This document shows positions 1 through 64,000 of a stretch of DNA of 64,000 nt, one piece after another. Origin of the DNA: Phellopilus nigrolimitatus (lineage: Eukaryota > Basidiomycota > Agaricomycetes > Hymenochaetales > Hymenochaetaceae). A program made the translations under genes and the position numbers. Below the pieces are notes generated by a model that worked only from the letters and a program-made list of their open reading frames with translations, made no database searches and had not been told where the DNA came from. The stretch's first letter is position 1. Each line of letters begins with the position of its first letter. The stretch covers positions 665,776 to 729,775 of the forward strand of contig JAJOHG010000014.1 of the NCBI GenBank assembly GCA_021029095.1, written 5' to 3'.

Positions 1-1206
1 TACCTCGCGGATCATTGCGCGAATAGACAACACGCCCGACGTGCAGCCCTCGACGCTGGCTTCGCGCAACACGCTCTCGCAGGCGCTCGCACTGCACAAG
101 ACGACACGGACGATCAAGCCGACGTTCCACCCGCAATGGAAACTCATGCGCGTCATCTCCGGACATCTAGGCTGGGTGCGCTCGGTCGCGGTGGAGCCTG
201 GAAACAAGTGGTTTGTGACTGGGGCAGGGGACCGTGTTATTAAGGTGTGGGACATGGCGTCGGGCGAGCTGAAGTTGAGTTTGACTGGACACATATCGAC
301 GGTAAGAGGCCTTGCGGTGTCACCGCGGCATCCGTATCTGTTCTCATGTGGGGAGGATAAAGTGTGTCTCCTTCTTTCAATGTCTCAGACAGAAATGTGC
401 TGACTAAACTACAGATGGTGAAATGCTGGGACCTCGAAGTAAACAAAGTCATCCGGCATTACCACGGACACCTTTCCGGTGTGTACTCCCTCAGTCTGCA
501 CCCGACGCTGGATGTGCTTGTTACGGCTGGGCGTGACGCGTCTGCGCGTGTGTGGGATATGCGCACGAAGGCACCGATCCACGTGCTCACGGGGCACACC
601 GCGACGGTCGCGGATGTGAAGTGCCAGGAGAGCGACCCACAGGTAATCACAGGCAGCATGGACACGACCGTGCGCCTGTGGGACCTCGCCGCGGGCAAGA
701 CGATGACGACGCTCACGCACCACAAGAAGAGCGTCCGCGCGCTCGCGGTGCACCCGACTGAGTACTCATTCGCAAGTGCGTCGGCGGGTGGGAACAACAT
801 CAAAAAGTGGAAGTGCCCAGAGGGGACGTTCGTATTCAACTTCCCAGGGCACAACTGCGATTATCAATTCGATGTCAGTGAACGCGGATGGCGTGCTGTT
901 CGCGGGTGGTGAGTCCATTTTGAAGTCTTGAGTCACTTAATGGCGTTGAAATTTTATCCAGGCGACAATGGAACAATTTCTCTATGGGATTGGAACAGTG
1001 GTACTGCCTTTCAACATTTGGACGATGTTCCTCAGCCGGGCTCGCTCGAGGCGGAGGCGGGCGTGTTTGCCTCGACGTTCGACATGACCGGCACGCGTTT
1101 GATCACTGGTTGCGCCGACAAAACGATCAAGGTCTGTCATTTGCGCGTATCTTTCTTTTTGCCTTTGCTCACAGCATGTCAACAGATATATGCCGAACAA
1201 AACTAG
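1..1206 (+). CDS. PRP46: PLRG1/Prp46-type WD40 splicing factor, 5'-partial
   Basis: C-terminal WD40 propeller of the pleiotropic regulator 1 / Prp46 family, a component of the NineTeen complex of the spliceosome (nuclear). The repeats read [54 protein letters not shown] and [13 protein letters not shown], then [17 protein letters not shown], all diagnostic of this family. The frame is already open at base 2, so the N-terminus lies outside the window. Exons by eye: <1-361, 415-908, 962-1131 and 1186-1206, with introns of 53-54 nt. One extra T at about 856 breaks the frame inside exon 2 (GHN followed by [12 protein letters not shown] in the next frame). Because the gene is essential in yeasts and both sides of the break are perfectly conserved, I read this as a sequencing error rather than a pseudogene. 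Confidence 0.9.
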
Positions 1207-1479
1207 CATCTCCCATATTCTTTCGCTGTCATGTACTCTTATTGTAGTCACTCTTAGTTGTTTTTCCTGCTTACGCCTTTTGTAGATTCAGTCAACCACG
1301 CGGCTGTGCTTCTCCAAATTGCAATATATGCATATTTGACGGTCAGATCGTACAGAAAGCGATTCTCTGAAGAATATAATACTAGGGGAAAGTGAACGAT
1401 CAAGCGAATAAACAGACGTGACAAAAGAACGATTAATAGCGTAGAAATTCGAAATTTGGATGCAGGTAGGAGAAAAGGT

Positions 1480-2896
1480 TTAAGAGAACTTCCATCTGTT
1501 CTTGCAATTAACGCAGCTAGAAGTAGACTTGGGGTTAGATGCAATTGCACCGTTCGACACTGGTGAGGAACACGTACGTTACGAAAGTCTAGAAGAGGCA
1601 AGACGATGTATTAGTACATATCCGTAATAAAGCACAGGAAAACAGACGCACGGTCATCGGTTCATCAGCGCTCCTCGTCTGCGCCTGGCGATAGCGCGTC
1701 TTTCTTTGTTTGCATCTCCCGCATTGGAACGCGTCTGTCTCCGCTTGCTGCTCCTCGGCACCCAGAGACTTGTGCAGGTTCTCTTCCTGGATAGCCGCAT
1801 CGGCCGCCTTTCTTTCTTCTGAGGCCATTTCCTTCATTCCAATAACATATTAGAGTCGGTACGTCCGAAGTGAAAGAAGAGAGCGCACCTGACTAGTCAT
1901 CCTGCAGAACTTGGATACGGCAAGTTCTCCACTGACGATGCTACTGCGAAGACCGGGGTTGCTTTTGTCTTTGAGGTTGAGGTACAACGAACGAATCTTC
2001 CCTTTATAGTCCTTTCCCATATCATCATGATGGTCAGAGAGCACGGTAGCTTCAATAGATACCGCTCGTTTCAAAATTAGATCGTTGGCTGAATTAAGAG
2101 TTAGGATGTGATTCAAGACTGTATCAAATATGGAAACTCACGAGCGCCGGAATCGAGGGAAAGGGAATCGTATATCAGCTCAATACATTTGTCGCGAGTC
2201 TTATCCGCGGTAACGTTGATAACAACACCATCCGCCTTGGCCGAACGTACTGCGCCTTTGCTGAAAGAGGCATTAAAGGACGCGCCGGTGGGCGTTGTTG
2301 GCGATGCGATCGAATCCGCGACGGAAGCCTTGCGCACGGCTATGTGGTGCACATTACATGCATCGAATCAGAGGTTCAAGGGTATTTTTTAGAAGAAGAA
2401 AAAAAGCGCGAAAGTGAAAGAAAAAAAACTGGGTGGCACGTACGAGCTGGTTTGGCGGACGTGCTCGATGGGCCTTTAGCCCCTCCGCCTTGCTTCTGCC
2501 GCTCGACCTCGTTCTTCCACTTCTTGACAAGCTCTTTTGCCAAGTCTGCAACCTCCTTCGCCGAGTTCGATCTCAACTTGCCAACAGCGAGACCGACCTT
2601 GCTTTCCTGGCAGGAGTAAGAACAAACTGAGGTTAGTGGGACTTCAATCAAAGCATGACAAAGCGGAAGGCGCACGCACCCTGAGCAGAGCCTCGGAGAC
2701 CACCACATCCTTCTTCAAAAGGCGCAAAATGTCGACGGTTTGCTGTAAGGTGAAAACAAGACCAGATAATCAGCAAAGAAATCGAGAAAACGGAGTGAAC
2801 GAAGAGGTGTAGGGGTTTTGGTCATGACTTCACCTCAGTCGTTGATGCATGCTGCAGCTCCTTTGCGAGCTTTCTCAACTCAGCAACTTCAGACAT
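1480..2896 (-). CDS. DST1: Transcription elongation factor TFIIS
   Basis: TFIIS rescues arrested RNA polymerase II by stimulating transcript cleavage in the nucleus. Eight exons rebuild a 304-aa protein: complement 2834-2896, 2680-2742, 2444-2606, 2142-2339, 1889-2088, 1652-1831, 1578-1588 and 1480-1516. The N-terminal LW domain (VSEALLRESKVGLAVGKL, KELVKKWKNEVERQK) is followed by a linker. The central domain (TRDKCIELIYDSL to SGELAVSKFCRMTS) comes next, then the C-terminal zinc ribbon with CGRCK and CVNC cysteine pairs and the catalytic RSADEPMT acidic loop, ending NRWKFS. Length and order match fungal TFIIS. Exon 7 is only 11 nt. The start gives MSEVAELRKLAKELQ, the usual fungal beginning. 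The sum of exons is an exact codon multiple. Confidence 0.93.
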
Positions 2897-3762
2897 CTCC
2901 TGCCCTACGTCCTCTGCCAGCTCGATATCCTAATGGTCTGTCTACGCCTAGCTACTGTACAGAGTACGGAACTCGGGGACGACGACTGCTCCTTCACTAT
3001 CTGTGATATCGTCGTGGAGGTAGCTCACAAAGGCGTGAGAAACAGGCAGCAACCTTGGGCACCCTTAACATCGTCGTCAGCCAGTTTTCGTGGGCCACTG
3101 AACATTCTTGCATATCTGCTGTCTGACCATAGTATTATAAAGAGCGAGCGTCATGCTAGAGCTTAAACTGAAAGATAAAGGAAAACGAAGGTTGGCCGTG
3201 GACCTTACAACTTTAGTACGTTCGAGTGGGCTGGTGTTAGGCGCGCAGGTAGCGCACAGTGGACTTTTCAAAGTGAGCATGCATTCAATGCATACGACTA
3301 CAAGGGAAAATGATGCCGAAGTAATTGCTAAGAAAACAATACTTGAAAGTACCTTTGACCTGGACTTACAAGAGTCCTTTGAATGATTGGCTGCAGCATG
3401 TCAGACTAGTAAGGCCTGGGGAATTCTTCGGAATATACGAATCTGGAGAATTAGGTGGTTGTCAAACGCCACTCGATTATTTTGAAGAGACACGAGGCGT
3501 AGCATTGGATTGTATGCGTAGTAATGGTCTACGGACTGCTTCAGAGGGAGGATTGCAGGCAAGCGAAGATGAGCTAGTAGCTGATTTGTATTTAGAACAC
3601 TAATAATGAACAGTCGTAGAGACAAAACGGTAGCTTTACGATGAGGTTCTTTAAGTACACTGCAATTGACCGACAACGTAGTAAATAGAAAGATGGTGGA
3701 AAAGCAATGAAAGCAGCGAAAGAGATGGGACGATGATAAAGGTAGACAAAGGCTCGGAGACT
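2897..3762. other. Intergenic, no gene seen
   Basis: Stretch between the TFIIS start and the SUMO stop. It must hold the TFIIS promoter and the SUMO 3' end. I see no conserved protein, tRNA or repeat in it; the open frames are short and lack codon character. Confidence 0.5.
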
Positions 3763-4358
3763 TCATGCACGACCTCCAACCTCTGTCAAACGAGGATATG
3801 TAAGCATAAGGATCTGACAAACGGATGAAAAGACTGACGTTCAACCATTACATCGATCGTGTCTTAAAAATAAGAAATCAGTCAAACTATGCTTATGAAT
3901 TGAGACAAAATGTAAAGAAGCTTACCGTTTTCCTCCATGTCGAGACTTGCAGGCGTATCATCGTCATTGATGCGGTCGCCATCGTACAAAAATCTAGCCA
4001 ACAGTCATTGTTCATAGAGGTGAGACATTAGACGTAATGCAGTGGATCCCGAAAGCGTACGTACCGAATCGTGCCCACTTCCTTCCCGATTTTATGCGCA
4101 TACGCAGACTGTAGTTTGCTCAACTTTGTGCTCCGCTTGATCTTGAAAAACACTTCCTCGCCTCCCGATGAAACAACCTGGCCAGATAAACACACATCAG
4201 CACTGAACCCGAACGGACGCGACCTCGAGACTTTCGATAATTCATTATGTTCCGAGACATACCTTGATGTTGATGGGGGCGTTGGCATCTTCAGCCTTTG
4301 GTGACACCTCCTCATTCTCCTCCTGCGTAGGCGGCGGGACGTGCTCTTCGTCCGACAT
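3763..4358 (-). CDS. SMT3: SUMO (ubiquitin-like modifier)
   Basis: Small ubiquitin-related modifier, conjugated to lysines of mostly nuclear proteins. Five exons (complement 4263-4358, 4065-4177, 3926-3993, 3839-3862, 3763-3782) give a 106-aa precursor. The first exon reads MSDEEHVPPPTQEENEEVSP. The beta-grasp fold follows with VVSSGGEEVFFKIKRST, the YAHKIGKEVGTIRFLYDG segment, and RINDDDTPASLDMEEN. The end is VEQVGGRA*, so the di-glycine is followed by two residues (RA) that a Ulp-type protease must remove. All junctions use consensus donors and the exon lengths sum to 107 codons. The only window-specific change from the family is Asp-Thr-Ile in place of the usual Asp-Gln-Ile before DVMVEQ. 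Confidence 0.94.
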
Positions 4359-5447
4359 GGGTGGCTTTCAAAGAACTTTGGATGAAATGACGGTTTTGCG
4401 TGTCGTGATATCCTTAGAGGACTAACTGAGAGGACCAAATTGAAGAGGTGTAAAGTAAGGTGCTCTGCGCCACGCTTGAATGTTTAGTTCGACGTCGACG
4501 TTTGACTTTGGGCGCAAGCCGCTGCTTCTTTCCTAAAATGGATGCTTATCCACTCTCCGAGCGACGATCCGGACCAGACCGACCACCCCGATTTTTTTCC
4601 CCTTCAGCACTACTCCTTATGAACACAAGCAGCCATCTCAATAACGAGTGTCTTTCAGCACTCACGGATATTTCTTCAGCCTGTTCCGAGATCCTATCAA
4701 CTTTTGGATCTAGTCACAGGCGTCATTGGCTCGGAGAAGCATTGCAAGAGCCTGAACCTTTTCAACCATCGCTCCTTGCTTATGGAAAATGGAGAACACC
4801 AGCTCTGCCAGTTTGTTTTTGAAAGAGATATATAACTTATTTATCTATTTCGAAACTAACTATTCGGCTGTACTAGCTCATCCTTCGAGGCTACGTGACA
4901 GATTAAATCCCAGTAAGTAAAATGAAAAGCAGAATAAAATCAATTGCTTTTTTCTACTACATACAATGACTACCTGCTCAAGGATGCTTATTACTTTGGA
5001 CAATTGAGTCCCGGAGCAATGCGTCGACTCATAGACTCTTTCTAGAAGTATGTGGCTCTATGATACTCTCGGTTTGAGGTAGCTCTTTTGGTGAGCAAGT
5101 CTGTCTTTGACTGAAGACTAAAGTAAAGTATTGATTCATTTTTATTTTACATCTTGTAACTGGGTCAATTCTAGCATTTCCAGCCCTCGAGGCTCTTGTC
5201 ATGAGATACATACGACCATATAAAATTGACAGTCGAAGGTGTGCTCAATTCTAGTCAAGATGGTACAGAGACATTTTAACTGTGGCTTGTCGTATTTTTA
5301 GTAAATTAATAAACGGGAGTATCTATAGATGCTATTAGACTTCAATTCGGGATAAGATACGAAGCTCAGTAAGGCATTTTCCACGCTTCTCCGAAAGATG
5401 CTGGACTGGAGGCATTACGAGTCTGGTAATAACGTTCACTGAGTCTA
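4359..5447. other. Intergenic, no gene seen
   Basis: About 1.1 kb between the SUMO start and the stop of the 192-aa orphan. It includes the SUMO promoter. The longest open frame (about 120 codons from 4460) has no recognisable domain and no plausible splice partners, so I do not call it. Confidence 0.45.
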
Positions 5448-6026
5448 CTATTTCCTACTGAACTTCCTCAACATTGTGCGCAGCTTGGATTGTTTTGTTG
5501 GCGTCCAAATCGACAAAACGCTCTTTTTGCGCTTTGCGTCGTTCCCGAGCTTGATTACCCTTTCCGCAACTTTATCTGTTCTTCTGAATCTGACATCGTT
5601 CTGGAAAATGAACCCGATCCGCGCCAGGAAAGCCGCAAGACTGTCCTCGTACGACCTCCATGTCAACACATCGGGGACCGGGGACGTCAGCACATCGCGC
5701 ACCCTTCGCAGCTCCTTCCGGTCCAACGGCCCGTTCTTAAGCTTGACGGCAATTTGCAGGTTGAGGTAGTGGTCTGTATGCAGCTCTGTGATGCTTTCAA
5801 TGCGCTTGGGCGTCCGCGCTATATTGTACTTGTCCGCTGTCCTGCCCACCGACTTGGCCGTGACCCCGTACTGGAAGAGTTCCGCGACTGTATGGTCGTG
5901 TTCTCCCCATATAAGTAGGATTCCCATCCGCGTCGGCCACTTTGGCTGGACATCCAGGAAGACGACGTAAATAGAATTGGGCTCAAATGAACCCTCAAAT
6001 TCTGGGATCTGTCCGTGGAATGTCAT
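5448..6026 (-). CDS. Orphan protein, ~190-aa family (copy 1)
   Basis: I do not recognise this 192-aa protein. It is a clear paralogue of the genes at 23105-23677 and 50473-51045. Shared blocks include GQI.. F.GS.EP.SI near the start, LQIAVKL in the middle, LAAFL.R..F.FQ.D..FR..DK.AE.VI towards the end, and a basic C-terminus. I chose ATG 6026 (MTFHGQIPEF) because the bases just upstream are a conserved 5'-UTR intron: GTGCGT donor, CTTTCAG acceptor directly before the ATG, kept in all three copies while the reading frame upstream is not. No signal peptide or membrane segment is visible. It lies just downstream of the large orphan gene (6613-9901), in the same direction. The mirror copies of this pair are convergent. 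Confidence 0.6.
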   Translation of the reverse strand: MTFHGQIPEFEGSFEPNSIYVVFLDVQPKWPTRMGILLIWGEHDHTVAELFQYGVTAKSVGRTADKYNIARTPKRIESITELHTDHYLNLQIAVKLKNGPLDRKELRRVRDVLTSPVPDVLTWRSYEDSLAAFLARIGFIFQNDVRFRRTDKVAERVIKLGNDAKRKKSVLSIWTPTKQSKLRTMLRKFSRK

Positions 6027-6612
6027 TCTGAAAGACCAAAGCTGTGATAAGGAAGTCCTCTGTATCGGTGAAAAACGCACTGTTCTGCTCTTAGATCTCT
6101 ACGCTGAATGTTTTGACAAAGTTCGGTAGAATAGTTCATGATTATATGTTGCCCCGGTAATCATAGGATTGCAAAGTCGCAAAGTTGCACGACAGTAACT
6201 ATTGGAAGGCCGGCTGCTCGGAGCATCTACGTGTACCTATGCAATCAACCGATCGTCAAGAGCGTGCAAACTAAAGAAGAGCAGAGTAGATTATAACGTC
6301 TTTATTGGGAACGACGGAGTACGAGTGCACGAGTGACTCAGATACCGTTTTCCCCTCCTGGGCAGCTCTATCATCGTCGCAGAAACATGCGCAATGAAGT
6401 CACAAGAAAAGACAAATCTTATTCTGGCAAACAAACTGAAAATACAAGCGGTAGTAATGAATACCGAATACAAAGGTGACTCTCGATCGTAGAGTAAATA
6501 ATGATATAATATCATGAATCCGTCCAGTCTTTCCAAAGGCATAAACAATTGTGTCGTCGCAGTCACAGATTTAAAAAGAAAAATAGAATAAATAAATTCT
6601 TGATGACGTTTC
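6027..6612. other. Intergenic, no gene seen
   Basis: Holds the 5'-UTR intron and promoter of the 192-aa orphan and the 3'-UTR of the large orphan gene. Nothing else is recognised. Confidence 0.45.
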
Positions 6613-9600
6613 TTAGAATCCGCCGTTGACGCGTCGTCCTCCACCTTGGCCATCCCTTTCCCAGTGGCCTCCCCATGCACCATCACGTCGCGACCCGGAA
6701 TATCCTACCTGCCCCTCGTCCTGGCCTCGTTGTCCGGAACGCACATGGTTGTTGAGGCGATCATCTCCTGAGAGGCTTTGGCCACGACGTTCATCGCGGT
6801 TGCGGTCGTCGTAGCGGCGATAACCGTTGGACGAGCCATTGCCTCGACGTTCAACCCGGTCGCGATCGTCGTAGCGCCGGTAGCCGTTTGAAGGGCCTTG
6901 GCTTCGTTCACCGCGGTCGTGGTAGCGCTGGTAGCCATTTGACGGGCCTTGGCCTCGACGATCATTATAGTCGCGGTCCTCGTAACGCCGACTATCACTT
7001 GAGGTTCCGCCACGAGAAGGTCCACGATCATTCCAGTTGGGGCGCGGGCGCTGACCTCTGTCGTCACCATATCTGTCACGTCTGTCAGGAGCACGTCGCT
7101 CATTCCTGACGCCAGTACCAGTCAGGGAAGCTCTAGCGGTAGGCGCAGACATCCTAGGAGGCGCAGAGGACTCAGAGGACGCGACATCGGAGGTTGAAGC
7201 CGAAGGAATCCTAGGAGGCATAGAGAGCTCAGAAGAAACATCATCAGAAGTCGACGCCGAGGAGGCTTGAGCAGAGTCGGATACATTGTTCGAAGAGAGC
7301 ATAGCCTCGATGGGGTTGGCGTTGGCGCGTTTCGCCATCTCTATCGCCTCCCGAGCACGTTTCCGTGCAGCAGCCCCGCCACCTCGTCTGTTGGCAGGTC
7401 TCTTGATCCGGGGAACTCTGATTTCCGGAGCTTCAGGCGTCACATCAGCCATAGAGGAAGACGCAGCAGAGGTCAGCTCAGCAGGGCCCGGAGAAGCTGA
7501 GGGTCCAGACGGCGCAGTTCCTTCCGCATGTTTAGAAATGAGCCCGGAGGACGACGGAGACAAAGGCGAGCCAACGCTTGTATCAAAAATAGATGCAGAC
7601 GAAGGTGCACCCCAAAGCGCCGAGTCGCTGACGATCGCATCCTCAAATGATGAGAAAGCCGGGAGTGTCGAGGAGCCCTCGAGATCGACACTCTCCGCCT
7701 TTTCTTTCGCCGACGACTCTAGGATGGTAAGTGACGACCCAGCATCAATAGTATTCAGCAACGAGCTCTCCATAGGGCCGATTTCTTGTGAGTCCTTCGG
7801 GTTTCCAGTGCTCTCGAGCGTGTCCATATGCTGGAGGGCACAACCAGTTCCAGAGTCCACGGAGTCCGAGCCTCCCTCGATCGAAGAACCAAGCAGCGAA
7901 TCATCCATCATAGCAAGCGCGTCTTCCGACAGCGTTGCTGAAGATCCAGGGCCGGTCTCGCCGAGAGAGATGTTGCTATTCATCGTGTTGGTGAGAATCG
8001 CGTCCTTGACTTGGACATCACTTCCAGTTGACGAGTAAGTCTTCGCCTTCTCTTCGTGCACCTTCTCATCCTTGCACTCGACGTCGGGTAGTACAACTGA
8101 CTCGTGAGTAGCAACGCCGCCAAGAGACGTCTTCAGGTCCGATACGGAGTCGCTCGGCAAAGAAGTCTCTGCTGTGTCGGTTGAAAGATCACTGGCTACG
8201 TCCGCGTCACTGGAAGCGGAGTCCTGGATATAAATAAGCATCTGAGCTCCGATAAGCCATTAAACTCGACTGACCCCGCTCTTATTTGATGTCGCTTTTT
8301 CTTCGTTCGTGTTTTCATCACATGTAACCAAATTGTCGACAGGTACGTCGGCCTTGAGATCTGGGTTCCGGATTACAACCATGTCCTTGCATTCCGAAAG
8401 TCGGACACGGGCGTAAGAGTCGGTAAACATTACGCAGCGGTAGCTGTTGTTGTCAACAGGAGCCTTGGAAGACGTGAGCAGGAGCCAAGTGGGAGCAACA
8501 GAAACTTACCATAGTCGCCCCTGATTTCTCATCCTCGCTCAAGTTGTCGTGGTCTGCGCTTGGAGATGGGTCGCTCTCCGAGTATGAAGTTTCGATCTCG
8601 CCTTCAGATTCTCTTGATGTCATAATACGAGAGGACGCGTTGGTGACCATTTCGGCGCGGAAGAGTGATATGTCTTCGAGAAAGTCTTTCTGGTATAGTA
8701 GGGCACCATACATTAATACAGCGATCGCTGCCTAAGAAGCCAGGTCATGTGAGCGGAAATTAGACTATCCAAAGACGAGAACACGTACAATGATACAGAG
8801 CGATGCCAGCATAGTCTCATAAGTCATAGTTGCCAGAGAAGAGACCTATCGCAAACGAAAGCGTGAGCCGTCGAATACAATAGATAAAGCGCATTTGAAT
8901 AGCTCACATGGCGTACAATAGCTGCGTCGTAGACATAGTATGCGATTGATCCAAACCGATAGTAAATGCGCTCTCCGATGACAATAGCGAGCTTGAAGGT
9001 CGTTAAAGCCTATCACCGCAGCGGGTATGTTAACAGATCATCGTAGCACGAAATGGAGCAGACGCACGATAGTCACAAGGTGTACTCCAATTGCAGAGAA
9101 TTCGTTAATAATTTCTCTGACCCCTGAAGCGAGTGACTGGTCTTGCAGTGGCGGCGCGAACTCTGAGTCCGCGCCTGTGATTTCGACGGACGGCTCGACG
9201 TTGGCGGCCTTAAAGACCAGCTCGGCGTCGGCGTCCTCGGTGGCATTTCCCGCGTGTGCGACAATGTCCGCAGAAAGCGTTGGAGTCGACAGCGTGGCAT
9301 CGGACGGCGTGGTATCGGACGGTGTAGCATCAGACAGCGTGGCATCGGTAAGCGCCATGGGTTGCTCGACGTAAGCGGCATACGCCTTCTCAACGTCCAC
9401 AACCCCGGCGGGTATACCCATGCCAGCGTCCTCAGAGACCGTGATAGATGTGTAGTTACCGTGTGCGAAGTGTTCGTCGACTGATTCCGGAAGCTCGAGG
9501 AGCTCGATGACGGGCGGTGACGAGAAGCATGCGGGGGTGGCAAAGGCCTGTCCAATATTGTCGTATGGCGTGTATTCCGGGTGCCTAGGTGCGTAGTCCG

Positions 9601-9901
9601 ATGCGAGGGTAGAAGACGGTGCAGGGGTCGATCCGAGGGAGGTGGCAAGGTCCTCGCCGCCGCACTGGAACAGGGTGGAGAGGAAGTCCGCGTTGACTGA
9701 CTGGGTGGCAAGGTCTAGCACGGCGTGGTTCTTGAACGACTGCGCACCGTACAGGGTCTGTGCAAACGAGTACGAGGTGTCGAAGTCATACTTGTCCACA
9801 TAGCCGGGCTGACGGACGTGGAGGGCGCGGTCGTCGTTGACGGGGGGAACGAGGGACAGGACGAGGGAGAGAGTCGGGGCGAATCCCCGGAGGAACACCA
9901 T
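6613..9901 (-). CDS. Large orphan membrane protein with Arg-rich motif (copy A)
   Basis: Unrecognised 1004-aa protein in six exons, all phase 0: complement 9068-9901, 8908-9009, 8789-8845, 8510-8731, 8275-8463 and 6613-8223. Residues about 7-22 (APTLSLVLSLVPPV) resemble a signal peptide or anchor. An acidic Ser/Thr/Asp-rich stretch ends with DAELVFKAANVEP. A hydrophobic membrane module (about residues 260-345) is split exactly over exons 1 to 4. Next comes a long acidic Ser-rich region, the basic motif RPANRRGGGAAARKRARE, and a C-terminal tail of about four Arg/Asp/Gly repeats (GPSNGYRRYDDRD). The motif looks like a nuclear localisation or RNA-binding patch, but that is inference. Paralogues lie at 24360-28138, 46016-49789 and 36261-37886. 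Only this copy keeps the repeat tail in frame. Confidence 0.7.
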
Positions 9902-10011
9902 GTTTCCCGGGTTGCTGTTGAGAGTGCTTCGAGTGGAGAGTGCTTCTGCTGCTGGGGGAGATGGGGGAACGAGGTCAAGAAACGAATGAGGGAGACGGGA
10001 GTGGCAGGCAG

Positions 10012-10022
10012 GTATTTATATG
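10012..10022 (-). promoter_or_regulatory. TATA box of copy A
   Basis: Reading on the minus strand, CATATAAATAC lies about 110 bases before ATG 9901. The same element and the surrounding ~240 bases are nearly identical in front of the genes at 28138 and 46016, so this is a shared promoter. Confidence 0.6.
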
Positions 10023-10145
10023 CAGCGAGGATTATGTCAGGAACGCGCTCTCGGAAGCGCAACAAGGCGCGTCGGTGGCGGGCAGTTTCTTGTTTCGGCC
10101 AGACCTCTTCCGCTCGATGACATGTATGACGTCTCGCGTGACGCA

Positions 10146-11717
10146 TACTCTCGACGAAGTCGAACTTTAAATTTCGTAGACTGGATTCCTTGAGCCAATG
10201 TCTCTGGTAGGTTAGTAGAGCTTCATGAATATTCCTGGTCAATACAGGCAACACTCGGGACTTAATTTCTCGCCGTTCCGATTCTAGTCGTTGACCTTCC
10301 GGACCTGCCAATACAAGTAGATTTTAAAGAAGAAAAACGTGCAATAAATAAATAAAAAAGCACAGTATCCCCAAGCACTGAATACGCGTTGAATTTTCGA
10401 ACTGCTTACCTTACCGCTGTGCATAAGGAATGCAGTAGAATCAGTATGCCTCGACCTGGATTCCCCCCACCGAAGACATATTGTTTCTGGCCTACAGAGC
10501 TCGGCCGAATCAGCATATATGAAGTTGGTGTCGACGCAAAAGATTAATCGTAAAGGTGCGGTTTTCTGTCAGACTTCTGGAGTTAATCCGACTACCGTGT
10601 CCAGTTTTCGTTCCCACTCCTATTCAAATGCTTGCTATGTGAACGCAACCTCTCCTCGAATAGCCACGATGGAATACTCCAGGATCACAAGCAGCGCGCT
10701 ATACTGCGACTCCGTACCGACGAGTCTACCCAACGAATACTGCTCTGGATACTTGGCAGACCGCAGTCACAGTATAAGGAGGATCAGGACGGATAAAGAC
10801 TAACGCAGCCTCAGAAAGAAAAGAGGTCCCGAAGGCAATTACACATTGAGCCTTCGACAAAGGCCAAGTCCTGTCCGAACTTTGCAGATCACTATTGAGT
10901 ATCGTAACCAATTGGCAGGAACACGAGGCGTACCTATAATTCAGCTATCGTGTATTTTCGACGACCACTAGAAATCAGGAGTCCTGTGCAAGCGGGGCGA
11001 TAGACTCGTCAAGAGATCTTTCATCATACCAAAATATGGAAGGGTCTGACTTTGACACAATATGACACCCCATTACATGAGATGTATATGATGTCGAGCG
11101 TAAGGTAGAAGTGACATCTGTAGTCCTTTTCAGATTGTTTCACTGGGAATCCCCCATGCTCCTCAAGTCCATTTGCATTTCAAATATTCGTAGAAGCAAC
11201 GACTGTAAGTCGAGTGACAGCAGTGAGGTCTGAGTTCGAGCTCAGAATACGTACATATTTCAAAGTCTCAACATTGTCTCGTAGATCTCGCATCGCCCGT
11301 AGATGGAGTGATGGAAAAGAAGGGGCTTTCTGCTCTCTGGCTATCCGGACTTCGCTTGCACCCAGGAAAAGGTTAGAGATGCAAAAGAGTCAAGACAGGA
11401 AAGCATTGGTCTACAAGCAGGGGACAGTCGGCAATAATAATAAAGATATGGTTCCCTTTGTCGTCTGAGAATTGGGAGTCAGAATAGTCATAGAAATTGA
11501 GAAACAAAGACGTTCGTATTCGAAAAATGTAGTAAAAATTAGTTCTCACGAATACAAAACGCCTATCAGTCAAAAAAATTAGGAGCATCCACTTCCACTC
11601 GTCGACGGTCGCCGACGCTTGCGTGCTGTATATGGTCTATAAAACTCGGGTCTACTTGAGCAGCGTACAACCGACGGATTACATAGTGCTTGAGCCTGTA
11701 AGAAAACCCTCCCAACG
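10146..11717. other. Intergenic, outer end of left arm
   Basis: No gene is recognised. From 10945 rightwards the sequence pairs with the reverse complement of the window's right end, so the outer limit of the inverted repeat is at or left of 10945 as far as this window can show. The homology with 28382 seen in copy A stops at about 10145. Confidence 0.5.
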
Positions 11718-14311
11718 ATGAAGCGAGGTCCGCTCGCCGACCCGCCTTCGACGTCCTCGTCGGTGCACAAATCGAAGAAGCACAAGACCACACAGTCTTC
11801 TAGTACGGCTACCCTCTCTGGTACCGAAGAATATATGAATGGGAACGGCGACGAATGGAAAAGTGTAGAGAAACGGAAAACGAAGCATGCTGGTACGTCG
11901 GAATGATATCCTAAATTCAAGCGCGTAGAATTCACGGTTCGCGTGGGCAGTTTCGGCGCCTCAACAAGGTACGCCGATGTCGAATCCGTTCTCAAGTCTG
12001 CTCCAAGATGGGAAGCAGAGCGGTGGCGAATGGGAGAAGGTGGAGAGGAGGAAGGCAAAAAAGGCACGGAAAATTGACGAGAAGCTAGATGTGCGTGTCC
12101 GCATCTCGCAAACCTGCCAATCGCTGAGAGTCGTATTAGAACACTCCTCCGCGTTTCTTCTATGTGAACAGCGAGATCGTGAAGCGTAGGGAGGCAGTCA
12201 ATATTGGTGTGAGACACTCGGTTTCACTTCGTGAGCTGACGCTTACCCGACGTTCAGGACATTCGGGACCTCGTCCTCCATCTCCTAGGCGAAGCCGCAC
12301 CCCAACCGTGGCTCAAAGTTGAAGTGTGTCTCAATCAAAACTGTCTAGCTCTTTCATTGACTTGGTTTAGAATCGTCATAATATAAAAAAGTCGTCACGC
12401 TCTTCGTCCCCGGCATCCTCCCCGAGCATCTCAAAATAAACATCCAGTCCACCAGCGCAACGTTAAACCCGAACCTTCCTGTTTCGATTCCTCTCCCCCG
12501 TGATGCTTCTGCACCTCTTCAGACAGGACCTGTTGTCGTAAAAACGCTGTTCGGCGGGTCGAAGGAGATTGTCCCGGACGCCCCGCCCGACACGAGCGCG
12601 AAGCTGCCATTCGTCGCGCGTACATTCAGCCACGCGTGTCCAACACGTGCACCAGGAGACTCATACCGCATGCACAGCGTGCTCGGCGCGTTCTTTCAAG
12701 GGCCTGTAAGCGCAGACGAGCGGAAGAGGCGTACTGTTGCTTCTGTGAAGGGTGGGTTTCCGCCTTTGATGCTTTAAAGCATTACTGACTTATAGACAGC
12801 GGCGAAGGAGGTAGATACAAAAGACCCCTCCGTTTTCGTGTTGACGCCAGCGCAGATGGTGGAGAACGAATATCCGCTGCCGTCGTACTTAAGAGATGCG
12901 TCTGGAGGGCGCGAAGCGGGCTCGTCGAACGAGGATGGAGAGGGTTGGGCAGAGACCGGGAAGCCTGAAGACGATGAGACAGGAGTGGCAGATGTGTTCG
13001 CCGTCGATTGCGAGATGGTGCGCGGTTCCATAGTTGTTTTAAACTTTACTGATTCCCAGCAGTGTCTCACAGAAGACGGCAAGGAGCTCACGCGGCTGTG
13101 CGTTATTAACTATGCGAGTGGGGAAGTTCTGCTTGACCAGCTCGTGAAGCCGATCAAGCCGATTCTCGACTACCTCACCAGGTAAGAAATTCGTTATCTT
13201 TGTGATTTCTTGAAAGCTGACGCTGGAGGATATGCAGATGGTCAGGCATAACCGAAGAAGGGCTGCGGAACGTGACAACAGTCCCTGGCTTCCGCGCGTG
13301 GAGCCTTGCTCGACCTGTTGACCGCCTCTCAGACGAAGACCGGACGTGCGCCCATCCTCCTCGGACACTCGCTCGAGTCCGACCTGCGCGCGCTGAAGCT
13401 CGCACACGGGCGCTGCATCGACACCTGCGCTGCTGTACCACCACCCGCGCGGGCGGCCGCTGAAGCCCGGGCTCGCGTGGCTCACGAAGAAGTGGTGCGG
13501 GACGCGAGATCCAGAACCGCGGCGACGGCGGGCACGACGCGGAGGAGGACGCGCGCGCGTGCGTCGAGCTCCTGCGGCGCAAGATGCAGGGCGGGCCCGG
13601 GTTCGGGGAGTTCAAGACGACGACGGAGTGTGAGTCGGTCTTCGAGCGCCTGCGGCGGTCGATCCGGGGGAGTGCGTCGGGCGAGCCGGGCAGCGGCGAG
13701 GGTGCGGCGCTGAGGACGGCAGTCGTAGACCGCGGGAATCCGGCAACCTGGCACGGGGCTGGAGCGAGCCGCACAGTAGCCTGCGCGACCGACGAAGAGG
13801 TTGCGAAAGGTGTGTTGCAGTGCATAGATGACAGCGACTTTATCTGGGCGCGTTTCAGCGGGCTCGCAGAGGCACAGAACTGTGAGCTTTCCGCTCCCTC
13901 CTACTTTAATATCATTTTTTTTATTAAATGAATAAATGTGAATATCTCAGGGCTACAACAGAAATCCGCCACCGAAGATGCCAAAGCCGCGCCCCCCGAC
14001 GCGAATGCGATCGACTCGGCACTGAAGACACTCAACGCGCACGTGTCAATCGTGCATGCCTCCCTACCCGCGCGGACGGCGTTTGTCGTCTTCACAGGGC
14101 ACGCAGGACCCGCGCACGATGGTCGAGCTGCAGGCGCGCAAGGCCGCGTTCGAGGGTGCACTACGCACCACGCAGGCGGCAGGCGCAGGCGGCGGTGTAG
14201 GCGCAGGCACCGTTCCAGAGGGCGTGCGCTGGACGATGGCAGATGCTACGCGCACTCGAGGAGGCGGTCGAGCGTGCACGCAGGGGGATGTTGTTCTTGT
14301 GCTTGAAGTGA
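11718..14311 (+). pseudogene. REX1: REX1-type 3'-5' RNA exonuclease, left-arm copy with frameshifts
   Basis: Left-arm copy of the DEDDh exonuclease whose intact catalytic exons lie at 60625-63213. REX1 trims 5S rRNA and tRNA 3' ends in yeast nuclei. Early exons are 11718-11892, 11969-12090, 12140-12208 and from 12258. The catalytic part shows VFAVDCEM (first D and E), LLGHSLESDLRALKLAH, and a scrambled GHDAEEDA region. Compared with the right arm it carries five extra single bases, at about 13280, 13426, 13500, 14105 and 14246. These shift the frame through most of the nuclease domain. All five are insertions, so sequencing error is as likely as real decay. An A-run at about 12383 is also one base short for the expected frame, and this is shared by both arms. 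Confidence 0.75.
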
Positions 14312-15621
14312 TCGATTGCTGTGCGAGAGGTACGCCGAAAAATATCTTGTTTTGCTTTGTTGGTTATATCATATGGTTCTGGCCGGAGCAGGTGCATCGG
14401 GCTTCTTTTCACTCTCAGAACACACATCAAACAGGAATGCGCGCAGCTTGTTTATTTCTGAGTCTTCATAGGTGCGAGGGACAGAGGGACAGATGCGGGA
14501 TGTGGTCGTAAATGAGGCGACGAAACTGAAAGGAAGTCGCGGTCGTCGAAACGTCGACGGAGATGGTGTCACTACTCGCGTCGTGTTCGATGATATTGAC
14601 GACGTTAAGCGACAGCGACAGCTGTTACCTCCACCACAAAAAGGACTATCGTATGCTTCCTCTCGTTGGCTCAGAGGCGTCGGTAAATTGCAAGCGTTCG
14701 AAACGCGCGAAGCTAAAAGATGAGATTGAATTTACGTCAGACGAGGCAGTTCAAACGTCTGCGTTGTAATTCAATTTATTGATGTCTCTCAGGCGAACGG
14801 AAGCAAAATACAAATTACGAATTACCAAGTGTATCCATGAAATCCACATATTGTGCAATACCGCTAACCTTATGGACTATACTTCCATAAGATGCGCCGG
14901 GTGTGCTTGTGATAAGGGAGTCCTGTTGGAATACTTATCGTGCAAAAGGGCGGAAGCAACCGGACGGCGGCGGCCAAGAAGAGGAGGAAATCACTTCATT
15001 TCAGAGACATGCTAGTATTTGACCCACGGTCAGAATGGAATTCAGTTACCAAGAGCACGTATGACTATCGAGCACTAGGGAACATGAATATTGTCTACGG
15101 CGGTGGACTCAGGTTTGTCATATGCGATCGGGAATCTAGGGAAGCTTATGTCAGCCAAGTCGATCAGGAGCCTATACGCAACTAGCACCGACCTTGAGCT
15201 CCTCGAACCTCCTCGAGGCTCGAGTCTCCTTGCTATCAGAGTTGTCGAGAACATCGAGGAAGTATGGCCAGTCGTCCGCGCGCGGCGGTCCGGACAGCTT
15301 ATAGCCTAAAAGGTGTTCTATATTTTCGCTTAGCAAATGCCGGTCGACGTTTCCTTTCGAATATCTAGAATCGCTTCTTTAATAATGTCCTATTAACCGA
15401 TCTCATTTTTGCAACGCCTTCTGGAGACATGCGCACCCGAACGCCGCCCGCCCACCGCCGCGCCCTCTGATTTTATACCAATGTCGAGCTAGCCCAGCCC
15501 AGCACCCACCCTCGCCCTAGTCCATAATCTATTTGCTCGTAGTCTGCACGAAGCCGAATCGCTCTCGTTTTTTACACTCCCAACGGTTGGCCGGCCGACG
15601 TCGCGCGTCACGAGTTGAACG
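14312..15621. other. Intergenic, no confident gene
   Basis: Lies between the REX1 stop and the membrane-protein start. Several short frames exist, but they differ between the two arms by small indels and have no recognisable domain. I therefore see no supported gene here. The last 100 bases hold the promoter of the gene at 15622. Confidence 0.4.
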
Positions 15622-17598
15622 ATGGCGTCCTACTCGTCGGACGACGCTTCCCAGCACCCCCAGGCAGTTTTAGGGCCGCGCTTTCTAGCATCTGTAGCCC
15701 AGGGTCTGCAAACCGGCTTGATCTCCAACCTAACTTACAGGTTCTGGAAGGACGACATCGCGGAGGAGCTCGCTATCCGGCTCGTCTTGCTCTTCGTCAC
15801 GTCGCTCTCGTAGTGAGTACCTCCTGCTTCTTTTCGCGAGTCGGACTAGATTGACAGACGGCGCGTCGGCAGTCTGCAAACCACTTTCTCTTTTTACTGG
15901 ACGTATTATAGCATGGTCGTGCGCTTCGGAGATTGGGTACGTGAGCCCCGCCGATACTTCTTCGGCGCGTTTTGTTCGGGTCCGCTGAAGCGCTGAGGCA
16001 GGATTACTTAATAACGCCTAACTGGACAGACAAAGCCCGGATTTTAGTGGTGCGTGTAGGAGTGCTCTGGCGACCCGTCGACTGCGCACTAATTTTTCAT
16101 GACTGCACAGATGTTTATGTTGTCAACGCCGACGAAGGCACTGTTCATATGGCGATGCTGGAAGGTGCGTCCGAGGTCTAGATACACATTATTCTTTTCT
16201 TGTTAATACGCCTACCGTCAATCAGCTCGTCAGAAGGGAATGGCGCCGGTACATTCTTGTAAGGCATTTTTCTCATCTAGTCCGCAATGACCCCTTTGTG
16301 AACTTCGCTGCCTCCAAAGTCGTTTCTTGCCGTCTTGTACGCCGGCCACATCGCCACCTCGATCATCGCGATCGCTAGAGCCTTCACAGACCATTACGAA
16401 CGACACGCCCCGGTGAGCGCCCCATGCCCCCATAAATCACCAAAATAACGCTTTGAGCACTGACTTAAACGCGCCCAGAACGACCCTTATTGTGAGAGCG
16501 CCATCGATGCTTACACCTGATGTACGAAAGCTCACCCACAAGTAATCGCAGTTATCTCTTACTTAGCGCTACAAGCTGGTATGTGCGCCGGTACTTCATT
16601 TACCGGCCTATCATTGATCGTTAGCTCTCCTAGCCCTCGATGTTTCTCTTAGCTGTACTCGTGCGTCGCGAAGCCCGCTCCTTAAAGGTCCCAGCTGAAA
16701 TAACAGCCTCGATACAACACAGTAATGACGCTTATCGTACCTTCACGCCCACACATATTCACTGGCTCCCCTTGTGCCGTACGTCCCTTCTCGCTTTCAC
16801 AAGCAAAACAAAGGCATACACCTCAGCGGCGCGCTCTAAACTGAAACCCAAAAAAGACCATATACAGCCTCTCCTTCATCACGTGGGAGGCGCTCCTCCC
16901 CGCCTCTGCGTGCACCCTCGCCGCGTTCGCCATGTACCTTGCCGCGCTCGCCACAGGCCGCTGGGGCGACCTCCCCCAGGACGCCGCCGGGCAGATGTAT
17001 GTCGTCTCGCTCTTCGTGTGTCTGTACGTGTCTCTTTTTCTTTCTCCCCACCGCGGCGTATGCTGTATGCTCCTGTTGGCGAAGCGCGCTGACACTGTGC
17101 TTGCGCACCAGCATGGGCGCACAGGTCGCGTCGAGGGGGCGCCGCCCGCACACGTCCGTGCCGTCCCTATCTCTTGGTCTCCACCAGCCCAGACCCGTAC
17201 GTCCCCGCAGACCATTCCTATAAATCTTCCGAAGTCACTTACCCCCTCCCTTCCTCCTCCCCCATTGGAAAATTAAGGACCACCCGCCCGCACACGCACG
17301 CGGCATCGAGCTGCAGACCTTCCCCGCGTCGCGGCGCTCGAGCGGCGACTGGCCCGCCGGCTCGCCCCCCGCCTCTCCCCCGGTCTTTGCCTCTACATCC
17401 GCGGCCCCCCGCAGATCGCCCGGGCCGCCGCACACGTTCGCGCTGCTCATCCCGGGTGCTGGCGGCGGCGGCGACGGCGACGGCGACGGGGGCTCTTCGG
17501 CTCTGGCGGCGGGCGGCGGCGGGAACGAGGGCGGCGAGAGGGACGGCAAGCTGCGCCACCTTAACCCCGAGCGGGACGGGCCCCTGACGCCGATATAG
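15622..17598 (+). CDS. Multi-pass membrane protein (DUF6534-like fungal family), left copy
   Basis: Basidiomycete-type integral membrane protein with roughly seven hydrophobic segments, resembling the uncharacterised families with a DUF6534-like C-terminus. Supported exons: 15622-15812 (MASYSSDDASQHPQ.., then GLQTGLISNLTYRFW), 15873-15936 (YLQTTFSFYWTYYSMVVRFGDW), 16002-16049 (DYLITPNWTDKARILV), 16111-16164 (MFMLSTPTKALFIWRCWK), 16226-16258 and 16320-16412 (SFLAVLYAGHIATSIIAIARAF). After less certain small exons come TIYSLSFITWEALLPASACT, GQMYVVSLFVCL, and a cytosolic Gly/Asp-rich tail ending KLRHLNPERDGPLTPI* at 17598. Exons between about 16480 and 16860 are not resolved. A 10-nt difference from the right-arm copy falls inside intron 2 and does not affect the product. 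Function is unknown. Confidence 0.65.
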
Positions 17599-17783
17599 CA
17601 CCTCGCGCTTGGGAGAGAAGTATGTGAAATAGGATACCATACTGCATACTTACTATTTGCATATAATTTCGCATATAATTCAGTATGACATATACACCAT
17701 GCTATTATGCTTAGGTCTGAATGCCTTGGACTTGATTAAAATACACATTGTTTAAGTACGCTTAGTCTGACGATAATATATCT

Positions 17784-19502
17784 TCACCGCATCGTCACGA
17801 GCTCCTCGGCGGACGTGGGGTGGATAGCCACGGTATCGTCGAAGTCCTGCTTAGTCGCTATGATATTTATTTCGTCAGTCTCGCATGCAGAAGGGCAGGA
17901 CAGTCAGCACGTACCGCCCATCTTGACGGCGACGCCAAAGCCCTGCATGATCTCGTCGCTGCCCAGGCCGATGATGTGCACGCCGACGACCTTCTCCTCG
18001 GGGCCGACGCACACGAGCTTGTGCAGGGACGGCTCCTTGTGGCCCTCGTCGACCATGCCGAAGTACAGCGCGCGGAACGACGACTTGTACACCTTTACCT
18101 GCGCGTCGCCGTACTTCTCCCGCGCCTCGGGCTCCGTGAGCCCAACGGTGCCGATCGGCGGGTGGCTGAACACGACCGTCGGGATGTTCTCGTACACGAG
18201 CTTGTCGTTCCTCAGGTGCTCCGGGCCGAAGAGGCGGTTCGCGAGCCGCCGGCCGGCCGCGATCGCGACGGGCGTGAGCTGGAACTTGCCCTGCACGTCG
18301 CCGATCGCGTACACGTTCGGCGCGCTCGTGTTCTGGAACGCGTCGACGACGATGTCGCCCTTCGGCGTCGTCTGCACGCCCGCGGCCGCGAGCCCGAGGC
18401 CCTCCGTGTTCGCGTGCCGCCCGATCGCCCAGAGGAGCACGTCGACCTCGAGCGTGTCGCCGGCCGCCGTGTGCAGCGTGAGCGCGCCGCCGCCGCCCGG
18501 CGCGCGCTCGACGCGCGCGACCTGCGTGTGCGTGTGGATGCGCACGCCCGTGTGCGCCATCCAGTCGCCGAGCGTGTCCTGCAGCGCGGGGTCGAACGTG
18601 CGCAGCGCGCGCCCGTGGCGCACGAGCAGGTGCGTCTCGGAGCCGAGCGTGTGGAAGATGCCCGCGAGCTCGACGGCGATGTAGCCCGCGCCAACGACGG
18701 CGACGCGCCGCGGCTGCGCGTCGAGCGCGAAGAAGCCGTCCGAGTCGATGCCGAGGCCCGCGCCCGGGATCGCCGCCTCGCTCGGCACGCTCGGGCGCCC
18801 GCCGACCGCGATGCAGATGTGCTTCGCCTTGAGCTCGTACGCGGAGCCGTCCGGGCGCGTGACGTGCACGGCGGTCGGCGACGCGAGGCGCGCGCGCCCG
18901 CGGTGCTCCTCGACGTGGTCGCGCTCGAGGTTCTTCTCGTAGATGCCGTTGAGCCGGCGGATGTATGCGTCGCGGCGCGTCTTGAAGGCGCCCCAGTCGA
19001 ACTTGGGCTGCTCGATGCCGTCGCCCTTGAACTGGTAGTAATTGGCGTGACGCGCCTTCTCGGCGATGTCTGCGGCGTGCCACATCAACTGAAAAAACGG
19101 TTTAATGAGTATGAGAGATTATCGGCTTTTGCAAACGATGGCTGAGCTCTAAATAATTCCTCGACCCGACCCATCGTTTGACAAACCATATGAGACGCTT
19201 GCACACCTTCTTGGGAACACATCCTACAACGGCTATTAGCATCAGCATTGACGATCACTACTATCCACACTTACCGACATTCACACACGTCCCGCCAAGG
19301 TGCTCCGTTTCTTCAATGATTGCAACCTTCTTCCCATAGCTGGCCGCTCGTCTCTGCAATGCGAACGCGCCCGTCAGCATCGTGAGCTCAGTTCAAAATG
19401 ACGAGAGGGAGAGAGACGCACCGCCGCGCCAAAGCCGCCGCTCCCGCCGCCTATAACAACGAAATCATACTCGTCCTCGCCGGGCTTCGAAACGGGAGCC
19501 AT
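17784..19502 (-). CDS. GLR1: Glutathione reductase, left-arm copy
   Basis: NADPH-dependent flavoenzyme reducing GSSG to GSH; cytosolic and often also mitochondrial in fungi. Exons: complement 19422-19502, 19275-19353, 19207-19223, 17915-19088 and 17784-17857, giving 474 aa. Features in order: FAD-binding [13 protein letters not shown] (residues ~16-27), redox-active [18 protein letters not shown]-binding [10 protein letters not shown] (~190-199) with the NADPH-specific Arg pair in [11 protein letters not shown], the second FAD motif [19 protein letters not shown], and C-terminal HPTSAEE with the catalytic His-Pro. Length is typical. I chose ATG 19502 because the open frame upstream has no other ATG close by. 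A non-AUG upstream start could add a mitochondrial presequence (APRLLQIHRTFAHSSRSS), but this is inference. It is intact, as is the mirror copy at 55415. Confidence 0.93.
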
Positions 19503-19880
19503 GCTGGATCTGCTGGAGTGCGCAAAGGTGCGGTGTATCTGGAGTAGACGCGGTGCTGCTGTGGCTGACACGGCTGCGCGCGAGAGGCGAGAGAGGATGA
19601 GGGACGCCAGAGCGGATGGACAGGCTTGGAGAGTATAAGTACCAGAAACGGCGAGCGGTGACAGCGGGAAGCACGGGACTGCTGAGCCTATCTGATGTCT
19701 CTGTCAGACGCTGACGCGCGCAATTGGTCTTGCGCTTACTCACCTCGCCTGCTGTCGCGACCGCGGGCGAGATGACGCACACATCTCGTGATTCAACGCA
19801 TATCAACGATGGACCGTTTTCATTCAACAAGACCGGACATCAAATTCATACAATTCAAAAAGGAAAAACAAAAACTAGAA

Positions 19881-21329
19881 TTAAAACAAATCCTCCCTAG
19901 GATGAAGCATCTCCTCGGAGCGTGAAAGGAATGCAGAGCTGAACCCCAAGCCCATCATGCGCCCATCCTCATCTCCCACCGACCCTGCGGAACTGATATC
20001 CGACCAACTTCCCATTTCACTCAAGCTATCAGAAAACCCCTCCCCGATCTCCGAGCCTATGTCGTACTCCGAGGGCTCAAAGCCCGGGTCGGATGCGCTC
20101 AGCACGGGCGACGGCGGGATGGACAGCGGAGGAGACGGTGGGCGCGACGACGCCGCACTCGAAGCAAGGAACGATGCCGAGAAGTCGAGCGTCGGGAGCA
20201 CAACCGACGCAGACGGGTCGACCTCCGGCGACAGTGACCGCGACGGCAACAGGGAGCTCATCCCGCTTTCCGCATCGCTATACTCAGGCTCTTCATCTTC
20301 AAGTATCTCGACGAGCCGGCACCAACCCTGGCCCGCTTCACCCGTCACCTCCCTCACCATCGCTGCCGTCCACCCCTTGAATTCGACTCTCAACAGCGTG
20401 CACAATCCATTGGCGTCGCCATGCGCGGTAAACGCGGCGCCCTTCTCCCAGACACGGCCGGAATCGAGCCGCGCGAAGAGCGACGAAACACGCAACGACT
20501 GCGTTCGATGGGAAGACAGTATATCTTGCAGGTCCGAGAACACCAACAGATTCGGCGCAGCAGAGCCGCGTACGTCCGACAGGGGGAGACGCGATGTCGG
20601 TGTGGGTGCGAGAGGGACAAGCAGGATCGTCGTTACACCAGGGGCGGCAAGGGCGGGAGCAGGGAAGTAGCGCTCAAGTTCCTTCAAGCCGGTGAACGAA
20701 GCCTTCTCAGTCGCCTTCAACAGGCTCTCCACGCCGGCATTCTCCTTCTGCGCCTCCGCCTTGCCCGCCCGCCTTGCCTTATCCTTCGCCTTCCTCCTCT
20801 CGACATCCCAGTCCACCTCATACACAGCCCGGCCCGCAACGGGCACGTTCTGCGCGAGGTGCTGGAAAATCGGGCGCGCCGTCGAGAAGTTGCGCGCGGT
20901 GCCCAGACCAACGTGCACCGTGCTGCGCGACGCGGGCGAGGCGCGCGGCAGGAACGCCGGCCGCGGGCCCGGCGGCGCGAGCGCGTGCCGTGCGGGCAGC
21001 GAGAGGCGCTGCTGGATCGTCTCCGGGCGCACCGCGGCGCCCGCCCGCGTGCTCAGCGAGCGTGCGCCTGCGGCGGGGTGCGCGAGCCCCGGTGCGGTGA
21101 GGTGTGTGAAGAAGCGCGTGAGCGCGGTGCGCGTCGTTTGTATGAGCCGCTCTGCTGCTGTTGACGGCGCTGTTGCTGTTGCTGTTGCGGCTGTTCGACC
21201 GGCAGGCGGCGGGGCGCGCGGGACGTGCACGTGCAGCGAGCGTGCGCCCTGGGCGAGGTGCGACGGCGCCGCCCGCGCGTTGGCGGACAGGCCGGCCCCG
21301 AGCCCGAGGCCCTTCGATGCAAGCTGCAT
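19881..21329 (-). CDS. Unrecognised ~480-aa protein, left copy
   Basis: Intronless 482-aa protein that I do not recognise. The first ~140 residues are Ala/Pro/Arg rich with few acids (MQLASKGLGLG.., SLHVHVPRAPPPAGR), compatible with a long mitochondrial presequence. The segment RNFSTARPIFQHLAQNVPVA could hold a processing site. A more ordered middle (about 150-330) includes YEVDWDVERRKAKDKARR, FTGLKELERYFPAP, NLLVFSDLQDIL and a WEKGAAFTAHGDANGLCTLL block. The last ~130 residues are acidic and Ser-rich, ending LHPREDLF*. The right-arm copy (53605) is two residues shorter near the start (GLGAGL versus GLGL). It lies tail to head with GLR1, 378 bases apart. Very GC-rich, so long antisense frames occur by chance. 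Confidence 0.7.
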   Translation of the reverse strand: MQLASKGLGLGAGLSANARAAPSHLAQGARSLHVHVPRAPPPAGRTAATATATAPSTAAERLIQTTRTALTRFFTHLTAPGLAHPAAGARSLSTRAGAAVRPETIQQRLSLPARHALAPPGPRPAFLPRASPASRSTVHVGLGTARNFSTARPIFQHLAQNVPVAGRAVYEVDWDVERRKAKDKARRAGKAEAQKENAGVESLLKATEKASFTGLKELERYFPAPALAAPGVTTILLVPLAPTPTSRLPLSDVRGSAAPNLLVFSDLQDILSSHRTQSLRVSSLFARLDSGRVWEKGAAFTAHGDANGLCTLLRVEFKGWTAAMVREVTGEAGQGWCRLVEILEDEEPEYSDAESGMSSLLPSRSLSPEVDPSASVVLPTLDFSASFLASSAASSRPPSPPLSIPPSPVLSASDPGFEPSEYDIGSEIGEGFSDSLSEMGSWSDISSAGSVGDEDGRMMGLGFSSAFLSRSEEMLHPREDLF

Positions 21330-23104
21330 CGTAGGGGACACCAGTCACTATCGCTGGTTTACTTTATGTAACGGGATCGCTTGTCGCGGAAGTCGAGCTC
21401 GACGACGACGACGACGACAGTAGTGGTGGTGGTAAGAATGCAAGAGCGACGGATGCACAGTGCGGAGCGAACTGGGGCCGGAACGAGGCGGAGCTTCGGA
21501 GCATTGATGACGAGGCAGTCGGCATGAGTGTTTGCCGGGATTACTTACGTACTGGCACGTCTTATGTAACATCTTACATGTACACTGAACGTGACTCACA
21601 ATCTGCCACTGAACCCGAAACAGGTGAGAAATTTATCATTTTTTGTCCCAAAGACGTTTTCATATTATACTTTCAGACTCATGGTGAGATCTGCGAAGCA
21701 GGGCTCTCTCCCAGACCTAGAGGCAACTGCATTTCGCTCGCACATTATCATCCCTCTCCATCTAGCCAAGGAACCCTTGAAATGTTCTCCATCAATTTCG
21801 ACGAAACCTGGTTCCCCGCGTACTCGTTAACAGTGCAAAAGATCGACCCTTCGACCCTCTGAAACGCGCTCTTTTGTCACTTCTGGGCAACCCGGACATG
21901 TTGGACCATTTCGCTGACGATCGGTCTATAACTAGGATCCGTACTCGTAACTGGTCGAGAATTTTGAATGCTATATGTATTTCGCCAGATTGACGAACCG
22001 TGACACTCTTCTGCACGATGACAGCTGCTGCGGTCCTGTGGTTGGACGACTATCTAATTACGGACGCCCCAATGAATGTAATTGGTCTGATTGGGTTCTG
22101 GAGAGCATCTGCACGCGCAAACTTGGTTCAGCGAAGGTTCACTTGAAAATTTTACTCAAAAAGGCGGGTGATGTTGCGCTTATCGCCAATAATGCACCTC
22201 ATTGCTTTCGTGACGCATCGAGAGCAAAGCCGATAAACCTGAACATGGTGGACGCTAGCCTATGCGGAGTCGCGGCTCCAGACTTGAAATGCACAAAGCG
22301 CATCCACACTTGTTCTGCTTCTCTTTGCCGCATTCATCGGTTCCGACATTGATGGAGACATCATAGTTTAACCAGCTCTTTATTTTGCACAATTTTGACG
22401 GCCGGTCACTGGCATGTAAAAGGCGTAGTCTCGTAACCAGCCCGGATAGAATTTTTCTATCCGGTCTGGTGGGAGCCGGAGGTTCTCAAACCGCCCATCC
22501 CGGAGTCGCTGGCATGGTACCCTTAACTGACATTCGCACACTTGCAACTTTGCGACTCTGCCACTGCAATGTTGCATACAGCTACGCCTCGTAACCAGCC
22601 CGGACACTTTTTCATCTGGCCTGGCAGGTCGAAGCTTTCGGAATCGACCATCCGGGGCTCGAAAGGTCATTCAGATTAGAATATGCCGACCCCGCCGAGA
22701 CGTGTCAAACGTGCCATGATACATCCAGAGTGCAAAAGCATCGGGTAAACATAAAACAATACGTGCGTAAAGCAGTTCTTCGATATAAATTTCGCTTTAC
22801 ATGTAACTGCCTTCTACCTCGATGGCCAGCCAACCGCTGAGTCTGACACGTTGCAATCGCACTCGGCAAAAGCGGCGCATCCAACTCATCTCTTAACTCC
22901 GGATGGTTTGAAAACCTTCGACGTTTACCATACCGGATAGATTTTTATATCCGACTTGGCTACGAAAGTATCATACTGCGGCGATATAAGAACGAGCTCA
23001 GGATTATCCAAATGTCAAAACAACCAGCACAGAGACATACGAAAGGTGCGTTTTTCGCAGATACAGAAGATCTGTCAAAACGCTTACGACCTTGGCCTTT
23101 CAGA
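21330..23104. other. Non-coding stretch with foldback motifs
   Basis: No gene is supported. A CGA/TGG triplet microsatellite lies at about 21398-21434. At 22071-22073 (AAT) is the empty site that corresponds to the TIR element inserted in the right arm. From about 22430 to 22960 there are three diverged copies of a unit containing ACCAGCCCGGA and short CCGG-flanked hairpins. The last ~60 bases form the 5'-UTR intron (23046-23103) of the following orphan gene. Confidence 0.45.
22442..22464. repeat. Perfect 10-bp hairpin
   Basis: CCGGATAGAA, three T, then TTCTATCCGG: a perfect palindrome with a 3-nt loop. In the right arm (about 51687-51709) the same hairpin has one mismatched pair. Confidence 0.7.
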
Positions 23105-23677
23105 ATGCCGTTCCAAGGACAGATCGAGGGCTTTAAAGGCTCGTTAGAGCCCATGTCTATTTTCGCCGTCTCCCTGGGCGAAAACTCAGAGTCATTGGGG
23201 ATCCTAGTCGTGAATGGTCAACAGGAAGGCCCCGTCGCAAAGCTCTTCAAATTCAAGGTCGAGGCCAGGACTGGGAACGGAGAACCTTACAGGTACTCTA
23301 TGCCAGAAGAGTGCACAGACATCAAAAACATCGCTCGCCTTGGGCAGACGGACCTGCAAATTGCCGTCAAGCTTCATCTGGAGCCGTTGAAGCCTGGGGA
23401 CCTCAAGAAGGCATACTCTGCGCTGCCGCCAAGCGAAGACGAATACAAGTACTCCAAGCCGACTTGGAAGTCACTTCATCTCGGTCTCGCGGCCTTTCTG
23501 TGGAGGATGAAATTCGACTTTCAAGGCGATCCGAATTTCAGGGACGAGGATAAAATCGCGGAAATGGTTATCGATTTTATGAGAGACAAAAAACACAAGG
23601 AGGCCGTTTTTCCGATTCAGACGGTGATGGATAACGCGAACCCAGTGCGGAAGATGTTAAAAAAGATCCGGAAGTAA
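23105..23677 (+). CDS. Orphan protein, ~190-aa family (copy 2, left arm)
   Basis: 190-aa protein of unknown function, paralogue of 5448-6026 and nearly identical to 50473-51045. Start ATG 23105 (MPFQGQIEGFKGS) follows directly on the CTTTCAG acceptor of a 58-nt 5'-UTR intron (23046-23103). An upstream ATG at 23012 would run through that intron, and splicing it would put the rest out of frame. Visible blocks are LEPMSIFAVSLGE, GILVVNGQQEGPVAKLF, TDLQIAVKLHLEPLKPGDL, LHLGLAAFLWRMKFDFQGD and a Lys-rich end (MLKKIRK). No signal peptide, membrane segment or known catalytic motif is visible. It converges on the large orphan gene at 24360-28138, which it accompanies in each of the three copies. Confidence 0.65.
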   Translation: MPFQGQIEGFKGSLEPMSIFAVSLGENSESLGILVVNGQQEGPVAKLFKFKVEARTGNGEPYRYSMPEECTDIKNIARLGQTDLQIAVKLHLEPLKPGDLKKAYSALPPSEDEYKYSKPTWKSLHLGLAAFLWRMKFDFQGDPNFRDEDKIAEMVIDFMRDKKHKEAVFPIQTVMDNANPVRKMLKKIRK

Positions 23678-24359
23678 TAGATTCGGTGTAGATCCAATAC
23701 GACGGTGCCTTAGAATAAATAGACAGCAGACGATCAATAAAGAGGCTAGATTTTCGAAGTAAATAAATGAAAATAGATCCAGAAAGGGGTGATGGAGTGC
23801 GCCAGGCGTCTGACTTGCTCGTGACAAGAGAAGATGAGGAATACACGACAAGCCTGCTTCGGATCGGAATGCTACCTGTAGAACGCATGAGTCTCTCAGA
23901 CCATGGTGGCAGAAGTCATTATATGGATGAACATTGTTCAATTGCTACTCGCGTCAACGATGCACTTGATTCATTGCATTTTCAAATTATTCGGCCTTCA
24001 GACGAGCTTATAAAATCTCGCAATGGCACAAAAAAGATCAATCAAATTACAATCAATAGCAATAGATACATGTGGGAATCGAGCATAACGGAATACAAAG
24101 AGTTCTCGGTAGTACAAATCAAAAAAAAAATGATGATACGAATCGGTCCAGCCTGAGTCAAAGTCATAAACAAGTTGTGCAGTCACAATCACAGATCCGG
24201 AGAAAAAACAAATAGAAAAAGATAATACTCCTTGACGGTCCTTGATATCGCTCCCCATCGGCGCGTCGTCCACCATTACAATCATCCCTTTTCCAGTGGC
24301 CTCCCATTCATCCTGGCCTTGAGGTCCGCGACACACACCGCTGTCGCGGCGATCATTTC
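23678..24359. other. Intergenic between convergent orphan genes
   Basis: 3' ends of the two convergent orphan genes. At 24240-24359 it still contains the Arg/Asp repeat tail of the large orphan gene, now out of frame (see that gene). Nothing else is recognised. Confidence 0.5.
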
Positions 24360-27300
24360 CTAAAGCATTTTGGCCGAGGTCGCGGTCATCGTAGCGGCAA
24401 TAACCGCTGGACGAGCCGTTGTCTCGACGTTCACCATGGTTGTGATCCTCGCGGCATCGGTAGTCGTTCGAAGGACCTTGGCCTCGACGGTCATCACAGT
24501 CGCGGTCCTCATCACGCCGACTATCACTTGAGGCTCTGCTTCCAGAAGGTCCACGGTCATTCCACATGGGGCGCGGGCACTGAACATCGTCGCCACTACG
24601 TCTGTCACGTCAGAAACACGTCGCTCCCGCCCGGTGGCAGCGTCGGCCAGGGAAGATTTAGCGGTAGACGCAGAAGACTCAGAGGACGCGTCATCAGGGG
24701 TCGAAGCCGAAGAAACCCTAGCAGGCATAGAGGGTTCGGAGGGCGCGATATTATCAGAGATCGGCGCCGAAGAAATCCTAGGAGACGTCGAGGGCTCGGA
24801 AGAAGCGACAATATCAGACGTTGAAGCTGAAGAGGATGAGGGCGCAACATTATCAGGGGTCGAGGCCGGAGAAGCATCATCCGCATCATCCCAGAAAGGC
24901 ATTTCCTTGAATATCGCGACGCGTTGCTCCCGAGCACGTTTCCGAGCAGGTCCTCCGCCGCCTCGCCGGTTGGCAGGTCTCTTCACCCAAGCAACTTCTT
25001 TTTTCGCGACCTCAGGTACCTCGTCGGCCGTAGAAGACAGAGTAGACTGCATTTCAGCAGGAACCAGAGTAGCCGAGGGCTCAGACGGCAAAGTCGGCGC
25101 GGCATTTTCAAGAGACGAGAACGAGTCAACGCAGGTATCAGAAGTAGAAGTAGACGAGTCTGCATCACAAAGCGCCGAGTCCATGACGATCACGTTTTCA
25201 GGCGACGGGAAAGCTGGGAGGGTCGAGGCGTCCTCGAGATCGACGACCTTTCGTTCTTCATTCACCGACGATTCCAAGGACGTGGCTGAAACCTCCGAGT
25301 CAATAGAGTCCGAAATGACGCTTTCCATAGAGCCGATTTCACTCGAGTCTTTCAGGGATTCAGTGCTCTCGAGTATGACCATGAGCTCGGAGGTACCAAG
25401 TCCAGAGTTGGCAGCATGCGTGCCTTCCTCACTCGAAGAGCCAGAAGACGAATCACCCGCTGCAGACAGCGCATCGTCCGAGAGCACCGCCGAAGATGTC
25501 TCACCGAGCAAGTTGTCAATGTTGACGAGTTCCGCGTCTTTGTCTTCGACGTCCGAGTTCTTCAGGTTATCAGTGCTCTCGAATGTCTCCGTAAGCTGAA
25601 GGGTGCCATCAGGTTGGGATTCCGCAGCGTACGCGCCTTCCTCGATCGAAGAACCAGGAGCCAGGTCAACCATTGCAGATAGAGCGTCGTCGCAGAGCGT
25701 TGCTGAAGATCCAAAGCTAGGTAAGGACTCCGCGTCGACCGCGTCGATGAGTTCTGAGCCTTCGACTTCGACGTCATAACCAGTCGACGATCCCATCTCC
25801 GCTTCCTTCTGGTCCGCTTTCTCGTACGTGAACACGACCTCAGATACGACAGCCACAGCAGTGTCATCAGCAGATGCCTCCGGCGCAGAGAAGACGTTGC
25901 TCGACAAAGACATCTCCGTAATGTTCGCGTCCTCGTCACTCGAAGCAGAGGTCGGAAGAGAAGTAAGCAAGATGGCGTCGTCGACAGTAATCTCAGTAGC
26001 AACAAGTGCCTGAAAAACGTGTAAGCAAAGCAGACTGAATACGTTCACACAAAGCTTACCAGAATGCAATCGTCGATCGAGTCGTTGTTCACCATAATAG
26101 GAACGTCGTCTTCCAGTTCCACATCCGAAATCTCCATTTCGAACACTTCTGCAGTCTCTTCGGTCTCTCGAGAACCAAGATAGACAGCGACATCCTCGAC
26201 GAGACTATTGAAAGTGCCTATACCCTAATAAAGACCCATAGATAAGCGGATGCTATTATTGCATGAAGAGAGTGCTTACCAAAACGAAGCAAAACAATGC
26301 GCATGTCTCGTCTTTACGCATGATTAGAACACACCTGACGATCTAGTACATGGACGATATCAGAACTGCATTCAAAACGGCGCATTGCTCGTTAACACAC
26401 CTTGTAGATGAAGGCTACGTATTGAAAGAGCGAGCTGAATGTTGAAACGATTAAGAACTTGAGCCGCAATGTAGATTTCGAAACCTGCAATTGCGGCATG
26501 AACGTCAGCAGGCCGTAGAGGTGCGAGCCGGTTGTAGACTCACGAAGACTCCAAAAGAAACCAAAATCGCGCTAAGAGACACTCCGATAACAGCAAAGCC
26601 CTCGACAATTTCCCTCAATTTTGGACTAAGTGACTGCGATCGCATCGGAGGCGCGAACTTTGAGTCCGCGGACGGCTCGACGTTGGCGGCCTTAAAGACC
26701 AGCTCGGCGTCGGCGTCCTCGGTGTCACTTCCCGCGTGTGCGACAATGTCTGCAGCAAGTGTTGGGATCGATGGCGTGGTATTGGACGGTGTAGCATCGG
26801 ACGGCGTGGCATCGGTAAGCCTCTCCGAGTATGAAGTTTCGATCTCGTCTTCAGATTCTCTTGATGTCATGATACGAGAGGACGCGTTGGCGACCATTTC
26901 GGCGCGGGCGATTGATATGTCTTCGAGAATGTCTTTCTGGTATAGTAGGGCGCCATAAATTAATACAGCGATTGCTGCCTAAGAAGCCCGGTCATGTGAG
27001 CGGACATTAGACTATCCAAAGAAGAGAAGACGTACAATGATACAGAGCGCGGCAAGCATAGTTTCATAAGTCATAGCTGCCAGAGAAGAGACCTGTCGCA
27101 AACGGAAGCGTGAGCCGTCGAATACAATAAATAAAGCGCATTTGAATAGCTCACAAGGCGTACAACAGCTGCGTCGTAAACATAGTGTGCGATTGATCCA
27201 AACCGATAATAGATGCGCTCTCTGATGACAATAGCGAGCTTGAAGGTTGTTGAAGCCTATCACCGCAGCGGGTATGTTAACAGATCATGGTAGCACGAAA

Positions 27301-28138
27301 TAGAGTAGACGCACGATAGTCACAAAATGTACTCCAATTGCAGAGAATTCGTTAATAATTTCTCTGACCCCTGAAGCGAGTGACTGCTCTTGCAGTGGCG
27401 GCGCGAACTCTGAGTCCGCGCCTGTGATTTCGACGGACGGCTCGACGTTGGCGGCCTTAAAGACCAGCTCGGCGTCGGCGTCCTCGGTGGCATTTCCCGC
27501 GTGTGCGACAATGTCCGCAGAGAGCGTTGGGGTCGACGGCGTGGAATCGGACGGCATGGTGTCGGACGGTGTAGCATCAGACAGCGTGGCGCCATGGGTT
27601 GCTCGACGTAAGCGGCATACGCCTTCTCAACGTCCGCAACCCCGGCGGGTATACCCATGCCAGCGTCCTCAGAGACCGTGATAGATGTGTAGTTACCGTG
27701 TGCGAAGTGTTCGTCGACTGATTCCGGAAGCTCGAGGAGCTCGATGACGGGCGGTGACGAGAAGCATGCGGGGGTGGCAAAGGCCTGTCCAATATTGTCG
27801 TACGGCGTGTATTCCGGGTGCCTAGGTGCGTAGTCCGATGCGAGAGTAGAAGACGGTGCAGGGGTGGATCCGAGGGAGGTGGCAAGGTCCTCGCCGCCGC
27901 ACTGGAACAGGGTGGAGAGGAAGTCCGCGTTGACTGACTGGGTGGCAAGGTCTAGCACGGCGTGGTTCTTGAACGACTGCGCACCGTACAAGGTCTGTGC
28001 AAACGAGTACGAGGTGTCGAAGTCATACTTGTCCACATAGCCGGACTGACGGACGTGGAGGGCGCGGTCGTCGTTGACGGGGGGAACGAGGGACAGGACG
28101 AGGGAGAGAGTCGGGGCGAATCCCCGGAGGAACACCAT
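24360..28138 (-). pseudogene. Large orphan membrane protein with duplicated module (copy B, frameshifted)
   Basis: Left-arm twin of the intact gene at 46016-49789, with the same eight phase-0 exons: complement 27315-28138, 27155-27256, 27036-27092, 26544-26978, 26401-26484, 26280-26342, 26060-26224 and 24360-26009. Exon 1 has lost 10 bp (ATCGGTAAGC) at about 27591, just after VEQPMA. This throws the rest of the exon (TDATLSDATPSD.., DAELVFKAANVEP, first membrane segment) out of frame, so I call it a probable pseudogene or allele. Exon 4 carries five extra residues (SNTTP-type repeat) relative to the twin. The basic motif RPANRRGGGGPARKRARE is intact. As in the twin, a 4-bp difference from copy A near 24610 leaves the Arg/Asp/Gly repeat tail out of frame. 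Confidence 0.7.
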
Positions 28139-28248
28139 GTTTCCCGGGTTGCTGTTGAGAGTGCTTCGAGTGGAGAGTGCCTCTGCTGCTGGGGGAGATG
28201 GGGGAACGAGGTCAAGAAACGAATGAGGGAGACGGGAGTGGCAGGCAG

Positions 28249-28259
28249 GTATTTATATG
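28249..28259 (-). promoter_or_regulatory. TATA box of copy B
   Basis: CATATAAATAC on the minus strand, about 110 bases before ATG 28138, identical to the element before copies A and C. Confidence 0.6.
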
Positions 28260-28689
28260 CAGCGAGAATTATGTCAGGAACGCGCTCTCGGAAGCGCAAC
28301 AAGACGCGTCGGTGGCGGGAATTTCCCTGTTTTGGACAGACTTCTTCCACTCGATGACATGTATGACGTCTCGCGTGACGCAGGCATTCGGTAACGATGG
28401 AACGGAATCAAATCCTCGGACTTTGCGAGACGGTACCACTTCGGTATTGCCATGTTGCATGAAGCACATTTGAATCGATAGCGGCATTTTGCATATGCAA
28501 GTGCGAAAGAAGATGAGTTAAAACGTTTCTCACAACAATTCAGCCGACAAAAATCCTACAGTTCTTTATCCTTTCGGACAATTTTCTTTTCCTTCAAAGT
28601 CCTTCTCCTGCGCCCCAAAGTCGAATTCTTGTAGTTGAAACCGTTCCATCTGAGGTTGGTCGAGAACAATTTGTTATAGAGTTGGAATT

Positions 28690-28840
28690 TTCACTTTGGA
28701 AAACTTGAACACACGACTTCACGTCGCCGACTGGCTGTGTGCAAACAGCGTTCGCCCGAGGAAGGTAGATAAATACGACTGCATTTTGCAGGTCCCGGGA
28801 GATTGCCTTGACGTTGTTGAGCCGAAGACCAAGCACGATG
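28690..28840 (-). pseudogene. Relic of a MIF-like gene (mirror of 44704)
   Basis: Two short blocks align with exons 1 and 2 of the intact tautomerase gene at 44704-45386. At 28807-28836 GGTCTTCGGCTC..AACGTCAAG matches the exon coding GLQLTTNVK. At 28692-28731 the sequence matches DDARSFALEFSK plus the following donor. The start codon is gone and the frame is interrupted. Position and orientation are exactly those expected from the inverted repeat, at far lower identity than the outer arms. Exons 3-6 are barely traceable toward 28590. Confidence 0.6.
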
Positions 28841-29069
28841 TACACGGTGAGAAGAGCGAATAAAGTACCACAGAGATGGGCGGCGTGAAGCGAGTTGCGA
28901 CTTGATTCGGCAACTGCCGTCGATCCTATCATTTTCGAGCTCTCTGAATCTAGACGCAGACTCTAGCGAATGATCTTTTAATTCTCGCTTCATTCGACCC
29001 TCTTTTAGAAACACAATGACAATATAGTACAGTTATCCACTCCTCTAAACACATGCATTAGCGGCCCTT

Positions 29070-29546
29070 CTACGCGCCGAACGACTTTTCCTTTGGGAGG
29101 GCCTCCTTGGTAGAACTTCCGAAACTGAAATTATACTGAATGAGCCTCGTCTGTAGAAGCACATGGATTGGATCTTCAGCTCACCCCCAATTCGCCCTCC
29201 CAGGATCAAAAAATGTGCTATAGCAAATCAACGAGGAGTAGAGAATAAGACGAAAGAGAATAACACACAGGTGTCCACGATCATCCTTGACCCCAAGTTT
29301 CTTTCCAAAGAAATCGAAAAAAGACTTGCTATACTTGATGTTCTCCTGTGGCTTGATGATATCCAGAGCTACCTGTATTTCGAACAAATCGTCAAATTTC
29401 GTTAAGAATTAAATCTAGAAGAGAGTATTACTCACCACAGACAACTGCAGCGCAGGCTCGAAAGTCCCCGCGAAAGTAAGGTATTCGTCATAAATGTAGC
29501 TGATTGAGATCATTTCCTCCGGCTTGTTGAGCTTCTCCGCTGCAAC
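29070..29546 (-). pseudogene. 5'-truncated MIF-like tautomerase gene (mirror of 43785)
   Basis: Exons 3-6 of a macrophage-migration-inhibitory-factor-like gene survive with good splice sites: complement 29436-29546, 29269-29372, 29185-29217 and 29070-29124. They read VAAEKLNKPEEMISISYIYDEYLTFAGTFEPA, split over shorter blocks, then IIKPQENIKYSKSFFDFFGKKLG, FFDPGRANWG and STKEALPKEKSFGA*. Exons 1 and 2, including the start Met and the catalytic Pro of MPSLQ, are missing. The bases at 29576-29760 instead match the promoter of the intact gene at 43785. A deletion of roughly 300 bases therefore joins the far promoter to intron 2 at about 29575. Not expected to give an active enzyme. Confidence 0.8.
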
Positions 29547-29740
29547 CTGCGAGGTATTATAAAATCATTGATTGCAACGGTCGTCATTTCGATGCTCGTT
29601 GGGGCTAGCTCATGCACCTTACAAATGAACCCACAGGTGCTCAAGACAGAGACAAATCCTAGAAAGAAAATATCGAGTCCCGACGCACCGGGAAATGACC
29701 ATCGGACTATAAGGCGCTCACTGACGTAATTTTGCCTTGC

Positions 29741-30200
29741 TTGGAGTCCCTACTTGTCGTCTCTCCCTTGGCCAAACGCCACGCCTTACTCACATGCAGA
29801 CGACTCGACGACGCCATTTGAAAAATAGATGACAGACGCCAAAGGAGCTCGCTCGTAATTTGATCACTAGGTGAAGTTAGTCGGGCGGCTCTCGTAGGCA
29901 AGATTTCGGTTGAATGTGCTAGGGACTTTGTTGGGTGCGGTCAGTCTCCCGCTCATGTTGTGACGCCAGGCTTTGATAAATTTAACTTGAGCAAACATCG
30001 CGATGTTTTCGACAGACCCTTCCTTTGGAATCCCGATATGTCTTTGATCTCGATCACGGGAGTTCATGTAAAAAGAGAAGAGCACGGGATGTGGAGGTCA
30101 AATCCCGTTCAGTTCCTGCAGTCTGTAAGGAGACACTTATCTTGGTACTGCCCACCTGCTACAGAGACTTCCTATGACTTCAAGCTGCGTGTCAGGTCGA
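29741..30200 (+). pseudogene. Relic of NAPE-PLD gene (mirror of 41927-43444)
   Basis: Degenerate copy of exons 1 and 2 of the phospholipase D gene on the right. The start region reads ACGCCACG where the intact gene has ATGCCACGACC. Matching blocks follow: CATGCAGACGA, GTAGGCAAGATTTCGGTTGA with GACTTTGTTGGG, and GTTGTGACGCCAGGCTTTGA against GTCGTGAAGCCAGATTTTGA. Around 30150 a block resembles the part coding RRLPAPCSIPELPEFNF. The metal-binding exon is absent. An open frame of about 104 codons from 29960 is a by-product of this relic. Identity is roughly 65-75% by eye. Confidence 0.6.
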
Positions 30201-30793
30201 TGGTCGCGTTTGCGACAAAGGATACATCTATTAGGAGATCACAACTTATCGTTGCGAAAAAGAAATATTCATAAACATAGGTCCGACAGCCAGCCTCACT
30301 AGAATAGCAGGCGGTAATACCCAATAGAAACCGCAGCTCTAAAATAGTGCTATGACCTTATTAAAGGAAAATGAGACATTGCTGTCCTGTTGAAAGCAAC
30401 CATGAGATAAGGAGTGCGCGTAAGTATATTACAGCATGGAAGTGACAGAATTAAGGAATTAGGATTGGAGAAGTGCATGTTCCTCAACACGCTGGCTAGA
30501 CTTGATTACAGACAAGTGAATGCCGGTAGTTTGGATAGACACGATATCAATAAATGTGAGGAAGCAGGCCTCAGCTGAGCAGAGTACTTCCAAGAGACCC
30601 AGAAAATGTTCAAACCTCGGCGACTCAGGTGTTGCCTTGAAAGAATTCCAGCCTAGAGTATACGTAAGTCAATCGTCCTCGGTCATGTTGCAACTGTGAA
30701 TCAAGGTGTCACGTGTAAATCCTTAGTATACCACGCGGTACTTGTTTACCGAGCGCTTGTCCACTACGCTCGTCCTTTGGGGCTGATGCGCTG
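30201..30793. other. Intergenic, no gene seen
   Basis: End of the recognisable mirror homology and promoter of DLT1. Nothing else is supported. Confidence 0.4.
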
Positions 30794-31833
30794 ATGCGCT
30801 TCCAGTGGAACGCGTCGACACTAGCCCGTTTCTCGTATTTCATTCTCGTGCTTATCCTCGGGCTCCTCCTCCTCGTCTCCTGCGTTTTCCTCCTCTCCCA
30901 GGCCGTTCGCACCGCACCGGACCGTAGCTGGTTCGGCAATGTGAACGCCCTCATCGTCGGGGCCGCGTACATCGTTGTCGTGCGTCTCTACGCCCACAAA
31001 TCAATCGTGCGAATCTCTCACATGTCTTGGTGCAGCTCGTTGTATCCCTGGCCTTTTGTTTAAAAAGGCGGTTGTCAGTGCGTCTCGGGCTAGCGAGGAT
31101 ACCTAAGGGGCGGATCGCGATCGGTAAAGGGGACTTGCCAAAGGTTTGTCCTGAGCTTGTTGCATGGATCAGTTTTTTATCCTTTCCTAAACTTTACGCT
31201 CGGCAGGCCGTTCACATCCTCATCGAAGAGGAGCTTCTCCGTTCGTGTGCAATCGCGTATACTGCTCAGCCGAGAATCGCCCGGCGTGACGGGTGGGGGA
31301 CACCAGGTTCATTCACTCCCATTTTTGTTATAAGAACATCGTATCGACTGCGCACGTTTGCTCTTACAGGAACAAAACACGAGAATGTGCGCTTTCGCAC
31401 AGCAATTCTCGACACCATCCCAAGCATCGGTGCGTACCTGTCTCTGGTTCGCTCTCTTTCACTTCAAACTGATCATCTTTACCGTAGACAAGGCCGCGCG
31501 CAAAGTAATCCCCTCAATGCCGTCGCTATCCCCCCACGTGCCACTCTCGCGGCACCTTCGGCACATCATGCCCCTCGTCTCCGCCGACGCGCTTGGCGAG
31601 ATGCACTTCCGCGCGTATACAGATGCCGTCGAGAAGGCGCGCTACGCTGAGCAAGAGCTGACCGAGGAGGAGTTCGGAGCGGCAGTTGATTCAGGTGCTG
31701 CTATCAGTGATATGTGCGCTCGTTTCATGCCTCATGCTTTCGAGACAATTTATTTATTTGCTAACATCTGCGTTCGCATTTTAGTCTGACAGCGTATCAG
31801 AGAGTGCTCAGTGAACGCAATAATTTTCAATGA
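30794..31833 (+). CDS. DLT1: DLT1-like membrane protein
   Basis: Fungal 'defect at low temperature protein 1' family, of unknown biochemical role. Exons 30794-30979, 31036-31143, 31207-31306, 31370-31429, 31488-31694 and 31793-31833 give 233 aa. Two N-terminal transmembrane helices are visible (FSYFILVLILGLLLLVSCVF and NALIVGAAYIVVLVVSLAF) with a short extracytosolic loop containing APDRSWFG. The cytosolic domain has LARIPKGRIAIGKGDLP, VHILIEEELLRSCAIAYTAQ, GWGTPG and VLP-like patches typical of the family. The last exon is less certain: an acceptor at 31792 gives AYQRVLSERNNFQ*, while reading through would end at 31789. It is the first intact gene inside the unique core. Confidence 0.78.
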
Positions 31834-32623
31834 TTGCAAAGGGCTAAGCGTCATAGTGTATCAGTAGTCAGTCCTTTCATTATGTTATCTTCTGCAATTT
31901 TCACGAGATCGAGCCAGGGAGTAATCTTTCGTGCATCGGTCACCACTAAGAAGCGTAATGACATATATTGCTGCATGATCTTCGTACCATGAAATACTAT
32001 GAGAGCATGTGCGAGATCTCATTCTTTACCCGTCGAACGCCATGATGTGTACATCATGATGATACTTGCATGCTATCACCAAAATGCACAATGCCCAGTA
32101 TGTTGATTTCTCGTTCTATTTGTTAAGCATGTTTGAAGTCGCAGAACGGGAAAGCAAACATCTACAAATTCCGCGAATCGCAACAAATTGTATCAGCGGT
32201 CATGGTTGCAAATTGCTTTTTCTTTCTCCTTTCGCGATTCCCCCAGCTGGTGAGGCTGGTTTGCTGTAATCAATCCATGTAAATATAGAACTTTGAGAAC
32301 ACGGAGGGGGGAATAGAAAAAGTAAGCCTTATACCCATTGAGTACCATTGCTGATTGTTGTTTCCTGGACGGCGACATACACTTTGCGAAGTCCCTTGGA
32401 GTTGGTTTAGCCAGTCTATCACTTGAAATACAACGGTCGCCACCGGAGGACGTTAACACCTGTGGGTTAGCGCGGAACCAAATCCGACAGCCATCCTCCA
32501 TGGCCTAGTGTAAGTCACAGGGTCTTTCTGTGGCGTGAACAGGATATAAAAATGCTGTTAGGCAGACCGATTACCAGTAACTTTTCTGCACACACCGACT
32601 TCACTCTACTTCGACAGGACATT
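31834..32623. other. Intergenic with TATA of next gene
   Basis: No gene is seen. TATAAAAA at 32545-32552 lies 72 bases before ATG 32624 and is the likely promoter element of the peroxygenase. Confidence 0.45.
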
Positions 32624-33546
32624 ATGCCCCTATCTACCAAACGTCACGAATACCAGCTCCCGCCTCCAAACAGCGACTGGCAACGTTCGCCATGCCCAGC
32701 GCTCAATGCGCTTGCTAATCATGGATACATGTGTGTTTTTTTGAAGCATACATTGCTTGTTGTAAAATCTTAATTTGCGACTTACAACGAATTTGCAGAA
32801 ACCGCAACGGGAAGAATATCAATGTGGTCAAGCTTGTCGACGAGATTCACAACGTCTACAACTTATCTAAGGCACTTGCATCTCTCCTCGCCGGCGGGGG
32901 TTTGTTACTCTGCGGTGGCGACCGCGAGAAGTTCGAGATTGACCTGCATAATCTCGCCCTGCACAACCGAATTGAGCATGACTATTCCCTGGTGCATGCG
33001 GACGTCAAACCAGGGGAGACCCATGCGCCGACAGTCGTCGATAATGACAAGCTCAAAAAGCTTCTCAACATAAACGACAAGGATTACTTGACGGAAAAGG
33101 ACTTAATCGAAGTGCGAAGGCGGCTCATTGCCGACAAAAAAGAGCTTGATCCTATCCACAGTGTCGTCGCATCAGGCGAGATATGCATGATCATGGACCT
33201 TCTTGGTAAAGATGTTAGGGTCAAGGACTCAAAGGGCAACCTTAAAATCGAGAGGCAAGTCCCAAAAGACTACATCAAGGTATGGATGGGAGACGAGAAA
33301 CTTCCCCCTGGCAAGAATTGGGAGAAGCCGTCGAAAGAAATCACGTTTCAGGAAATCCAGGATAATCAAAAGGAGTACAAGAATTTGGAGAACGATATTA
33401 GAAAGGAGAACCCAAGAAAAGCTCTCGCGACATTCCTGCAGTCGATGTACGGTATAGAATCAATTGATGCCTTGATAAATTCATTGGAAACGGGCGTGGG
33501 ACATCCTTTGGTTCAATTGCACGGTGCCCTCGCTAGATCCAAGTAG
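32624..33546 (+). CDS. Short heme-thiolate peroxidase/peroxygenase 1
   Basis: Chloroperoxidase / unspecific peroxygenase family (PF01328), which uses H2O2 for oxygen transfer or halogenation. Exons 32624-32730 and 32799-33546 give 284 aa. The heme-ligand Cys lies in SPCPALNALANHGYI (about residues 27-41), followed by NRNGKNI. The distal acid-base motif is EHD in HNRIEHDYSLVHAD (about residue 105), i.e. the CPO-like EHD type rather than EGD. The intron falls at the usual site within GYI. No signal peptide is visible (MPLSTKRHEYQLPPPNSDW), so the product is probably not conventionally secreted. Substrate cannot be deduced. A second family member follows 950 bases downstream in the same direction and is quite divergent, so the tandem is not recent. 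Confidence 0.9.
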
Positions 33547-34498
33547 ATACTATGCAATGTCATTTCCATGTATACGTATAGCTAGTCGAATCCTCACTTG
33601 CTTACATCGAAGGAACAATTCGGATGCCACAAGTGCTTGAGCAGTATACACGTAAGTTGCATTTCGTTTCAAATACCTGAAAACGACTTTGATCTCGCAA
33701 ATGACACAAGGATTTCTGTAAGCACAATACGTTGTTAATGTCACAAATATTTTCGCTTCAACCTTAGCTGCTTAACCTTGTCGTATTATGTCTTTGGATA
33801 TCATGTTTCTAACAAAACTTCCTCCGTCCTTTTACGTAAACGTCCTAAAGCGGGCTTTGAGGATTATTTTCGCACGCCATGTGAATTTCACTAACGCCAC
33901 CTCACTGCATCGCCTCTTGCGAGGATCTTTTTGTCTAGTCACTGTGGCTATCTGAGACAACCTTCAAGCCCTGAAGGACCTTCGCTATTCATAAAGCTGA
34001 TGATCCAAATGATGTTTGGCTGTACTGCTGCGCAGCAAACTAGAACTCAGTTGATAACTCTGCCCGTTTACTAAGGTGATGGCTGCCATTGGCTATTCTC
34101 ATTATGGTGTCAGTAAGCATACTTTTTAGTCCAGACAACACGCTACAACACGCTGGAGTCTGCAAGCTATAATTTCCAATTCCACGAGTGCTTTCGCATG
34201 TGAGACGCGAGGGAGCAATATTGTTCTCGACATCGCCACACCTGGCCTCCGCCACGCCGCACCGCAGGCCCCACTCGGAACGCCTGCAGGCAGGCAGACG
34301 ATAACAAAAAGGCGCTATTTCTCTTTTAACGCCAACGTCACACCTGGTGATCCAACATTGGAAAGAACCGCTGACTTTGAGCGCGTCACTGGTATATAAG
34401 TACCAGAAGTTAAGGGGGGTGTTGACTACCACTCTACTATTACCATCCGCTACACTATTACCTCCGAGACGCTCTCGACGACCTTGCTACTTAAGAAT
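33547..34498. other. Intergenic with TATA of next gene
   Basis: No gene is seen. TATATAAG at 34393-34400 is about 100 bases before ATG 34499. Confidence 0.45.
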
Positions 34499-35304
34499 AT
34501 GTCGCACTTCCAACCTTTTGCGCCATCTGTACCAGGCGATAGTCGTTCTCCGTGCCCGGCTCTTAACGCGCTCGCGAACCATTCATATATGCAAGTTATT
34601 TATTTTACTATTGCGCGGCGGCAAGCCTTTTCTGACTGGTTACCCACAACAGTCCGCACTCTGGCCGCTCGATCCCCTTTTTCCAGCTTGTGCATGCGCT
34701 GCGCATAGTATACAACTGCTCCACACCGCTTGCATGGTTGCTCTCCGTCGTAGGCTTCCTGTGGTGTGGACACCTTTCAGGTTCGGGCCTCTCCACACGT
34801 CTTGCGCTCGACTTGCACGATCTCGCGCGTCACAATCGCATCGAGCATGACGGATCGCTCGTCCATGCAGACGCCGCGCCTGGCAAGAATTACGCGCCTG
34901 TCGTTCCAGACCCTGTTCGCCTCACCGAGGTCCTCGACGCGGGTAGTGCTGATCGGTTTGCCGTACGCGACGCGAAGCCAAGCAAAGGAGCGTTGACGTT
35001 CCTCGACTTTGCGCGTGTGCGTTTCTTGCGCGACCGCGCCCTCGTACGGCCACTCGATAGGGTGCATGCCGAAATCACCCGCGGGGAGGTCGCGCTTATT
35101 CTCCTAGCGATGAGCGAGGGTGACGAAAGCGCAAACGCTGGTGAACATGTCATTCCTCGCGCACGACTCTCTCAGTGGTTCGGCGAGGAGAGATTACCAG
35201 ACGGATGGGCGGTCCCGCGCACGCAAATCGGGTTGTTGCGGACGGCGAGTCTCGGACGGAAAGTAGGGAGCGAATGCGCGCGGCTCGCGCGATACAGTAG
35301 CTAA
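34499..35304 (+). CDS. Short heme-thiolate peroxidase/peroxygenase 2
   Basis: Second member of the chloroperoxidase/peroxygenase family. Exons 34499-34590 and 34653-35304 give 247 aa. The heme Cys lies in SPCPALNALANHSYI and the continuation PHSGRSIPFFQLVHALR matches the family. The distal motif is EHD in RHNRIEHDGSLVHAD. The single intron has a GC donor (GCAAGT) instead of GT; using it restores the conserved residues across the junction. A hydrophobic stretch (STPLAWLLSVVGFLW) follows the first helix. No signal peptide is visible. The Gly before Tyr in the PCP helix is Ser here (NHSYI), unlike gene 1. Identity with the upstream copy is modest. Confidence 0.88.
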
Positions 35305-36260
35305 ACCATATCCGAGACTCAAAATTATTCCGACTTCCACCATTGACGACCTATGCAAAAGGAATACACACCTAACTTCAGGTTCCCGTCTCACTCCTAG
35401 TTTCTTAAACTACGCATCCCGCATCTAGCGTCATCGGTTACTGGGATTGTTCTCTTACCCTCCGTGTTCTTGGATCCAATAACAGACTGGACTATGCTTC
35501 TCATAATCACGGACGCAGACAATGGAACTCATTTTCTGTCATTTTCTGTCATTTCGCTCATTATCTTGACTCTTTACATACGGTAACTTACATCATATGC
35601 GTGCTGCTTCTGATTCTCCTATTTTCGTTCTCCTGACATCAAGTTTTCGATCTTAGCGGAACGTGTACGCAATTTGAGTAGTCTGGCTTCCTTGCTGATG
35701 CATCACCGTCCTGAGTGCTTAACTTCTCATTTTGTCTTTTCATACGGTTCTAAAATGTCGCTAATGGATGCGCTGCTGAAATAAGATCAGAACTATAATG
35801 AAACTTTGTGTTCGCATAGCATGCCTGTCCAGCAATACTCATGTCACTTGCTAAAGCTTGACGTCGGTTTATGCAAGAATATTTGCAAGGTCACTTGAGA
35901 ACCATTCACTTCCCCCCTTTTCTCGTCTTTGGATTTTGTATATGAAAGCACATTGAACTGCATGCATTATGAATTTGATGACTGCGGCTTCGTGAGTCTC
36001 GTAAAAACGCTCAGATACTAGCTCTGAAGATGCAATCAACTCAAGTGCAAAAATGAGCGGGAGTCTAGCTTTCCCGTAATTACGATGAGTTACATCTAAC
36101 TCTGTGGCTGGTTGGCTACTTATAGTCGTCGGAGATTGAATGTGATGTCCAAAAGGAGAGCCGTTGCACTGCTCGCCTCTACCCACTTCCTACATTTCTT
36201 CATTCTATTTTGGCCCTCAAATCTCAAAGATCCGGAAGCCGGTTATCATATAGTGCAACC
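35305..36260. other. Intergenic, no gene seen
   Basis: No domain or splice-supported frame. A short tandem repeat of CATTTTCTGT lies near 35530-35553. The last part is the promoter of the gene at 36261. Confidence 0.4.
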
Positions 36261-37886
36261 ATGGAATTCAGCTCGAAGAACAAGCAATCTTTCCAAGGTT
36301 TCTTGTCGGCGCTCACCGGCTTCTTTTCGTTCACCAACTTGAAGGCGCCCCACGCCGAACTATCCCTTACAGACTTGAAACCTGTGTCGATTTTGTACCC
36401 GCAGCAGTCACTCGATTCTTTACTCAGGGCATTAGCTAGGGCTCCGGCTGTTGATTTGGTCTCAAATGTGAAGATAGTGAGTCTGTTGCCACTTGTATGC
36501 CACCGTGATTTGGCTAATTTCGCTTGCAGGGTCTGCAGCGAATCAGGCTGGCTTTCGTTGTTGGGGCGTTATTGGCTATTGAATTGGGTCTAACGCTACT
36601 GGTTAGATACCTGTACGCTTTCTACATAGAGAAGGTGATTTAGTCATGCGATGTTGATCGAATATACGCCTCATCTTCGTTGAAACAGGTCGGCCGACTG
36701 TTTTCGAAGATAAAGTCCAGTCGGAACGAACTGATACTGATAACAATCTTCTCGGCCTTTGTGCGTTCCTCTATCTAACCTAATGATTTCTTCTCACAAG
36801 TCTGTTTTTTAAAAGTGCGCGATCGCATCGCTGCGGCTTGTTGCTCAGTGGTGTAACCTGTCTGAAGCCGGAGGCCTCATCAAGTTGGTCAAAATCAAGA
36901 CGAACTTGAGGGTCTATGATGCCTGGAACGCAGGCAACGACAGCTCTGGTGACAGGATTTTCTTCAATAATAACATGAAAGACGGAACAGTAAACCTTTC
37001 TTCTTCTGTTGCTTCTTCCGGGCTCGAGGACTCTAGAAACTTGAAGACCGCACCTGAGATAGACTGCACGGAGAGCTCAGATTCGAAATTGAAGGAAGAA
37101 CAGAACGACAAGGTTTCAGTGTCCACCTCGGTATCGCCGGCGAAGAAAAAATGGGAGAAAGTCGCCTTCAGGGTCAACGCAGAATCTTTGGACGCGGGTT
37201 CCTGTCTGGACTCGGCCGACACGAACTCGGTACCCTCAATGGCGAGCTTGTCTATTTCCGATTGCGGCCCCGTGTCCGTCTCGTCGCAGATGTACACCAT
37301 GCTGCTGTCGCCACCACTAAGAATGGAGGAGGATGTCATTGGAACCTCGGCTAGGCTACAACATGATGACACCCTGGATTCATCGAGTTCGGCCGCAACC
37401 GCTGCATCAATATCCCTGGCCATAGCCTCACTTCCTGCCGCTTCCCCCGCTTCTGCTGACTCAAAGCCTGAGGCTACTGAACACAAAGCGAAAGGAAAGG
37501 AGGTTGAACTCGAAGACGCCAAGGATTACTTATCTCTCTGCACTCCTGAAGATTTGGGAGCCGCCACGGACGCAGTGCTTTTGAACACAAGCTCACTGAC
37601 TACTAGTCCCGTTACCGGATCGATGTCGGCACCCGTTGTTGCGGTTGCATCATCTTCTGTGGCTTATCCGTCACCTGAGGGCCCGGAATCTGAAGGCGAG
37701 AAGAAGCCATATCACACCCGCCCAGCAAACAGGCGAGGCGGTGGAGGTCCCGCGCGGAAGCGCGCCAGAGAGGCATTGGCGTCGGCATTGGCAATGGTTT
37801 CCGCTACTGGTGACTCGACACTCGCTACTTCTGCTTCTTATCCTGAGGTCCAGTCGTCTCAATCTTCGCCTGTCACTATGCATTAG
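36261..37886 (+). CDS. Orphan membrane protein with Arg-rich motif (copy D)
   Basis: Divergent fourth member of the large orphan family, 487 aa. Four exons, all phase 0: 36261-36476, 36530-36634, 36689-36760 and 36816-37886. The architecture copies the others: a soluble first exon (MEFSSKNKQSFQG..), then three hydrophobic exons (LAFVVGALLAIELGLTLLV; ELILITIFSAF; CAIASLRLVAQWC), then a long Ser/acidic region. It ends with the shared motif RPANRRGGGGPARKRARE about 45 residues from the stop. There is no Arg/Asp repeat tail. Sequence identity outside the motif is low, so the relationship rests on the motif plus the identical exon/phase plan. No ~190-aa partner lies next to it. It sits between a peroxygenase and FIG4 in the unique core. 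Confidence 0.65.
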
Positions 37887-38435
37887 ATATCAAGAAGAAG
37901 GCTATGCTGTTGGCGGGCGCCGTAGCTCAGGGAATGAAGCAAGGACTCGCAAGTTAAGACGGGCGCTCTAGACCAGGCATGATGTTCAAATCAAACTACA
38001 CACACATGCACACCCACTAATGGCTAACAACGACTATTCTCAATCTCGTTTCTTCCACTTTCCCCCTATACTTTAGACCACAACCACAACAACTATGCAC
38101 ACGTCTTCGTCTTTTTTTCCACGGGAAATCGCGTATATGTAGTAATCATTGTTTTGTTCATATCCCAGTATGATACTATGATTTTTATTGAATTCCAAGC
38201 GTTTGACCCTCAGAACTCCTCTACTACTTGATGACAGCCGCATAAGGGAGCGCTCGCCGCTCGGGTATCGAGGACGTATTTGTTTACGCGTCGTAAGCAT
38301 GTGACAACATCTTTACGCTTCCCGATTACATTGCAGTCTGCACTGTGCAGTCGTCCGAGGTGCTTGAATGACTGATTGACTGTCGAGCACTCGGAGGCAT
38401 TCAATACTTATTAGCAGATCCTCGCCTTTGCCGTC
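37887..38435. other. Intergenic, no gene seen
   Basis: 3' region of copy D and promoter of FIG4. Nothing else is recognised. Confidence 0.4.
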
Positions 38436-41400
38436 ATGGACTCTGGAGAACACAAAGAACAGCCTGTCCTGCACATCCCAGAAGACCCGCAACATTTGAG
38501 TAGCTCGAGTGTTAGTCCAACAGTGACATCGGTCTCGATTCCGCCTTCGCCAAGGAAGGAGCCCACTCCGTCTGTCAACTCAAAAACTTCTCGAAAACCT
38601 AGCGCAGCTGCGACACCAACGGGTGGGCCGCGTCCCTCGCTCTCCTATGTTCCGCCGCCACAGAGCCTAAAAGGTCCGCTTGCACTCAACAAGTTCATAC
38701 TCTACGAGAACCGCACACGCTTCTATGTCGTCGCCTCAAATACGTCTGATTCACGCCATCGCATCATGAAGATCGACCGTACAGCGCAGGAAGAGCTTGT
38801 CGTGCACGATGATGACACGATATATAGTGGGAAGCAGATGAGCGGTATGCTTAAGATGCTGGAGGACGGGAACAAGGGCAGCGGTGGTCTAGGAAAAGCG
38901 AGGGTGATTTTTGGTATCGCAGGTACGACATCTCACATTGGGACGTTAAGCTGTGAATCATTGTTTCCTCGACAGGTTTTATTCGGTTTACGGCTGGTTG
39001 GTACATGATTGTCATCTCTAAGCGCTCGGTCGTCGCCTTGCTTGGCGGCCACTACCTCTATCACTGTGAAAATACCGATATGATACCTGTTTGTTTCAGT
39101 CAAAAGGTCGAGAAGCCTGCAGAAGAGCAGCGTCTTATGAACATTTTCAAACAGGTTGACATATCCAAAAACTTTTACTTCAGGTGCATTTGAGCCTTCA
39201 CTCGCCCTGCTATTGTATTAACGTTTTCATATTAACGTTTTCAAGTTACACGTACGACTTGACGTCGACTCTTCAGCATAATCTAACGAAGCCAGTACCC
39301 GTTGAATCGTCAGATAAATGGATGTTCAACAATCGCTTTGCATGGAATTACCACATGCTCACGGCGCCATTTGCGCATCGCGAGGAAGGGCCCATCAAGG
39401 CACACTGGATTCTGCCGCTCGTTCATGGACACGTAGACCAAGCTAGTGAGCCGTAAAAAGTATCGGAGAGCAGCTTGAGGCTTATGTTATTCTAAGAGCT
39501 CACGGTCTTGGGCCGCGTGGTGTTCATTACACTCATCGCACGCCGTTCGCGCCACTATGCGGGTGCTCGGTACCTCAAGCGCGGAGTCAACGACGAGGGC
39601 AACGTCGCGAATGAAGTGGAGACCGAGCAGATCGTTTCTGAGCTGTTGACGACTCCGTTCTATTATCCAGCGCCGCGTGAGTCCACCGCCAGCGAAGGTA
39701 ACCCGTATCGACGTGCCCCAAGTCCAAATTATACCAGCTACGTCCAAGTAAGCATATTAGTCCCGATCGACACTCCAATATTCACAGGCAGTCACGAAAG
39801 TATCGTGGCAGTATTCCTATATACTGGACCCAAGAGACAAACGCAATGACACCGAAGCCGCCCATCGACAGTGAGTTCTTCCCAATCAGACATTAATATT
39901 TACTTACGCCATGTAGTCAGCGTTGTTGACCCCTTCTTCACACCCGCGTCTCTGCACTTCAACGACCTTTTCAAGCGATACGGCACGCCAATGGTCATTC
40001 TCAACCTCATCAAACGGCGTGAGCCCGTACCGCGCGAGAGCAAGCTTCTGGATGAGTATACTCAATGTGTTGAGTATCTTAATCAGTTTTTACCTGAGGG
40101 GAAGAAGATTGTTTATCGAGCATGGGACATGTCACGGGCCTATAAAGAGTAGGCGATACATAAGGTTCACGGAGCGTCGATGCGTATTGACAAACACACA
40201 GGAAAACGCAAGATGTTATCAGCTATCTCGAAGACCTCGCTGAAGAGGCCATCCACCTAACAGGAATCTTCCACTCTGGACCAGAGCCTGCGTCACATCT
40301 GATGCGTAACAATCCGATGGAACCGTACCGTCCGACGATCGCATTGCAAAATGGCATCTGCCGCACGAACTGTGTCGACTGTCTTGACCGCACGAATGCG
40401 GCGCAGTTTGTCTTCGGGAAGCGCGTGCTCGGGCATCAGCTATACGCGCTCGGCGTAGTTGACAGCCCGAACCTGTCGTTCGATTCAGACGCGGTGAACA
40501 TGCTGACAGAGATGTATCACGACCATGGGGATACCATCGCGCTGCAATATACGGGTAGCGCGCTCGTCAACCGCGTCGAAACGTACCGCCGCATGCCGCA
40601 TTGGAATAGCCACTCGCGCGACATTATCGAGAACATACGCCGCTTTTATACGAACGCTGTGCTTGACGCAGATAAACAGGCTGCCATTAACCTTTTTCTC
40701 GGCGTGGTGGAAAAGACGGTTTCTCATCCTCCGCAACGCGGAGGGTATCGTGCTTGGTTCGATCCTGCTCACCTTGAACCTGCGTATCGATTGGAAGATT
40801 GCGAACGGGGCCTGAGCGAGTTCGCAGAGCACCGTGCGGATTTCTGGATCGAATATTATAGGCCGCTGTTGTTCACGAGCCTAGGAAAGCACTTCGCGTA
40901 TTCTATGAACAGTACGCTGAAACTCCCAGGGTGAGCAAGTGTGAATAAACGAAAATACAGCGACGTCTAACTTGTCAACTTAGGAAGACAGCGAAAGATA
41001 TTGATCATAGTCCATTTGATCCGAATCATGCAGTGATGCAGCCTGGGTGCGAATCGAATAGGCTACTTCAGATTTCTCATACTGACAATCTACCAGTCTC
41101 ATGCAAGGCGTCCGCCGCTGGATGGGTGCGCAGCCCCCGTCAAGCCTACATAAGTCGTTCAGGAAAGTAACGAGCAAGGCTGAGGCCAAGCATGCGAAAC
41201 ACGAAACGGAGCCGGGTGAGAAGAACTCTACGGAGCACATAGCAAAGAGGCTCATGGATCCTGAAGTTCCGGATGACGAACTGGAGCAATACGAAGGGTG
41301 CGTTTCCGTCTCAACTGTCTCGCTGACCTTTCTTAAAGATTAAAATAATCCTTAGATATATTAACCAGTACCAAACGCTGCTTGAAGAAGAGGACAAGTA

Positions 41401-41677
41401 TCCGTCCAGGCAGGAGCGTGAAGTGTACGCGCTTGCGGTGCTGACAGCGGAGGGAGACCGCCCGGACTGGGAGATTGAGAGCCCGTCGGACGAGGCGTTC
41501 GTGCGACATGTACAGCTTTCCCAGCCAAGCTTCCTGGACAGTTTTCTGCGAGAGGGCACGGAGGCCGGCCGGAGAGAGCTCAGTGTGGGCGTGCCGACAT
41601 CATTGTTCAACTACGAGAAGTGGGTTCGCGGGAGTGCGCAAAGGAGGGTGACGGGAGATTTCAGTTTCGTTGGGTAG
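38436..41677 (+). CDS. FIG4: FIG4-type polyphosphoinositide phosphatase
   Basis: SAC-domain phosphatase of the Fab1/PIKfyve-Vac14-Fig4 complex, which turns over PI(3,5)P2 on vacuolar/endosomal membranes. Ten exons (38436-38922, 38976-39183, 39246-39445, 39497-39747, 39792-39870, 39917-40148, 40202-40930, 40984-41046, 41097-41297, 41356-41677) sum to 924 codons and 923 aa, the normal family length. After a Ser/Pro-rich N-terminus come [64 protein letters not shown] and IPIYWTQE. The catalytic CX5R loop is [12 protein letters not shown] (about residue 543). The C-terminal part ([18 protein letters not shown]) also matches FIG4 rather than SAC1. There is no C-terminal transmembrane pair, again as in FIG4. 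Confidence 0.93.
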
Positions 41678-41926
41678 CTGTTGCGACAATTCGGGGACCT
41701 GTCTGTTTGTATTATATCTTTTCATGTACGTACTGTATTCTCAATGGAATGTGCATTATTGCGAACTCGTGATGCGGTTTACTTACGAGCCTCCTCATAT
41801 TCCACTGAGATCCCTAATAAGCCAGACGGGTCAATTCATTAAAAGTAAATGTCATATCGTTGGTTCATACACAGGAAATGATTAACCTTACGCCCATGTT
41901 ATTCATAGCAAACTCAATATAGTCAC

Positions 41927-43444
41927 CTATTCGTCCCCCGAAGGTCGAATCTCGACAGTCCTCCCCACATCCACAACGCCGATCCCCCCTATTTCCATCC
42001 AGTCCCTCAGGCCCGCAACCTCGCGCGCTTGCATGAGCTCAATGATCGGCTCGAGCGCCTCAACATCCGTGCCAGCGAATGTCGCGAAGTGCATCCCGAG
42101 TGAGTGCCGTGCACGCACGGCGCGGTGGATGGCGACGGCGTCTGCCGGGGAGGCGTGCATCGCGGAGAGGAGTGGATGGTGCGTGAGCTGTATATACGGA
42201 GTAGAATAACATTAATACTAATGAAAATTGTAAGATAAATGCACTTGCACGAAGGCCTAGCTGCGAGACGAATGACAAGGTTCCGCCCCTCCAGATGGGA
42301 AGCATCGCGAGGTCGAACGGCCCGCAGCGCTCGCCTATTTCTAAGAGATGCGGTATTCAGCACAAGTCGATGACAAGAAGTATGGACATACCTCCGAATG
42401 CCGGACATGCACCGTTCGTTCCCATATATCCAGTGTCCCTGGTATACGTGATCAAATGCGAGTTCTAAATGACTCCAAAGGACTAACCCGGCATGATATA
42501 TTCTCGCACCCAGCTGTGTGGCTGTCGTAGTTAGCTGCTTGACTGCCCATCCGCACCACAGCGTAGTGCATTTGTCCATCACGCTTCGACCTTTTACCCT
42601 GGCATAAAGAAGCCCGTTTTAAAATAAGTCAGAGGAGGCTCACCACTTGTATGCTGCGCAGGAACGCAGACGAAGTTCAGTATCAGCTCAGGGGAGCTAG
42701 ACCCAATAGCTGGAAGAGAAATCTCGTCCCACCAGTCTAGCTCGTGCACCTGATCTGTAGGTATACCACAGGCGAGAATGTAGGATTTGACTCCAAGCGG
42801 GACGAGAAACACTACGTCGGTACCTCTTATCCGGAAGATTTCCTGTATGCTTGGGAGATCCAGGTGGTCATAGCTTAATAATAAAATAAAAAGAGTCAAC
42901 CCTAGTACTTATAGCAGCCTTATAAGATACGTACTGGTTATGGCTAATTAGCACGAAGTTGAACTCCGGAAGCTCCGGAATCGAGCAGGGGGCAGGCAGC
43001 CTTCGACGAATACCTGTCCAAGCAGAAGGACCCGCCCTTTCGGAGAAAATAGGGTCGAATAAAACACGGATAGGCGGTTCACTGTCCTCTTGTACTGGAA
43101 ACTCGACTAAGAAACTCTTTCTCGCCGTCAGGATTCTTGCAAATTGATAGATGACTGAAAAGGCTCACCGCATGCCCTAACCAGGTCGCTTTCACAGCAT
43201 CCTTGCTTGTGTCGGATGCATCAAAATCTGGCTTCACGACGTTAATCAGAGACTGGTTGTGCCCAGCAAGGTCTTTAGCCCATTCGATCGGGATGTTGCC
43301 TAAGAGGGCCGGTAGACCCCAAAGCCAGTTCGTGCTCGACGAGCTCGACCTTGTGTTCAAGTCGCCGGCGGGCTCCTCTGGCGTTTGCCATGGATTTTGG
43401 AACAGCGTTGCCGAATCGTCTGCATGGTGAGCAGGTCGTGGCAT
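41927..43444 (-). CDS. NAPE-hydrolysing phospholipase D (metallo-beta-lactamase fold)
   Basis: Zinc hydrolase of the NAPE-PLD family (yeast counterpart FMP30), releasing N-acylethanolamines from N-acyl-phosphatidylethanolamine. Exons: complement 43169-43444, 42935-43116, 42644-42873, 42488-42590, 42392-42438, 42249-42334 and 41927-42187, giving 394 aa, the family length. Motifs: KATWLGHA, LFDPIFSERAGPS, the metal site SHNHYDHLD across an exon junction, LVPLGVKSY, WWDE, CVPAQHTSGRS, the Asp ligand in YHAGDTGYMG, and LAMLPIW. Near the end is MHASPADAVAIHRAV. The last intron uses a GC donor (GCAAGT, 42248). An in-frame ATG at 43495 would add 17 residues, but 43444 (MPRPAHHADDS) looks more natural. 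It is divergent from the MIF-like gene at 43785. A decayed mirror copy lies at 29741. Confidence 0.9.
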
Positions 43445-43784
43445 TTGGTCAAGGGAGACGACGAGTAGAGGACTCCATGGTAGAAAGCAAGGCAAAATGA
43501 CGTCAGTGAGCGCCTTAACGGGCGCCTAAGTCCGAGCCAATTCCCGGTGCGTCGGGATTCGGTATTTTCTTTCCTGGCTTTGTCTCTGCCTTGAGCACCC
43601 TTGCATTTGTTTGTAATGTGCATAAAATAGCCCCAACGACCATCGAAATGACGACAGTTGACGCGCATGTTGACGCGCATGTTGACGAGCAACACCGGAC
43701 TCGATTGCAATCGCAGTGTATAAGATGAGAGAGCCGCTCTCATCATCGTTATACTGTGCATTCGTTTACCGCCAACCCCACAAC
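43445..43784. promoter_or_regulatory. Divergent promoter, NAPE-PLD / MIF-like gene
   Basis: 340 bases between two divergent starts. TATAAG at 43719-43724 serves the rightward gene. A conserved block (about 43500-43650) is also found at 29576-29760 in the decayed mirror copy. Confidence 0.5.
43657..43690 (+). repeat. Short tandem repeat GTTGACGCGCAT
   Basis: Two perfect 12-base copies (43657-43668, 43669-43680) and a third partial copy (GTTGACGAGC) about 30 bases upstream of the TATA box. Possibly a transcription-factor array; this is inference. Confidence 0.6.
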
Positions 43785-44437
43785 ATGCCAAGTCTTCAGC
43801 TCACCACCAACGTCAAGGTATGACTCCCCGGCGCCCGCCAAGACAAGCGACTAATAGCCATTAGGTCGACGACGCCAAGTCTTTCGTACTTGAGTTCTCT
43901 AAAGTAGGTCTTGAGATTGGCACTCTCAGCGATCGCACTCAATGATATTATAATACCTCGCAGGTCGCAGCAATGACGCTCAACAAGCCGGAGGAGATGA
44001 TCACAATCAGTTACATTTATAATGAATTTCTCTCATTCGCGGGGACCTTTGAGCCTGCGCTGCAGCTGTCTGTGGTGAAATACTCTTTTACACTGAACAC
44101 TATCGATAATTGGCAATTAATTCGATGTATAGGTAGCGGTGGATATCATAAAACCGCAGGCGAACATTGGGTACAGCAAATCTTTCTTCGACTTCTTTGG
44201 GAAGAGACTTGGGGTCCGGGATGATCGTGGACACATGTGTGTTATTTTCTTTCGTCTTATTTCCAACCCCTCGTTGATTTACTACAGCACGTTCTTTGAT
44301 CCTGGGAGGGCGAACTATGGGTGATCTAAGAATCTGATTTATGTGTTTCGACCAGGGAAGCTAATCTTGGATCTGTTTTTAGTTACAAAAGTTCTACCAG
44401 GGAGGCCCTCCCAAAGGAAAAGTCGTTCGGCGCGTAG
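43785..44437 (+). CDS. MIF-like tautomerase 1
   Basis: Macrophage migration inhibitory factor / tautomerase superfamily homologue. Exons 43785-43817, 43865-43903, 43964-44074, 44133-44236, 44288-44320 and 44383-44437 give 124 aa. The N-terminal Pro needed as catalytic base is present (MPSLQLTTNVK), as is the Lys equivalent to MIF Lys32 (LNKPEEMI). Family landmarks are SFAGTFEPA, IKPQANIGYSKSFFDFFGKRLG, DDRGHI and FFDPGRANYGYKSS. The tail LPKEKSFGA extends slightly past usual MIF length. Physiological substrate in fungi is unknown. A close paralogue follows 267 bases downstream. The mirror copy at 29070 has lost exons 1-2. TATAAG lies 61 bases upstream. Confidence 0.87.
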
Positions 44438-44703
44438 AAGGTCCATAACGGTGCCGGAAGCAGATAGCTGTAAAATATTGTTATATTGTTAGTTGTACGT
44501 TTCTGTAAAACAGTATCGAATTGAAATGAGCGTTAGAAGTTGAATTGCTTCTCGAGCGCCTAGGTAATACGAAAGGATCGACGTCCGACACGTCCGATGG
44601 CAGCTGCCGAGTCTCACCGTGCACGACACTTCACTATATAAGACTCGAGAGCTCTCACCTATCATCCGAACCCACATTACTCTTCCCCTACTGCACCCGC
44701 ATT

Positions 44704-45386
44704 ATGCCCGGTCTCCAGCTTACAACCAACGTTAAGGCAAGCCCCTTCAACTGCACGCGTGATCATAGAGCTTCATTGCGCGAACACTGTTCGCACCCAG
44801 ATTGACGACGCGAGGTCGTTCGCACTTGAATTCTCCAAAGTAAAGATTCAAACTATCATGTTGTCATCGAGCGATCTCAACGATACGATCGTATGTAGGT
44901 CGCCGCAGAGGCGCTCGGGAAGTCCGAGGCGCTCATCTCGGTCAACTACAACTACGATGAGTTCCTCACTTTTGGGGGTACCTTTGAACCTGCGTTCCTC
45001 TTGAATGTGGTGAGTCATGTGTGATTATCGGCTCTGGCGTTTTCTGGATGTTTTCGATTCTTTTCCATACAATTTAGGTATCGTTGGGAAACATCAACCC
45101 GCAGGCGAACATCAAGTACAGCAAGGCGCTCTTCGGCTTCTTCGGAGAGAAATTGGGAATAAAAGACGATCGTGGATACATGTGCGTTATCTTCCCTTGC
45201 AAGCTTTGGGTCACATCTTATTGATCGACCCTTGTTCAACTTTTAGCTCGTTCATCGATCCTGGATGGGAGAATCTCGGGTGAGCCGAAATACCGTTTTT
45301 GCGCAAGCAGCAGCTTTGTATCGTCTAACTTCGCACTCCCCTTTAGCTACAAGAGCACAACTGCCGGAATTGCCTTCAAAAAGTAA
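44704..45386 (+). CDS. MIF-like tautomerase 2
   Basis: Second MIF/tautomerase homologue. Exons 44704-44736, 44801-44839, 44899-45009, 45078-45181, 45247-45279 and 45347-45386 give 119 aa, with the same six-exon plan and exon sizes as gene 1. Catalytic Pro in MPGLQLTTNVK; Lys in LGKSEALI; then TFGGTFEPAFLLNV, NINPQANIKYSKALFGFFGEKLG, DDRGYI, FIDPGWENLGYKSTT and end AGIAFKK*. Intron 1 has a GC donor (GCAAGC at 44737). TATATAAG at 44635-44642 is about 65 bases before the start. A relic of this gene sits at 28690-28840 in the mirrored position. Confidence 0.87.
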
Positions 45387-45894
45387 GGAATAGAACTGGA
45401 ATGAATGGAAAGCTGTAGGATATATGCAGGTTGGGTTGCTGTGAAATGTCTAATCGAAAGAGCTTGAGCGATCGTGCATCGGTCCCGTGTGAATTAAAGA
45501 AGGGGCTCATGTTCCAGTAAGCAGTGGCAAGCAGCGAACGAGCAGGCAGATGTTCAAGTAAGCTCGAGATCAACGACGTCTATCGCTGAATTTTTGGTCG
45601 TAGATGAACGAAGTGGTTAGTGATTTTGACGTGCTCTTTACATTTGCGATATGCTCTAACTCTCTTATTCCACTAGCGATTCAAATGTGCTTCATGCAAC
45701 ATGGCAATACCGAAGTGGTACCGTCTCGCAAAGTCCGAAGATTTGATTCCGTTCCATCGTTATCGAATGCCTGCGTCACGGGAGACGTCATGCATGTCAT
45801 CGAGTGGAAGAAGTCTGTCCAAAACAGGGAAATTCCCGCCACCGACGCGTCTTGTTGCGCTTCCGAGAGCGCGTTCCTGACATAATTCTCGCTG
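45387..45894. other. Intergenic; inner end of right arm
   Basis: High identity with the left arm begins at about 45670 and increases rightwards. Left of that only weak similarity to 28490-28600 is visible. No gene is seen. Confidence 0.5.
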
Positions 45895-45905
45895 CATATA
45901 AATAC
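45895..45905 (+). promoter_or_regulatory. TATA box of copy C
   Basis: CATATAAATAC about 110 bases before ATG 46016, in the same context as in copies A and B. Confidence 0.6.
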
Positions 45906-46015
45906 CTGCCTGCCACTCCCGTCTCCCTCATTCGTTTCTTGACCTCGTTCCCCCATCTCCCCCAGCAGCAGAGGCACTCTCCACTCGAAGCACTCTCAAC
46001 AGCAACCCGGGAAAC

Positions 46016-49000
46016 ATGGTGTTCCTCCGGGGATTCGCCCCGACTCTCTCCCTCGTCCTGTCCCTCGTTCCCCCCGTCAACGACGACCGCGCCCTCCACG
46101 TCCGTCAGTCCGGCTATGTGGACAAGTATGACTTCGACACCTCGTACTCGTTTGCACAGACCTTGTACGGTGCGCAGTCGTTCAAGAACCACGCCGTGCT
46201 AGACCTTGCCACCCAGTCAGTCAACGCGGACTTCCTCTCCACCCTGTTCCAGTGCGGCGGCGAGGACCTTGCCACCTCCCTCGGATCCACCCCTGCACCG
46301 TCTTCTACTCTCGCATCGGACTACGCACCTAGGCACCCGGAATACACGCCGTACGACAATATTGGACAGGCCTTTGCCACCCCCGCATGCTTCTCGTCAC
46401 CGCCCGTCATCGAGCTCCTCGAGCTTCCGGAATCAGTCGACGAACACTTCGCACACGGTAACTACACATCTATCACGGTCTCTGAGGACGCTGGCATGGG
46501 TATACCCGCCGGGGTTGCGGACGTTGAGAAGGCGTATGCCGCTTACGTCGAGCAACCCATGGCGCTTACCGATGCCACGCTGTCTGATGCTACACCGTCC
46601 GACACCATGCCGTCCGATTCCACGCCGTCGACCCCAACGCTCTCTGCGGACATTGTCGCACACGCGGGAAATGCCACCGAGGACGCCGACGCCGAGCTGG
46701 TCTTTAAGGCCGCCAACGTCGAGCCGTCCGTCGAAATCACAGGCGCGGACTCAGAGTTCGCGCCGCCACTGCAAGAGCAGTCACTCGCTTCAGGGGTCAG
46801 AGAAATTATTAACGAATTCTCTGCAATTGGAGTACATTTTGTGACTATCGTGCGTCTACTCTATTTCGTGCTACGATGATCTGTTAACATACCCGCTGCG
46901 GTGATAGGCTTCAACAACCTTCAAGCTCGCTATTGTCATCAGAGAGCGCATCTATTATCGGTTTGGATCAATCGCACACTATGTTTACGACGCAGCTGTT
47001 GTACGCCTTGTGAGCTATTCAAATGCGCTTTATTTATTGTATTCGACGGCTCACGCTTCCGTCTGCGACAGGTCTCTTCTCTGGCAGCTATGACTTATGA
47101 AACTATGCTTGCCGCGCTCTGTATCATTGTACGTGTTCTCTTCTTTGGATAGTCTAATGTCCGCTCACATGACCTGGCTTCTTAGGCAGCAATCGCTGTA
47201 TTAATTTATGGCGCCCTACTATACCAGAAAGACTTTCTCGAAGACATATCACTCGCCCGCGCCGAAATGGTCGCTAACGCGTCCTCTCGTATCACGACAT
47301 CAAGAGAATCTGAAGACGAGATCGAAACTTCATACTCGGAGAGGCTTACCGATGCCACGCCGTCCGATGCTACGCCTTCGATCGCAACACTTGCTGCAGA
47401 CATTGTCGCACACGCGGGAAGTGACACCGAGGACGCCGACGCCGAGCTGGTCTTTAAGGCCGCCAACGTCGAGCCGTCCGCGGACTCAAAGTTCGCGCCT
47501 CCGATGCGATCGCAGTCACTTAGTCCAAAATTGAGGGAAATTGTCGAGGGCTTTGCTGTTATCGGAGTGTCTCTTAGCGCGATTTTGGTTTCTTTTGGAG
47601 TCTTCGTGAGTTTACAACCGGCTCGCACCTCTACGGCCTGCTGACGTTCATGCCGCAATTGCAGGTTTCGAAATCTACATTGCGGCTCAAGTTCTTAATC
47701 GTTTCAACATTCAGCTCGCTCTTTCAATACGTAGCCTTCATCTACAAGGTGTGTTAACGAGCAATGCGCCGTTTTGAATGCAGTTCTGATATCGTCCATG
47801 TACTAGATCGTCAGGTGTGTTCTAATCATGCGTAAAGGCGAGACATGCGCATTGTTTTGCTTCGTTTTGGTAAGCACTCTCTTCATGCAATAATAGCATC
47901 CGCTTATCTATGGGTCTTTATTAGGGTATAGGCACTTTCAATAGTCTCGTCGAGGATGTCGCTGTCTATCTTGGTTCTCGAGAGACCGAAGAGACTGCAG
48001 AAGTGTTCGAAATGGAGATTTCGGATGTGGAACTGGAAGACGACGTTCCTATTATGGTGAACAACGACTCGATCGACGATTGCATTCTGGTAAGCTTTGT
48101 GTGAACGTATTCAGTCTGCTTTGCTTACACGTTTTTCAGGCACTTGTTGCTACTGAGATTACTGTCGACGACGCCATCTTGCTTACTTCTCTTCCGACCT
48201 CTGCTTCGAGTGACGAGGACGCGAACATTACGGAGATGTCTTTGTCGAGCAACGTCTTCTCTGCGCCGGAGGCATCTGCTGATGACACTGCTGTGGCTGT
48301 CGTATCTGAGGTCGTGTTCACGTACGAGAAAGCGGACCAGAAGGAAGCGGAGAGGGGATCGTCGACTGGTTATAACGTCGAAGTCGAAGGCTCAGAGCTC
48401 ATCGACGCGGTCGACGCGGAGTCCTTACTCAGCTTTGGATCTTCAGCAACGCTCTGCGACGACGCTCTATCTGCAATGGTTGACCTGGCTCCTGGTTCTT
48501 CGATCGAGGAAGGCGCGTACGCTGCGGAATCCCAACCTGATGGCACCCTTCAGCTTACGGAGACATTCGAGAGCGCTGATAACCTGAAGAACTCGGACGT
48601 CAAAGACAAAGACGCGGAACTCGTCAACATTGACAACTTGCTCGGAGAGACATCTTCGGCGGTGCTCTCGGACGATGCGCTGTCTGCAGCGGGTGATTCG
48701 TCTTCTGATTCTTCGATTGAGGAAGGCACGCATGCTGCCAACTCTGGACTTGGTACCTCCGAGCTCATGGTCATACTCGAGAGCACTGAATCCCTGAAAG
48801 ACTCGAGTGAAAACGGCTCTATGGAAAGCGTCATTTCGGACTCTATTGACTCGGAGGTTTCAGCCACGTCCTTGGAATCGTCGGTGAATGAAGAACGAAA
48901 GGTCGTCGATCTCGAGGACGCCTCGACCCTCCCAGCTTTCCCGTCGCCTGAAAACGTGATCGTCATGGAATCGGCGCTTTGTGATGCAGACTCGTCTACT

Positions 49001-49789
49001 TCTACTTCTGATACCTGCGTTGACTCGTTCTCGTCTCTTGAAAATGCCGCGCTGACTTTGCCGTCTGAGCCCTCGGCTACTCTGGTTCCTGCTGAAATGC
49101 AGTCTACTCTGTCTTCTACGGCCGACGAGGTACCTGAGGTCGCGAAAAAAGAAGTTGCTTGGGTGAAGAGACCTGCCAACCGGCGAGGCGGCGGAGGACC
49201 TGCTCGGAAACGTGCTCGGGAGCAACGCGTCGCGATATTCAAGGAAATGCCTTTCTGGGATGATGCGGACGATGCTTCTCCGGCCTCGACCCCTGATAAT
49301 GTTGCGCCCTCATCCTCTTCAGCTTCAACGTCTGATATTGTCGCTTCTTCCGAGCCCTCGACGTCTCCTAGGATTTCTTCGGCGCCGATCTCTGATAATA
49401 TCGCGCCCTCCGAACCCTCTATGCCTGCTAGGGTTTCTTCGGCTTCGACCCCTGATGACGCGTCCTCTGAGTCTTCTGCGTCTACCGCTAGATCTTCCCT
49501 GGCCGACGCTGCCACCGGGCGGGAGCGACGTGTTTCTGACGTGACAGACGTAGTGGCGACGATGTTCAGTGCCCGCGCCCCATGTGGAATGACCGTGGAC
49601 CTTCTGGAAGCAGAGCCTCAAGTGATAGTCGGCGTGATGAGGACCGCGACCGTGATGACCGTCGAGGCCAAGGTCCTTCGAACGACTACCGATGCCGCGA
49701 GGATCACAACCATGGTGAACGTCGAGACAACGGCTCGTCCAGCGGTTATCGCCGCTACGATGACCGCGACCTCGGCCAAAATGCTTTAG
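46016..49789 (+). CDS. Large orphan membrane protein with duplicated module (copy C, intact)
   Basis: Unrecognised 1124-aa protein, eight phase-0 exons: 46016-46849, 46908-47009, 47072-47128, 47186-47605, 47665-47748, 47807-47869, 47925-48089 and 48140-49789. Exon 1 equals that of copy A (signal-like APTLSLVLSLVPPV, acidic region, DAELVFKAANVEP). Membrane module 1 covers the end of exon 1 to the start of exon 4. Exon 4 then repeats the TDATPSD/DAELVFKAANVEP segment, and module 2 (GFAVIGVSLSAILVSFGVF; LKFLIVSTFSSLFQYVAFIY; CALFCFVL) runs over exons 4-7. A long acidic Ser-rich region and RPANRRGGGGPARKRARE follow. The protein ends ..TSAKML*; the Arg/Asp repeat tail of copy A is still present downstream but in another frame, because 4 bp are missing near 49540. 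Function unknown; I infer a membrane-anchored protein with a large soluble tail. Confidence 0.72.
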
Positions 49790-50472
49790 GAAATGATCGC
49801 CGCGACAGCGGTGTGTGTCGCGGACCTCAAGGCCAGGATGAATGGGAGGCCACTGGAAAAGGGATGATCGTAATGGTGGACGACGCGCCGATGGGGAGCG
49901 ATATCAAGGACCGTCAAGGAGTATTATCTTTTTCTATTTGTTTTTTCTCCGGATCTGTGATTGTGACTGCACAACTTGTTTATGACTTTGACTCAGGCTG
50001 GACCGATTCGTATCATCATTTTTTTTTTTGATTTGTACTACCGAGAACTCTTTGTATTCCGTTATGTTCGATTCCCACATGTATCTACTGCTATTGATTG
50101 TAATTTTATTGATCTTTTTTGTGCCATTGCGAGATTTTATAAGCTCGTCTGAAGGCCGAATAATTTGAAAATGCAATGACTCAAGTGCATCGTTGACGCG
50201 AGTAGCAATTGAACAATGTTCATCCATATAATGACTTCTGCCACCATGGTCTGAGAGACTCATGCGTTCTACAGGTAGCATTCCGATTCGAAGCAGGCTT
50301 GTCGTGTATTCCTCATCTTCTCTTGTCACGAGCAAGTCAGACGCCTGGCGCACTCCATCACCCCTTTCTGGATCTATTTTCATTTATTTACTTCGAAAAT
50401 CTAGCCTCTTTATTGATCGTCTGCTGTCTTCATATTCTAAGGCACCGTCGTATTGGATCTACACCGAATCTA

Positions 50473-51045
50473 TTACTTCCGGATCTTTTTAAACATCTTC
50501 CGCACTGGGTTCGCGTTATCCATCACCGTCTGAATCGGAAAAACGGCCTCCTTGTGTTTTTTGTCTCTCATAAAATCGATAACCATTTCCGCGATTTTAT
50601 CCTCGTCCCTGAAATTCGGATCGCCTTGAAAGTCGAATTTCATCCTCCACAGAAAGGCCGCGAGACCGAGATGAAGTGACTTCCAAGTCGGCTTGGAGTA
50701 CTTGTATTCGTCTTCGCTTGGCGGCAGCGCAGAGTATGCCTTCTTGAGGTCCCCAGGCTTCAACGGCTCAAGATGAAGCTTGACGGCAATTTGCAGGTCC
50801 GTCTGCCCAAGGCGAGCGATGTTTTTGATGTCTGTGCACTCTTCTGGCATAGAGTACCTGTAAGGTTCTCCGTTCCCAGTCCTGGCCTCGACCTTGAATT
50901 TGAAGAGCTTTGCGACGGGGCCTTCCTGTTGACCATTCACGACTAGGATCCCCAATGACTCTGAGTTTTCGCCCAGGGAGACGGCGAAAATAGACATGGG
51001 CTCTAACGAGCCTTTAAAGCCCTCGATCTGTCCTTGGAACGGCAT
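50473..51045 (-). CDS. Orphan protein, ~190-aa family (copy 3, right arm)
   Basis: Mirror copy of 23105-23677, 190 aa, differing by about one residue near the end (MFKKIRK versus MLKKIRK). Same 5'-UTR intron (GTGCGT to CTTTCAG) directly before ATG 51045. Convergent with copy C of the large orphan gene. Near-absence of amino-acid changes between arms is compatible with constraint or recent homogenisation. Function unknown. Confidence 0.65.
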   Translation of the reverse strand: MPFQGQIEGFKGSLEPMSIFAVSLGENSESLGILVVNGQQEGPVAKLFKFKVEARTGNGEPYRYSMPEECTDIKNIARLGQTDLQIAVKLHLEPLKPGDLKKAYSALPPSEDEYKYSKPTWKSLHLGLAAFLWRMKFDFQGDPNFRDEDKIAEMVIDFMRDKKHKEAVFPIQTVMDNANPVRKMFKKIRK

Positions 51046-52031
51046 TCTGAAAGGCCAAGGTCGTAAGCGTTTTGACAGATCTTCTGTATCTGCGAAAAAC
51101 GCACCTTTCGTATGTCTCTGTGCTGGTTGTTTTGACATTTGGATAATCCTGAGCTCGTTCTTATATCGCCGCAGTATGATACTTTCGTAGCCAAGTCGGA
51201 TATAAAAATCTATCCGGTATGGTAAACGTCGAAGGTTTTCAAACCATCCGGAGTTAAGAGATGAGTTGGATGCGCCGCTTTTGCCGAGTGCAATTGTAAC
51301 GTGTCAGACTCAGCGGTTGGTTGGCCATCGAGGTATAAGGCAGTTACGTGTAAAGCGAAATTTATATCGAAGAACTGCTTTACGCACGTATTGTTTTTGT
51401 GTTTACCCGATGCTTTTGCACTCTGGATGTATCATGGCACGTTTGACACGTCTCGACGGGGTCGGCATATTCTAATCTGAATGACCTTTCGAGCTCCGGA
51501 TGGTCGATTCCGAAAGCTTCGACCTGCCAGGCCAGATGGAAAAGTGTCCGGGCTGGTTATGAGGCGTAGCTGTATGCAACATTGCAGTGGCAGAGTCGCA
51601 AAGTTGCAAGTGTGCGAATGTCAGTCAAGGGTACCATGCCAGCGACTCCGGGATGGGCGGTTTGAGAACCTCCGGCTCCCACCAGACCGGATAGAAAAAT
51701 TCTACCCGGGCTCGTTACGAGACTAAGCGGTTTACATGCCAGTGACCGGCCGTCAAAATTGTGCAAAATAAAGAGCTGGTTGAACTATGATGTCTCCATC
51801 AATATCGGAACCGATGAATGCGGCAAAGAGCAGCAGAACAAGTGTGGATGCGCTTTGCGCATTTCAGATCTGGAGCCGCGACTCCGCATAGGCTAGCGTC
51901 CACCATTTTCAGGTTTATTGGCTTTGCTCTCGATGCGTCATTAGCGATAAACGCAGCATCACCCGCCGTTTGAGGAAAACATTCAAGTGAACCCTCGCCG
52001 AACCGAGTCTGCGCGTGCCGATTAGTTCATT

Positions 52032-52201
52032 AGGGGAGCTCAAAGTTGAGCTCATCTTTCCTGAGACTGAGATGCCTGCCTTTTACAGCGATTCAGAGAT
52101 GACCCGGCATGTCGGCTTTGAAGCTCGCTACCGAGCTTGGTCAGCTCGCAAACACGACCGCCGGCAACCTACATTCAGGTGTGCTAGGGTTACGCTTGCC
52201 T
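52032..52201 (+). repeat. Left terminal inverted repeat
   Basis: Matches the reverse complement of 52666-52835. The first ~110 bases are near-perfect, and the inner part is diverged but still carries TTCAGGTG(T/C)GCTAGGGTTA. Confidence 0.85.
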
Positions 52202-52665
52202 CGCATCAAATCCGGCACGATCCGGCACAAGCATGCATCTGAGTATTTCTTTCTTTTTTTCTTTCTTTTTCTCTGTTAACGGCGTTTTCCGGTAATAAAT
52301 CATAGTGCTTTTTTTTTGATTTCGAGCCCGCACGAACACGAAAAGGGAAGCAGTTACCGAAAAAGAAGTCGCAGTGCGGCTGCATGAGCCAACCAATGAG
52401 AGCCGTAGGAACCGTCTTGAGCGGCTTTGGGTGCCCATGAAAGGAAAGATTTGAAGGTGCACATCAGTAAGTTCCCTTTCCTGGGCTGCCCTTCCACTTC
52501 TTGTGGGGTCCAAAAAAAAAGACTAAAAAATGCACACTGCCATTATATTACCGGAAAGCGCTGTAATATCTATTGTAGAGCAGCCGAATGCTATTTTTAT
52601 GCTGTTTTAGAAGGACAATTTTAGGGTGTGGGAATGTCGATTGCTTTCGGAACGAATGCCTCGGG

Positions 52666-52835
52666 TATCGACGTCTTAACCCTAGCGCACCTGAATAGGC
52701 TGCAGGCGGTCGCATCTGCAAGCTGACCAAGCTCTGTAGCGAGCTTCAAAGCCGACATGCCGGGTCATCTCTGAATCGCTGTAAAAGGCAGGCATCTCAG
52801 TCTCAGGAAAGATGAGCTCAACTTTGAGCTCCCCT
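52666..52835 (-). repeat. Right terminal inverted repeat
   Basis: Partner of 52032-52201; ends in GAGCTCCCCT before the ATT flank. Confidence 0.85.
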
Positions 52836-53604
52836 ATTGGGGCATCCGTAATTAGAAATCATCAACCTCAGCACCGCAGCAGCTTTGTCTAGTCTCGGAA
52901 AGGCGTCACGGTTCGTCAGTTGGCGAGGAAGCCACAGAGGTTAATGTGCATCGTGCGTTTTGTCCCTGCACGACCTTTTGCGCAAATGCAGACTTAGCAC
53001 ATGCGAAGTACATATGGCATTCAGAATTCTCGACCAGTTACGAGTACGGATCCCGGTTGTAGACCAATCGTCAGCGAAATGGTCCAACATGTTCAGGTTG
53101 CCCAGAAACGACAAAAGAGTGCATTTCAGAGGGTTGATGGGTCGTTTCTTCGCACTGTGAACGACTACGCGGAGAACCAGGTTTCGTCGAAATTGATGGA
53201 GAACATTTCAAGAGCACCCTGGCTAGATGGAGAGGGATGATAATGTACGAGCGAAATGCAGTTGCCTCTGGGTCTGTGGTAGATCCCTGCTCCGCATGAG
53301 TTTGAAAGTATAGTATGAAAACGTCTTTGCGTCCGATAAATTTCTCACTTGTTTCGGCGCAGATTGCGTGAGTCATAAGACGTTACATAAGACGTGCAGT
53401 ACGTAAGTAATCCCGGCAAACACTCATGCCGACTGCCTCGTCATCAATGCTCCGAAGCTCCGCCCAGTTCGCTCCGCACTGTGCATTAATTCGTCGCTCT
53501 TGCGTTCTTACCACCACCACCACCGTCGTCGTCGAGCTCGACTTCTGCGACAAGCAATCCCGTTACTTAAAGTAAACCAGCGATAGTGACTGGTATCCTC
53601 TGCG

Positions 53605-55047
53605 ATGCAGCTCGCATCGAAGGGCCTCGGGCTCGGCCTGTCCGCCAACGCGCGGGCGGCGCCGTCGCACCTCGCCCAGGGCGCACGCTCGCTGCACGTG
53701 CACGTCCCGCGCGCCCCGCCGCCTGCCGGACGAATGGCCGCAACAGCAACAGCAACAGCGCCGTCAACAGCAGCAGGGCGGCTCATACAGGCGACACGTA
53801 CCGCGCTCACGAGCTTCTTCACGCACCTTACCGCACCCGGGCTCGCGCACCCCGCCGCAGGCGCACGTGCGCTGAGTACGCGGGCGGGCGCCGCGGTGCG
53901 CCCGGCGACGATCCAGCAGCGCCTCTCGCTGCCCGCGCGGCACGCGCTCGCGCCGCCGGGCCCGCGGCCGGCGTTCCTGCCGCGCGCCTCGCCCGCGTCG
54001 CGCAGCACGGTGCACGTCGGCTTGGGCACCGCACGCAACTTTTCGACTGCGCGCCCGATCTTCCAGCACCTCGCGCAGAACGTGCCCGTTGCGGGCCGGG
54101 CGGTGTATGAGGTGGACTGGGACGTCGAGAGGAGGAAGGCGAAGGATAAGGCCAGGCGGGCGGGCAAGGCGGAGGCGCAGAAGGAGAATGCCGGCGTGGG
54201 GAGCCTGTTGAAGGCGACTGAGAAGGCTTCGTTCACCGGCTTGAAGGAACTTGAGCGCTACTTCCCTGCTCCCGCCTTTGCCGCCCCTGGCGTAACGACG
54301 GTCCTCCTTGTCCCTCTCGCACCCACACCGACCTCGCATCTCCCCCTGTCGGACGTACGCGGCTCTACTGCGCCGAACCTGTTGGTGTTCTCGGACCTGC
54401 AAGATATTCTGTCTTCCCATCGAACGCAGTCGCTGCGGGTTTCGTCGCTCTTCGCGCGGCTCGATTCCGGCCGTGTCTGGGAGAAGGGCGCCGCGTTTAC
54501 CGCGCATGGCGACGCCAATGGACTGTGCACGCTGTTGAGGGTCGAGTTCAAGGGGTGGACGGCAGCGATGGTGAGGGAGGTGACGGGTGAAGCGGGCCAG
54601 GGTTGGTGCCGGCTCGTCGAGATACTTGAAGATGAAGAGCCTGAGTATAGTGATGCGGAAAGCGGGATGAGCTCCCTGTTGCCGTCGCGGTCACTGTCGC
54701 CGGAGGTCGACCCTTCTGCGTCAGTCGTGCTCCCGACGCTCGACTTCTCGGCGTCGTTCCTCGCTTCGAGTGCGACGTCGTCGCGCCCGCCGTCTCCTCC
54801 GCTGTCCGTCCCGCCGTCGCCCGTGCTGAGCGCATCCGACCCGGGCTTTGAACCCTCGGAGTACGACATGGGCTCGGAGATCGGGGAGGCGTTTTCTGAT
54901 AGCTTGAGTGAAATGGGAAGTTGGTCGGATATCAGTTCCGCAGGGTCGAGGGGAGATGAGGACGGGCGCATGCTGGGCTTGGGTTTCAGCTCTGCATTCC
55001 TTGCGCGCTCCGAGGAGATGCTTCATCCTAGGGAGGATTTGTTTTAA
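53605..55047 (+). CDS. Unrecognised ~480-aa protein, right copy
   Basis: Mirror copy of 19881-21329, 480 aa, intronless and intact. Differences from the left copy are scattered substitutions, mostly in the low-complexity ends (for example APAFAAPGVTTVLLV versus APALAAPGVTTILLV). The polar Ala/Pro/Arg N-terminus with a CAACAG-type microsatellite, the YEVDWDVERRKAKDKARR segment and the acidic C-terminus are conserved. It lies head to tail upstream of GLR1. Function unknown; a mitochondrial role is only suggested by the N-terminus. Confidence 0.7.
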   Translation: MQLASKGLGLGLSANARAAPSHLAQGARSLHVHVPRAPPPAGRMAATATATAPSTAAGRLIQATRTALTSFFTHLTAPGLAHPAAGARALSTRAGAAVRPATIQQRLSLPARHALAPPGPRPAFLPRASPASRSTVHVGLGTARNFSTARPIFQHLAQNVPVAGRAVYEVDWDVERRKAKDKARRAGKAEAQKENAGVGSLLKATEKASFTGLKELERYFPAPAFAAPGVTTVLLVPLAPTPTSHLPLSDVRGSTAPNLLVFSDLQDILSSHRTQSLRVSSLFARLDSGRVWEKGAAFTAHGDANGLCTLLRVEFKGWTAAMVREVTGEAGQGWCRLVEILEDEEPEYSDAESGMSSLLPSRSLSPEVDPSASVVLPTLDFSASFLASSATSSRPPSPPLSVPPSPVLSASDPGFEPSEYDMGSEIGEAFSDSLSEMGSWSDISSAGSRGDEDGRMLGLGFSSAFLARSEEMLHPREDLF

Positions 55048-55414
55048 TCCTAGTTCTTGTTTTTTTCCTTTTTGAATTGTATGAATTTGATGTCCGGTCT
55101 TGTCGAATGAAAACGGTCTATCGTTGATATGCGTTGAATCACGAGATGTGTGCGTCATCTCGCCCGCGGTCGCGACAGCAGGCGAGGTGAGTAAGCGCAA
55201 GACCAATTGCGCGCGTCAGCGTCTGACAGAGACATCAGATAGGCTCAGCAGTCCCGTGCTTCCCGCTGTCACCGCCGTTTCTGGTACTTATACTCTGCAA
55301 GCCGTTCTGGCGTCCCTCATCCTCACTCGCCTCTCGCGCGCCGCCGTGTCAGCCATAGCAGCACCGCGTCTACTCCAGATACACCGCACCTTCACGTACA
55401 CCAGCAGGTCCAGC

Positions 55415-57159
55415 ATGGCTCCCGTCTCGAAGCCCGGCGAGGACGAGTATGATTTCGTTGTTATAGGCGGCGGGAGCGGCGGCTTTGGCGCGGCGGTGCG
55501 TCTCTCTCCCTCTCGTCATTTTTTTAGTTGAACTGGGCTCGCGATGCTGACGGGCGCGTTCGCGTTGCAGAGACGAGCGGCAAGCTATGGGAAGAAGGTT
55601 GCAATTATTGAAGAAACGGAGCACCTTGGCGGGACGTGCGTGAACGTCGGTGAGTGTGGATAATAGTGATCGTCAATGCCTATGCTAATGGCCGTTGTAG
55701 GATGTGTTCCAAAGAAGGTGCGCAAGCGTCTCATATGGCTTGTCAAACGATGGGTCGGGTCGAGGAATTAGAGCTCAGCTTTACCAAAAGACGAGACCCA
55801 CCCATCGTTTGCAAAAGCCGATTATCTCTCATACTCATTAAACCGTTTTTTCAGTTGATGTGGCACGCCGCAGACATTGCCGAGAAGGCGCGTCACGCCA
55901 ATTACTACCAGTTCAAGGGCGACGGCATAGAGCAGCCCAAGTTCGACTGGGGCGCCTTCAAGACGCGCCGCGACGCATACATCCGCCGGCTCAACGGCAT
56001 CTACGAGAAGAACCTCGAGCGCGACCACGTCGAGGAGCACCGCGGGCGCGCGCGCCTCGCGTCGCCGACCGCCGTGCACGTCACGCGCCCGGACGGCTCC
56101 GCGTACGAGCTCAAGGCGAAGCACATCTGCATCGCGGTCGGCGGGCGCCCGAGCGTGCCGAGCGAGGCGGCGATCCCGGGCGCGGGCCTCGGCATAGACT
56201 CGGACGGCTTCTTCGCGCTCGACGCGCAGCCGCGGCGCGTCGCCGTCGTCGGCGCGGGCTACATCGCCGTCGAACTCGCGGGCATCTTCCACACGCTCGG
56301 CTCCGAGACGCACCTGCTCGTGCGCCACGGGCGCGCGCTGCGCACGTTCGACCCCGCGCTGCAGGACACGCTCGGCGACTGGATGGCGCACACGGGCGTG
56401 CGCATCCACACGCACACGCAGGTCGCGCGCGTCGAGCGCGCGCCGGGCGGCGGCGGCGCGCTCACGCTGCACACGGCCGCGGGCGACACGCTCGAGGTCG
56501 ACGTGCTCCTCTGGGCGATCGGGCGGCACGCGAACACGGAGGGCCTCGGGCTCGCGGCCGCGGGCGTGCAGACGACGCCGAAGGGCGACATCGTCGTCGA
56601 CGCGTTCCAGAACACGAGCGCGCCGAACGTGTACGCGATCGGCGACGTGCAGGGCAAGTTCCAGCTCACGCCCGTCGCGATCGCGGCCGGCCGGCGGCTC
56701 GCGAACCGCCTCTTCGGCCCGGAGCACCTGAGGAACGACAAGCTCGTGTACGAGAACATCCCGACGGTCGTGTTCAGCCACCCGCCGATCGGCACTGTCG
56801 GGCTCACGGAGCCCGAGGCGCGGGAGAAGTACGGCGACGCGCAGGTAAAGGTGTACAAGTCGTCGTTCCGCGCGCTGTACTTCGGCATGGTCGACGAGGG
56901 CCACAAGGAGCCGTCCCTGCACAAGCTCGTGTGCGTCGGCCCCGAGGAGAAGGTCGTCGGCGTGCACATCATCGGCCTGGGCAGCGACGAGATCATGCAG
57001 GGCTTCGGCGTCGCCGTCAAGATGGGCGGTACGTGCTGGCTGTCCTGCCATTCTGCATACGAGACTGACGAAACAAATATCATAGCGACTAAGCAGGACT
57101 TCGACGATACCGTCGCTATCCACCCCACGTCCGCCGAGGAGCTCGTGACGATGCGGTGA
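55415..57159 (+). CDS. GLR1: Glutathione reductase, right-arm copy
   Basis: Intact mirror copy of 17784-19502. Exons 55415-55495, 55571-55649, 55701-55717, 55855-57028 and 57086-57159 give 474 aa with the same FAD, CVNVGC, NADPH and HPTSAEE motifs. Coding differences from the left copy are nearly all silent. Intron 3 is longer here and contains an inverted repeat (AAACGATGGGTCGGGTC against GACCCACCCATCGTTT) that is partly deleted in the left copy. Upstream in frame lies LSRAAVSAIAAPRLLQIHRTF, a presequence-like stretch without a nearby ATG; a non-AUG mitochondrial start is possible but unproven. Confidence 0.93.
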
Positions 57160-57344
57160 AGATATATTATCGTCAGACTAAGCGTACTTAAACAATGTGT
57201 ATTTTAATCAAGTCCAAGGCATTCAGACCTAAGCATAATAGCATGGTGTATATGTCATACTGAATTATATGCGAAATTATATGCAAATAGTAAGTATGCA
57301 GTATGGTATCCTATTTCACGCACTTCTCCCCCAAGCGCGAGGTG

Positions 57345-59307
57345 CTATATCGGCGTCAGGGGCCCGTCCCGCTCGGGGTTAAGATGGCGCAGCTTGCCGT
57401 CCCTCTCACCGCCCTCGTTCCCGCCGCCGCCCGCCGCCAGAGCCGAAGAGCCCCCGTCCCCGTCCCCGTCGCCGCCGCCGCCAGCGCCCGGGATGAGCAG
57501 CGCGAACGTGTGCGGCGGCCCGGGCGATCTGCGGGGGGCCGCGGATGTAGAGGCAAAGACCGGGGGAGAGGCGGGGGGCGAGCCGGCGGGCCAGTCGCCG
57601 CTCGAGCGCCGCGACGCGGGGAAGGTCTGCAGCTCGATGCCGCGTGCGTGTGCGGGCGGGTGGTCCTTAATTTTCCAATGGGGGAGGAGGAAGGGAGGGG
57701 GTAAGTGACTTCGGAAGATTTATAGAAATGGTCTGCGGGGACGTACGGGTCTGGGCTGGTGGAGACCAAGAGATAGGGACGGCACGGACGTGTGAGGGCG
57801 GCGCCCCCTCGACGCGACCTGTGCGCCCATGCTGGTGCGCAAGCACAGTGTCAGCGCGCTTCGCCAACGGGAGCAGGGAGAAAGAAAAAAGAGACACGTA
57901 CAGGCACACGAAGAGCGAGATGACGTACATCTGCCCGGCGGCGTCCTGGGGGAGGTCGCCCCAGCGGCCTGTGGCGAGCACGGCAAGGTACATGGCGAAC
58001 GCGGTGAGCGTGCACGCAGAGGCGGGGAGGAGCGCCTCCCACGTGATGAAGGAGAGGCTGTATATAGTCTTTTTGAGTTCAGTTTAGCGCGCGCCGCTTA
58101 GATGTATGCCTTTGTTTTGCTTGTGAGAGGGGGGACGTACGGCACAAGGGGAACCGGTGAATATGTGTGGGCGTGAAGGTACGATAAGCGTCATTACTGT
58201 GTTGTATCGAGGCTGTTATTTCAGCTGGGACCTTTAAGGAGCGGGCTCCGCGACGCACGAGTACAGCTAAGAGAAACATCGAGGGCTGGGAGAGCTAACG
58301 ATCAATGATAGGCCGGTAAATGAAGTACCGGCGCACATACCAGCTTGTAGCGCTAAGTAAGAGATAACTGCGATTACTTGTGGGTGAGCTTTCGCACATC
58401 AGGTGTAAACATCGATGGCGCTCTCACAATAAGGGTCGTTCTAAGCGCGTTTAAGTCAGTGCTCAAAGCGTTATTTTGGTGATTTATGGGGGCATGGGGC
58501 GCTCACCGGGGCGTGTCGTTCGTAATGGTCTGTGAAGGCTCTAGCGATCGCGATGATCGAGGTGGCGATGTGGCCGGCGTACAAGACGGCAAGAAACGAC
58601 TTTGGAGGCAGCGAAGTTCACAAAGGGGTCATTGCGGACTAGATGAGAAAAATGCCTTACAAGAATGTACCGGCGCCATTCCCTTCTGACGAGCTGATTG
58701 ACGGTAGGCGTATTAACAAGAAAAGAATAATGTGTATCTAGACCTCGGACGCACCTTCCAGCATCGCCATATGAACAGTGCCTTCGTCGGCGTTGACAAC
58801 ATAAACATCTGTGCAGTTATGAAAAATTAGTGCGCAGTCGACGGGTCGCCAGAGCACTCCTACACGCACCACTAAAATCCGGGCTTTGTCTGTCCAGTTA
58901 GGCGTCATTAAGTAATCCTGCCTCAGCGCTTCAGTAACAACCAGCGGACCCGAACAAAACGCGCCGAAGAAGTATCGGCGGGGCTCACGTACCCAATCTC
59001 CGAAGCGCACGACCATGCTATAATACGTCCAGTAAAAAGAGAAAGTGGTTTGCAGACTGCCGACGCGCCGTCTGTCAATCTGGTCCGACTCGCGAAAAGA
59101 AGCAGGAGGTACTCACTACGAGAGCGACGTGACGAAGAGCAAAACGAGCCGGATAGCGAGCTCCTCCGCGATGTCGTCCTTCCAGAACCTGTAAGTTAGG
59201 TTGGAGATCAAGCCGGTTTGCAGACCCTGGGCTACAGATGCTAGAAAGCGCGGCCCTAAAACTGCCTGGGGGTGCTGGGAAGCGTCGTCCGACGAGTAGG
59301 ACGCCAT
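57345..59307 (-). CDS. Multi-pass membrane protein (DUF6534-like), right copy
   Basis: Mirror copy of 15622-17598 with start at 59307 (MASYSSDDASQHP) and stop at 57345. Same exon order: LQTGLISNLTYRFW, FYWTYYSMVVRFGDW, DYLMTPNWTDKARILV, the IWRCWK helix end, SFLAVLYAGH.. and SLSFITWEALLP, and the Gly/Asp-rich tail. The intron after GDW is 10 nt longer than on the left (GGTTGTTACT present here). The short central exons are again unresolved. Function is unknown; the family is probably at the plasma membrane or an endomembrane. Confidence 0.62.
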
Positions 59308-60624
59308 CGTTCGACTCGTGACGCACGACGTCGGCCGACCAACCGTTGGAAGAGTAAAAAACGAGAGCGATTCGGCTTCGTGCAGACTACGAGGAAATAG
59401 ATTATGGACTAGGGCGAGGGTGGGTGCTGGGCTGGGCTAGCTCGACATTGGTATAGAATCAGAGGGCGCGGCGGTGGGCGGGCGGCGTTCGGGTGCGCAT
59501 GTCTCCAGAAGGCGTTGCAAAAAAGAGATCGGTTAATAGGACATTATTAAAGAAGCGATTCTAGATATTCGAAAGGAAACGTCGACCGGCATTTGCTAAG
59601 CGAAAATATAGAACACCTTTTAGGCTATAAGCTGTCCGGACCGCCGCGTGCGGGCGACTGGCCATACTTCCTCGATGTTCTCGACAACTCTGATAGCACG
59701 GAGACTCGAGCTCGAGCCTCGAGGAGGTTCGAGGAGCTCAAGGTCGGTGCTAGTTGCGTATAGGCTCCTGATCGACTTGGCTGACATAAGCTTCCCTTAG
59801 ATTCCCGATCGCATATGACAAACCTGAGTCCACAGCCGTAGACAACATTTATGTTCCCTAGTGCTCGATAGTCATACGTGCTCTTGGTAACTGAATTCCA
59901 TTCTGATCGTGGGTCAAATACTAGCATGTTCTCTGAAATGAAGTGATTTCCTCCTCTTCTTGGCCGCCGCCGTCCGATTGCTTCCGTCCTTTTGCACGAT
60001 AAGTATTCCAACAGGACTCCCTTCTCACAAGCACACCCGGCGCATCTTATGGAAGTATAGTCCATAAGGTTAGCGGTATTGCACAATATGTGGATTCCAT
60101 GGATACACTTGGTAATTCGTAATTCGTATTTTGCTTCCGTTCGCCTGAGAGACACCAATAAATTGAATTACAACGCAGACGTTTGAACTGCCTCGTCTGA
60201 CGTAAAATCGTTCTGATATTTTAGCTTCGCGCGTTTCGAACGCTTGCAATTTACCGATGCCTCTGAGCCGACGAGAGGAAGCATACGATGGTCCTTTTTG
60301 TGGTGGAGGTAACAGCAGTCGCTGTCGCTTAACGTCGTCAATATCATCGAACACGACGCGAGTAGTAACACCATCTCCGTCGACATCGACGACCGCGACT
60401 TCCTTTCACTTTCGTTGCCTCATTTACGACCACAGCCCGCATCTGTCCCTCTGTCCCTTGCACTATGAAGACTCAGAAACAAACAAGCTGGGCGCGTTCC
60501 TGTTTGATATGAGTTCTGAGAGGGAAAAGAAGCCCGATGCACCTGCTCCGACCAGAACCATATGATATAACCAACAAAGCGTGTACAAAATGATTTTTCG
60601 GCGTACCTCTCGCACAGTAATCGA
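59308..60624. other. Intergenic, no confident gene
   Basis: Mirror of 14312-15621. One open frame of 177 codons (59625-60158, minus strand) exists only because of small indels relative to the left arm. It has no domain, so it is not called. Confidence 0.4.
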
Positions 60625-63213
60625 TCACTTCAAGCACAGGAACAACATCCCCCTGCGTGCACGCTCGACCGCCTCCTCGAGTGCGCGTACATCTGCCATC
60701 GTCCAGCGCACGCCCTCTGGAACGGTGCCTGCGCCTACACCGCCGCCCGCGCCTGCCGCCTGCGTGGTGCGTAGTGCACCCTCGAACGCGGCCTTGCGCG
60801 CCTGCAGCTCGACCATCGTGCGCGGGTCCGCGTGCCCTGTGAAGACGACAAACGCCGTCCGCGCGGGCAGGGAGGCATGCACGATTGACACGTGCGCGTT
60901 GAGTGTCTTCAGTGCCGAGTCGATCGCATTCGCGTCGGGGGGCGCGGCTTTGGCATCTTCGGTGGCGGATTTCTGTTGTAGCCCTGAGATATTCACATTT
61001 ATTCATTTAATAAAAAAAATGATATTAAAGTAGGAGGGAGCGGAAAGCTCACAGTTCTGTGCCTCTGCGAGCCCGCTGAAACGCGCCCAGATAAAGTCGC
61101 TGTCATCTATGCACTGCAACACACCTTTCGCAACCTCTTCGTCGGTCGCGCAGGCTACTGTGCGGCTCGCTCCAGCCCCGTGCCAGGTTGCCGGATTCCC
61201 GCGGTCTACGACTGCCGTCCTCAGCGCCGCACCCTCGCCGCTGCCCGGCTCGCCCGACGCACTCCCCCGGATCGACCGCCGCAGGCGCTCGAAGACCGAC
61301 TCGCACTCCGTCGTCGTCTTGAACTCCCCGAACCCGGGCCCGCCCTGCATCTTGCGCCGCAGGAGCTCGACGCACGCGCGCGCGTCCTCCTCCGCGTCGT
61401 GCCCGCCGTCGCCGCGGTTCTGGATCTCGCGTCCGCACCACTTCTTCGTGAGCCACGCGAGCCCGGGCTTGAGCGGCCGCCCGCGCGGGTGGTGGTACAG
61501 CAGCGCGGTGTCGATGCAGCGCCCGTGTGCGAGCTTCAGCGCGCGCAGGTCGGACTCGAGCGAGTGTCCGAGGAGGATGGGCGCACGTCCGGTCTTCGTC
61601 TGAGAGGCGGTCAACAGGTCGAGCAAGGCTCCACGCGCGGAAGCCAGGGACGTTGTCACGTTCCGCAGCCCTTCTTCGGTTATGCCTGACCATCTGCATA
61701 TCCTCCAGCGTCAGCTTTCAAGAAATCACAAAGATAACGAATTTCTTACCTGGTGAGGTAGTCGAGAATCGGCTTGATCGGCTTCACGAGCTGGTCAAGC
61801 AGAACTTCCCCACTCGCATAGTTAATAACGCACAGCCGCGTGAGCTCCTTGCCGTCTTCTGTGAGACACTGCTGGGAATCAGTAAAGTTTAAAACAACTA
61901 TGGAACCGCGCACCATCTCGCAATCGACGGCGAACACATCTGCCACTCCTGTCTCATCGTCTTCAGGCTTCCCGGTCTCTGCCCAACCCTCTCCATCCTC
62001 GTTCGACGAGCCCGCTTCGCGCCCTCCAGACGCATCTCTTAAGTACGACGGCAGCGGATATTCGTTCTCCACCATCTGCGCTGGCGTCAACACGAAAACG
62101 GAGGGGTCTTTTGTATCTACCCTCCTTCGCCGCTGTCTATAAGTCAGTAATGCTTTAAAGCATCAAAGGCGGAAACCCACCCTTCACAGAAGCAACAGTA
62201 CGCCTCTTCCGCTCGTCTGCGCTTACAGGCCCTTGAAAGAACGCGCCGAGCACGCTGTGCATGCGGTATGAGTCTCCTGGTGCACGTGTTGGACACGCGT
62301 GGCTGAATGTACGCGCGACGAATGGCAGCTTCGCGCTCGTGTCGGGCGGGGCGTCCGGGACAATCTCCTTCGACCCGCCGAACAGCGTTTTTACGACAAC
62401 AGGTCCTGTCTGAAGAGGTGCAGAAGCATCACGGGGGAGAGGAATCGAAACAGGAAGGTTCGGGTTTAACGTTGCGCTGGTGGACTGGATGTTTATTTTG
62501 AGATGCTCGGGGAGGATGCCGGGGACGAAGAGCGTGACGACTTTTTTATATTATGACGATTCTAAACCAAGTCAATGAAAGAGCTAGACAGTTTTGATTG
62601 AGACACACTTCAACTTTGAGCCACGGTTGGGGTGCGGCTTCGCCTAGGAGATGGAGGACGAGGTCCCGAATGTCCTGAACGTCGGGTAAGCGTCAGCTCA
62701 CGAAGTGAAACCGAGTGTCTCACACCAATATTGACTGCCTCCCTACGCTTCACGATCTCGCTGTTCACATAGAAGAAACGCGGAGGAGTGTTCTAATACG
62801 ACTCTCAGCGATTGGCAGGTTTGCGAGATGCGGACACGCACATCTAGCTTCTCGTCAATTTTCCGTGCCTTTTTTGCCTTCCTCCTCTCCACCTTCTCCC
62901 ATTCGCCACCGCTCTGCTTCCCATCTTGGAGCAGACTTGAGAACGGATTCGACATCGGCGTACCTTGTTGAGGCGCCGAAACTGCCCACGCGAACCGTGA
63001 ATTCTACGCGCTGAATTTAGGATATCATTCCGACGTACCAGCATGCTTCGTTTTCCGTTTCTCTACACTTTTCCATTCGTCGCCGTTCCCATTCATATAT
63101 TCTTCGGTACCAGAGAGGGTAGCCGTACTAGAAGACTGTGTGGTCTTGTGCTTCTTCGATTTGTGCACCGACGAGGACGTCGAAGGCGGGTCGGCGAGCG
63201 GACCTCGCTTCAT
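60625..63213 (-). CDS. REX1: REX1-type 3'-5' RNA exonuclease, right-arm copy
   Basis: DEDDh-family exonuclease (Rex1/Rnh70), trimming 3' ends of 5S rRNA and tRNA precursors in the nucleus. Start 63213 (MKRGPLADPPSTSSS), stop 60625. The N-terminal part is basic and Lys-rich (GEWEKVERRKAKKARK). It continues with RFFYVNSEIVKRREAVNIG, DIRDLVLHLLG, LFVPGILPEHL and FSHACPTRAPGDSYRMHS. The catalytic domain is unbroken: VFAVDCEM / CLTEDGKELTRLCVINYASG, LVKPIKPILDYLTRWSGITEE, ILLGHSLESDLRALKLAH, CIDTALLYHHPRGRP and GHDAEEDARACVELL. It ends RALEEAVERARRGMLFLCLK*. One oddity, shared with the left copy, is an A-run near 62545 one base short of the frame expected for NRHNIKKVVTLF. This is either a miscalled homopolymer or an unusual junction. 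Confidence 0.85.
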
Positions 63214-64000
63214 CGTTGGGAGGGTTTTCTTACAGGCTCAAGCACTATGTAATCCGTCGGTTGTACGCTGCTCAAGTAGACCCGAGTTTTTATAGACCAT
63301 ATACAGCACGCAAGCGTCGGCGACCGTCGACGAGTGGAAGTGGATGCTCCTAATTTTTTTGACTGATAGGCGTTTTGTATTCGTGAGAACTAATTTTTAC
63401 TACATTTTTCGAATACGAACGTCTTTGTTTCTCAATTTCTATGACTATTCTGACTCCCAATTCTCAGACGACAAAGGGAACCATATCTTTATTATTATTG
63501 CCGACTGTCCCCTGCTTGTAGACCAATGCTTTCCTGTCTTGACTCTTTTGCATCTCTAACCTTTTCCTGGGTGCAAGCGAAGTCCGGATAGCCAGAGAGC
63601 AGAAAGCCCCTTCTTTTCCATCACTCCATCTACGGGCGATGCGAGATCTACGAGACAATGTTGAGACTTTGAAATATGTACGTATTCTGAGCTCGAACTC
63701 AGACCTCACTGCCTGGTCTCAACTTCGACTTTACAGTCTTCCGTTGTGCTTCTACGAATATTTGAAATGCAAATGGACTTGAGGAGCATGGGGGATTCCC
63801 AGTGAAACAATCTGAAAAGGACTACAGATGTCACTTCTACCTTACGCTCGACATCATATACATCTCATGTAATGGGGTGTCATATTGTGTCAAAGTCAGA
63901 CCCTTCCATATTTTGGTATGATGAAAGATCTCTTGACGAGTCTATCGCCCCGCTTGCACAGGACTCCTGATTTCTAGTGGTCGTCGAAAATACACGATAG
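63214..64000. other. Outer part of right arm, no gene seen
   Basis: Mirror of 10945-11717. Nothing coding is recognised; it serves to show that the inverted repeat reaches the window edge. Confidence 0.5.

What the first reader, a model, noticed from the sequence alone, without database searches (positions are those of the whole stretch)
28480..45670. Abrupt identity step: near-identical outer arms, decayed inner arms
Inward of the ~98% arms the mirrored order continues (MIF-like 2, MIF-like 1, NAPE-PLD), but the left copies are relics at about 65-90% identity. Such different ages in one inverted duplication suggest that the duplication is old and the outer arms are kept alike by arm-to-arm gene conversion, as in sex-chromosome palindromes. 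It also argues against a pure haplotype-join artefact, because the inner relics are ancient.
Basis: partly seen in the sequence, partly recalled or inferred. Interest (0 to 1): 0.9.

Follow-up and report, generated by a model that had tools for sequence, protein, structure and literature searches.

The report
Mirrored alleles misread as palindrome arms
A fungal contig end that looks like a large palindrome is most likely the two nuclei's versions of one chromosome region joined head to head at a real 4.6-kb inverted repeat, and only that short repeat shows good signs of copy-to-copy exchange.

Summary
The step is real as sequence. Left and right arms are ~99% alike up to w28473-28487 | w45667. 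Inward, only ~1.4 kb of left relic matches (70-80%): one MIF-like gene and a NAPE-PLD-like fragment. No left "MIF-like 2" was found.

The palindrome reading mostly fails. The window is the last 64 kb of a Phellopilus nigrolimitatus contig, C46; the right arm runs into the contig end. Arm DNA w11000-22000, with glutathione reductase, occurs in full only twice in an assembly that also holds allele-like pairs of other loci. Contig C445 enters the same centre through different flanking DNA, Z. Conserved genes near the ends of C46 and C445 share a contig in 9 of 45 other species. Simplest order: C445-Z-U-centre-U(inverted)-arm-C46, so the two arms are alleles.

What stays real: a 4.6-kb inverted repeat (U) around a 17-kb centre. 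U copies at the two loci are as alike as alleles (one pair: 1 difference in 4,093 bp), inside an older inverted duplication. This resembles the Saccharomyces flip/flop repeat. Whether the two nuclei carry opposite orientations is open; raw reads would decide.

The parts
10945..23886 (.). Left arm outside U; best read as one allele of a single-copy region
   Evidence: Full-length match elsewhere in the assembly only at the right arm; 0-12% divergence by 500-bp window
17907..19469 (-). Glutathione reductase gene, left allele (approximate coding span)
   Evidence: Pyr_redox_2 and Pyr_redox_dim; best solved-structure matches are glutathione reductases; 404 codons compared with the right copy: 10 synonymous, 0 non-synonymous changes
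23887..28487 (.). Unit U, left copy: ORF A (24363-26204, -) and the B segment (26821-28382)
   Evidence: Also in C445 (twice), C575, C401, C68, C46:512-527k and C618; 14 near-full-length B copies among 37 matches
28374..28478 (.). Edge of U: right-arm-type sequence to 28473, C445/C575/C401-type sequence from 28478; switch point of the left copy
   Evidence: Site patterns, alignment
28488..37586 (.). Left part of the centre, also present at the end of C445 (42 mismatches in 9,084)
28651..29994 (.). Inner relic: one MIF-like gene and part of a NAPE-PLD-like gene, 70-80% to the right side
32719..35301 (+). Two Peroxidase_2 (heme-thiolate peroxidase family) genes in the centre
   Evidence: PF01328
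38972..40146 (+). Sac-domain (phosphoinositide phosphatase type) gene; w37500-43300 is single in the assembly apart from 87 bp at the C445 end
   Evidence: PF02383
42639..43660 (-). NAPE-PLD-like metallo-beta-lactamase-fold gene (Pfam match weak, below the curated cut-off); outer part matches the left relic
43868..45194 (+). Two MIF-like genes, 65% alike as direct repeats (43868-44249 and 44804-45194)
   Evidence: PF01187
45667..50263 (.). Unit U, right copy (inverted); its junction with the MIF side also occurs in C46:512-527k, C618 and C68
50264..64000 (.). Right arm outside U; best read as the other allele; ends at the contig end
55654..57156 (+). ORF holding the glutathione reductase gene, right allele

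Best explanation
The 17.5-kb mirror-image arms are two alleles of one chromosome region, from the two nuclei of a dikaryotic mushroom, placed head to head in one contig. The turn was possible because a real 4.6-kb inverted repeat (U) flanks a 17-kb centre. SHOWN: copy numbers, contig ends, the C445-Z-U-centre junction, the sequence switch at w28473-28478, arm-U-MIF order in a paralogous locus, and linkage of C46-end and C445-end genes in some other species. INFERRED: that the strain is dikaryotic, that the true order is C445-Z-U(+)-centre-U(-)-arm-C46, and that the right arm continues into w10945 and down to w1. The step near w28480 is then the edge of U, where allele-level similarity ends and an older inverted duplication (MIF/NAPE-PLD, 70-80%) begins. 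U itself is kept alike between its two loci by exchange (gene conversion; inferred from tracts). Not settled: whether the head-to-head join is purely computational (about 0.5), or the assembler's answer to two nuclei that carry the centre in opposite orientations (about 0.3).
For: Right arm runs to the contig end. Full-length copies of w11000-16500 and w17000-22000 only at the two arms. Pyr_redox_dim gives 4 matches in the assembly: an equal-scoring pair on C38/C601 and the two arm genes; Homeobox_KN gives pairs on C1 and C50 and near-equal singles on C24 and C59, as expected if both nuclei are assembled. C445 reaches the left edge of the centre through Z, not through the arm. C46:512-527k keeps the order arm end-U-MIF side, as on the right, not as on the left. 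The left copy switches type within 5 bp at the edge of U homology. Genes 88 kb from the C46 end and 61 kb from the C445 end share a contig in 9 of 45 species, about 0.7-1.2 expected for one GH3 copy per species.
Against: Arm divergence (281 mismatches in about 11 kb) exceeds that of two other allele-like pairs (29 in 13,674; 42 in 9,084), although C625/C185 (110 in 4,917, partly end effects) and C445/C575 (up to 14% by window) reach it. C575 matches C445 rather than C46 at three sites in w28488-29119, so there are three left-junction versions for two nuclei; I explain this by the end of C575 lying on the C445 path, which is not shown. Contig ends are not perfectly identical to the path they would merge into. 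In 36 of 45 species the two marker genes are on different contigs, many of them short. No raw reads were available.
Confidence: 0.8

Rival explanations
1. Flip/flop inversion: one nucleus has C46-armL-U-centre(28488 to 45666)-U-Z-C445, the other has the centre reversed. The left junction is then real, made by crossing over between the U repeats, and only the right side of C46 is a haplotype join. The arms are still alleles, so this is a variant of the best explanation.
For: U is a 4.6-kb inverted repeat with near-identical copies. The right U has 17 sites shared only with C445 in w24280-25795, then none in w26740-28373, where it follows left/C575 (8 of 5,000 shuffles as uneven): a possible switch of nucleus. 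In Saccharomyces a REF/INV strain had a published assembly with a gap and partial duplication at the same kind of repeat (PMC9731477, passage).
Against: The reciprocal junction Z-U-w45667 was not found at allele-level identity (the outer flank of the C68 copy was not read). The left switch lies at the last bases of homology rather than inside the 4.1-kb near-identical stretch. C445 and C575 both have the standard junction.
Confidence: 0.3
2. Real palindrome as first proposed: one nucleus carries both 17.5-kb arms around the centre, kept alike by arm-to-arm gene conversion, while the inner parts decayed.
For: As assembled, the order is continuous; identity is mosaic, with about 1.5 kb free of substitutions (w11501-13000); both glutathione reductase copies look intact.
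Against: Only two full copies of the arm although both nuclei appear assembled; C445 links the same centre edge to other DNA; the C46 and C445 ends appear to be ancestral neighbours; the right arm has no outer flank.
Confidence: 0.08
3. A larger real segmental duplication: two copies of the centre on one chromosome, C46-arm-U-centre-U-arm-...-centre-U-Z-C445.
For: Three versions of the left junction (C46, C445, C575) are more than two nuclei need; U-family duplication is common here.
Against: w37500-43300 with the Sac-domain gene is found once, and no other contig found shows an arm-to-centre link at the left edge.
Confidence: 0.07

Closest known systems
Heterotype false duplication in genome assemblies (PMC9516828, passages seen)
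   Same: Two alleles of a heterozygous region assembled as if they were paralogues in one sequence.
   Different: Here they lie head to head around a real inverted repeat and its 17-kb centre, which mimics a palindrome; read depth, a key criterion there, could not be checked.
Saccharomyces chromosome XIV flip/flop region (PMC9731477, abstract and passages seen)
   Same: About 4-kb inverted repeats with two genes, tens of kb apart (24 kb there, 17 kb here), kept alike by exchange; a heterozygote there gave a misassembly with partial duplication.
   Different: Both orientations are not demonstrated here; U belongs to a dispersed family; nothing links its genes to sporulation.
Sex-chromosome palindromes with arm-to-arm gene conversion (recalled, no paper read)
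   Same: Mirror-image near-identical sequence around a unique spacer, mosaic identity.
   Different: No evidence that both arms lie on one chromosome; the KN-type homeobox genes found are on other contigs.

Membership tests
Palindrome with arm-to-arm gene conversion | Both arms on one DNA molecule | not testable with these tools
   No raw reads; only the C46 assembly itself shows it
Palindrome with arm-to-arm gene conversion | Arm copy number per nucleus of two | tested here: not met
   Two full copies in an assembly that appears to hold both nuclei; a collapsed allele cannot be fully excluded
Palindrome with arm-to-arm gene conversion | Arms cluster by genome, not by arm, across species | not testable with these tools
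   No other fungal genomes held as searchable DNA
Heterotype false duplication | Two allele copies, no further allele elsewhere | tested here: met
Heterotype false duplication | Half read depth on each copy | not testable with these tools
   No reads
Heterotype false duplication | Gap or discordance between the copies | tested here: inconclusive
   No N in the window; sequence switch at w28473-28478
Homogenised inverted repeat of flip/flop type | Long near-identical inverted repeat flanking a unique segment | tested here: met
   U 98-99% around the 17-kb centre; attested on the left by C445 and C575, on the right only by C46 itself and by paralogous loci
Homogenised inverted repeat of flip/flop type | Repeat copies homogenised by exchange | tested here: met
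   Copies at the two loci as alike as alleles; mosaic tracts; consensus errors from shared reads not excluded
Homogenised inverted repeat of flip/flop type | Centre occurs in both orientations | tested here: inconclusive
   Arm-U-w28488 is seen in C46; the reciprocal Z-U-w45667 was not found

The most novel reading that the evidence does not exclude
A flip/flop locus in a dikaryotic mushroom: a 4.6-kb inverted repeat carrying fast-evolving, lineage-specific sequence is homogenised by gene conversion and turns over a 17-kb segment (two peroxidases, a Sac-domain phosphatase, MIF-like and NAPE-PLD-like genes), so that the two nuclei sharing one cell carry it in opposite orientations: an independent counterpart of the Saccharomyces chromosome XIV flip/flop.
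Probability: 0.3. Interest if true: 0.65.

Novelty: new member of a known kind. Interest (0 to 1): 0.36.

Why it matters
Palindromes are often inferred from single assemblies. Here a mirror structure with an identity step, which looks like a clear case of arm-to-arm conversion, is better explained by two alleles turned round at a short real inverted repeat. If the inversion reading holds, it adds a second fungal flip/flop, tied to a fast-evolving gene and directly testable by PCR on single-spore isolates.

Tried and rejected
Mating-type locus: Homeobox_KN matches (6, on C1, C50, C24, C59) are not on C46 or C445; pheromone receptors were not searched. Telomere: no TTAGGGTTAGGG (+ strand as given) in the window, the fetched 63 kb of the C445 end, or C575; its reverse complement was searched only as the single unit CCCTAA. 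Hairpin-read artefact (recalled failure mode): rejected because the arms differ by 0-12% and lie 17 kb apart. U as a known transposon: no Pfam match for ORF A or an ORF of B or the three minus frames of B, no solved-structure match; plus frames of B and target sites were not examined. Arm genes: a six-frame scan of w10801-24002 gave only the oxidoreductase. The ORFs I first tried for that gene were in the wrong frame (and two of six proteins in the NCBIfam, which found nothing). Two long genome queries did not report even the self-match and were repeated with shorter ones.

Sister-species arms: no fungal genomes held as DNA; replaced by contig-length linkage. Rows were paired by eye from the best 120 of 210 and the best 120 of 1,455 hits; Boletus edulis was dropped because the two rows may be different strains. 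The chance estimate assumes one GH3 copy per species; with five copies and 35-, 45- or 60-Mb genomes P is 0.14, 0.04 and 0.008. Among 17 contigs of 0.2-1 Mb, 4 are shared against 0.19 expected for one copy. This strain's own GH3 protein is not in the list. Only one contig pair (Cerrena) has locus tags suggesting close neighbourhood.

The genome paper (Sonstebo 2022) is not held; I did not see it. Paper searches.
Full report
Where it is. The window is positions 665776-729775 of contig C46, whose length is 729775, so its right edge is the contig end. ORF A in the left U matches an NCBI protein of Phellopilus nigrolimitatus on a contig of exactly that length, a fungus of the Hymenochaetales. A published table lists 56.7 Mb for it (PMC10410303, one passage seen), against 56.4 Mb in 635 contigs here.

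The step. Left w10945-28487 and right w64000-45667 are inverted copies. By 500-bp windows identity runs from 100% (w11501-13000) through 94-97% (w19001-21500) to 88% (w22001-22500), then 97-100% in w22501-28500. Over w10945-22000 the rows add to 281 mismatches, about 2.5%. The right arm carries 859 extra bases in three pieces within about w52020-53003. At the inner edge the left copy is right-arm type up to w28473 and C445/C575/C401 type from w28478. Inward, homology at 70-80% covers w28651-29994 against w44879-43203, with a MIF profile matching the left relic and the right gene nearest the arm. Only one MIF-like relic is found on the left.

Unit U. The innermost 4.6 kb of each arm (w23887-28487) is a dispersed module, also found twice in C445 and in C575, C401, C68, C46:512-527k and C618 (C401 and C68 were fetched only in part). 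ORF A hits four proteins, all from this species (only the 7,999 candidates sharing most words were scored). Between the left copy and C46:512-527k it shows 38 synonymous and 119 non-synonymous changes. The B segment has 14 near-full-length copies, three of them in the window, among 37 matches.

Other contigs. C445 (1,393,024 bp) is colinear with w23887-37586 and then ends. Left of w23887 it carries other DNA, Z; apart from U-family copies and one 238-bp match (80%) it has no match to the window's left side, and none to 40 kb of C46 flank. C575 (11,005 bp) has Z, U and w28487-29119, then ends. It looks like an alternative version of C445's Z-U: both its ends are near-identical to C445 while the middle differs by up to 14%. 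Full-length copies of w11000-16500 and w17000-22000 are only the two arms. w1-6500 and w37500-43300 are single apart from short partial matches.

Two haplotypes. C46:512801-526800 and C618 differ by 29 mismatches in 13,674; C625 and C185 by 110 in 4,917, 0-10.7% by window, the highest at the ends of the alignment; the C46 centre and C445 by 42 in 9,084. Homeobox_KN gives 6 matches, including pairs on C1 and C50 and near-equal singles on C24 and C59. Pyr_redox_dim gives 4: an equal-scoring pair on C38 and C601, and the two arm genes. The arm gene is glutathione reductase; 404 compared codons differ by 10 synonymous changes only. The counts fit two alleles per gene; that the strain is dikaryotic is my inference.

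Linkage. A centrosomin-type gene lies at C46:641.7k, 88 kb from the contig end; a GH3 gene lies at C445:1331.7k, 61 kb from its end. Among the best 120 hits listed for each, 45 species show both. In 9 of 45 both are on a contig of identical length: Fomitiporia mediterranea, Plicaturopsis crispa, Heliocybe sulcata (242 kb), Hydnomerulius pinastri, Phanerochaete carnosa, P. sordida, Cerrena zonata (290 kb; locus tags 11 apart), Somion occarium and Psilocybe cubensis. In 36 of 45 they are on different contigs. Chance expectation is about 0.7-1.2 for one GH3 copy per species. So the ends of C46 and C445 are probably neighbours.

Synthesis. One linear order uses every junction attested outside C46: C445-Z-U(+)-centre(w28488-45666)-U(-)-arm-C46 reversed. 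The C46 contig then reads flank, arm of one nucleus, U, centre, U, arm of the other nucleus, and stops where it would re-enter its own flank. That last continuation is inferred. The argument that ancient inner relics exclude a haplotype join does not hold: the relics are the inner part of the genuine inverted module that makes the join possible.

What is real. In w24280-28373 the six pairs among left, right, C445 and C575 differ by 1 (left-C575), 32, 33, 36, 39 and 40 of about 4,090, so copies at different loci are as alike as alleles, inside a module whose next part is at 70-80%. A second U copy in C445 (1351002-1355615) differs from the left by 240 sites overall but by 3 in w25732-26893; in w25700-26739 C401, C68 and C46:512-527k differ from the left by 51, 58 and 104: a clear conversion tract. 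The right U has no substitutions against the left over w27290-28361 (one 10-base gap), while 17 sites in w24280-25795 are shared only with C445. Exchange between U copies is therefore well supported, though shared reads could fake the left-C575 identity.

Flip/flop. The same plan is known in Saccharomyces (PMC9731477, abstract and passages): two 4.2-kb inverted repeats 24 kb apart are homogenised and the segment between them inverts; one strain scored as REF/INV had a published assembly with a gap and partial duplication there. The same may hold here. The missing reciprocal junction and the switch at the very edge of homology keep it below even odds.

Noticed in passing
C445:1350204-1383839 (L019-L022): C445 carries its own inverted repeat: a second U copy and parts of Z face their partners at 74-91% identity around a spacer of about 9 kb.
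   Followed up: partly
C445:1351002-1355615 (L019): U copy with a conversion-like tract: 3 differences from the left U in w25732-26893 against 240 overall.
   Followed up: yes
52028-52839: Right-arm insertion absent from the left arm, bounded by 165-bp inverted repeats (93%); possibly a MITE-like element, target site not checked.
   Followed up: no
C19:952-3140: Partial second copy (91%) of the centrosomin-type gene of C46:641-643k, near the start of contig C19.
   Followed up: no
6497-10158: A third, older A-B unit inside the window: A part about 66%, B part 96% to the arm copies.
   Followed up: partly
361-909: WD40-repeat ORF at the left edge of the window.
   Followed up: no
36813-37883: ORF with a weak match to PF03498 below the curated cut-off (16.8 against 22 bits); probably not meaningful.
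   Followed up: no
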